Below are positions 1-37,075 of a DNA stretch of 37,075 nt, piece by piece. The stretch comes from Methylobacter sp. (GTDB lineage: Bacteria; Pseudomonadota; Gammaproteobacteria; Methylococcales; Methylomonadaceae), in NCBI GenBank assembly GCA_004299305.1, contig SCPZ01000112.1, positions 1 to 37,075 on the forward strand, given 5' to 3'. A program made the translations under genes and the position numbers. The notes under the pieces were generated by a model that made no database searches, was not told where the DNA came from, and was given only the letters and a program-made list of their open reading frames with translations. Every line of letters begins with the position of its first letter. Within the stretch, counting starts at the first letter, position 1.

Positions 1-26
1 GTCTTTTTGCCCGTCTCCTGCGTTGC

Positions 27-62
27 AAAAATGGTTGCATAGCTCGCTATGCGCCCATTTTT
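27..62. repeat. Imperfect palindrome (hairpin) downstream of rnt
   Basis: Outer arms AAAAATGG (27-34) and CCATTTTT (55-62) enclose inner arms GCATAGC (37-43) and GCTATGC (46-52), with only two non-pairing bases on each side between them. It lies about 60 bases beyond the RNase T stop codon. It could be a dispersed REP-like repeat or serve as an rnt terminator; there is no clean T-run in the rnt direction apart from the arm itself. Confidence 0.5.
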
Positions 63-123
63 ACGCCTTGTAGACGAACAAAAATCCTGCGCCATTTGGG
101 TATATTTATTCTTGGCAATCGCC

Positions 124-747
124 TTAGCTATCGCGTGATTCCAACTGCTTCCAGCGGTTGACTATCATACAGAACAATTCCGCTGTCTTTTCGGCGTCAT
201 AGAGCGCTGAATGTGCTTTTTCGTTATCCCAATCCAACCCTGCCGTTTGGGCCATTTTCGCCAGTACGGTTTGTTGATAGACCAATCCCCCCAATGTTGC
301 GGTATCAAAAGTACTAAATGGATGAAAAGGACTGCGTTTTATTTGAGTTCTTTGAATGGCGGCATTCAAAAAACTAATGTCAAAAGCGGGGTTGTGACCA
401 ACCAGAATTGCACGGGTGCAGTTGTTACGTTTGACCGCGTCTTTAATCGGTTTAAACAACATGTGCAACGCGTCTTTCTCATCAATAGCCATGCGAAACG
501 GGTGGTGCGGATCGATTTTGTTGAACTTGAGCGCAGCTTCGTCCAGTTCGGAATTTTTAAACGGAATAACGTGGGTTGTATAACGCTCGGTGATTTCCAG
601 CTCACTATTACTGTTAAACTCGACAAGCACAGCCGCAATTTCCAATAATGCATTTTTTTTAGGATTAAATCCGGCTGTTTCTATGTCGACGACTACCGGG
701 AGGAAGCCTCGGAAACGTTTGTCTAAGGGAATTACAGGTGTATCCAT
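124..747 (-). CDS. rnt: Ribonuclease T (DEDDh 3'-5' exoribonuclease)
   Basis: Trims 3' ends of tRNA and other stable RNAs (CCA-end turnover, rRNA and small RNA maturation) in the cytoplasm. The 207 residues are close to the usual length of about 215. The DEDDh catalytic set is visible: Asp21 and Glu23 in VVVDIETAGFN, Asp123 in the HNPAFDISFL segment, and His179/Asp184 in HSALYDAEKTAE. The IETAGFN motif with a following GHNPAFD is characteristic of RNase T rather than oligoribonuclease or the DnaQ proofreading subunit. It is transcribed alone here, divergent from mlaA. pyrC lies nearby on the same strand, as I recall for Pseudomonas (rnt next to pyrC), but mlaA is inserted between them in opposite orientation. 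Confidence 0.95.
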   Translation of the reverse strand: MDTPVIPLDKRFRGFLPVVVDIETAGFNPKKNALLEIAAVLVEFNSNSELEITERYTTHVIPFKNSELDEAALKFNKIDPHHPFRMAIDEKDALHMLFKPIKDAVKRNNCTRAILVGHNPAFDISFLNAAIQRTQIKRSPFHPFSTFDTATLGGLVYQQTVLAKMAQTAGLDWDNEKAHSALYDAEKTAELFCMIVNRWKQLESRDS

Positions 748-861
748 TTTTTAAAATTTGCCAAGAGGTGTCGAAATGATGGGGAATAAATGCGGCTATT
801 TATGGTATGTTACGCGAAAACTGACCCGTTATAAAAATAATAGCGTTGTGGAGAGAATGTA

Positions 862-1623
862 ATGCAACAGAAAAAAATGATGACTCAGCTTGGATGCCTT
901 GTTTTATTAGGTGCCTTGGGAGGATGTGCAACTACCGCGAAAGACTCCCGAGATCCATTGGAAGATTGGAATAGAGGCGTGCAGTCGTTTAACGATAATC
1001 TGGATACTTATGCGATGAAGCCTGTCGCTAAAGGGTATCGCTGGATAACGCCCTCGTTCGTCGATCGTGGCGTAACTAATTTCTTCAGTAATATTAATGA
1101 CATCGGCGTAACAATCAATGACCTGCTACAGTTCAAAATCGCACAAACAGGCATGGATGGATCGCGTTTCATCGTTAATACCATTGCCGGTATTGGCGGT
1201 TTGATTGATGTTGCAGAGATGATCGATTTACCTAGGCATAATGAAGATTTTGACCAGACAATGGGGGTTTGGGGCGTGCCGTCAGGCCCTTATCTGGTGT
1301 TGCCGTTTTTTGGACCAAGCTCTCCACGAGGCGTGGGCGGACTGATCGGCGATGCGGCGATGAATCCAATTAGCTATGTTGGCGCCGCCGCTATCACCGG
1401 CGGGTTATTTGCAGTGAATGCTGCCGACCAGCGTGCAGATAATTTAAGCACTGAAAAAATTGCGACGGAAGCGGCGGTAGACCGCTATGGTTTTTTCAAA
1501 AGCGCTTATTTTCAACAGCGTGAATACTTGGTTCGCGATGGCAATATGCCGGAAGGATCAGACCTGTTGGAGAATGACGAAGATTTTAATAAGGATAATT
1601 TGGCTCCTGTTCAACCTTATTAA
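862..1623 (+). CDS. mlaA: MlaA (VacJ) outer-membrane lipoprotein
   Basis: Outer-membrane component of the Mla system that extracts mislocalised phospholipids from the outer leaflet and passes them to periplasmic MlaC. The N-terminus is a lipoprotein signal peptide with lipobox LGGC at residues 19-22, so Cys22 should be lipidated. Family hallmarks follow directly: DPLEDWNRGVQSFND (about 32-46), then the AMKPVAKGYRWITP segment, and the long DxTMGVWGVPSGPYLVLPFFGPSSPRG-type region around 140-165. At 253 residues it is a full-length family member. A GAGAGAATG-like ribosome site sits just before the ATG. The gene stands alone, separated from any mlaBCDEF genes, and ends in a strong hairpin shared with pyrC. 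Confidence 0.94.
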   Translation: MQQKKMMTQLGCLVLLGALGGCATTAKDSRDPLEDWNRGVQSFNDNLDTYAMKPVAKGYRWITPSFVDRGVTNFFSNINDIGVTINDLLQFKIAQTGMDGSRFIVNTIAGIGGLIDVAEMIDLPRHNEDFDQTMGVWGVPSGPYLVLPFFGPSSPRGVGGLIGDAAMNPISYVGAAAITGGLFAVNAADQRADNLSTEKIATEAAVDRYGFFKSAYFQQREYLVRDGNMPEGSDLLENDEDFNKDNLAPVQPY

Positions 1624-1626
1624 AGT

Positions 1627-1678
1627 AAGGTTCAAGGCTCAAGGTAACAACGTGTTTTCACCTTGAACCTTGAACCTT
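1627..1678. terminator. Bidirectional hairpin between mlaA and pyrC
   Basis: Arms of 19 bases at 1627-1645 and 1660-1678 pair with a single mismatch around a 14-base loop. The arms are built from the repeated word AAGGTTC. The hairpin fills the 54-base gap between two convergent genes and its right arm touches the pyrC stop codon, so it most likely terminates transcription in both directions. The U-tract is weak, so an alternative is a dispersed repeat adopted as a barrier between converging transcripts. Confidence 0.6.
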
Positions 1679-2709
1679 TATCCCAACTTCCAGCACAACT
1701 CTTCATTCGCCTTGAGCGGCGTGATGGATAGGTTGTCTTCACCGTAAGCGGACGGCACTTTCCAGACGGTTTTTTCCAAGCTGATTGTGCCTGAGTTTCT
1801 GGGTAAGCGGTAAAAATCGGCGCCGTAAAAACTGGCGAAACCTTCCAGTTTGTCCAATGCATTCGCACCTTCGAATACTTCCGCATAAAGCTCCAAAGCC
1901 GCATGAGCGCTGTAACAACCAGCGCAGCCGCAGGCGGTTTCTTTCAATGAAGTCAGGTGCGGCGCACTGTCCGTACCCAGAAAGAATTTTGGGTTGCCGC
2001 TGGTGGCTGCGGCAACTAATGCCAGACGATGCGATTCGCGTTTAATAATCGGCAGGCAGTAATAATGCGGCTTTATGCCGCCCGCCAGAATCGCATTGCG
2101 GTTAAACAGCAAATGTTGGGGGGTGATGGTTGCGGCAATATTGGCGTCGGCATCCTGTACAAACTGTACGGCTTCAGTCGTGGTTACATGTTCAAGCACG
2201 ACGCGTAAAGCAGGAAAATTGCGGGTGATGTCGCTCAGGTAGGCATCGATAAAGACCCGTTCACGATCGAAAATATCGCACGCATCATCGGTGACTTCGC
2301 CATGAATCAGTAACGGGATGTCGTGCCGTTCCATTGCCGCGAATAGCGGATAAACCGCCTTGATGTCGGCAACGCCGGAGTCGGAATTGGTGGTCGCACC
2401 GGCAGGATATAATTTAAAAGCATGAATATGTTCGGATTCCGCAGCTTTTTTGATTTCATCAGCCGTTGTCGAGCCGGTCAGGTAAAGCGTCATCAACGGC
2501 GAAAAATCCAGGCCAGTCGGAACGGCTTGCAGAATTTCTTCCCGGTAAACCAAGGCCTGGGCAACCGTAGTAACCGGCGGTTTGAGGTTCGGCATGATGA
2601 TCGCGCGGGCAAATCGCCTGGCGGTATGTGGCATAACGGTTTGTAAAACCGCACCGGTTCTGACGTGTAAATGCCAGTCATCCGGCCTTGTGATGGTTAA
2701 TGTTTTCAT
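1678..2709 (-). CDS. pyrC: Dihydroorotase, class II (PyrC type)
   Basis: Zinc amidohydrolase that cyclises N-carbamoyl-aspartate to dihydroorotate, the third step of de novo pyrimidine synthesis, in the cytosol. The binuclear metal ligands are all present: His13 and His15 in DDWHLHVR, the carboxylated Lys99 in HAFKLYPAGATTNS, His136 in LLIHGEV, His174 in VLEHVTT and Asp247 in FLGTDSAPH. The length of 343 residues matches E. coli-type PyrC (about 348), clearly different from longer class I enzymes. It is divergent from the FmdB-type gene across a 108-base spacer and convergent with mlaA. No pyrimidine attenuator-like leader was recognised in the short upstream region. Confidence 0.96.
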   Translation of the reverse strand: MKTLTITRPDDWHLHVRTGAVLQTVMPHTARRFARAIIMPNLKPPVTTVAQALVYREEILQAVPTGLDFSPLMTLYLTGSTTADEIKKAAESEHIHAFKLYPAGATTNSDSGVADIKAVYPLFAAMERHDIPLLIHGEVTDDACDIFDRERVFIDAYLSDITRNFPALRVVLEHVTTTEAVQFVQDADANIAATITPQHLLFNRNAILAGGIKPHYYCLPIIKRESHRLALVAAATSGNPKFFLGTDSAPHLTSLKETACGCAGCYSAHAALELYAEVFEGANALDKLEGFASFYGADFYRLPRNSGTISLEKTVWKVPSAYGEDNLSITPLKANEELCWKLG

Positions 2710-2758
2710 TATTGAAGTTAAATTCTGTAAAATAGACGGTTATTTTATAGTAAGTGCC

Positions 2759-2786
2759 TTGAAAAATTAAATGCAGCACTTATCGT
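2759..2786 (+). promoter_or_regulatory. Possible sigma-70 promoter for the FmdB-type gene
   Basis: TTGAAA at 2759-2764 and TATCGT at 2781-2786 are separated by 16 bases and lie about 30 bases before the FmdB-type start codon. The -35 is a good match and the -10 is four of six. This is by-eye matching only. Confidence 0.3.
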
Positions 2787-2817
2787 AGCTATTATTTTTT
2801 TATTATCGGAGCGATAA

Positions 2818-3075
2818 ATGCCAATATACGAGTATCAATGTCAATCATGCGGCCATGAGCACGAAGCCTTACAAAAACTCAGCGCCGAGCCCCTAGTTGT
2901 CTGTCCTGCCTGTAGTAAGCCTGAATTAATGAAAAAGATTTCTGCGGCAGGATTCAGATTAAAAGGCAGCGGCTGGTACGAAACTGATTTTAAGAGCGGC
3001 GCCAAGAAAAATGTAGCAGGCGAGGCGAGTTGTTCGAGTTCCGGCGGCTGCCCAGAGGGCGGTTGCAAAAGCTAA
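2818..3075 (+). CDS. FmdB-family zinc-ribbon protein
   Basis: Small 85-residue protein that opens MPIYEYQCQSCGHEHE, the signature of the FmdB/CxxC_CxxC_SSSS family. Cys8/Cys11 and Cys29/Cys32 form a zinc ribbon in the first 40 residues. The tail is Ser/Gly/Cys-rich with three further cysteines (72, 78, 83). The family name comes from a proposed regulator of formamidase in Methylophilus, but most members are uncharacterised and sit, as here, immediately upstream of aspS in proteobacteria. CGGAG lies just before the ATG as ribosome site. It is 87 bases upstream of aspS on the same strand, with a hairpin between, so partial read-through into aspS is plausible. A direct regulatory function is not shown by the sequence. 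Confidence 0.85.
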   Translation: MPIYEYQCQSCGHEHEALQKLSAEPLVVCPACSKPELMKKISAAGFRLKGSGWYETDFKSGAKKNVAGEASCSSSGGCPEGGCKS

Positions 3076-3087
3076 TCATAAAGCAGG

Positions 3088-3126
3088 CGAAAGGCAAAAG
3101 ACGAAAAAACGTGCTTTTGCCTTTCG
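3088..3126. terminator. Perfect 13-base hairpin between the FmdB-type gene and aspS
   Basis: CGAAAGGCAAAAG (3088-3100) pairs with CTTTTGCCTTTCG (3114-3126) without mismatch around a 13-base loop. It ends 36 bases before the aspS ATG. It may attenuate transcription from the FmdB-type gene into aspS; the following sequence (TCTTTCACC) is only moderately T-rich, so termination strength is uncertain. Confidence 0.5.
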
Positions 3127-3162
3127 TCTTTCACCTTAACTTTCATTAACAGGGAAAAATTT

Positions 3163-4953
3163 ATGCGTACTCACAAGTGCGGAGAATTAAACACACAACA
3201 GCTAGGCGAAACGGTTTCAATCTGCGGTTGGGTACATAGACGCAGAGACCACGGCGGCGTTATTTTTATCGATTTGAGAGACCGTGCTGGATTAGTCCAG
3301 GTCGTGGTCGATCCCGACGTGGCCGAAACCTTCGCGACGGCTGAAAGCGTCCGCAGTGAATATGTATTGCAAATTACCGGTCTGGTTCGCGACCGTCCCG
3401 CAGGCACGATTAACGCCAATATGCATTCCGGCGCGATTGAGATACTGGCTAAAAACATCGTCGTGCTGAACGAGTCGGAAACCCCGCCGTTCCCGGTTGA
3501 AAGCGAGATCGAGGTCAACGAGGAACTGCGTTTGCGCTACCGTTATATCGACTTGCGCCGTACCGAGATGCAGGAAAAGATGAAAGTGCGCCGCGATGTG
3601 ACGCGGGTGTTAAGAAACTTCCTGGATGATCACGAGTTTTTCGAGATCGAAACACCTTACTTAACCAAAGCCACTCCCGAAGGCGCGCGCGATTACATCG
3701 TACCAAGCCGAACCCACGAAAACTCGTTTTTCGCGCTGCCGCAATCGCCGCAATTGTACAAACAAATCTTGATGGTTGCGGGCATGGATCGCTATTATCA
3801 AGTGGTGCGCTGTTTCCGCGATGAAGATTTGCGCGCCGATCGTCAGCCTGAATTCACCCAGCTCGATATCGAGACTTCGTTCATGGATGAACACGAAATC
3901 ATGCACATCATGGAGGAAATGATCCGCCAGTTGTTTATCAAAGTGATCGGCGTGAACCTGGGCGACAAGTTTCCGTGCATGACTCATCAGGAAGCTATCT
4001 CGCGCTACGGCATCGATAGGCCCGATTTGCGGATTCCGCTGGAATTGGTCGATGTAGCCGAGGACATGAAAGACGTCGATTTCCAAGTCTTTTCGGCCCC
4101 TGCCAATGATCCGAAAGGCCGCGTCGTTGCGATGCGCGTACCGAATGGCGGCGAATTAAGCCGCAAAGACATCGACGCCTTAACCAAGTATGTCAGCATT
4201 TACGGCGCAAGAGGCTTGGCTTATATCAAGGTCAACGACCTGGCCGCCGGTGTCGACGGCTTGCAATCGCCTATCGTCAAATTCGCCCCTGCCGAAGTTT
4301 GGGACAGCGTATTGGCTAAAACCGGCGCGCAAAACGGCGATTTAATCTTCTTCGGCGCGGATAAGGCCAATATCGTTAATGAAGCAATGGGCGCATTGCG
4401 GGTCAAGTTGGGCCATGACCTTAACCTGCTGCAAGGCGACTGGAAACCGGTTTGGGTGGTTGACTTCCCGATGTTCGATTGGGATGAGAAAACCAACCGC
4501 TACAACGCGATCCATCACCCATTCACCGCGCCGAGCTGCTCGGTTGAAGAGCTGGTCGCCAATCCGGGCGCGGCATTATCGCGCGCTTACGATTTGGTAT
4601 TAAACGGCACCGAAGTCGGCGGCGGATCAATCCGTATCAACCGCAGTGCGATGCAACAAACCGTACTGGAAATTTTGGGCATAGGCGAAGACGAAGCCAG
4701 GGAAAAATTCGGCTTCCTGCTGGATGCGTTGAAATACGGCGCGCCTCCGCATGGCGGTTTGGCGTTCGGTCTTGATCGTCTGGTTATGCTGATGACCGGC
4801 TCAACGTCTATTCGCGACGTAATCGCTTTCCCTAAAACGCAATCGGCGGCTTGTCCTTTGGTTAGCGCTCCTGCGGTTGTCACCGATGAGCAATTGAAGG
4901 AGCTGGGCATTCGCTTGATTAAGCCTGCGGGAAAAGAAAAAGTTAAGGATTAA
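3163..4953 (+). CDS. aspS: Aspartyl-tRNA synthetase (bacterial type, probably non-discriminating)
   Basis: Class II synthetase that charges tRNA-Asp with aspartate in the cytosol. Domains in order: OB-fold anticodon-binding domain (about 1-105), catalytic core with motif 2 around [18 protein letters not shown], the bacterial GAD insertion (about 290-420), and motif 3 in [17 protein letters not shown] near the C-terminus. The 596 residues match bacterial AspRS (about 590). His30 in RRRDHGG replaces the Leu of E. coli, and Gly81 lies in the RPAG loop; this pairing resembles the Pseudomonas non-discriminating enzyme, which also forms Asp-tRNA-Asn for correction by GatCAB. That specificity is inference. 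AGGGA precedes the ATG at good spacing. Confidence 0.97.
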
Positions 4954-4988
4954 AAGCTTTTTATTCCCAAGCGAAACGTTGCAAGTTA

Positions 4989-5019
4989 GACCTTCCAGGT
5001 TTTTAAAACCTGGAGGGCC
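4989..5019. repeat. Dispersed palindrome, copy 1 (CCAGGTTTTTAAAACCTGG core)
   Basis: Arms 4989-5003 and 5005-5019 pair around a single T, with two mismatches near the outer end. A near-identical copy with perfect arms is at 27298-27328, more than 22 kb away. It lies 35 bases past the aspS stop, so it may also act as the aspS terminator. The rest of the 169-base spacer up to the next gene shows nothing else recognisable. Confidence 0.75.
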
Positions 5020-5122
5020 TGTATATCGTGATGATACGCTTTTATTGCTTGAAACTCGCCAAGCCTCTGAAGTGCTTCATTGCCCCGCTTGGTAAGAACA
5101 AATATTTACAGAGAAAGCAGAT

Positions 5123-5680
5123 ATGGCTAAATGCCCAATATGTGATTCAAGAAAAGGGAAAAGACAGTGTGTAATCGCTAATGGATTAGTCTGTAGTCAG
5201 TGCTGTGGAACTATCCGTAAAGAAGATTTATGTTTAGATTGCTCGTATTACCAGAAGCCAAAACGAAAATATAACGAAGTACCGTCTTTTACAACCAATC
5301 AAATACACGACAGTGTTGAATTGACGGGATATAGCGACGCTCTTGAAGGCGCTTTTTGCACTTATGATATTGAAAATAACAAGAGCCTAAAGGATGCGGA
5401 TGTACTTAAAATCCTTGAACTGCTGATTGATAAATATCATTTCAAAGATGCTGAAATAAACTGCGACAGCCCATTTTTATTGGCCGGATTCAATTTTGTC
5501 GATGCGGTGATAGGCAAAGATTTAGCCGGTATTGATGAGCTAGTGTTAGTAAAAGTTTTGAGCATTCTTCACGCTGTTGTAAAAAGACTAACCAAGAACG
5601 GCAAAGAATACATGAATATTATTCATAGCTATGCAGGCCCAAAAACGGGTTTGGATAAACCGGATTTAAGCCAACTATAG
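5123..5680 (+). CDS. Uncharacterised protein with N-terminal Cys-rich zinc-binding module
   Basis: Not a protein I can name. The first 40 residues hold eight cysteines at 4, 7, 16, 24, 27, 28, 37 and 40, arranged CPIC, QC, CSQCCGTIR, LCLDC. This resembles treble-clef or zinc-ribbon heads of the CPxC...CCGxxR...CxxxC type seen in assorted bacterial proteins. Residues about 60-185 have no membrane segment or signal peptide and read as a mixed alpha/beta or helical soluble domain. GAGAAAG precedes the ATG. The stop is 13 bases before the nadA start on the same strand, so it may be co-transcribed with nadA. The gene looks more AT-rich than aspS and nadA around it, which could mean a different origin. 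Confidence 0.7.
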   Translation: MAKCPICDSRKGKRQCVIANGLVCSQCCGTIRKEDLCLDCSYYQKPKRKYNEVPSFTTNQIHDSVELTGYSDALEGAFCTYDIENNKSLKDADVLKILELLIDKYHFKDAEINCDSPFLLAGFNFVDAVIGKDLAGIDELVLVKVLSILHAVVKRLTKNGKEYMNIIHSYAGPKTGLDKPDLSQL

Positions 5681-5693
5681 ATTTCTTTTATTT

Positions 5694-6791
5694 ATGACCA
5701 ATACCCCATTTCCAATTCAAGATTACGCCCTACTCAGCGATGAAGAGTGCGATGCCCGAATTATTGCCGCCAAAGCCAAGCTTGGCCGCCGTTGCGTGGT
5801 GCTTGGGCATCATTATCAGCGCGATGAAGTATTCAAACATGCCGATTTTTCCGGCGACTCGTTAAAACTGTCCAGGGATGCGGCGAAATCTGACGCCGAA
5901 TACATCGTGTTTTGCGGTGTACATTTTATGGCCGAAGTCGCTGACATACTGTCCCGCCCCGAGCAAATTTCTATCCTGCCGGATATGGCGGCAGGCTGTT
6001 CGATGGCCGATATGGCCAACCTAATCAAAGTTCAAAAGTGTTGGGACGAATTGGCGCAAATAATTGATGTCGAAGCTGAAGTCACACCGGTTACCTATAT
6101 CAACTCGACTGCCGACCTTAAATCCTTTTGCGGCAAGCATGACGGCATTGTCTGCACTTCGTCCAATGCCCAGAAGATTTTGGAATGGAGTTTTGCAAAA
6201 AAGTCGAAAGTGCTATTTTTCCCTGACCAACATCTGGGACGCAATACTGGTTACCGGATGGGCATTCCGTTGGAAGCTTTGGTGACCTGGGACTTTACCA
6301 AGCCGATGGGCGGCTTGACCGAGCAGCAAATCCGCAACGCTAAAATCATCTTGTGGAACGGCTATTGCTCGGTGCATCAGGTATTCAAGCCTGAGCATAT
6401 TGACGATTTCCTGAAACGTTTCCCGGAAACCAAAGTCATTTCGCACCCGGAAGCCTCGTTTGAAGTCTGCCAGAAATCGGAATACATCGGCTCTACCGAA
6501 TACATTCTAAAAACCGTGCGCGAAGCCGAGCCCAACACCCGTTGGCTGGTGGCGACGGAACTGAATCTGGTCAACCGCCTACATGAAGAATGCAAAGCGC
6601 AGGGCAAAAATGTGCATTTCATGTCGCCTACGCTGTGCATGTGTTCGACCATGTTCAGAACCGACCCGCAACATTTGGCCTGGGTGTTGGAAAACCTGGC
6701 GGCAGGACAGGTGGTTAACCGGATTACAGTGCCTACGGATGTGGCGGAGTACGCCAAAAAGGCCCTGGATAACATGTTGGGAGTTATGTGA
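5694..6791 (+). CDS. nadA: Quinolinate synthase (long NadA type)
   Basis: Condenses iminoaspartate with dihydroxyacetone phosphate to quinolinate in de novo NAD synthesis, using an oxygen-sensitive [4Fe-4S] cluster. Likely cluster ligands are Cys102 (AAGCSMAD), Cys225 (NGYCSVH) and Cys315 or Cys317 (CMCST). The spacing of about 123 and 90 residues and the total length of 365 resemble the longer Bacillus-type NadA rather than the 347-residue E. coli form. The GHHYQRDEV and FSGDSLKLS segments near residues 39-60 are family hallmarks. No clear Shine-Dalgarno precedes the ATG. Its stop overlaps the ATG of the next small gene by one base (TGATG). nadB and nadC are not in the window. Confidence 0.95.
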   Translation: MTNTPFPIQDYALLSDEECDARIIAAKAKLGRRCVVLGHHYQRDEVFKHADFSGDSLKLSRDAAKSDAEYIVFCGVHFMAEVADILSRPEQISILPDMAAGCSMADMANLIKVQKCWDELAQIIDVEAEVTPVTYINSTADLKSFCGKHDGIVCTSSNAQKILEWSFAKKSKVLFFPDQHLGRNTGYRMGIPLEALVTWDFTKPMGGLTEQQIRNAKIILWNGYCSVHQVFKPEHIDDFLKRFPETKVISHPEASFEVCQKSEYIGSTEYILKTVREAEPNTRWLVATELNLVNRLHEECKAQGKNVHFMSPTLCMCSTMFRTDPQHLAWVLENLAAGQVVNRITVPTDVAEYAKKALDNMLGVM

Positions 6792-7183
6792 TGACAGTAG
6801 ATTTTAATCGCTTAAAGCATTTTTCAATGACCTATGTGTTCATGGATGGCGACTGTATGGATGCAGGAGGTAGAGCAATGCAGGAGCAATTGCCGACGAA
6901 GCATATAGCCTGCGAATACGAACAAACAGAGCAAAGCCCTGTCGTCGCCTCCGCTGGCCTGAGCATTAGTTTTAACTTAAGAAATATCGATCAAAACGAA
7001 GATCAAGAGATTTATTCAATCACTCTGGTAAAAGAAAGCGATGACGAGTTTTACATAAAATCCGATTATTTTGCCGATGCTGAGGAGCCTTATCCGCTGG
7101 ATGTTGAAATTTCCGATGATGACGTAAAGTTCATCTTGGAAGGCGAGGATGAGCTTATGTATTTGTATGGTTTTTTTGAGTAA
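6791..7183 (+). CDS. Acidic protein of unknown function coupled to nadA
   Basis: Not recognised. The protein is 130 residues and strongly acidic, with runs such as DQNEDQE and EISDDDVK, no signal peptide and no membrane segment. The ATG at 6791 shares its A with the nadA TGA stop, typical of translational coupling; a GTG at 6788 would add one residue. The alternating hydrophobic and polar pattern (ISFNLRNID, YSITLVKES, FYIKSDYF) suggests a beta-rich fold. Resemblance to SecB-like chaperone folds is possible in outline but I would not claim it. Composition is more AT-rich than nadA. Confidence 0.6.
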   Translation: MTVDFNRLKHFSMTYVFMDGDCMDAGGRAMQEQLPTKHIACEYEQTEQSPVVASAGLSISFNLRNIDQNEDQEIYSITLVKESDDEFYIKSDYFADAEEPYPLDVEISDDDVKFILEGEDELMYLYGFFE

Positions 7184-7231
7184 AACCGTGATTAACGTTA
7201 TTCCATTGAGAATTTAGCAAGAATTTTGTTT

Positions 7232-7364
7232 ATGAATACCCCGGATATTCGTTGGCAAACGCTTTGCTGACTTTAAAAAAGCCTTAGTGCAGCTTAAAAA
7301 TGCCGTAGAACTCAGCAAGCAGCGTCCATTGTCTTTACTGGAGAAGCAAAGCAATGCATTTTGA
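7232..7364 (+). pseudogene. Frameshifted, truncated HEPN-type nucleotidyltransferase-partner remnant
   Basis: The start MNTPDIRWQ reads from 7232. A change of frame of one base near 7257-7260 then gives RFADFKKALVQLKNAVEL followed by SKQRPLSLLEKQ and a stop at 7362-7364. This matches the opening of the HI0074/NTase-substrate-binding family (HEPN fold, about 135 residues) that pairs with small MNT nucleotidyltransferases in toxin-antitoxin-like modules. Only about 44 codons remain, with one frameshift and loss of the C-terminal two thirds. No intact MNT partner gene lies next to it. The identification rests on my memory of the family consensus. Confidence 0.65.
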
Positions 7365-7390
7365 TTTTCCAGGCAATCGTATTCACGCTC

Positions 7391-7412
7391 TTGCCTACAT
7401 CCATGTAAGCAA
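7391..7412. repeat. Diverged copy of the CCTACATGGATGTAGG-type palindrome
   Basis: TTGC..ACAT at 7391-7400 pairs with ATGT..GCAA at 7403-7412, and the word TTGCCTACATCCATGTA is close to the clearer copies at 10143-10227 and 27464-27481. It sits directly after the HEPN remnant and in front of the MarR stop codon. Confidence 0.4.
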
Positions 7413-7415
7413 CAC

Positions 7416-7970
7416 TCAGCTAACGGTATGCTCTTGGCATATTTTCTCGCTATCGATTTGGCTAAGCCGTTCTTTGGTTAATCCACAAACAAAGCCGTCC
7501 GAAGTTATGGTGAAATATTTACAGGTTTTACAAAGCCCGAATGATTGGGATTTATTAGCTTTTTGCAACGCAGTCAGTGCATTAACAAAAACGTTTTCCT
7601 GGCTTTCATTTTCGTTGAATATTGTCGAAGCCTGACTGTATAAATCTGTCGGACGCGCTTTATTCAAGATAGTATCGCCGTCAACCAGAAGACTGAGATG
7701 CACCATGCGCCGATCATTTACATCGGCTGTTTTTTTAATGTAGCCTTTTTTTTCCAACAGCAGCAAAGTCTGGGAAACAGTGCCTCGAGTCATCCCCAAA
7801 TAATTGGTGAGCGCCGCCGGGGTGTCGCTGTAGCGGTTACAGCGGGACAAATAATCCATTACCTGCAGATGGACCGGTTGCAAGCCTAATTCTGTACACT
7901 TTTTACGTTCTTCAGACCGGATCAGCGCGGACATCCGCTCGATCAGATCAAATACATCAACTTTTTCCAT
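7416..7970 (-). CDS. MarR-family regulator with C-terminal cysteine cluster
   Basis: Winged-helix transcription regulator of 184 residues from the ATG at 7970; an in-frame ATG at 7985 would add five residues but lies inside a palindrome and is less likely. The wHTH runs about 30-95 with recognition helix MTRGTVSQTLLLLEKKGYI and wing DVNDRRMVHLSL. Beyond the usual MarR end it carries Cys147, Cys150, Cys162 and Cys178 in LCKTCKYF, FVCGLT and KICQEH. Four cysteines with this spacing suggest a zinc site or an Fe-S cluster. It is the last minus-strand gene after the C1 island. The palindrome over its own leader is a natural autoregulatory site. Target genes are inferred only. Confidence 0.88.
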   Translation of the reverse strand: MEKVDVFDLIERMSALIRSEERKKCTELGLQPVHLQVMDYLSRCNRYSDTPAALTNYLGMTRGTVSQTLLLLEKKGYIKKTADVNDRRMVHLSLLVDGDTILNKARPTDLYSQASTIFNENESQENVFVNALTALQKANKSQSFGLCKTCKYFTITSDGFVCGLTKERLSQIDSEKICQEHTVS

Positions 7971-7977
7971 AGAGCCT

Positions 7978-7999
7978 GTAAACATTTATTAATGTTGAC
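7978..7999. promoter_or_regulatory. Candidate operator in the MarR leader
   Basis: A 22-base palindrome with one mismatched pair, centred on AACATTTATTAATGTT (7981-7996), lies just upstream of the MarR ATG at 7970. A TAAAAT-type -10 occurs further upstream on the minus strand, so the palindrome would fall close to or just after the transcription start, a usual repressor position. A very similar 15-base palindrome is in the fae leader (11595-11609). Confidence 0.5.
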
Positions 8000-8030
8000 A
8001 AAAGAGAACATTTTATCACAATCAATTAAG

Positions 8031-8043
8031 TATCGAATCGATA
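8031..8043. promoter_or_regulatory. Second short palindrome upstream of MarR
   Basis: TATCGA (8031-8036) and TCGATA (8038-8043) form a perfect 13-base palindrome around one A, flanked by ATCAAT and TTGAT. It lies between the stop codon of the ASKHA-fold gene and the MarR promoter region. It could be an upstream factor site; no function can be read from it. Confidence 0.3.
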
Positions 8044-8053
8044 TTGATAACCC

Positions 8054-9115
8054 TTAAACACCTTTTTCGCCTCCCATTCTGTCGGTTAAATACGCTACAG
8101 CCACTGCTGGAGCGCAATCGGCTGTCGTCATATCGGACTGAATTTTATCTACCGGGAACAAATCGGAAAAATCCAGATAAGGACGCCCCAAATTCAATGC
8201 AATCTGTTTAACTAAAAACCGCCCTACTCCGGCGCCTATTAATGGGCTATTTTGTGGAAGATCATGCTTGGATAAGCAGGTTTCACAGCCGCGTTGTATC
8301 TGTTGTATTTGCTGGGCGCGGATATTTTCGGCGAATTGCTGCCAACGCGGCAATTCGTCGGGATAAAAATCACAGCCTATCATCCTAGATAACCGCCTGG
8401 CACTGGCGATAACTGTTTTTTCCGCACCATCTGCGGTGTCGGTTTGATCATGCGCCTCATTGAGTTCGCCGCAGACCCGGTAAACATCGGCCATGGTGGC
8501 GAAATACTCGGCCATCAAGCCGATTTTTTTGCCTTTATCCAGCGCTGCTTGCGTGACGGCCATTACCGCAGTCCTGACGATACCTGTATAAATCAACTCT
8601 TGAGACAGTAAACGCTGGTAATCGGTGTAACCTTCCGCCGACACTTGTCCGTCATTGAGCAACAGTATGTCGGTGGTGGTACTGCCGCAATCGACAAACA
8701 GGCCACAGCCCAACTTTTGCGCAACGAATGAGGCGCTCGCCAACCAGTTGGCGGAGGCGATGGACGCGTAATGCCTGGCTTCGATCTGCGAAGGCTTCAG
8801 GAAACCTTGCCGACCGACAAAAACCAGCATTTCAGCTCCCGGCAACAACTCAGTCATAGTTTGAATAATTTGCTTAACGCCATGATCCCGGTTATCAAAC
8901 AAATCAACCAACTCGCCGGTCATGGTCATGGCATGACAATAAGACGAACCAGCCAGTTCCTGCATAATGACGCTTACAGCGCGTTGCAGCTGATCCAACC
9001 CTTTCCATAACGGACACGGTTGCTGATAAACGGCGATAATCTCACTGGCCTTATTGATTAGCGCCGCTTTGACATGGGCGCCTCCTATATCCCAACCAAT
9101 AATATTAGATTGCAT
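8054..9115 (-). CDS. ASKHA-fold (hydantoinase/oxoprolinase-like) H4MPT-linked C1 transfer pathway protein
   Basis: 353 residues from MQSNIIGWDIGGAHVKAAL. The upstream extension to 9208 overlaps the preceding gene and has no family character, so I start at 9115, giving an 11-base overlap with the ATP-grasp gene. GWDIGGAH (7-14) is an ASKHA phosphate loop, LFVDCGSTTTDILLL near the middle is the second one, and PLIGAGVGRFL near the C-terminus fits the adenosine motif. The family is known as a conserved but uncharacterised companion of H4MPT-dependent formaldehyde oxidation genes in methylotrophs. By fold it should be an ATP-dependent kinase or hydrolase; substrate unknown. Role in cofactor synthesis is inference from neighbours. 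Confidence 0.82.
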   Translation of the reverse strand: MQSNIIGWDIGGAHVKAALINKASEIIAVYQQPCPLWKGLDQLQRAVSVIMQELAGSSYCHAMTMTGELVDLFDNRDHGVKQIIQTMTELLPGAEMLVFVGRQGFLKPSQIEARHYASIASANWLASASFVAQKLGCGLFVDCGSTTTDILLLNDGQVSAEGYTDYQRLLSQELIYTGIVRTAVMAVTQAALDKGKKIGLMAEYFATMADVYRVCGELNEAHDQTDTADGAEKTVIASARRLSRMIGCDFYPDELPRWQQFAENIRAQQIQQIQRGCETCLSKHDLPQNSPLIGAGVGRFLVKQIALNLGRPYLDFSDLFPVDKIQSDMTTADCAPAVAVAYLTDRMGGEKGV

Positions 9116-10085
9116 GGATTTCCTGTTTTGTTTGAACGGTAATGGGGCTGTTGCAAGTCGGGCTGAGTATCGGCTCGCCATACAGCATCTGTAAAACAAC
9201 CTCGGCAATATTGATACCTAAAGCATCGTATATGCCGACAAATGAAGTAGTCAGACGGGGATTTATTTCAAGCACCCATGTTTGTTCGGCGGTTTCTATC
9301 AAATCGATACCTACATAGCCCCATAACTCAGGCAAAGCACGGGCTATTTTGGCTATTACAGACTGATACGAACCAAAATCGGGCTGGTGATTCACCACAA
9401 TTTCCGCCAAATGATATTGCCGATTAACGAATTTAAAGCGCTGCAAATTGGCACACACTAACCAACCACGGCCTTGCTTGAATAAACACGAAAGACTGGT
9501 TTTTGTACCTTGAAGATGCGGCTGAATAATATATAAGCCTTTTTGCGTAGCCATCTGATCAAAATCTTGCTGCTGGGTGACAACATAACTATCCGTACAG
9601 CCCACGCCATCCACAGGCTTAATCATCCATTCACCGGCAGGATATTGATGCTCAAGCATCCGAGTAGGAACGGCGGCTATATGATGCCGATCAAGCAGTT
9701 CATAGGTCTTGAATTTGTTACCGGCAATAGCAACGGCGGTTGCAGGCGATGTCAGCAATACCTTGCTCAATGCTTCGACTGTTTGACACAGGTTTTGCAA
9801 AATACCGTCAAATTCCGGCGCTATCGGCCATACCAAATCTGATTGCCGGACTAAGCGCGCAAATTCTTCAGTGACGTCATGTTCCGGCCTGATGATAACA
9901 TTGCTTACCCCAGTCAATGCGTCAAGCCGCCAATCGAGCATTACCGTGATTTCCAGACTATTTAATCGCACCAAGTTATCGAGCAGTGCGTTAAGCATCA
10001 GGCTACCTTCCCGAGCCAGGGAATCAGGCAACTCCTGCTTATTAAAGCCGCCGCCAGCGATATACTCGAACACCAAAATTTTCAC
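9105..10085 (-). CDS. ATP-grasp protein of the H4MPT gene island
   Basis: 326 residues if started at the GTG at 10085, giving MKILVFEYIAGGGFNKQ. The open frame continues upstream to 10280, but that part translates the intergenic repeats at 10143-10227, so it is rejected. ATP-grasp features include the WMIKPVDGVGCTDS segment, which holds the ATP-binding lysine, and the metal-binding VLEINPRLTTSF near residue 285. Such enzymes form amide or peptide-like bonds through acyl-phosphates. Homologues sit in methylotroph C1 islands and I recall them as required for the H4MPT-linked pathway in Methylobacterium (orfY-type), but the substrate is unknown. No clear Shine-Dalgarno is visible before the GTG. 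It is translationally overlapped with the ASKHA gene downstream. Confidence 0.82.
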   Translation of the reverse strand: MKILVFEYIAGGGFNKQELPDSLAREGSLMLNALLDNLVRLNSLEITVMLDWRLDALTGVSNVIIRPEHDVTEEFARLVRQSDLVWPIAPEFDGILQNLCQTVEALSKVLLTSPATAVAIAGNKFKTYELLDRHHIAAVPTRMLEHQYPAGEWMIKPVDGVGCTDSYVVTQQQDFDQMATQKGLYIIQPHLQGTKTSLSCLFKQGRGWLVCANLQRFKFVNRQYHLAEIVVNHQPDFGSYQSVIAKIARALPELWGYVGIDLIETAEQTWVLEINPRLTTSFVGIYDALGINIAEVVLQMLYGEPILSPTCNSPITVQTKQEIHAI

Positions 10086-10142
10086 AATACGCAATAAACA
10101 ACTATAAAATATAACGTCATATTGTATCACCAGTTCAACGCC

Positions 10143-10227
10143 AGCTTTGCCTACATGGATATGTAGGTAAGGGGCGTGAGCAGGAGCGGAAGCTTTGCCT
10201 ACATGGATGTAGGTAAGAGGCGTGAGC
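10143..10227. repeat. Two tandem copies of a palindromic dispersed repeat
   Basis: Copy 1 (10143-10181) and copy 2 (10191-10227) both read AGCTTTGCCTACATGGAT, then a TGTAGGTAAG-type arm and a GGCGTGAGC tail; copy 1 has two extra bases in the centre. The period is 48 bases. They fill most of the 206-base spacer between the divergent ATP-grasp and HisA-like genes. A further copy is at 27464-27481. Confidence 0.8.
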
Positions 10228-10291
10228 GTTGAGCTCCGGCATTTGTAATTTTTGGAACCCAAAGCTTGCTTTGGCCTCAAACCCTATTTTT

Positions 10292-10996
10292 ATGAAAATA
10301 ATCCCGGTAATAGATTTAAAAAACGGCGTCGTCGTTCATGCTCGACAAGGCAATCGCGAGCACTATCGACCTATTAACACGGATTTATGCAAATCATCTG
10401 ATGTTTTTCAAGTTATTGACGCATTCTTGGGTGTTTATGGGTTTGATACCTTTTATATTGCAGACTTGAATGCGATTACCCATCAAGGTGACCATGATCG
10501 TTTAATCACTGAGGTACTGACTCGTTTTCCGCAAATAACATTCTGGGTAGACAAGGGTTATCAAACATATGCTGAGGATGTGCCGTTTCCAGAAAACATT
10601 CTTCCTGTTTTAGGCAGTGAATCCTACCGGAATGAAACCATTTCTGAAATAAAAGCTTATAAAAACAACTTCATCCTTTCGTTGGATTATTCAAACTCAA
10701 ATACCTTGGGTGCAGAAAGCCTTTTCTCCGACTCAACTTTGTGGCCGAAAAACATCATTATCATGACCTTGGAACGCGTAGGCAGTGACTATGGCCCCGA
10801 CTTGGAGAAGTTAACCGAGTTTTGCAAGCAATATCCGAACAAGAATTTTATTGCCGCCGGAGGAATAAGAAATAAACGGGATTTAATGGCCTTGAGTGAG
10901 GCGGGAATTCATCAAGCGCTGGTTGCCAGTGCGCTGCACTCCGGCGCCATTAAAACAAAAGATATTAAAACAACAGGCAAAAAAATACCCCGTTAA
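10292..10996 (+). CDS. HisA/HisF-like TIM-barrel protein of the C1 island
   Basis: 234 residues from MKIIPVIDLKNGVVVHARQG; the 21-codon extension upstream has no family similarity. The two HisA catalytic aspartates seem kept: Asp8 in PVIDLKNG and Asp132 in ILSLDYSNSN. Phosphate-binding loops of the barrel appear in FIAAGGIRNKRDL and LVASALHSGAI. Histidine-pathway HisA proteins are about 245 residues and lie with hisF, hisH or hisG, none of which is here. In methylotrophs a HisA-like gene accompanies the H4MPT genes and is thought to serve C1 cofactor synthesis; a phosphoribosyl or other phospho-sugar substrate is likely by fold. It is the only plus-strand gene of the island. The reading looks more AT-rich than mch. 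Confidence 0.8.
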   Translation: MKIIPVIDLKNGVVVHARQGNREHYRPINTDLCKSSDVFQVIDAFLGVYGFDTFYIADLNAITHQGDHDRLITEVLTRFPQITFWVDKGYQTYAEDVPFPENILPVLGSESYRNETISEIKAYKNNFILSLDYSNSNTLGAESLFSDSTLWPKNIIIMTLERVGSDYGPDLEKLTEFCKQYPNKNFIAAGGIRNKRDLMALSEAGIHQALVASALHSGAIKTKDIKTTGKKIPR

Positions 10997-11010
10997 GCCG
11001 GGGTATTTTT
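10981..11010. terminator. Bidirectional intrinsic terminator between the HisA-like gene and fae
   Basis: AAAAATACCCCG (10981-10992) and CGGGGTATTTTT (10999-11010) pair perfectly around a six-base loop, giving a GC-rich stem with a T-run on either strand. It overlaps the HisA-like stop codon (10994-10996) and lies 25 bases beyond the fae stop, so it serves both converging genes. Confidence 0.88.
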
Positions 11011-11035
11011 AACATTCTTAGTAACTAATTAAATC

Positions 11036-11545
11036 TTAGTTAGCAGCGAATGGATGTACAGCAGTACCTTTAGCTGCAACAACTTCAGCAGCAGTAGGAG
11101 TACCGGCAACAGCACGTTTCAGAGCTTCTTTAGTCGCTTCGTAGTTGTATTGTTGGATTTTAGCATCGTCTTCTGCAGCCCAGTGAATGAATACACCAAC
11201 TGATACGAATAAATCATCAGCTTCAGCAGCAGGAATTGTGCCGTCTTCAACACAATCAGCAACAGCCATAGCAACACCGCGTTGTGCTGGGCCAAACATT
11301 TGAACAGCTTGTTTTGCGCCTTTGATTGTTACTTTGTTGAACATAACAGTAGATGGTTTAACCATCAGGTTAGGTGCAACAACAGCCAACAAGCTTGAAA
11401 AGCCGTCTTTGTTGTTAGTCAAGCAGTTTGCGAATGCAGTTTCAGCAGCTGAACCACGTGGTCCAACCATCAAATCGATGTGAGCAACTTCGTTGCCTTC
11501 ACCAACTAAAGATTCGCCAACGCATAATTTATTGATTTTAGCCAT
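11036..11545 (-). CDS. fae: Formaldehyde-activating enzyme
   Basis: Catalyses condensation of formaldehyde with (dephospho-)tetrahydromethanopterin to methylene-H4MPT, the entry to the C1 oxidation pathway in the cytoplasm. The 169 residues start at [20 protein letters not shown] and match the Methylobacterium enzyme closely throughout: [19 protein letters not shown] with His22 as the likely catalytic base, [45 protein letters not shown] and the HPFAAN tail. An in-frame extension to 11629 is rejected because AGGGGA lies at ideal spacing before the ATG at 11545. The 124-base leader holds two palindromes. It is the last gene of the mch-side minus-strand cluster but probably has its own promoter, as high expression is usual. 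Confidence 0.97.
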
Positions 11546-11594
11546 GCTTAATATCCCCTGTGAAGAAAAAAATGAAAAAATTGAATCTACTATC

Positions 11595-11609
11595 GACATT
11601 ATTAATGTC
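11595..11609. promoter_or_regulatory. Candidate operator in the fae leader
   Basis: GACATT (11595-11600) and AATGTC (11604-11609) form a perfect palindrome around ATT. On the minus strand it lies about 50-65 bases before the fae ATG, near a TTGTTA-17-ATTAAT stretch that could be a promoter. Its half-sites (ACATT/AATGT) are the same as those in the MarR leader palindrome at 7981-7996, with one base less in the spacer. Confidence 0.45.
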
Positions 11610-11649
11610 CCCTTATTTGTTTTTAACAAATTCCTTTTGAAGCCCTATT

Positions 11650-11674
11650 AGTAACAGTACACAGTATTGTTACT
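11650..11674. terminator. Hairpin over the CitG-like stop codon
   Basis: AGTAACA (11650-11656) pairs with TGTTACT (11668-11674). The right arm includes the stop codon of the CitG-like gene. There is no clear U-tract in the minus direction, so it may be a weak terminator or an activator site upstream of the fae promoter. Confidence 0.35.
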
Positions 11675-12518
11675 GATTAAGATCCTCTAGAAATGCGGTG
11701 AATACTGTCGCCACAATCATGTCAGCTGTCGTACCCGGATTTATACTACAAAACTTAAGCTCCTGATCCAGAGAAAAAAGCAAGGGCTTTATTTGCTCGG
11801 GATTATCAGTTTTAAACAGCTCCTCACTGAGTTGAGCCATTCTTGTTGCTACCATCTCAGAGTACTGATCTCCGTATTTCCTTTCGATATGACTGTCGGG
11901 AAACTGGCTCAGCATGTCTGCATACACTGCCACTGCCGCCCAATTCCGGTCACCCCATCGATCAAGTCCAATATTATACCTTAAAAGTAGGAAATTAAAA
12001 ATATCTTGGTAATCAGTTGTGTATTGAAACGCGATACGGTCTTTTACGCTGGCTATTTTCATTGCCTCAAGCAATGTAACCGACGCTTTTTCATTGACAT
12101 CTTGCTCGTCCGAGTCACCCAAACCACCTGGGGAGGCAAGTCTTATGGCCTTAAAGACCCAATCGGCATCCTCTATCGTTGATTCGATAAGAACCTTGCT
12201 TATCGCCTGCCTTAACGTTAAATCTGAAGACTTATGATTGATTGCCTGAATCAATGGCGCACAAAGCAAAATAATACCCAGGTTGGTGTTACACCCTACC
12301 GCCTCGCGCGTTGCCTTAACCGCATAATAGATTTTTTCACCCAAGGAATAATCTGGATTGCAAAGAGGCTCCGCACTGACATTGGCGCTGATCCTGAAAT
12401 CGGCCACGGTCATGTCATGACCATCCGCATAAACACTGACATTGCCGGGCTTAAATGCCTGCACGTCAACCTCGCAGGCTTGCCGATAAAGTTCGCTGAG
12501 TTGCTTTGGGGAAATCAT
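11670..12518 (-). CDS. CitG/MdcB-like (triphosphoribosyl-dephospho-CoA synthase family) protein of the C1 island
   Basis: 282 residues of the all-helical CitG family. Conserved stretches are FKPGNVSVY (about 22-30), AVGCNTNLGIILLCAP, LASPGGLGDSDEQDV and, near the C-terminus, SINPGTTADMIVATVF. True CitG makes the prosthetic-group precursor of citrate lyase from ATP and dephospho-CoA. No citrate or malonate lyase gene is present, whereas homologues of this gene are regular members of methylotroph H4MPT clusters (orf17-type, as I recall). A role in adding a phosphoribosyl-type group during cofactor synthesis is inferred from family chemistry. Its ATG shares one base with the stop of the upstream RimK-like gene (TGATG), so the two are coupled. 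fae follows 124 bases downstream. Confidence 0.85.
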   Translation of the reverse strand: MISPKQLSELYRQACEVDVQAFKPGNVSVYADGHDMTVADFRISANVSAEPLCNPDYSLGEKIYYAVKATREAVGCNTNLGIILLCAPLIQAINHKSSDLTLRQAISKVLIESTIEDADWVFKAIRLASPGGLGDSDEQDVNEKASVTLLEAMKIASVKDRIAFQYTTDYQDIFNFLLLRYNIGLDRWGDRNWAAVAVYADMLSQFPDSHIERKYGDQYSEMVATRMAQLSEELFKTDNPEQIKPLLFSLDQELKFCSINPGTTADMIVATVFTAFLEDLNQ

Positions 12519-13423
12519 CAGGCGGCGACAGTCTGTTTATGCATCTTACGGGTGATTAAATCATCTACCATCAACTCGGCGATATTTACGTCGCAAACGC
12601 TCTCCAAGCCTTTCCATGCCGGGATGCTGTTAACTTCAATGATTGTGCAGCGTCCTTCCCTATCCTTAATAATATCGACTCCGGCATAATCCATCGCCAA
12701 TGCGGTCGTCGCCTTAACGGCCAAATCAACCATTTCAGGCTCTAAATCAATCAGCTCACAACTCGCGCCACGGGCAACGTTATTCAACCAGAATTTTCCA
12801 CGCCTGCGCATTGCGGCAACCGCTTTACCGTTAATCACAAAAACGCGATGATCGGAAAAACCGGCACCTTCGCAATGAACGAAGCGTTGCAGGTAATAAA
12901 CGCCGTGACTGTCGGTCAACCAAAATAAATCGGTAGATTTTTCGATGCGGCGTATACCTTCGCCTTGAGAACCGAACAAAGGCTTGCTGATCAGTAGATT
13001 GCCTTGCTTTAACTCGGTTTCGGCAATCCTTAACGCTTCATCCCGGTCACGCAACACCCAAGTCATCGGCGTCGGCAACCCTGCATTATGCAGCAAAAAA
13101 CTGGTCATCGCCTTATCGACACTGCGCTCTACCGCATGAGCGTCATTGTAGACAGGAATTCCCATCGCCTTTAACGCATGTAAAAAATCCAGGTACAACA
13201 CGACTTCCTCAAGCGAACCTCCGGGGACGCCGCGCACAAAAGCTGCATCGGGCAGCGCGTATTCAAAGCCCGGAATAAAGACCGGCTGCCGACCGGGCTC
13301 GATTACAAACCGGCATTCAGTCAACGAAACATAGTCACAGCTATAGCCACGACCGGCAAAGGCCAAGCTTAATTGTTTGCCATGCCAACCGGGATCATCG
13401 GTAAAAATTGCTATACGACCCAC
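12518..13423 (-). CDS. RimK/MptN-like ATP-grasp ligase of the C1 island
   Basis: 301 residues, starting with GTG (MGRIAIFTDDPGWHG). ATP-grasp architecture: pre-ATP domain to about 95, then the VYNDAHAVERSVDKAMT segment, ISKPLFGSQGEGIRRI as the glycine-rich ATP loop, YYLQRFVHCEGAGFSDHRVFV, and the metal-binding DIIKDREGRCTIIEVNSIPAWKGLE. RimK relatives in methanogens (MptN, CofF) add glutamate to methanopterin or F420. Here a ligase acting on the H4MPT side chain or a related C1 cofactor is the obvious proposal, though bacterial dephospho-H4MPT lacks parts of the archaeal tail, so the substrate is open. Only 9 bases separate it from mch upstream, and it overlaps the CitG-like gene by one base. 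Confidence 0.85.
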   Translation of the reverse strand: MGRIAIFTDDPGWHGKQLSLAFAGRGYSCDYVSLTECRFVIEPGRQPVFIPGFEYALPDAAFVRGVPGGSLEEVVLYLDFLHALKAMGIPVYNDAHAVERSVDKAMTSFLLHNAGLPTPMTWVLRDRDEALRIAETELKQGNLLISKPLFGSQGEGIRRIEKSTDLFWLTDSHGVYYLQRFVHCEGAGFSDHRVFVINGKAVAAMRRRGKFWLNNVARGASCELIDLEPEMVDLAVKATTALAMDYAGVDIIKDREGRCTIIEVNSIPAWKGLESVCDVNIAELMVDDLITRKMHKQTVAA

Positions 13424-13432
13424 GCCTACGCT

Positions 13433-14416
13433 CTACGCCCCAAACGATTGGTCCAACAAGGCATTATCCAGCTTGCCTGCACGGAAACTCTTGCCGGATT
13501 CTACCGCAGTCACAATCACGCTGGCCGGACTGAACAACATCGCGTCGATTTTGAAGAAGTCGTATTCATACTGCTTGAAGATGTCCGCAAACGGTTTGCC
13601 GTAATCTTTAGACGTTGAACTCGGCAATTCTTTAGCCAATTTTTCAGCTTCTTCATCGCTACCTTTGACAAAAATATGCACCTGACCGGCAAACAAAATC
13701 GCATCATTGGTGCGCCCCATGGCTTTGACAAAATTCGGATGCGGAGGACAAATTGGAGCGCTGCCGCTGCCGTCGATAATATTTTCCAATGGAAAATGCA
13801 GGGCGTGAGCCTTGTGCATAGCCACTTCGAGCACCCTGGCAACCACTTGCACGCCACCGGCCAGACTGCTGGTTGGGGTAACGATGATAGTCAGTTTGGA
13901 TGGATCGACCTTACAGGCGGCGGCGACTTTTTCAACGATTTCAACCGGCGGAACCGCATCGTTTTCAATTACTAAAACAGTGGAGTCATTGCTATCTTGA
14001 TAATCCAACTCCTTGTATAACTCTTCAACCGGCTCCTGATTGCCGTCCTTCAACTTGGTTGCCATAGCCCGAGCAGGGCCTGAACCTAATGCGTAATATT
14101 TCTCATGAGACAGACTCCAGCCCGCATATTGACTGCCTAAGCAGCCCAGCACCGGATTGCCGGTATGGACATTCACAGACAACGGCCAATTATCCGTATA
14201 AGAGCTGTGGCTGATGGTTACCGTACCCATGCCGCCTAGACAGATTTCGGCAATAATGCGCCCCGCCTCGATTCCGCCCGGCACTTTAATACCTGCGTCA
14301 ATGATAGTGCAGCCATTGGCTAACCTTTCCACGCCTAAACGTAGTTTATCGGCATTATCGAGTAAATGCCGCACCAAGGGCTGGGTCAATTTGTTAACGC
14401 TGGCTGTATATTCCAT
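13433..14416 (-). CDS. mch: Methenyl-tetrahydromethanopterin cyclohydrolase
   Basis: Interconverts methenyl-H4MPT and formyl-H4MPT, the middle step of formaldehyde oxidation to formate, in the cytoplasm. The 327-residue product from [15 protein letters not shown] is full length. Recognisable stretches are [32 protein letters not shown], the [11 protein letters not shown] loop, [32 protein letters not shown] and [18 protein letters not shown]. The ATG at 14416 is preceded by AGAAGG about 11 bases upstream; an in-frame TTG at 14425 is too close to that site. The gene overlaps the end of the upstream ATP-grasp gene by 23 bases and is followed closely by the RimK-like gene, indicating one operon. 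mtdB and fhc genes are not in this window. Confidence 0.97.
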
Positions 14417-15530
14417 GTCGATCAAAACCTTCTAGTTTGTTAATGATAAGTTGTTGTCTAGTCAGCAGCTGTTCCACTACAGACTGTAAGTTTTTTTGGC
14501 GGGCAATAATACTGCACAATGGCTGTCCTGCGCGACACATATTGCCGGGTTTGGGCAAATCCATACACCAAAACGGCCATTCGAAATGAGCGGGAATGAT
14601 TAAATCATGCTCCGCATAAACGACTTGATAGCCCGTAAGGCCCACTAGCAGCTGCGCCTTACCGCGTTGGGCGAGTAAAGCCCCTTCCCCACATGCTTGA
14701 ATATGCCTGTGCAGCAAATCCTCATCATATAACTGCATACTGGCAGAAGGCCGAGGATTGATTTCCAGCACATAGATACACTCATCCGCCTGGATAAAAT
14801 CCAAGGAATTTAGACCTCTTAGCGCAAACGCCGCTACCATTTGTTTTAACCAGTCTGTTATCGCTGCTTTGTGGGCATCCGACAGGTCGGCGCTATTAAC
14901 CACGCCTGAAAAAACAAACTCCTCGGTCTCGCTTAATCGAACCGGCCATTGGCTATTAAAACCGACGACCTGAACCTGCCGCCCGTCGGCTAGAAACAGC
15001 GCCGAATGAAGCGTACCGGCTTGAAATTTTTGCCAGTAAACCGATGCGGCTGCGCCGTCACCAGCATGATAACGTTTTATCCCGACACCGCCCTGCCCTT
15101 GCATAGGCTTACGCAGCCAATCGCCAACGCAATCCGGCGCGCTAAAAACAACCTCGGGATGGGGAATATTTAACCGGTCCAACGTCGAAAAAAACACCGG
15201 CTTATCCTGTTGCCTTGCAAAGACCTCAGGATGATTACCCAGCATAATCAAGCGACTGTCCAGATAACCCAGGCTTTCCAAATAGCCTTCAAAACCGCTG
15301 CCGTAAATAACATGAGTAACGGCATAACGTTCGATAAAATAATCTACAGCAGGCGCCAAATCTTGTTCGGACAATGACGCTACCTGACGAAAATCTTCCG
15401 CATAGTCTTGCGTGTCGAGATCGGCAAACAAGTCAATAACCAATGGCTTCAAGCCCGCGTTTTTTACGGCCTGCGCCAGCATACGTCCTGAACTGGCGAC
15501 TATCAATAGCGTTTCCACGCTAATTCTCAT
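14394..15530 (-). CDS. ATP-grasp protein upstream of mch
   Basis: 378 residues. The N-terminal Rossmann-like part contains [19 protein letters not shown], followed by an ATP-grasp domain with [21 protein letters not shown] (lysine and glycine-rich ATP loop), [19 protein letters not shown] and the metal-binding [14 protein letters not shown]. It is the orf5-type companion of mch in methylotroph C1 islands (from memory). Such enzymes ligate a carboxylate to an amine using ATP; the C1-cofactor substrate is unknown. The ATG at 15530 directly abuts a 9-base tandem repeat, leaving no normal ribosome site; GTG at 15518, preceded by GAGA, is an alternative start. It overlaps mch by 23 bases. Confidence 0.83.
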
Positions 15531-15531
15531 C

Positions 15532-15585
15532 CACGAAAAGCACGAAAGACACGAAAGACACGAAAGACACGAAAGACACGAAAAA
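15532..15585. repeat. 9-base tandem repeat (CACGAAAGA units)
   Basis: Six units in a row: one CACGAAAAG, four CACGAAAGA, one CACGAAAAA. It begins two bases from the presumed ATG of the ATP-grasp gene, so its transcript covers the position of the ribosome site of that gene. Copy number may vary between strains. Confidence 0.9.
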
Positions 15586-15658
15586 AAATCAGTATGTTGT
15601 ATTGCACAGACATTCGCTCTTTTGATGACGATTTACAACTTGGTATCTCTTTAAATAT

Positions 15659-15684
15659 TTTCGTGCTTTTCGTGTCTTTCGTGG
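15659..15684. repeat. Inverted partner of the CACGAAAGA repeat
   Basis: The other end of the same 155-base spacer carries three units in inverted orientation (complement CCACGAAAGA, CACGAAAAG, CACGAAAA), one base short of the beta-RFAP synthase stop. With 15532-15585 it can form a long stem enclosing about 75 bases. A related copy is at 37007-37024. Confidence 0.75.
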
Positions 15685-15685
15685 A

Positions 15686-16666
15686 CTAACTGCGGTTTTT
15701 AGAATGATCAACAAAAACATCCCCGCCACTGTTCCGAGCACTGGCCACAACAAAACTCAACTTATCAAAATGCGCAAACTTCAGCCGGGCCTGATGAGTG
15801 ATTGCTTCAGCCAGTTCAACACCATCAATAGCGCAAAAACCGGTCGGCCCCCATGAAGTTTGCCCGACAGCCACCGCACCTTGCCGCTCCAGCCATTGCA
15901 TAGCTTCCGCAACCTCGGGACTGGTAAAAACGCCGCCTTGAGCCGAAGAGAAATGCTCGCCAACCGAACGTTGCAACTGGGTAATCACATCGCCGAATTT
16001 AATGATGTCGTTTTCAGCCACCGCAGGCAGCCCCTGCATCAACAATAAATAACATAAGCGCGAGGCCTCCTGCTCCGGGAAAGGCGGCAGCTCCTTAAAA
16101 GCCTGTATTTCCTGCTGACCGTGCAGGCCTTGGCCGCGCTGATCAAACACCAAAATAAACCGCCATTGGTCCGGGACATCCATATGCGCCAGTACCGGTG
16201 GGGTAATGGTTTTTTCGCCACGACCGCCATCGACGACCAAGCCGCCCCGCTCAAAAACACCGATACCGATACCTGAGCGCAAGCCCCGATCAGTTACGGC
16301 GGCAATTTCACGCACGCTAAGCCCCAAGCCGTAAAACTCATTAAGCGCCGCGCCGATTGCCAGCGACATTTGCGTACCCGAGCCCAAGCCCACGTGTTCC
16401 GGGATCGCATTTTCGATGGTTATATTGATTTTATCGGATACTTGTAAGGCCTCACACAGCAGGGATACGCATCTTTCCGCCCGCTGTGCGGCAAAACCGG
16501 TAATGGTGAGCTGCTCGGCATCGGTTACAGACAGGCGAGTGCTGATTTCATTAAGCGCAACGCCGATGCTGCCGAAATGTCGGCCTAATGATCCGCTTAA
16601 ATCAATAAAGCCCATGTGCAATCGGGCGGGGGCAATGACTGAGACTTTAGAATGTTGAACTATCAA
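15686..16666 (-). CDS. Beta-ribofuranosylaminobenzene 5'-phosphate synthase homologue (MptG-like)
   Basis: GHMP-fold enzyme expected to condense 4-hydroxybenzoate or p-aminobenzoate with PRPP, releasing CO2 and PPi, the first committed step of (dephospho-)H4MPT synthesis. 326 residues match the family. The start APARLHMGFIDLSGSLGR is diagnostic, EHVGLGSGTQMSLAIGAAL (about 89-107) is the GHMP glycine-rich phosphate loop, LRSGIGIGVFERGGLVVDGG (about 128-148) and GQTSWGPTGFCAI are further hallmarks. It is the first gene of the minus-strand C1 series ending at fae, separated from the ATP-grasp gene by the 155-base repeat-bearing spacer. The upstream spacer (16667-16859) carries another palindrome. 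Presence of this gene strongly supports endogenous H4MPT production. Confidence 0.93.
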   Translation of the reverse strand: MIVQHSKVSVIAPARLHMGFIDLSGSLGRHFGSIGVALNEISTRLSVTDAEQLTITGFAAQRAERCVSLLCEALQVSDKINITIENAIPEHVGLGSGTQMSLAIGAALNEFYGLGLSVREIAAVTDRGLRSGIGIGVFERGGLVVDGGRGEKTITPPVLAHMDVPDQWRFILVFDQRGQGLHGQQEIQAFKELPPFPEQEASRLCYLLLMQGLPAVAENDIIKFGDVITQLQRSVGEHFSSAQGGVFTSPEVAEAMQWLERQGAVAVGQTSWGPTGFCAIDGVELAEAITHQARLKFAHFDKLSFVVASARNSGGDVFVDHSKNRS

Positions 16667-16775
16667 AGGTTATGGCTGTGTTTGTGCTGCAAAAAATTCC
16701 TGGAAGTATACATGATCGGCCTACCGGCTGCGAGCTAAGGAACGAGCATGAAATAAATTGAACAACTGCTTGCAG

Positions 16776-16823
16776 CCGGAGTGCAAGCTTTGCTTGCGTA
16801 TGCAGGCGAAGCCTGCACTCCGG
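16776..16823. repeat. 48-base palindromic repeat upstream of the beta-RFAP synthase gene
   Basis: Arms of 22 bases (16776-16797 and 16802-16823) enclose a four-base loop GTAT; ten outer bases CCGGAGTGCA pair perfectly, with three differences inside. It also reads as alternating GCAAGCTTTGC / GCAGGCGAAGC words. Its size and form suggest a REP or MITE-like dispersed element, or a terminator for the HAD gene (stop at 16860). Confidence 0.7.
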
Positions 16824-16859
16824 TATTGGCAACTTGCCTAAATTATTTTATACCCCTTC

Positions 16860-17522
16860 CTAAGCTCGGATCGCATTGCTTAACTGGGCCAAATCACCGA
16901 CCATCAGTTTGCATAGTTCAAGCGTCAGCGGATCGACCTGCGCTATCGACGGTATCAACACCGAAACGGCTCCCGCCCTGGATGCCGCCACAATACCGGC
17001 ATGAGAATCCTCAATCACCAAACACCGCTTAATGTCCACTTGCAACAACTCGGCGGCTTTTAAAAAAACATCCGGCTCCGGCTTGCCGTGCTGAACGTGA
17101 TCGCGACTGACGATGATTGAAAAAACATCCTTGATCCCGGCCAGTTCGAGACATTCCAGCGCATTAACCGTCCGACTGTTAGTCGCCAGGCAATAGGGGA
17201 TTTTTTGCCGAATCAGCAAGTCCAACAATCCGGTAAAACCGTGTTTGATTGTTATGCCGTGGACATTAACGTAATCACGCCAACAATCGCTGCTTAGTCG
17301 CTTAAAGGTTTGCAGGTTAAATTCGGCTCCGCAATACTCAATCAGTTTCAGCTCTATATCCTGGTAATGCAGTCCTGTCAGCGTCAAGCAAAAGTCTGTG
17401 GAAAGATCATAGCCCATCGCCCTTGCCGCCTGTTGCCAAGCGATGCTGTAGGTGGTCTCGGTATCTAAAACCAAGCCGTCCATATCGAAAATAACCGCCG
17501 AAAAATCAGTTAACTTCAACAC
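16860..17522 (-). CDS. HAD-superfamily phosphatase/phosphomutase (subfamily IA)
   Basis: 220-residue haloacid dehalogenase-like hydrolase. Motif I is VIFDMDGLVLDTE with nucleophile Asp13 and acid/base Asp15; motif II is CLATNSRT; the motif III lysine is in HVQHGKPEPDVF; motif IV is CLVIEDSHAGIVAA. The helical cap between motifs I and II is of the beta-phosphoglucomutase/phosphoglycolate phosphatase type. The substrate is a small phosphorylated metabolite and cannot be told from sequence. It overlaps the upstream nucleotidyltransferase gene by seven bases, so the two are probably made together and may act in one pathway. It precedes the C1 island on the same strand, which makes a link to cofactor synthesis possible but unproven. 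Confidence 0.88.
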   Translation of the reverse strand: MLKLTDFSAVIFDMDGLVLDTETTYSIAWQQAARAMGYDLSTDFCLTLTGLHYQDIELKLIEYCGAEFNLQTFKRLSSDCWRDYVNVHGITIKHGFTGLLDLLIRQKIPYCLATNSRTVNALECLELAGIKDVFSIIVSRDHVQHGKPEPDVFLKAAELLQVDIKRCLVIEDSHAGIVAASRAGAVSVLIPSIAQVDPLTLELCKLMVGDLAQLSNAIRA

Positions 17523-18445
17523 TGAACAACCTTGATATATTCCCCATGCGCCTCACGACTGGAGCCGACCACGATGCGTTTAACGCCTTGCGCCGATTGT
17601 TCCAGCACCCCTGATACTTCCACTAACTCACCGCTAAGTGCCTGCCCGGTATAAGTCGCCGTAAAACTGACGATAGACCTAATCTGCTGATGGGCTATCT
17701 TAAATTCAGCCGGATAATCGAAAGCATGAGTATCGTCGCTTACCCTGCACTGCAAAGTAATCGTCCCGCATTTTTGATATACAACAGCCTCAGGACTTAG
17801 ATCATGATCGATAAAATTCAAATCGAATTTCCGCCCGTTAATCACGGCCTTGTTACATTTACGCCGTTCATGCCAGACATATTCATCAAAGCTCAAATCG
17901 CATAAACGGCGCTGGTAAGATTGCCGCCAATCCAGGGCGTTTAAATTCTGCAAATATCCCAATTCGATAAGCTCGCGGGTAATAACCCTGCATTGGTGAA
18001 AAACATCCCTGCCGTAACAAACCAAATCAATATCCGAACCCTGGCTTTGCACGCCGATAAGAATGGAACCCGTGACCCCGGTTTGAGCCAAATCCAACCC
18101 ATATTGCCCAAACAATTCACACAACCGGAACAAATCCCGCTCGACCGCGTCATGTCGGCTTGATTGCATAAGCTGCTGCAATCTATGTTTAGGCTGGTGA
18201 TGTTTAACGATTTTGTCTACGGCAACCGCATGCAAATGCGCATCTAAAACCGGGGAATAATGCAGATAATCGGGATACTGTTGCTGTAGGAGGTGATTGG
18301 CTTGTTCCGTCGCAACCTTTTTCCAGCCGGAAGGCGTAAACACATAACGTAAAAAACACAGCGCTTTGCCGCCTTCCAGTCCCTGCTCTACTACCGCAAA
18401 AATAAGCCCTTCAGCGGTTTCAATAAAATCCTTGGCAAAAAACAT
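17516..18445 (-). CDS. Pol-beta-type nucleotidyltransferase domain protein
   Basis: 309 residues from MFFAKDFIETAEGLIF. The core signature of the Pol-beta nucleotidyltransferase fold is at 126-140: GSILIGVQSQGSDIDLV, with Asp138 and Asp140 as metal ligands and FDLNFID further on as a possible third strand. The first 95 residues (LCFLRYVFTPSGWKKVATEQ, then HLHAVAVDKIVKHHQPKHRL) form a separate N-terminal region, and the C-terminal 90 residues are beta-rich (LSGELVEVSGVLEQS). It resembles predicted archaeal-type nucleotidyltransferases in layout, but I cannot name it. The frame extends to an ATG at 18484, rejected because that stretch is a terminator-like hairpin. It overlaps the HAD gene by seven bases. 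Confidence 0.78.
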   Translation of the reverse strand: MFFAKDFIETAEGLIFAVVEQGLEGGKALCFLRYVFTPSGWKKVATEQANHLLQQQYPDYLHYSPVLDAHLHAVAVDKIVKHHQPKHRLQQLMQSSRHDAVERDLFRLCELFGQYGLDLAQTGVTGSILIGVQSQGSDIDLVCYGRDVFHQCRVITRELIELGYLQNLNALDWRQSYQRRLCDLSFDEYVWHERRKCNKAVINGRKFDLNFIDHDLSPEAVVYQKCGTITLQCRVSDDTHAFDYPAEFKIAHQQIRSIVSFTATYTGQALSGELVEVSGVLEQSAQGVKRIVVGSSREAHGEYIKVVQC

Positions 18446-18463
18446 GCTAAAACAACCAACCAA

Positions 18464-18482
18464 GGCGCGGCAGAACCGCGCC
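18464..18482 (-). terminator. Terminator-like hairpin after the membrane-protein gene
   Basis: GGCGCGG and CCGCGCC pair perfectly around a five-base loop, followed on the minus strand by a T/G-rich tract (TTGGTTGGTTGTTTT). It lies 10 bases beyond the membrane-protein stop and 18 bases before the nucleotidyltransferase ATG, so it probably ends the upstream transcript at least partly. Confidence 0.5.
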
Positions 18483-18492
18483 ATCCTGCCGA

Positions 18493-19212
18493 TTAAGCAT
18501 ATTCCCGCTGTTCTATTAGCTCGGGCGCGGTGAAAAACCGTTTAAATTGCGGCATAAAACTCACCGTGATCGGTATGGAATAAAAACAATACATCGCAGC
18601 AGCTTCGCCGGTTGACACGCCGAATACCCACTGAGGCATAAACAGCGTCATGATCGCCATACCGAAATGATAGCTGGCGATGCGCCAGTTATCCTTCCAG
18701 ACAAAACCGCTGATCGCCAAACCAAACAACGAGCCCCAAGTAACCAGCAAACCATAGGCGCTGGCGATGTGGTAGCCGATATGGTATTTGCCCATAAACA
18801 AGCAGGAGATCATATTGCCGATAAAATTCGGCGCAATTTCAGATAGTTGCCATTCCTTGGGCAAAAAGCTGAAAACCAAAAATGACGAGCTTAGCATTAC
18901 GCCAGTGATGGTCGCCTTCTTCAACGCGGTTTTGTCGGATGAATAAGTCGCCAACGCAGGCATAATCGCCAATGCCTGCAAGCTGATATGGTAGACAGAC
19001 AGCTCGCTTAACAACTGATTCGTACCGTAACCGCACTGATCCGCAACCGGATAGGCGAAATACTGGATAAATTCCATCAAGGAAAAATGAAAAATGGCGT
19101 AAAACCTTGCGACCCTAACCCAAAACGGCTCGCTTTTATCCAAAAAAGTAACACTCGATGCGGCCAGTCCAGCCAGCCCCAACCCAAGAGACATATCAGC
19201 ACTAAAACACAT
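18493..19212 (-). CDS. Multi-pass membrane protein of unknown function
   Basis: 239 residues with about seven hydrophobic segments: near residues 8-24, 33-53, 72-90, 102-117, 129-140, 145-170 and 184-215. The N-terminus MCFSADMSLGLGLAGLAASSVTFL is not a cleavable signal and resembles the MCFSAxxS opening of some uncharacterised membrane families. No transporter, kinase or enzyme motif was recognised. It lies 166 bases after arsM on the same strand, so an association with arsenic metabolism, for example export of an organoarsenical, is conceivable but rests on position only. A hairpin follows its stop codon. Confidence 0.7.
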   Translation of the reverse strand: MCFSADMSLGLGLAGLAASSVTFLDKSEPFWVRVARFYAIFHFSLMEFIQYFAYPVADQCGYGTNQLLSELSVYHISLQALAIMPALATYSSDKTALKKATITGVMLSSSFLVFSFLPKEWQLSEIAPNFIGNMISCLFMGKYHIGYHIASAYGLLVTWGSLFGLAISGFVWKDNWRIASYHFGMAIMTLFMPQWVFGVSTGEAAAMYCFYSIPITVSFMPQFKRFFTAPELIEQREYA

Positions 19213-19378
19213 AAATTATTCCGTAAGTCTTTATTGTTAAAAAAAATTGCACTAAAAAATTATCTGTATATTTTTGCAGCGGTTATTATTTTACAGAACT
19301 GGCAGTGTCATGACCACCTTACCCCGGCCTTCCCATAATTGCCCGCTCATTCGTACCTCGAAGCAGTTAAACAGCCCA

Positions 19379-20494
19379 TTAACAGCAACAAGGCCCGCTA
19401 TCTGCCTTATGTGCAGAACCTTTTGTTTCCGAAACCGCTCTTAACGCCCCCGGATCATGACGCCAATCTTGCGGCGTTTTCTCCTGAATCGGGGCGATGC
19501 CGATAAATTGATCCGCATAAGCGGCGCCGGTAAGTAAATTATAACTGCGCTCACATACCGCCATCCGTCGGCCACGTATAAAAACATGGTTTTCGTCATC
19601 GTAGACCTTGGAAAAAGGTCCCCGGTAAATCACCGCATGGCCTTTATCGATGCATGGTTCATCATGGGGCTTTACGGCTGTAATAGTCACCGAACGAAAT
19701 TCAATGCCTTCAACTACCTGCCAAGGTTGGCCTTCCCATTTATCAAAGCCGACCGCAACAAAACCTGCGGCTATAAAAGCCTGCAAGAATTCATGCTCCT
19801 GTAAAGCGCCGGAAATACAACCGCTCCACAAATGCGGATCGTCTTTTAGGTGCTGCGGCACCGACTCGTCGCTGACTATATCGGAAATTGCGACACGCCC
19901 GCCCGGTTTGACCACCCGGAATATTTCCCGAATCAATTGCCCCTTGTCGCTGTCATGTACCAGATTCAGCACACAATTGGACACCACCAAATCGACGCTA
20001 TTGTCCTTGATTAAGGGCTGCTCCTTGCACTGCCGCTCCTGCCAGGCGCGCAGGGCAATTACGTCTTCGGCGCAATGCACCGGATATTCGGCTAAATGCC
20101 GATTCATCGCGGCTAAATCCAAAGCCAAATTCTGGATTTGCCCTTTGACAAACTCCACCCGATCCGAACCTAATTTTTCGGCCATTTCCGCTTGGTATTT
20201 CCTGGCCAGCGCGAGCATGTCGTCATTCATATCGACGCCGATAACCTTGCCTGTTTCGCCTACCAATTGCGCCGCCATGTAGCAGATTTTGCCCGAACCC
20301 GAGCCCAAATCCAACACCACATCCCCGCTTTGCACATAGCGCGACGGATCGCCGCAGCCGTAATCCTTGTCGATAATTTCCTGCGGCAATAAAGCCAGTA
20401 GTTTCCGGTCGTAATCGACGGGACAACATAAATCCGCTTGTATCGATTCTGCGCCTTGTGAATAACGCTCTAAAACCCCGGTTTCTATAGTCAT
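19379..20494 (-). CDS. arsM: Arsenite S-adenosylmethionine methyltransferase, arsenosugar-cluster type
   Basis: Methylates trivalent arsenic with SAM in the cytosol. SAM-binding motif I is VVLDLGSGSGKICYMA (about 59-74) followed by VIGVDMNDDML. Conserved cysteines include Cys23/Cys24 in ADLCCPVDY, Cys47 in YGCGDPS, one in VVSNCVLNLV and one in LWSGCISGALQ; the last two correspond to the As(III)-binding pair of ArsM. The 371-residue protein carries a C-terminal extension after the methyltransferase fold, including HVFIRGRRMAVCERSYNLL, and ends GPCCC, a cysteine triplet suited to thiol chemistry. The upstream gene is arsS on the same strand, 162 bases away with an inverted repeat between. This pairing is the usual sign of arsenosugar synthesis. 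Confidence 0.92.
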   Translation of the reverse strand: MTIETGVLERYSQGAESIQADLCCPVDYDRKLLALLPQEIIDKDYGCGDPSRYVQSGDVVLDLGSGSGKICYMAAQLVGETGKVIGVDMNDDMLALARKYQAEMAEKLGSDRVEFVKGQIQNLALDLAAMNRHLAEYPVHCAEDVIALRAWQERQCKEQPLIKDNSVDLVVSNCVLNLVHDSDKGQLIREIFRVVKPGGRVAISDIVSDESVPQHLKDDPHLWSGCISGALQEHEFLQAFIAAGFVAVGFDKWEGQPWQVVEGIEFRSVTITAVKPHDEPCIDKGHAVIYRGPFSKVYDDENHVFIRGRRMAVCERSYNLLTGAAYADQFIGIAPIQEKTPQDWRHDPGALRAVSETKGSAHKADSGPCCC

Positions 20495-20530
20495 GTGGTG
20501 TGGCCTCCAATAATTGTGGTGTTTTTAATG

Positions 20531-20635
20531 GAACACGGATGACACCGATTAAACGGATAATCACTGATTAAAAGCAATTTGGTCTTCGCTTTTAAAAATC
20601 CGTTTAAATTCGTCCTATCCGCGTCATCCGTGTTC
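20531..20635. repeat. Inverted repeat between arsS and arsM
   Basis: GAACACGGATGAC (20531-20543) and GTCATCCGTGTTC (20623-20635) are perfect 13-base arms; further partial pairing (AAACGGAT with ATCCGTTT) lies inside. The word CACGGATGA recurs at about 30503-30530. Dispersed intergenic repeats of this wording are common in bacteria; it may separate arsS and arsM transcription. Confidence 0.75.
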
Positions 20636-20656
20636 TATTTTTTCCAGTTATCCGTT

Positions 20657-21628
20657 TTAGTTGATTGCTCCCCCGCAACTGCTGCCCTGGCCTGCCGTAC
20701 AGCCATAGCAATGTTGCATCGTTGCAATGGTTTTGCCCATTAATTCAGATAGCTGAGTCAGGTGTATTTTCTGCTTGCCGCCTAAAGGCAGTTTCAGCAT
20801 TTGATTAAAATCACAATCATAAACCTTACCCTGCCAATCCACGCTCAAGGTGTTCCTGCACATGACCTTGTCCAGGTTAGACGCATGAAAATTATCCTTG
20901 AGCAATTGCATATACTCATCAAACCGACCGGTACTGAGCAAAACGCCGCCAAAACGCTGTATGGGTAAATTAGTCATCGCAAATAAACGGTTAAACACGA
21001 TACCGTAATGCTCGTGCAAATGTTGTTTATAACTGCGCTCTAAGGCCTGTTGTTCAGGCGGCAAGGTTGCGCCTTGCGGATTGAAAACCAGGCTCAACGA
21101 TAGCCCAGTATCCGCTTTACCGTAGCCCAGCTCATTTAATAGCTGCAAAGCCTTGATGCTGGCGTTAAAGGTCCCTTTACCGCGTTGTTTATCGACATTT
21201 TCTTTAAGATAGCAGGGTAATGACGCGACGATTTCAACCCGCTTTTCTGCCAGAAATCCGGCCATGTCCTCAAAGCCATTTTTCAGCAAAATAACCAGGT
21301 TGCAACGGTCGATAACCGTTAAGCCGCGATTCCTTGCCTGAGTCACCAAATAGCGAAAATGCGGATTCATTTCCGGCGCTCCGCCGGTTAAATCCAGGGT
21401 ATGAAGCTCATGTTTATCGATAAAACTCAAAACCTGATCCATAGTGGCTTTGTCCATTAACTCAGTTCGTTTAGGCCCGGCATTAACATGACAATGGCTG
21501 CAACTCAGGTTACATAAATAACCTAAGTTAACTTGCAAAATTTCCAGTTTGTTGCGGGTAATGACTGGGAAATCTGAGCTTTTTAAATACGGTAGCGAAT
21601 CGATCATAACATTACAAGTCCACGGCAT
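20657..21628 (-). CDS. arsS: Arsenosugar biosynthesis radical SAM protein
   Basis: Radical-SAM enzyme believed to transfer the 5'-deoxyadenosyl group of SAM onto dimethylated arsenic, giving the dimethylarsinoyl-adenosine precursor of arsenosugars. The radical-SAM cluster motif is Cys39-Cys43-Cys46 in GYLCNLSCSHCHVNAGP, followed by LDLTGGAPEMNPHF. The C-terminal half has Cys-rich pieces (VMCRNTLSVDWQGKVYDCDFNQML and HCYGCTAGQGSSCGGAI), a SPASM-like auxiliary region typical of the ArsS family. 323 residues is the expected length. The start at 21628 lies one base beyond the parE stop, with AGGG inside the end of parE as ribosome site; the ATG at 21607 is an alternative. Expression may therefore be coupled to parE. 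Confidence 0.92.
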   Translation of the reverse strand: MPWTCNVMIDSLPYLKSSDFPVITRNKLEILQVNLGYLCNLSCSHCHVNAGPKRTELMDKATMDQVLSFIDKHELHTLDLTGGAPEMNPHFRYLVTQARNRGLTVIDRCNLVILLKNGFEDMAGFLAEKRVEIVASLPCYLKENVDKQRGKGTFNASIKALQLLNELGYGKADTGLSLSLVFNPQGATLPPEQQALERSYKQHLHEHYGIVFNRLFAMTNLPIQRFGGVLLSTGRFDEYMQLLKDNFHASNLDKVMCRNTLSVDWQGKVYDCDFNQMLKLPLGGKQKIHLTQLSELMGKTIATMQHCYGCTAGQGSSCGGAIN

Positions 21629-21629
21629 T

Positions 21630-23522
21630 TCACCCTATATCCGCCAAGTTCCCCTTGGTTTCCAGCCACACTTTCCGGTCTTGCGAGCGTTTTTTAGCCA
21701 GCAATAAATCCAACTGACCGCTGGTATCGTCATCGTCGCTTACCGTTAACTGGACCAGTCTGCGGGTATCCGGGTTCATGGTGGTTTCCCTAAGCTGGCT
21801 GGGGTTCATTTCTCCCAGGCCTTTAAAGCGCTGCACATTAATCTGGCCTTTGAGTTTTTCGGCTGCAATACGATCCAATACCCCTAACCTTTCCGCCTCA
21901 TCCAACGCATAGAACACCCGCTTACCGACATCGATCCGGTACAAAGGCGGCATCGCGACAAAAACGTGACCGGCTTCCACCAGCGCCTTGAAATGTTGGT
22001 AAAACAAGGCGCAAATCAGGGTCGCGATATGGTTGCCGTCCGAATCCGCATCGGCCAGGATGCACACCTTGCCGTAACGCAGGTTCTGCAAGTCGGAAGA
22101 ACCCGGCTCTATACCCAAGGCCACGGCAATGTCATGGACTTCCTGCGAAGCCATCACTTGGCTGGATTCGACTTCCCAGGTATTAAGAATCTTGCCGCGC
22201 AACGGCATAATTGCCTGAAAATCCCGTTCCCGCGCCTGCTTGGCCGAACCGCCTGCCGAGTCCCCTTCGACCAGGAACAATTCGGTGCGGGATAAATCCT
22301 GCGCCGAGCAATCGGCCAGCTTGCCCGGCAGTGCTGGGCCCGAGGTGATTTTCTTGCGGATGATTTTCTTGTTGGAACGTAAGCGCTTTTGCGCGCTGGA
22401 AATAATGATTTCGGCGATTTTCTCGCCCTCGGCGGGATTTTGGTTCAACCACAAACTGAAGCTGTCTTTAGCCACGCCGGACACAAAGGCCACGCATTCA
22501 CGGGAACTGAGCCGTTCCTTGGTTTGCCCTGAAAACTGTGGGTCTTCCAATTTAACCGACAGCACAAAATGGCAGTTTTCCCAAACATCCTCCGGGGCGA
22601 CTTTAACGCCGCGCGGCAGGATATTCCTGATGTCGCAAAACTCGCGCATCGCTTCGGTCAGGCCTGCACGCAAGCCATTGACATGGGTTCCGCCTTGCGC
22701 CGTCGGCACCAGGTTCACATAACTTTCGGTCAGCACTTCCGCCGGGTTTTCAATCGCCCAGACGATTCCCCATTCAACGGCTTCATGATTAGCCGCCATG
22801 CTGCCCATAAACGGCTGTTCCGGGCTGTAGTCAATATCGCCGATACGGTCGAGCAAATATTCCTTGAGGCCGTCCTGGTAACACCAAACATAGTCTTCGT
22901 CGGTTTGATCGACTTTCAGCGATATTTTTAAGCCGGGACATAACACCGCCTTGGCCCGCAGCACATGCTTAAGCTTTATGACCGATACCTTGTTGGAATC
23001 GAAATATTTTTCATTCGGCCAGAAGCGGACGCTCGTTCCGGTATTATTCTTGCCGACCGTGCCGGTCTCAGTCAGTTCGGTTTGTTTTTCGCCGTCGGCA
23101 TACGCCATCTGGTAAATTTTGCCGTTTCTTTTGACTTCTATTTCCAGCTTTGCCGACAAGGCGTTGACGACAGAGACGCCCACGCCATGCAAGCCGCCGG
23201 AAAACTGGTAGTTCTTATTGGAAAACTTACCGCCCGCATGGAGCTGGGTCAAAATCACCTCGACGCCGGGAATGCCTTGTTCCGGGTGTATATCGACCGG
23301 CATCCCCCGGCCATTATCGCTGACCAGCACCGAACCGTCTTTATACAAGACCACATCAATTGACGAAGCATGACCCGCCATCGCCTCGTCAACACTGTTA
23401 TCAACAACCTCCTGCACCAAATGGTTGGGCCGAGTGGTGTCCGTGTACATACCGGGACGCTTGCGCACCGGCTCCAGTCCGCTTAAAACTTCAATTGCCG
23501 ACGCGTTATATTCGTTACTCAT
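21630..23522 (-). CDS. parE: DNA topoisomerase IV subunit B
   Basis: ATPase subunit of topoisomerase IV, which decatenates replicated chromosomes. Order of domains: GHKL ATPase (about 1-220, with VQEVVDNSVDEAMAGH and the GLHGVGVSVVNALS loop), transducer, then TOPRIM beginning at EGDSAGGSAKQARERDFQ (419 onward) with ILADADSDGNHIATL, and the C-terminal QRFKGLGEMNPSQLRETT segment. It resembles ParE rather than GyrB: 630 residues, no GyrB-type insertion of about 170 residues, and LNTWEVESSQVMASQEVHDIAVALGI as in E. coli ParE. It is divergent from xseB across 81 bases. parC is not in the window. It runs directly into arsS. Confidence 0.96.
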   Translation of the reverse strand: MSNEYNASAIEVLSGLEPVRKRPGMYTDTTRPNHLVQEVVDNSVDEAMAGHASSIDVVLYKDGSVLVSDNGRGMPVDIHPEQGIPGVEVILTQLHAGGKFSNKNYQFSGGLHGVGVSVVNALSAKLEIEVKRNGKIYQMAYADGEKQTELTETGTVGKNNTGTSVRFWPNEKYFDSNKVSVIKLKHVLRAKAVLCPGLKISLKVDQTDEDYVWCYQDGLKEYLLDRIGDIDYSPEQPFMGSMAANHEAVEWGIVWAIENPAEVLTESYVNLVPTAQGGTHVNGLRAGLTEAMREFCDIRNILPRGVKVAPEDVWENCHFVLSVKLEDPQFSGQTKERLSSRECVAFVSGVAKDSFSLWLNQNPAEGEKIAEIIISSAQKRLRSNKKIIRKKITSGPALPGKLADCSAQDLSRTELFLVEGDSAGGSAKQARERDFQAIMPLRGKILNTWEVESSQVMASQEVHDIAVALGIEPGSSDLQNLRYGKVCILADADSDGNHIATLICALFYQHFKALVEAGHVFVAMPPLYRIDVGKRVFYALDEAERLGVLDRIAAEKLKGQINVQRFKGLGEMNPSQLRETTMNPDTRRLVQLTVSDDDDTSGQLDLLLAKKRSQDRKVWLETKGNLADIG

Positions 23523-23603
23523 ACTTCCTAATCACTCACAATTCAATTTCATATATAATGCCAAGTCAGCTATACATCGTATCATTAAACATATTTTTAT
23601 CTC

Positions 23604-23837
23604 ATGCCGAAAAAGAAAACCCCGACTTTATTCGAAGATTCCCTCGCAGAACTTGAGCAGTTGGTTAGCCAGCTTGAACAAGGCGACATTTCCCTGGAAG
23701 AATCGTTAAAGTCATTTGAGCGCGGCGTCAACCTGACCCGCACCTGTCAAAAAGCCCTGCAAGAGGCCGAGCAGAAAGTTCAAATCCTGATTGAAAAAAA
23801 CGGCACTCAAACCCTGGAGCCCTTTACTGATGAGTAA
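23604..23837 (+). CDS. xseB: Exodeoxyribonuclease VII small subunit
   Basis: 77-residue XseB, which binds the large subunit XseA to form the single-strand-specific nuclease ExoVII in the cytoplasm. The pattern [20 protein letters not shown], then [20 protein letters not shown] and [11 protein letters not shown] is diagnostic; the protein is predicted to be two long helices. The stop overlaps the ispA ATG by eight bases, the classical xseB-ispA coupling. xseA is not in the window. Confidence 0.94.
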
Positions 23838-24726
23838 TGCGTTAAAAGACTATCTTGATTTTTGTCAAAACCGTGTGGAAAAAGCTTTAGATGCTCGCCT
23901 TCCCGGCGACAGCATACTGCCGCAAAAACTGCATCGCGCCATGCGCTACAGCACATTGGACGGCGGCAAAAGGATGCGCCCGATGCTGACCTATTGCACC
24001 GGAAAAACGCTGGGCATAGCCCCCGAAGCGCTGGACGGCCCGGCTTGCGCAGTTGAATGCATCCATGTTTACTCCTTGATACATGACGATCTTCCGGCGA
24101 TGGATGACGACGATCTCAGACGCGGCAAAGCCACCTGCCATGTGGCTTTCGATGAAGCAACCGCTATTTTGACCGGCGACGCTCTACAGGCTTTAGCTTT
24201 TGAAATATTGGCTAATGATCCCAGCATCACCGCAAGCGCAGAAGGCCGCTTGAAAATGATCTCCGTTTTAGCCAAAGCCAGCGGTTCCCAAGGCATGGTC
24301 GGCGGCCAGGCCATCGACCTGCAATCCGTAGGAACAAGCTTGACCCTGCCCGAACTGGAAAACATGCATATCCATAAAACCGGCGCGTTGATTCGCGCCA
24401 GCGTCAACATGGCAACACTGGCGAAAGCGGATATAGATCCGAATATCGCCAAAAAACTGGATAACTATGCCAAGTGCATCGGCTTGTCGTTCCAGGTTAA
24501 GGATGACATACTCGACGAAGAAAGCGATACCGCAACCTTAGGCAAAACCCAAGGCAAAGACCAGGATAATAACAAGCCCACCTACCCCGCCCTTTTAGGC
24601 CTGGTCGGCGCCAAACAAAAAGCCCAGGAGCTGCATGAGCAAGCGCTGGACAACCTAAGTATTTTCGGCAGCGAAGCCGATTTGTTACGGGATTTGTCGC
24701 TTTATATTATTCAACGGGATCATTAA
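23830..24726 (+). CDS. ispA: Farnesyl diphosphate synthase (IspA type)
   Basis: Prenyltransferase adding isopentenyl diphosphate to dimethylallyl and geranyl diphosphate, giving farnesyl diphosphate for quinones, hopanoids, carotenoids and undecaprenyl lipid. 298 residues from [12 protein letters not shown]. First Asp-rich motif DDLPAMD at 86-92 (bacterial DDxxxxD form), GGKRMRPML at about 45-53, second motif DDILD at 225-229, and [10 protein letters not shown] in between. The open frame reaches further upstream to 23791 inside xseB, which is not used. In many proteobacteria dxs follows directly; here a 266-base spacer and an unrelated minus-strand gene follow, so dxs must be elsewhere. Confidence 0.95.
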
Positions 24727-24992
24727 TCCTAAAAACCGCAGTTGAGATATGTGGAAATCGCCTAAGCTTGTCGAAGCGCAAACGTTTTTCCACACCTTTG
24801 CCCCTTTGGTTTTTAGCATAAAGCACCGAAAGCAACTGTCAAAAATCATTTGACGGTTCACCAAGAAGGCAAGCGACAGGTGAATCCGCCTCTTGATTAT
24901 TCCCTCATCAGCCTTCTCCCTGAGTAACAAGAGGCATATATTCTTAAGTTAACAACATTGACCTCAAGCTCGCCACCCCGTTATTTACACAA

Positions 24993-25988
24993 CTAATATT
25001 CTCGCAATAGCGTTACCAGCCCAGTCGAGGAAACAGTGAAATCCCAATAGTGATGGTAGATACAACCTGCCGGGCAATCGCCCCAATCTTGGGAAAATGT
25101 GTAAATGCGGCTGGATGGATTGAAGCTAATGCGATCCCCGTCTCCAAAAATGATATTGGGGTCGCTCTCAACCACGCCGAAGCGGGATCGCAACAGAGTG
25201 ATCAGCACCATTGGATTGTAAGGGAGAGCAAACCTGACATCATCCAATTCATCAGTCAAATGCTCGACAGTGATAGGACCCAGTTCGCTGGCATTAATCT
25301 GTGCGATCTGCTTGGAGGTAATCTTTGCCAACACCTCACCCAGCCGCCAAAGAGGAAAATGATGAATATCTTTCACTACGGGGTAGGCTTGGCGAATAGC
25401 CATCAAGTCGTTGCGAAGTTGAAGGTAAAGTGTGCGGGGCGGCAAAAGCGCACCCGATAATTCCAAGGCCATCAATTCGGCATCCCCATCTTCGCTACGT
25501 CCGTAAGCCTTGAGCCCCTGATTGTTATTATCATCGGCTTCGTCGGTCGCACATAGGCTATCCACGAAGGCACGTAATGTCTTTTGCCCGCCATCGGCGC
25601 CGGCGAAGAGTCCATCCACCGTCAGCGTTTTACGTACACCGGGATTAATCGCGCCCACAGACTTTGATTTACCTCCATCAGCCCGGCAGTTCCGGGAAGT
25701 AGGCTTATCGGCCCACACCGTCAGTAGTCCGGCATCTCCGCTGGTCATGCCTTTATTCTTGACAGTCACCTTGGCCTTGAAAGTGGAGCCATTCTTAGGT
25801 GACGCTGGGATCAAGGTAATGGCGGTTACCACAAAGTCAGGGTTGCTATCTTCTGTTATTTCAGGCAAAACAGTTGCGCTAGCCTTAGGATTTCCTTCTC
25901 GATCATCGTAAAGATATAACCCATTTTGCTCGGCTAAAACAGACGACGATAACAAAGACAATAGCAGTAGGATTGATTTTTCCATCAT
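24993..25988 (-). CDS. Secreted protein with CARDB domain, unknown function
   Basis: 331 residues with a Sec signal peptide (hydrophobic core 5-18, likely cleavage after Ala19 in SSVLAEQNG). Residues about 50-155 form a CARDB-type adhesion-like beta-sandwich: DFVVTAITLIPASPKNGSTF, then KAKVTVKNKGMTSGDAG, KTLTVDGLFAGADGGQKTL and VDEADDNNN-like ends. The C-terminal 110 residues hold a second, unrecognised region ending WGDCPAGCIYHHYWDFTVSSTGLVTLLREY, with a likely disulfide in DCPAGC; I recall this ending in assorted secreted proteins. AAGGA precedes the ATG. It is isolated between ispA (convergent) and a long non-coding spacer. A periplasmic or surface role is likely; no enzymatic residues can be named. 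Confidence 0.72.
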   Translation of the reverse strand: MMEKSILLLLSLLSSSVLAEQNGLYLYDDREGNPKASATVLPEITEDSNPDFVVTAITLIPASPKNGSTFKAKVTVKNKGMTSGDAGLLTVWADKPTSRNCRADGGKSKSVGAINPGVRKTLTVDGLFAGADGGQKTLRAFVDSLCATDEADDNNNQGLKAYGRSEDGDAELMALELSGALLPPRTLYLQLRNDLMAIRQAYPVVKDIHHFPLWRLGEVLAKITSKQIAQINASELGPITVEHLTDELDDVRFALPYNPMVLITLLRSRFGVVESDPNIIFGDGDRISFNPSSRIYTFSQDWGDCPAGCIYHHYWDFTVSSTGLVTLLREY

Positions 25989-26606
25989 TATTTCCTTAAT
26001 TTTAAATTGAAATATATTGTCGTTATAGACTCTTGAGCCGACGCTTTTCCTGCCTGGAATTACCGCTCCTCGAATGTCGGACTGAAAAAAACTGATCGGG
26101 TCGAGGTAACGGGATTGCAGCCGTTACCGTCACTATGACGTCTAATAGCTTGAGTAGTGTGCCTAAAAAAGTCGTCGGCGTATACCGGTCGAAGCTTACA
26201 CTCTTGTAAGTCTACACTTACAAACAACCTAAACCCATGTAGGCGCTTGTATTATTTACGATAATTTTTACAATAAACTTACCGTCATGTTTGATGCAAT
26301 GTGTTTTATTAGGAATACAAGGATGATAAAGGCGGCACGGAATGCTCAAAAATATCACAAAACAAGGGCTAGAACTCTGCCTCAAAAGTTTTCTCCTGTG
26401 AAGTTTTCGTCCGCAACCGGATATGCTGTGTGTACCTTACTTGGCTGTACGCCTACCCTTATACAAGCAGTTTCCAGTGATCGTCTGAAAACAAAACAGC
26501 AGCCGCATGGATTTATCATTGTTCATAGCTAACAGATACTCTATTATGAATTCTTAGCGGTTCCCATAAGATGTTTCCATTCGGAATGAATTAGACGAGG
26601 AATACG
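25989..26606. other. 618-base spacer without a convincing gene
   Basis: The only frame of note (26287-26532, plus) has no ribosome site or family character and is judged spurious. Two hairpins can be seen: GGTAACGG (26105-26112) with CCGTTACC (26121-26128), and TTGTAAG (26204-26210) with CTTACAA (26217-26223). Either may be a regulatory site for the divergent secreted-protein genes on both sides. Nothing else was recognised. Confidence 0.5.
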
Positions 26607-27125
26607 ATGATGAAAAACTACCCATTACTATTGGCCGGGCTTTTGCTTTTTTCTACAACAGCACCAGCCCTTGAAAAAGTCGCCTCCACGACGCTTGATG
26701 AAGTACGTCAACGCACGCAACAAGTGGCACCCTATACATTGGACCAGGTTCTGCAAACCTTTACCCAAACCGCCCATGGCGGTATTCAACATGTTATCGT
26801 CAAATCCGCAGACAATACCCGACAAATAAAATTGATCCAGGCACATCTGCTTGACATCGCCAATGCATTCAGGAAAGGTGACTTTTCTGTGACTGAGCGT
26901 ATGCACGGCGCTAATATGCCGGGTCTCGCCCAGTTAAAAACGGCAAAAACCGACGACATAAGATTTGAATACCAAGCTTTACCCAATGGCGCCCAAATTC
27001 ATTATTCATCTGAATACCCCCCGTTTGTCCAAGCGCTTCATGAATGGTTTGATGCCCAAACGGCCGAACATGGCAGCGATGTGATACCGGAACATAGCCA
27101 ACATCATCTAACACCGGCAGAATAG
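26607..27125 (+). CDS. Exported small protein of unknown function
   Basis: 172 residues with a signal peptide (hydrophobic 6-18, cleavage after Ala21 in TAPALEKVA). The mature part contains LDQVLQTFTQTAHGGIQHV, DNTRQIKLIQAHLLDIANAFRKGDFS, MHGANMPGLAQLKTAKTDDIRF and a C-terminal His/Glu-rich tail EHSQHH. The two histidine clusters could bind metal, but this is only a suggestion. Database entries of similar sequence are, as I recall, sometimes mislabelled aspartate carbamoyltransferase; there is no such domain here. GAGGA precedes the ATG. It lies alone between a long spacer and a repeat-rich spacer. Confidence 0.68.
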   Translation: MMKNYPLLLAGLLLFSTTAPALEKVASTTLDEVRQRTQQVAPYTLDQVLQTFTQTAHGGIQHVIVKSADNTRQIKLIQAHLLDIANAFRKGDFSVTERMHGANMPGLAQLKTAKTDDIRFEYQALPNGAQIHYSSEYPPFVQALHEWFDAQTAEHGSDVIPEHSQHHLTPAE

Positions 27126-27150
27126 TAGGACTCTGATTTCTATCTACAGA

Positions 27151-27277
27151 CTAGCTACTACTCCCATCTTACCTTGAAAACGTACAACTTTGAAACAACG
27201 GAATACCTTGAAGATCAAGGCCTACCAAGGCTTACAAACGTATACGATTTGTCAATCAGATGGGAGTAAGTAACTAG
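27151..27277. repeat. 127-base segment bounded by imperfect inverted repeats
   Basis: CTAGCTACTACTCCCATCT (27151-27169) is repeated inverted at 27258-27277 with one substitution and one inserted base. The interior holds several short A/T-rich words (CCTTGAA, CAAGGC) but no gene. The form is that of a small non-autonomous element or a large stem-loop. Confidence 0.6.
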
Positions 27278-27297
27278 CCAGGCCCCGACCGTATTTA

Positions 27298-27328
27298 GAC
27301 CTTCCAGGTTTTTAAAACCTGGAAGGTC
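27298..27328. repeat. Dispersed palindrome, copy 2 (perfect arms)
   Basis: Arms 27298-27312 (GACCTTCCAGGTTTT) and 27314-27328 pair perfectly around one T. It repeats the sequence at 4989-5019 nearly base for base, including the preceding TTAGACC context. Confidence 0.85.
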
Positions 27329-27463
27329 TTGGCGTAACAATATATTTTTCAGTAGGATGTTTAGCTATAAAACTCTAAACGATCCGTTTAATGGCTAAGC
27401 CAACCGTATGGAGCTAAGGGGGCTAAATACTTACACTAAATCTTAAAGTTCAAAGTCGGCTTT

Positions 27464-27481
27464 GCCTACATGGATGTAGGC
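27464..27481. repeat. Dispersed palindrome GCCTACATGGATGTAGGC
   Basis: Arms GCCTACAT and ATGTAGGC pair around GG; the copy is preceded by GGCTTT, as in the tandem copies at 10143-10227 (AGCTTTGCC). It lies 118 bases before hsp20. The remainder of the 27126-27599 spacer shows no gene and no clear sigma-32 promoter. Confidence 0.75.
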
Positions 27482-27599
27482 GGGGCAGTTACATTTAATC
27501 TTAATTATCAGCGTCATCAACGTTCCATTTTTCTACTTGCGAGCCGTTCGACCCTGACCAACCTTGCATCGTTAAACAGCAACAATGGAATAACACATT

Positions 27600-28001
27600 A
27601 TGCCATTACGTGATCTTGAAACCTGGATGTGGGCGGAAGCTTGCGAAATATTGGATCGGGCTGACCGGCTGCATCGGCAGTTCTTTAGACCGGCGGTTAT
27701 GAACGCCAAACAACCCACTTGGGAGCCGCCGATCGATGTCTACGAAACCGATTATGAATTCAAAATCATGGTCGCCCTGCCCGGTGTCGCCCCTGATCAT
27801 TTAAGCGTCATACTGAAAGGCGACCGTCTGATTATTACCGGACAACGGCGTCTGCCGGACAGTACGCAGGCGCATATCCGACGCCTGGAAATTCCCTATG
27901 GGCGATTTGAACGGCGTATTGAACTGCCAACCGGGCGATTTGAAATCGGCGCTCGTGAATTTGAAAACGGCTGTCTAGTCATTTTACTGCGAAAAATATA
28001 A
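27600..28001 (+). CDS. Small heat-shock protein (Hsp20/alpha-crystallin family)
   Basis: ATP-independent holdase chaperone of 133 residues. The alpha-crystallin domain spans about 42-133: WEPPIDVYETDYEFKIMVAL with PGVAPDHLSVILKGDRLIITGQR, then EIPYGRFERRIELP and the final ENGCLVILLRK strand. The N-terminal arm is about 40 residues; the C-terminal extension is almost absent, with no IxI motif, so oligomerisation through that contact should be altered. Ribosome site before the ATG is weak. It precedes lon by nine bases, so a two-gene chaperone-protease operon is likely, in which Hsp20 holds unfolded proteins and Lon degrades them. Confidence 0.9.
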   Translation: MPLRDLETWMWAEACEILDRADRLHRQFFRPAVMNAKQPTWEPPIDVYETDYEFKIMVALPGVAPDHLSVILKGDRLIITGQRRLPDSTQAHIRRLEIPYGRFERRIELPTGRFEIGAREFENGCLVILLRKI

Positions 28002-28010
28002 GGGCTTCTT

Positions 28011-30428
28011 ATGCAAATCAAGGACCTGAAAAACCTATTACTGGGATCGACAACAGATACAAAAGAGTCTTCCTCCGAGGTAACGGAAGAGGCCCTGCTG
28101 CAATCACCGCCTGTCCCCAATGATGCGCTTATTATTGTGCCGATGCACGGCACGGTGCTGTTTCCACAAAGCGTCGCGCCGTTGGTGATGGGCCGTAAAG
28201 CCTCTATTGCCGCTGTGCAACAGGCGATACGTTCCGAAAAACCGATCGGATTGCTAATGCAGCGACAGGACAAAGACGAAGATCCCAAACCGGATGACCT
28301 CTACCCGGTCGGTACAGTGACGGAAGTTTTACGCTACATAACCGCTCCAGACGGCTCTCATCATGTCGTCGGTCAGGGCGTGCAACGCTTTCGCGTACAG
28401 GAGTTTTTGCCGGGCTATCCGTTTTTGGTCGCCCGAGTTGAACGCTACGAGGAGCCTGAACTAAGCACCAGGGATGTCGAAGCGCGCGTCATAACACTCA
28501 AACAAAAGGCGCTGGAATTGCTGTCTCAGTCGCGGCAAGCGCCCGATGAGCTGGTTAATGCGATTCGATCCATCTCCTCGCCATCGATGTTGTCCGACCT
28601 GATTGCCAGTTACCTGATCTCAAAACCTGTCGATAAACAGGAAATACTGGCGCTGTTCGATATACAAGAACGTATCGACAAGATTCTGGAATTACTCAAT
28701 TACCAAGTCGAAGTATTAAAACTTTCCAACAAGATTAACGAACAAACCCAGGAAACTATGGGACAACGGCAACGCGAATTCGTGTTGCGGGAACAAATGA
28801 AGGCTATCCAGAAGGAATTGGGCGAAGAAGAAGGCGGCGCTGCCGAAATTGAAGAAATCAGCAAAGCCATCACTGCCGCCAAGATGCCCGATGAGGTGGA
28901 AAAACAGGCGCGCAAGGAACTCGGTCGCTTACGGCACATGTCCGATGCCAGCGGTGAATATTCGATGATCCGCACCTACCTCGATTGGCTGAGCGAACTG
29001 CCCTGGTCGATCTCAAGCGAGACTGTTATCGATATAGCAAAAGCCCGCGACATCCTTAACGAAGATCATTACGGCCTGGATAAAATCAAGCAGCGCATCT
29101 TGGAGTTTTTGGCGGTGCGCAAGTTGAACCCGAACGGCAAGAGTCCTATTTTATGTTTTGTCGGGCCGCCCGGCGTCGGGAAAACCTCATTGGGACGCAG
29201 CATAGCCCGTGCAACCGGGCGTGAATTTATCCGCGCCAGTCTCGGCGGCCTGCATGACGAAGCCGAGATCCGCGGCCACCGGCGCACTTATATCGGCGCA
29301 CTGCCGGGCAACATTATCCAATCGATCCGCAAAGCGGGTGCCAATAACCCGGTATTTATGCTGGATGAGCTGGACAAGCTCGGCTCGGGATTTCAGGGCG
29401 ATCCTTCTTCGGCCTTGCTGGAAGTATTGGATCCCGAGCAGAACTCAACTTTCCGCGATAATTACCTGGCGGTGCAGTTTGACCTGAGCCATATCATGTT
29501 TATCGGGACCGCCAATGTGTTGGACAACATCCCGGCGCCTTTGCGCGACCGGATGGAAGTCATCGAATTAAGCGGCTATACCTCCGATGAAAAACTCCAA
29601 ATTGCCAAACGCTACTTGGTGCATAGGCAACTTGAAAATAACGGCTTAAGCGCTGAGCAATGCGCAATCAGCGATAGCGCGATAATGACCATTATTCAGG
29701 ATTACACCCGCGAGGCCGGTTGCAGGAATCTGGAACGTGAAATCGGCTCGGTATTTCGTCGTGTTGCGATGCGTATTGCCGAGGGTATTGCCGATAGTGA
29801 GCAGATCGACAGCGAACATATTCCGGGCATTCTGGGGCCGAAAAAGTTCGATAGCGATGTCGCGATGCGCACCAGCGTTCCCGGCGTTGCGACGGGACTT
29901 GCCTGGACACCGGTCGGCGGCGATATTCTTTTTATTGAAGCCACTCGCTTGCCCGGCAACGGCAAACTGATTCTTACCGGCCAGTTGGGCGAAGTCATGA
30001 AAGAAAGCGCCCAGGCTGCATTAAGCTTGGTAAAATCGCACGCCCATGAACTGGGCTTAGCACCGGAAATATTCGAAAAAAGCGACATTCATGTCCATGT
30101 CCCCGCAGGCGCTATCCCTAAAGACGGCCCCAGCGCCGGAGTCGCTATGTTTACCGCGCTGTATTCCGCTTTTTCTGAAAAAATTGTAAAAAACGATGTC
30201 GCGATGACCGGGGAAATCAGTCTGCGCGGATTGGTATTGCCGGTCGGCGGTATTAAAGAGAAAGTCATTGCCGCCGCCAGGGCCGGAATAAAAACAGTCA
30301 TGCTGCCTGCACGCAACAAAAGAGATTTTGAAGAAATACCCGAAGCGGTAAGAAACCAACTCCAGTTTATCTGGCTGGAAAAGGTGGATGACGCGTTAAC
30401 AAATGGCATAGAAAACCATGACAGTTAA
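28011..30428 (+). CDS. lon: ATP-dependent Lon protease
   Basis: AAA+ serine-lysine protease degrading misfolded and regulatory proteins in the cytoplasm. 805 residues. N-terminal substrate-binding LON domain about 38-235 (LIIVPMHGTVLFPQSVAPL), coiled-coil region about 236-330 (LREQMKAIQKELGEEEGG), AAA+ module with Walker A GPPGVGKT at 385-392 and the VFMLDELDKLG Walker B, then the protease domain with catalytic Ser708 in KDGPSAGVAM and Lys751 in GGIKEKVIAA. AAGGG precedes the ATG. The first 35 residues are Ser/Glu-rich, unlike the short N-terminus of E. coli Lon. Being tied to hsp20, it may be a second, stress-linked Lon; the canonical clpX-lon-hupB neighbours are absent. Confidence 0.96.
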   Translation: MQIKDLKNLLLGSTTDTKESSSEVTEEALLQSPPVPNDALIIVPMHGTVLFPQSVAPLVMGRKASIAAVQQAIRSEKPIGLLMQRQDKDEDPKPDDLYPVGTVTEVLRYITAPDGSHHVVGQGVQRFRVQEFLPGYPFLVARVERYEEPELSTRDVEARVITLKQKALELLSQSRQAPDELVNAIRSISSPSMLSDLIASYLISKPVDKQEILALFDIQERIDKILELLNYQVEVLKLSNKINEQTQETMGQRQREFVLREQMKAIQKELGEEEGGAAEIEEISKAITAAKMPDEVEKQARKELGRLRHMSDASGEYSMIRTYLDWLSELPWSISSETVIDIAKARDILNEDHYGLDKIKQRILEFLAVRKLNPNGKSPILCFVGPPGVGKTSLGRSIARATGREFIRASLGGLHDEAEIRGHRRTYIGALPGNIIQSIRKAGANNPVFMLDELDKLGSGFQGDPSSALLEVLDPEQNSTFRDNYLAVQFDLSHIMFIGTANVLDNIPAPLRDRMEVIELSGYTSDEKLQIAKRYLVHRQLENNGLSAEQCAISDSAIMTIIQDYTREAGCRNLEREIGSVFRRVAMRIAEGIADSEQIDSEHIPGILGPKKFDSDVAMRTSVPGVATGLAWTPVGGDILFIEATRLPGNGKLILTGQLGEVMKESAQAALSLVKSHAHELGLAPEIFEKSDIHVHVPAGAIPKDGPSAGVAMFTALYSAFSEKIVKNDVAMTGEISLRGLVLPVGGIKEKVIAAARAGIKTVMLPARNKRDFEEIPEAVRNQLQFIWLEKVDDALTNGIENHDS

Positions 30429-30776
30429 GGGCGTTATTTCATCTTGGAAGACAGATGGATCATCTTTCCGGCGACCATAAACCTAGAAAAAACAGTTGAG
30501 CCACGGATGAACACGGATATTCACAGATGAGCAACGGGTTACATCAATTCTTTACGGGTAACTACTCGCCCCCAATTATTTTCATTACAAAATCAAAAAA
30601 CCAGGTAGGGTACGCTTCGCGTACCATTGAATGCAGAAAGGTACGCACAGCGTATACCCTACATAACTACAGCCTCCTAATAATCTTGACACCTTGGCAG
30701 CTAGAAAAATGGAACACGAATGCCAAAAGTAGGCGACTCAGCATCATCAAATACAATGGGACGCAGATGACAGCGC
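30429..30776. other. 348-base spacer with remnants of dispersed repeats
   Basis: It contains a CCACGGATGAACACGG stretch (near 30503-30518) related to the repeat at 20531-20635, and at 30605-30662 a palindromic block GTAGGGTACGCTTCGCGTACC followed by GGTACGCACAGCGTATACCC. No convincing gene is present; a frame at 30527-30796 simply translates the repeats. No strong lon terminator was seen. Confidence 0.5.
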
Positions 30777-31556
30777 TCAAATCTCAAAACGATTAATCCC
30801 CCGGAATACATAAGCCGGGTTAATGCCAAAGTTATCGCGAAAACTATGGCTAAAATGGGTCGCATCGGCAAACCCGGCGTCTATGGCGGCAACAGTCATA
30901 TTATCCACAGCGTTTAAACTGTCCAAGGCTAAAAACAAGCGCTTCCAGGTCCTAAAGCGCCGATAAGGGACATCGGTGTGCTCTTTAAACAAATGCAAAA
31001 ATCGGGAAGGTGATAAATCAGCCCTATCGGCCAGGTATTGTTGCGAGAAATTACAATCCGGTTCCTCGCAAATCAAGTCGATAGCGGTCTGTACGCGCGG
31101 GTCGATCTCTAAATTCAACTCCCCGTCGCACTGCAACAGCTTATCCAGGCAGCTTTCAATAACGGTTTTATCGGGATCCAGTTCATAAATCCAGCGCAAT
31201 TGATCGACCAGCTCATCATCATGAAAAAATACCGACGCTTGCCCCGGCCAAGCAAACCGGCGCTTAAAATACAAAAAATCGGAACTATCCCTTTCTATAA
31301 ATAACTTGCCGTGTATGCCGCCTTCAAAATCAAGCTCATGCCGGATACCGGCAGGAACAATCGCACAACGGCAACGTTGCCATGCACCGTTAGCGATTTT
31401 TATCCTGAAAGGCCGATAGACGCCTACATGTAATGCCACCGTTGCATAAGAATGCGCATTCAACTGTACGGACGGACCGAAATAAAGCGATCGGCCTCGC
31501 CAGATAAACAAACGCATATAAGCGGGATAAAGTTTCAGCATAGCCAGTTCATACAA
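30777..31556 (-). CDS. AraC-family transcription regulator
   Basis: 259 residues. The C-terminal AraC-type double helix-turn-helix covers about 160-255: NFSQQYLADRADLSPSRFLHLFKEHTDVPYRRF for the first HTH and MTVAAIDAGFADATHFSHSFRDNFGINPAYVF for the second, a standard AraC ending. The N-terminal 150 residues resemble a cupin-like sensor (YATVALHVGVYRPFRIKI and CRCAIVPAGIRHELDFEGG), so a small ligand is likely sensed. The alternative ATG at 31541 is possible. It is divergent from the DUF3047-like gene, with only 73 bases between the start codons, which makes that gene its likeliest target. Confidence 0.9.
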   Translation of the reverse strand: MYELAMLKLYPAYMRLFIWRGRSLYFGPSVQLNAHSYATVALHVGVYRPFRIKIANGAWQRCRCAIVPAGIRHELDFEGGIHGKLFIERDSSDFLYFKRRFAWPGQASVFFHDDELVDQLRWIYELDPDKTVIESCLDKLLQCDGELNLEIDPRVQTAIDLICEEPDCNFSQQYLADRADLSPSRFLHLFKEHTDVPYRRFRTWKRLFLALDSLNAVDNMTVAAIDAGFADATHFSHSFRDNFGINPAYVFRGINRFEI

Positions 31557-31629
31557 GATTTTATGGTGGTGGCCTGATTATAATCGTTCCAGCTGTTTTT
31601 TCATGCGCTTTACCAACAAGGAATCTACC

Positions 31630-32712
31630 ATGAATGTTATTGAATTTAAGTCGCGCTTTACCCAATTGTTAAGTCATGTTGCAAAAGACGTTATTTGCGA
31701 ACATCACTTTTTTGAAATCCCATCCGAGCAAAAACCCTGGTTTGATACCGGCCTTAATGTTGAAGCCGGTGAGCAATTAACGTCTTTCGCAGCCGGTAAA
31801 ACCCAGTTTAAAGACCTGCCCATCACCCTGGAACCCAACTTCCAACTTTGGTTTCGTATCGGTCCTGAGGGCGAAATATTCCGCGGCACCCGCGACAGCC
31901 ATAGCTTTACCATAAAACAACCGGGACGGCTTTATCTGGCCAGCTATTTTCCGGGAGAATGGGCCGACAAGACCGGCAAACTGGTCACCCCGGATGAAGT
32001 GTACAGCATGGTAACAGGCACTCTAGCCGTGCTGCTTATACACTGGCAAAGCGATACGCTGGACGGCTTAAAAAATCTTGCCGAGCACGGCGACGCAAAT
32101 AACCTGATCGCAATGGAAATCGACCGTTTGGTTTCGCCTGTTATTACACCGAAAGACTGGGATTACCTATGGTTTACAGGTCCTGCCGAAATTTACCAAT
32201 CCTGTGCGGCGCCAGCCAAAAACTCGGCAATCTGCTGTCATACGCACAATGACGGCGGCCTGCTGCAAAAAACAGTTCTACTACCCTTCAAACCGAATAC
32301 CCGCTTGCTCTGGTCATGGAAAATAGACGCCCTGCCCTCCTCTGTACGTGAAGATACCTTGCCTACCCATGACTATTTAAGTATCGCGGTTGAATTCGAT
32401 AACGGCCAGGATATTACCTACTACTGGAGCGCCGAACTGCCGCCCGAAACGGTATATCGCTGCCCAATCCCGACCTGGACTGCGCGTGAGACTCATGTCG
32501 TGATTCGCTCTGGAGCGCAAGGCTTGGGTGAATGGTTTAATGAAGATAGGGATATTTATCAGGATTACATCAACGCGGTAGGAGGAGCGCTGCCGGGCAA
32601 CATCGTCAAAGTCTGGCTGATTGCGGTCAGTCTGTTTCAGCATGAACAAGGCATGTGCCAGTACGCAGACATCAGCTTTTTGAGCGATGATCAGGTAGTG
32701 CAGGTGCAATAA
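31630..32712 (+). CDS. DUF3047-like protein
   Basis: 360 residues from MNVIEFKSRFTQLL; AAGGA lies at good distance, so the upstream ATG at 31603 is not used. The C-terminal half matches the DUF3047 pattern as I recall it: RLLWSWKIDALPSS near 225, THDYLSIAVEFDNGQDITYYWS, CPIPTWTARETHVVIRSG, GLGEWFNEDRDIYQDYINA and a final QYADISFLSDDQ. The N-terminal 150 residues hold a beta-rich, possibly carbohydrate-binding domain (FRIGPEGEIFRGTRDSHSFTIKQPGRLYLASYFPGEWADKTG is split by turns, resembling PA-IL-type lectin domains). There is no signal peptide. Function is unknown; control by the divergent AraC is inferred. Confidence 0.72.
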   Translation: MNVIEFKSRFTQLLSHVAKDVICEHHFFEIPSEQKPWFDTGLNVEAGEQLTSFAAGKTQFKDLPITLEPNFQLWFRIGPEGEIFRGTRDSHSFTIKQPGRLYLASYFPGEWADKTGKLVTPDEVYSMVTGTLAVLLIHWQSDTLDGLKNLAEHGDANNLIAMEIDRLVSPVITPKDWDYLWFTGPAEIYQSCAAPAKNSAICCHTHNDGGLLQKTVLLPFKPNTRLLWSWKIDALPSSVREDTLPTHDYLSIAVEFDNGQDITYYWSAELPPETVYRCPIPTWTARETHVVIRSGAQGLGEWFNEDRDIYQDYINAVGGALPGNIVKVWLIAVSLFQHEQGMCQYADISFLSDDQVVQVQ

Positions 32713-32807
32713 TTATATTTTAATGACTAGTGGGTACGCCTCTGGCCTACCCACTACTATGCAAGTCAATCTCAGCGGAGAAAACGCGTCCTACTCTGCT
32801 GATCTCG

Positions 32808-35579
32808 TCAATGAAGTACCGAGTCCAAAACAGCCAGCAGCTTAGGTATATCCAATGGCTTGGTCAAATAATCGCTAAATCCGGCGGCCACGCCTTTTTT
32901 TATATCCCGCTCCATCGCATTGGCGGAGATAGCAATCACCGGGATATCGGACGTAAACGGATCATCCTGCAAACGACGCAAGGCTTCAAATCCGCTCATG
33001 CCCGGCAGATTGATGTCGAGCAAAATAAGCGCGGGATGATGGGTTCTGGCAATATCCAAGCCCTGCTCGGCAGTGCGGGCGTCAAGCAGCAACAAACGGG
33101 TATGCGTAGAAATGATTTTTTGCACCAAACGCAGATTGGCCGGGTTATCTTCGATATAAAGCACGGTGTGCGCGGCAACATAGCTGTTCTGCGTCAGTAC
33201 GCCTGCACCGGAATCCGCTGGCGCGTAATCTTTCGCCTCAGCTGCGGGCAGCTCAATCCAGAAAGTGCTGCCAACACCGGCGACACTTTCCACACCGATA
33301 GTCCCGTTCATCGCTTCAGTCAGGCGTTTAGACAGCGCCAATCCGATACCGCTACCCTCAATACCATCATAGGCCGATTCTATACGTTCGAAAGCTTTAA
33401 ACAGGCTCGGCAACGCATCAGCCGCAATACCCCGCCCGTTATCGCGCACCGCAATCCTGACCCGGCTCTCCGCTACCAGTCGGCAGGTAATATAGACGCT
33501 ACCTTGCTCGCGATTGTATTTGACCGCATTGGACAGCAGATTAAGCAAAACCTGACGTAACCGTAACCGGTCGGCCTGCACGGTATCGACGCCGTCTACA
33601 TCCAGGTTTAAGCCAATCTGGCGCTCAGCAGTCAAGGGCTGCAACAATGCTATGCATTCCCCGATCAGCGACGGCAGTTCTACCGGCTCCAGCGATAACT
33701 CAATCCGGCCGGTCTCGATGCGCGCTAAATCCAGCACCTCATTAATCAAGTCCAATAAATGCCGCCCGGCATGGAGAATCTCACGAACATTGTCAACCTG
33801 ATCGGGAACCAGCGGAGTTTCATGATCGGTCTCCAGTAATTGCGCAAAACCCATAATCGCATTCATCGGCGTGCGCAATTCGTGACTCATGCGCGATAAA
33901 AATTCAGACTTGGCATTATTGGCTCGATCGGCGTCTTCTTTCGCTTGCAGCAATAACTCGGTGCGCTGTTGTACTCGCTGTTCGAGTTCATCATTAAGAC
34001 GCTTAAGCGCCAGTTCCACCTGCTTAAGCTCACTTACATCCTGCACCGTCCCCACCGACCGAATCGGTTTGCCCTCGCCGTCAAAGTACGATACACACCG
34101 TTCGGTCACGTATTTAACTCGTCCGTCCGGCATTAACAAACGGTGGGTAATCTCGTACGCTTCCCTAGTCTGCAAAGACCGGCTGTAGGCCTCGTTCACC
34201 GCGTCCCGATCTTCCGGGTGTATCGCGTTAAGAAAGGCCTGATAGGTCGCGCCGAACTGATTTTTGTCGATTTCGAACAGGTGGTAGATTTCATCGGACC
34301 AAATCAATAGCCCGTCGCTCAAATCCAGCTCCCAGCTCCCTACCTGGGCAATATGCTGCGCATCATTCAACTGCGCCATAGCCAGCCTGATATCGGCGGT
34401 GCGCTGCTCGACCTGACGTTCAAGATCCGCATACTGAAATTGCAAATGTTCGGTCATGGTGTTGAAGGATACAGCCAGTTGCCGGAATTCATCACAGCCG
34501 ACCAACGGCGCGCGACGATTCAAGTCCCCTGCTGCAATCCGTTCTGTGGCGATCAGTAACTGCCGGATCGGGCTTACCAAGGCACGACCAAACAACAACG
34601 CAACCAGGCCTGCAACCAGCGCCAAAAAACCCAGCGCAATCACACTGAGTTGCTGCAAGCGGTAAAGCGGCGCGAAAGCCTCGACCGCATCCATCTTCAC
34701 CACCATGCCCCAGCGCAACGCGGGCAAGTAACGCCAAACACCGATAATGTCTACACCCGCATAATCACGGCTAATCCCCTTACCATGCTCACCGGCAAGG
34801 GCCGCCCTCATAGGCTTGGCTACCTTATCGCCCAGCGGGACGCGGTAATGAAAAGCCGCATTCTGGACATGCCGCAAAGTGCCGACAAAAAGCGCGTCAT
34901 TACCGTCAAGTTGCGCTAAGACTGTTTCGCCGGTCTTGCCCAAGCCGGTGGTGTCGCTGGTAACAGAGGTGAGCTTATCCAGGTCCATTTGCAGCGCCAG
35001 AGTGCCGATCACCTTGCCAGCCTTAAACATCGGGGCGACGATAAAAATAGCCGCCTTGCCGTAGGATGGCGCGTAGGGTTGAGCCAGCGTGATTTGCGTG
35101 TCGAGCAGTGCGATGGCTTCCCGATGAGCGCCAGCCAGGGCCGTATCTCGATAAGGGCCGGTGTTGAGATTACTGCCAAAATCAGCTTCGTGCAGGACCG
35201 TAAACACCACATTACCGGCCGTGTCGGTGAGCAACAAATCGTAGTAGCCCACACTCTCAAGCAGGGTGCGAAAATAATCGCGATAAACCTGTTCCTCGGC
35301 GCTGTTATACGTCGAGACTATGCCTTGATCCCTGTGAGCTTGCAGGATGTTGAGCGCGGCAAATGATTTTGCCAGCAACCGGATGTCAGTCAGACGCTCG
35401 TTAATATAGGTGTTAATCTGGTCCGCTTTTTTGTCGGCGAGGGACGACAGGTTTTCCAGTTCCAGCTGTTGCAGGGTACGTTCAAAAGCCTGCACATAAA
35501 GCCAAGCCAAGCCCGCCAGAGGCAACGGCGAGAGCAGAAAAAAACCCAGCATCAGGCGCGGAATAATCTTGAACATCAT
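32808..35579 (-). CDS. Hybrid sensor histidine kinase (Cache-HAMP-PAS-HisKA-HATPase-REC)
   Basis: 923 residues from MMFKIIPRLMLGFFLL; the frame extends further upstream but only as shadow of the binding-protein gene. Transmembrane segment 1 about 8-30, a periplasmic dCache sensor about 35-300, transmembrane segment 2 about 311-332, HAMP about 333-385, coiled coil, PAS about 405-520, second coiled coil, HisKA with phospho-acceptor His566 in SRMSHELRTPMNAIMGF, HATPase with DNGRGI and GSGIGLALSK boxes (680-780), then a receiver domain with Asp855 in LILLDINLPGMSG and Lys907 in YLTKPLD. No output domain, so phosphate should pass to a separate protein. Its ATG overlaps the stop of the upstream binding-protein gene by four bases (ATGA), showing coupled synthesis. 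Confidence 0.94.
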   Translation of the reverse strand: MMFKIIPRLMLGFFLLSPLPLAGLAWLYVQAFERTLQQLELENLSSLADKKADQINTYINERLTDIRLLAKSFAALNILQAHRDQGIVSTYNSAEEQVYRDYFRTLLESVGYYDLLLTDTAGNVVFTVLHEADFGSNLNTGPYRDTALAGAHREAIALLDTQITLAQPYAPSYGKAAIFIVAPMFKAGKVIGTLALQMDLDKLTSVTSDTTGLGKTGETVLAQLDGNDALFVGTLRHVQNAAFHYRVPLGDKVAKPMRAALAGEHGKGISRDYAGVDIIGVWRYLPALRWGMVVKMDAVEAFAPLYRLQQLSVIALGFLALVAGLVALLFGRALVSPIRQLLIATERIAAGDLNRRAPLVGCDEFRQLAVSFNTMTEHLQFQYADLERQVEQRTADIRLAMAQLNDAQHIAQVGSWELDLSDGLLIWSDEIYHLFEIDKNQFGATYQAFLNAIHPEDRDAVNEAYSRSLQTREAYEITHRLLMPDGRVKYVTERCVSYFDGEGKPIRSVGTVQDVSELKQVELALKRLNDELEQRVQQRTELLLQAKEDADRANNAKSEFLSRMSHELRTPMNAIMGFAQLLETDHETPLVPDQVDNVREILHAGRHLLDLINEVLDLARIETGRIELSLEPVELPSLIGECIALLQPLTAERQIGLNLDVDGVDTVQADRLRLRQVLLNLLSNAVKYNREQGSVYITCRLVAESRVRIAVRDNGRGIAADALPSLFKAFERIESAYDGIEGSGIGLALSKRLTEAMNGTIGVESVAGVGSTFWIELPAAEAKDYAPADSGAGVLTQNSYVAAHTVLYIEDNPANLRLVQKIISTHTRLLLLDARTAEQGLDIARTHHPALILLDINLPGMSGFEALRRLQDDPFTSDIPVIAISANAMERDIKKGVAAGFSDYLTKPLDIPKLLAVLDSVLH

Positions 35580-36799
35580 GGCCGAGCTCCTTCCAGCAAG
35601 GCTTGCCAGCCCTCTCGGGTACGATAACCCGGCCAGGGGCTTGGCCTTATCGGCGAGTTGGAAGCAAACACCTGCTCGAACTGTCCGTCGGGGCGCACTT
35701 TGCCTACCCGCATCATCTTCCATAAATGGCGGGTGTCCGCATCGACCGCCGCTATTCCCGAGGGGCTCTTGATGCTCTGCCGTAACAAAGCCGAATTGAC
35801 CCGGCCCGGCTCACTGGAGTTCACATCCTGCACCGCTTGCGCCCATAAATTCACCCCCACATAGGCGGCTTCCACCGGGTCGCTGGTGACCCGGTCAGCG
35901 CCAAAACGAGCCTGGTACGCGCTGACAAAACGATGATTTTCCGCCCCCGGTAAGGACTGAAAGTAACTCCAGACCCCGTAATGCCGGAGCAATTGCCCGC
36001 CATTCCAAGCCAGCATTCCGCTTTCTTCCACGCTGAAAGAAATCAACGGCAAATCGCCAAGCCCCGCCTTAACCAAAGCGGAAAAAAATACGGCATTGCT
36101 GTCGCCGTTAAGCGTGTTGAGCACTACGTCAGGCTTTTTCAGGGTAATATCTTCAATGATTGCGGCCAGATCGTCTCCACCCAGAGGCAGATAGCGTTCG
36201 CCAAGGATTTCCCCCCCGGCGGCATTGATCAGGTCGGTTATGATGATATTAGCGGTATGGGGAAAAATATAATCCGAACCCACTAAATAAATACGCGACC
36301 CAAATTCCTGCGTGGCCCAACGGGTTCCCGGCACGATTTGCTGATTGGGTGCGGCGCCGGTGTACAGGATATTGGCCGATTGTTCAATGCCTTCATACTG
36401 CACCGGATAAAACAACAGGTGCCGGTGTTTTTCGACCACCGGTTTCACAGCCTTGCGGCAGGCCGATGTCCAACAACCGAACAGGGCGCTGACCTGCTCT
36501 TGTTCAATCAGCCGTTCGGCTTCTGCGGCAAATACTTCCGGGTCCGACTTGCCGTCGGCCACTAGCATTTCAACCGGCAGCCCAAGCAATCCGCCCTGCG
36601 CATTGATTTCATCGACCGCCAAGCGCACCGCATCCACCAGCGGTTTCTCGCTGACCGCCATAGTGCCGGTCAGCGAATGCAATACGCCGATTTTGATCGG
36701 CGTTACCGCAATCGGGTAATGCTGCCTGACCATGAACACGGCCATCATCAGGAAGCCGGCTAGCCCCAGTACCGTAATGACTTTAAGGTGGTTTTTCAT
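35576..36799 (-). CDS. Membrane-anchored urea/amide-type periplasmic binding protein coupled to a sensor kinase
   Basis: 407 residues. An uncleaved-looking hydrophobic segment at about 7-24 without a lipobox cysteine suggests a signal anchor or a Sec signal. The rest is a type I periplasmic binding fold: IKIGVLHSLTGTMAVSEKPL, AVRLAVDEINAQGGLLGLPV, EQVSALFGCWTSACRKAVKP, HLLFYPVQYEGIEQS and VLNTLNGDSNAVFFSALVKAG. These are hallmarks of the UrtA/FmdD/AmiC branch (urea, short-chain amides). No ABC permease or ATPase gene is adjacent; instead it is translationally coupled to a hybrid kinase. A role as ligand-sensing co-receptor is inferred. Ligand unknown: urea, amides or branched-chain amino acids are candidates. 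Confidence 0.85.
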   Translation of the reverse strand: MKNHLKVITVLGLAGFLMMAVFMVRQHYPIAVTPIKIGVLHSLTGTMAVSEKPLVDAVRLAVDEINAQGGLLGLPVEMLVADGKSDPEVFAAEAERLIEQEQVSALFGCWTSACRKAVKPVVEKHRHLLFYPVQYEGIEQSANILYTGAAPNQQIVPGTRWATQEFGSRIYLVGSDYIFPHTANIIITDLINAAGGEILGERYLPLGGDDLAAIIEDITLKKPDVVLNTLNGDSNAVFFSALVKAGLGDLPLISFSVEESGMLAWNGGQLLRHYGVWSYFQSLPGAENHRFVSAYQARFGADRVTSDPVEAAYVGVNLWAQAVQDVNSSEPGRVNSALLRQSIKSPSGIAAVDADTRHLWKMMRVGKVRPDGQFEQVFASNSPIRPSPWPGYRTREGWQALLEGARP

Positions 36800-36834
36800 C
36801 GTGCAGCCCTTCTAATGTTCAAGCAACTAAATTC

Positions 36835-36945
36835 GTAACCCTATTCAGCCACAGATTCACACTGAAGCAAGCAGCCTATGAGAAGAATTGCAATCCAAGT
36901 AAAGCAGCAAAAACAATCTATTAGGATCTGTGACTGAATAGTTAC
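36835..36945. repeat. Inverted repeat upstream of the binding-protein gene
   Basis: GTAACCCTATTCAGCCACAG (36835-36854) faces CTGTGACTGAATAGTTAC (36928-36945), about 18 of 20 bases complementary apart from an inserted C and one substitution, with a loop of some 70 bases. It lies 36 bases before the start codon region of the gene and may affect its expression or be a small mobile element. Confidence 0.6.
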
Positions 36946-37006
36946 AACAGTTCATCCTAGAAAAATCATTTCGTCCACGAAAACCAACAGTAGGCGCTTT
37001 AGGCGA

Positions 37007-37024
37007 CACGAAAAGCACGAAAAA
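37007..37024. repeat. Further copy of the CACGAAA-type repeat
   Basis: CACGAAAAGCACGAAAAA repeats the units found at 15532-15585; another CCACGAAAA lies at about 36975-36983. Nothing gene-like was recognised between 36946 and the window end. Confidence 0.6.
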
Positions 37025-37075
37025 CTTCAAAAGGTTATCAAACCGTAGGCCGTTACCCAAAGGGTGAGTGACTAA

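What the first reader, a model, noticed from the sequence alone, without database searches (positions are those of the whole stretch)
8054..16666. H4MPT cofactor island with three ATP-grasp proteins and unassigned enzymes
Seen: fae, mch and a beta-RFAP synthase homologue sit with three separate ATP-grasp proteins (9105-10085, 12518-13423, 14394-15530), a CitG-like protein, a HisA-like barrel and an ASKHA-fold protein. Known: homologues travel with methylotroph C1 genes, and several are needed for the pathway, but their reactions are largely undefined. Inference: the mix of phosphoribosyl-type, ligase and kinase folds describes a cofactor-assembly line (H4MPT or methylofuran side chain) whose steps can be proposed one by one.
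Basis: partly seen in the sequence, partly recalled or inferred. Interest (0 to 1): 0.7.

Follow-up and report, generated by a model that had tools for sequence, protein, structure and literature searches.

The report
Two-cofactor assembly island in a methanotroph
This is the well-known cluster of genes with which methane- and methanol-eating bacteria build two carbon-carrying cofactors; comparing its relatives suggests what one unexplained member (a CitG-like enzyme) does and points to an overlooked partner gene beside it.

Summary
In detail: all nine genes are at the stated places. It is the known bacterial 'archaeal-like' C1 island (orf4-orfY-mch-orf5-orf7-fae-orf17-orf1-orf9), here from a Methylobacter-like genome. 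The claim that the reactions are largely undefined is outdated: two of the three ATP-grasp proteins correspond to MyfA and MyfB, published methylofuran glutamate ligases; the third is MfnD-like; the ASKHA protein is MfnF-like. Two members stay unassigned: Orf17 (HisA-like, furan branch) and Orf7 (CitG-like). My evidence puts Orf7 in the methanopterin branch: among 185 genomes of the class it occurs in exactly the 25 with mch; in archaea DUF447 (Orf20) lies beside it in 36 of 39 loci; in control genomes it follows MptG, not MfnB. I propose that Orf7 attaches the second, alpha-linked ribose using ATP, as CitG does. A nucleotidyltransferase gene outside the finding (17516-18484) has relatives adjoining Orf7 in 17 of 40 selected Thermoproteota regions and a Caldisericota operon, hinting at CitG/CitX-type logic. 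Island: ordinary. Orf7 reaction and partner: testable predictions. In passing: MfnB in this genus is mostly fused to a receiver domain.

The parts
8054..9121 (-). Orf9 / MfnF-like furan transferase (ASKHA fold); methylofuran branch
   Evidence: TIGR03123 330 bits (cut-off 244); NF040623 MfnF 149 bits (below its cut-off 520)
9105..10085 (-). Orf1 / MfnD-like ATP-grasp, probably tyramine/tyrosine:glutamate ligase (first glutamate of methylofuran)
   Evidence: NF040722 MfnD 113 bits (below cut-off 400), ATP-grasp_3 plus preATP-grasp_3; overlaps orf9 by 17 bases; published as orf1/mfnD
10292..10996 (+). Orf17, HisA-like barrel, convergent with fae; methylofuran core, reaction unknown
   Evidence: PF00977 E 1e-21, TIGR00734 103 bits (below cut-off); Asp9 and Asp133 invariant in 28 of 28; needed for methylofuran
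11036..11602 (-). fae, formaldehyde-activating enzyme
   Evidence: TIGR03126 245 bits, over cut-off
11670..12518 (-). Orf7, CitG-like; proposed ATP-dependent alpha-(phospho)ribosyl transferase of methanopterin synthesis
12518..13423 (-). MyfB / Orf5, RimK/MptN-type glutamate ligase that lengthens the methylofuran polyglutamate
   Evidence: TIGR00768 169 bits over cut-off, MptN 208 bits below its cut-off; place between mch and orf7 as published
13433..14425 (-). mch, methenyl-H4MPT cyclohydrolase (start TTG 14425 or ATG 14416)
   Evidence: TIGR03120 447 bits
14394..15530 (-). MyfA / OrfY, ATP-grasp adding the second glutamate of methylofuran
   Evidence: ATP-grasp_3 E 8e-17, part weakly like MfnD, as described for MyfA; present in 21 of the 25 regions fetched from relatives
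15686..16666 (-). Orf4 / MptG, beta-RFAP synthase
   Evidence: TIGR00144 179 bits over cut-off; NF040726 208 bits below its cut-off 328
16860..17522 (-). HAD phosphatase, overlaps the next gene by 7 bases; candidate for removing a phosphate from the cofactor arm (weak)
   Evidence: HAD_2 E 1e-27; same neighbours in L139, L158, L177
17516..18484 (-).
   Evidence: NTP_transf_2 in 9 of 10 family members, best E 7e-10; relatives adjoin Orf7 in archaea and Caldisericota

Best explanation
The island is the known bacterial gene set for two C1 cofactors plus two enzymes that use them (Fae, Mch). Methylofuran arm (published reactions, assigned here by family and gene order): Orf1/MfnD-like joins tyramine or tyrosine to glutamate, MfnF couples this to the furan, MyfA adds the second glutamate, MyfB the rest; Orf17 acts early on the furan core by an unknown, probably HisA-type acid/base step. 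Methanopterin arm: MptG makes the aryl C-riboside from PRPP (established for the family). INFERRED: Orf20/DUF447 (on another contig) opens that ribose to the ribityl chain, and Orf7 adds the second, alpha-linked ribose to it. Orf7 would work like CitG: the oxygen attacks C1 of the ribose of ATP, expels adenine and inverts the beta bond to an alpha bond; direct displacement on PRPP (alpha) would give the wrong, beta product. The triphosphate left on C5 is then trimmed (dephospho-H4MPT) or used to form a phosphodiester. Rough odds: island identity 0.95, Orf7 in the pterin branch 0.8, this exact reaction 0.5.
Against: No enzyme assay or orf7 metabolite data exist here; I found none in the papers I could search. 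Orf7 misses the CitG equivalog cut-off by far (17 of 272 bits). Haloarchaea (20 of 20 loci) keep Orf7 beside DUF447, and 16 of 16 genomes searched have MptG-like proteins, although they are described as folate users, so the module is not strictly tied to H4MPT. In bacteria Orf7 sits next to MyfB, a methylofuran gene. DUF447 as the ring-opening reductase rests on a recalled flavin-reductase-like fold only. Assignment of MyfA, MyfB, Orf7, Orf17 rests on family and order, not on direct alignment to the M. extorquens or M. flagellatus proteins.
Confidence: 0.6

Rival explanations
1. Orf7 belongs to the methylofuran branch (for example as a helper of MyfB or of the furan core) and not to methanopterin synthesis.
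For: In bacteria orf7 is directly downstream of myfB and near mfnF and orf17; all genes of the M. extorquens cluster were reported essential on methanol.
Against: Control genomes Haloferax and Sulfolobus have CitG-like and DUF447 but no MfnB; archaeal neighbours are DUF447 and, in four loci, AfpA-like and Orf19.
Confidence: 0.15
2. Orf7 transfers a (phospho)ribosyl group from ATP, but to a different acceptor or for another C-riboside product that MptG, DUF447 and CitG-like proteins make in haloarchaea and Sulfolobus as well; the tie to H4MPT is one use of a wider module.
For: 16 of 16 haloarchaeal genomes searched also have MptG over cut-off; 20 of 20 haloarchaeal loci pair Orf7 with DUF447. 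Sulfolobales are said to hold a folate analogue with features of methanopterin (PMC3261824, passage).
Against: In 185 bacterial genomes Orf7 occurs only with mch.
Confidence: 0.2
3. The whole thing is only the already published island with nothing to add: Orf7 is a degenerate paralogue or a protein-modifying CitG relative without a role in small-molecule synthesis.
For: The island and its gene names are in print.
Against: Strict conservation of a set of residues and of gene presence argues against decay; no acyl-carrier-protein domain was hit among the 30 window proteins scanned with Pfam, though frames under 100 residues were not scanned.
Confidence: 0.05
4. The NTase at 17516-18484 is an RNA-directed nucleotidyltransferase (NTase plus OB-fold) and its place next to mptG here and Orf7 elsewhere is incidental.
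Against: Adjacent to Orf7 in 17 of 40 and within the fetched region in 24 of 40 selected Thermoproteota regions; touching or overlapping mch-myfB-orf7-NTase frames in Caldisericota L138; in 185 bacterial genomes present in 5, all with mch.
Confidence: 0.35

Closest known systems
Bacterial 'archaeal-like' H4MPT/methylofuran island (Methylorubrum extorquens, Methylobacillus flagellatus, Methylosinus trichosporium)
   Same: Same genes and the same core order mch-orf5-orf7-fae-orf17, with orfY, orf1, orf9 as reported
   Different: Here orf4 and orfY adjoin mch without the mtdB-like gene seen in a relative (L039), and an NTase-HAD pair lies upstream of orf4
Methylofuran glutamate ligases MyfA and MyfB
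   Same: ATP-grasp folds, gene positions, MptN/RimK likeness of MyfB and partial MfnD likeness of MyfA
   Different: No direct alignment to the characterised proteins was made
CitG (citrate lyase) and MdcB (malonate decarboxylase) triphosphoribosyl-dephospho-CoA synthases
   Same: Pfam family CitG, and the fold of the archaeal relative 3h9p; shared motifs as recalled for CitG
   Different: Far below the CitG equivalog cut-off; no citrate lyase or malonate decarboxylase domain among the 30 window proteins scanned; neighbours are methanopterin and methylofuran genes
CitX / MdcG phosphoribosyl-dephospho-CoA transferases
   Same: Nucleotidyltransferase encoded next to a CitG-like gene; one of 10 NTase family members comes near MdcG (E 0.03, NCBIfam; 0.18, Pfam), both far below cut-off
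   Different: No significant sequence match; extra N-terminal part and OB-fold; acceptor would be a small molecule, not an acyl carrier protein

Membership tests
Bacterial H4MPT/methylofuran island | mch-orf5-orf7-fae in this order with orf17 next to fae | tested here: met
   order in print
Fae | NCBIfam TIGR03126 over cut-off | tested here: met
   244.9 vs 118.05 bits
Mch | NCBIfam TIGR03120 over cut-off | tested here: met
   446.9 vs 228.8 bits
MptG (beta-RFAP synthase) | subfamily TIGR00144 over cut-off | tested here: met
   179 vs 113.5 bits
MptG (beta-RFAP synthase) | equivalog NF040726 over cut-off | tested here: not met
   208.3 vs 328 bits; so filed as the family, not as the equivalog
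MfnF | equivalog NF040623 over cut-off | tested here: not met
   148.8 vs 520 bits; TIGR03123 (H4MPT-linked C1 protein) is met, 330 vs 244
MfnD | equivalog NF040722 over cut-off (9105-10085) | tested here: not met
   113 vs 400 bits; MfnD-like only
MptN | equivalog NF040720 over cut-off (12518-13423) | tested here: not met
   208 vs 350 bits; RimK family TIGR00768 met, 169 vs 143
MyfA / MyfB | orthology to the characterised M. flagellatus / M. extorquens proteins | not tested
   reference proteins were not on hand; inferred from fold and gene order
MyfA / MyfB | glutamate ligation onto methylofuran | not testable with these tools
   needs enzyme or mutant work
CitG superfamily | Pfam PF01874 over gathering score | tested here: met
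   221 vs 27 bits
CitG superfamily | fold of the family | tested here: met
CitG proper | equivalog TIGR03125 over cut-off | tested here: not met
   17.3 vs 272.3 bits
CitG proper | transfer of triphosphoribose from ATP | not testable with these tools
   needs enzyme assay
HisA | equivalog TIGR00007 over cut-off (Orf17) | tested here: not met
   56.6 vs 229 bits; genome has two far stronger His_biosynth hits at C102
CitX / MdcG | profile match of the NTase to MdcG | tested here: not met
   MdcG E 0.18 and 0.032 in 1 of 10 members, far below cut-offs; no CitX family was listed
Pol-beta-type nucleotidyltransferases | NTP_transf_2 profile and G-x2-G-S ... S-D-x-D | tested here: met
   9 of 10 members match at E up to 1, best E 7.4e-10, motif residues invariant in 10 of 10; the window protein alone scores 20.8 vs cut-off 21

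The most novel reading that the evidence does not exclude
The distal arm of methanopterin is built with the logic of the citrate-lyase prosthetic group: CitG-like Orf7 transfers 5-triphosphoribose from ATP onto the ribityl chain with inversion to the alpha bond, and the NTase (window 17516-18484 and its archaeal family) plays the CitX role, using that triphosphate to form the phosphodiester that carries hydroxyglutarate in archaeal H4MPT. Bacteria that own the NTase (this organism and 4 of 24 other mch-positive genomes sampled in the class) would then make an H4MPT with a charged phosphodiester arm, unlike the dephospho-H4MPT of Methylorubrum.
Probability: 0.25. Interest if true: 0.85.

Novelty: new member of a known kind. 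Interest (0 to 1): 0.5.

Why it matters
The genes for most steps of the non-pterin half of methanopterin were listed as unknown in the 2011 survey I saw (PMC3087415, passages: an estimated seven unknown proteins). A concrete reaction and donor for Orf7, and a candidate partner, would make two of these steps testable by gene deletion and mass spectrometry, in the pathway behind both methane formation and bacterial methane/methanol oxidation.

Tried and rejected

Literature: ten searches, open-licence PMC only. No listed paper joined CitG-like proteins or this NTase to methanopterin, and DUF447 with methanopterin gave 0 papers. The classic papers on these islands were not read, so 'not in print' is not claimed. 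orf7 in PMC7391723 (passages) is a different gene of the same name (beside pqq genes).

Limits of counts: genomes of the genome search are samples and related genomes are not independent. The 40 Thermoproteota regions are 40 of the 96 genomes with a hit, taken from the top of the score list, one region per genome (G452 in that stretch was left out), so not random; in the small loci of Archaeoglobi, Methanomicrobia and Altarchaeum (L201-L206, about 1.5 kb flanks) no Orf7 adjoins the NTase. The NTase is absent from 18 of 25 Orf7-bearing archaeal genomes: all 16 haloarchaea plus G289 and G293, and from 20 of 25 mch-positive genomes of the class. The Orf7 alignment holds the window and 49 of 79 non-redundant sequences. 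L087 (the fifth MfnB-REC fusion) was dropped from the selection test because my motif did not pick it up.
Full report
What is there. The window is contig C133 (1-37075) of a 4.49-Mb genome in 144 contigs. Orf7 is 86% identical to that of a Methylobacter metagenome bin (L152), so the source is a Methylobacter-like methanotroph (inference). On the minus strand from 18484 down to 8054 lie NTase, HAD phosphatase, mptG, myfA, mch, myfB, orf7, fae, then (plus strand) orf17, then (minus) orf1/mfnD-like and orf9/mfnF. Several genes overlap or touch (orf9/orf1 by 17 bases, orf7/myfB by 1, NTase/HAD by 7), as in co-transcribed sets (inference).

The island is a known kind. The order mch-orf5-orf7-fae-orf17 is printed for Methylosinus (PMC3615186, passages). 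In 25 regions fetched from 24 other genomes of the class, mch-myfB-orf7-fae is kept in 22; L059 is cut by a contig end and L049/L060 are one genome with the genes on two contigs. myfA is found in 21 and orf17 in 15 of the 25 regions. In a relative an mtdB-like gene (named by eye from its sequence) lies between mptG and myfA (L039); here and in G136 mptG and myfA adjoin.

Published reactions. PMC8141765 (abstract, introduction, results, discussion and part of the methods read) reports that a myfA (orfY) mutant accumulates methylofuran with zero or one glutamate, a myfB (orf5) mutant the form with two, that overexpressing myfB gives up to 40, and that purified MyfB makes polyglutamate; an orf17 mutant lacks methylofuran but has methenyl-dH4MPT. 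It assigns Orf9 to MfnF and notes that several strains have a second ATP-grasp protein closer to MfnD (orf1). This maps onto the three ATP-grasp proteins here: 14394-15530 = MyfA, 12518-13423 = MyfB, 9105-10085 = MfnD-like. The mapping rests on family scores and order, not on alignment to the reference proteins. The parts of that paper that I read do not analyse Orf7.

Orf7 follows methanopterin. In 185 genomes of the class, mch rings in 25 and the Orf7 protein in the same 25 and no other. DUF447 (Orf20) is over its cut-off in 25, of which 24 are the same genomes; the miss (G070) is 78% complete and the extra (G008) 75%. In this genome Orf20 lies on contig C34 in the string afpA-orf19-orf20-mfnB. 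Among 14 control genomes MptG and DUF447 ring in M. jannaschii, Haloferax, Sulfolobus and Methanosarcina, CitG in these four plus E. coli (which has true CitG, recalled), mch in three, MfnB in two. Of the 25 archaeal genomes among these that I searched whole, all have an MptG match and 24 are over the cut-off; the exception is G292.

A possible partner. The gene 17516-18484 was outside the finding. Alone it only grazes NTP_transf_2 (20.8 bits, cut-off 21), but 9 of 10 family members match this profile (best E 7e-10) and the S-D-x-D acids are invariant in 10 of 10. Relatives adjoin Orf7 in L133 (Thermoprotei) and in L138 (Caldisericota), where mch, myfB, orf7 and the NTase form touching or overlapping frames. 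In Thermoproteota 96 of 200 genomes have it, often several copies. In 40 regions from the top of that list Orf7 is present in 24 and within 300 bases in 17; mch is in 7 of the 40; L270 (mptG, orf20, orf19) and L279 (mfnD-like, myfB, mfnB, mfnF, orf17, mch) hold other genes of the two pathways without Orf7. In the 185 genomes of the class it occurs in 5, all mch-positive (about 3e-5 by hand, relatedness ignored). Of 25 Orf7-bearing archaeal genomes 7 have it and none of the 16 haloarchaea. Against this: 20 of 25 mch-positive bacteria lack it, it was seen upstream of mptG in only 3 of 18 loci, with short flanks, and its OB-fold could mean an RNA substrate. I give the CitX-like role 0.25.

Orf17. 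Asp9 and Asp133, which match the two catalytic aspartates of HisA (recalled), are invariant in 28 of 28 sequences including two archaeal ones, as are Gly191 and Gly192; neighbours in those two archaeal loci are mfnF and, nearby, mfnB. So it is most likely an active barrel acting on a phosphorylated furan-core precursor (inference); the reaction stays open.

Side finding. MfnB in this genome is fused to a receiver domain (PF00072, E 2e-27). Of 6 genomes of the genus 5 have the fusion; none of 24 mfnB genes read in other genomes of the class has it. In at least 14 genomes of other genera in the 101-genome family sample (match list cut short) a receiver domain 48-68% identical to the fused one ends an open frame of 542-881 residues about 2.2 kb downstream of mfnB on the same strand, which suggests that a deletion joined mfnB to the tail of a hybrid histidine kinase (the kinase part was not tested). 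Between 4 of the 5 fusions dN/dS of the receiver part is 0.08-0.19 in 6 pairs, so it is under selection. By eye the phosphoacceptor Asp is kept in 4 of 4, but the switch Lys is Arg in 3 of 4, so signalling may be altered.

Verdict. The island is ordinary and known. The added value is a branch assignment and a specific, refutable reaction for Orf7, a candidate partner, and the MfnB-receiver fusion.

Noticed in passing
L007 (G000:C34) 8965-10011, other contig of the same genome: MfnB, first enzyme of the furan core, is fused to a C-terminal response-regulator receiver domain; fusion in 5 of 6 genomes of the genus, receiver part under purifying selection in the 4 fusions compared.
   Followed up: partly
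20 haloarchaeal loci among L135-L195: Haloarchaea, described as folate users, keep Orf7 next to DUF447 in 20 of 20 loci, and 16 of 16 genomes searched have an MptG-like protein over cut-off: they may make an unrecognised C-riboside or methanopterin-like compound.
   Followed up: partly
window 16860-18484: HAD phosphatase and NTase overlap and lie upstream of mptG; same pair in Methylococcales loci L139, L158, L177, but no NTase upstream of mptG in Methylobacter L152.
   Followed up: partly
L138 10535-11581: A Caldisericota genome has a second, divergent Orf7-like gene near its mch-myfB-orf7-NTase operon, next to a molybdenum-cofactor-type guanylyltransferase-like frame (naming by eye).
   Followed up: no
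window 20657-21628: Radical SAM protein with DUF3641 (arsenosugar-type family, name recalled) followed by a topoisomerase/gyrase B-type gene at 21630-23522.
   Followed up: no
window 32808-35723: Large hybrid sensor kinase (dCache, HAMP, PAS, HisKA, HATPase, receiver).
   Followed up: no
Thermoproteota loci L243-L282: In many of these regions NTase family members stand in groups of 2-3 copies, often in opposite orientation and beside Orf7; the reason for several copies is unknown.
   Followed up: no
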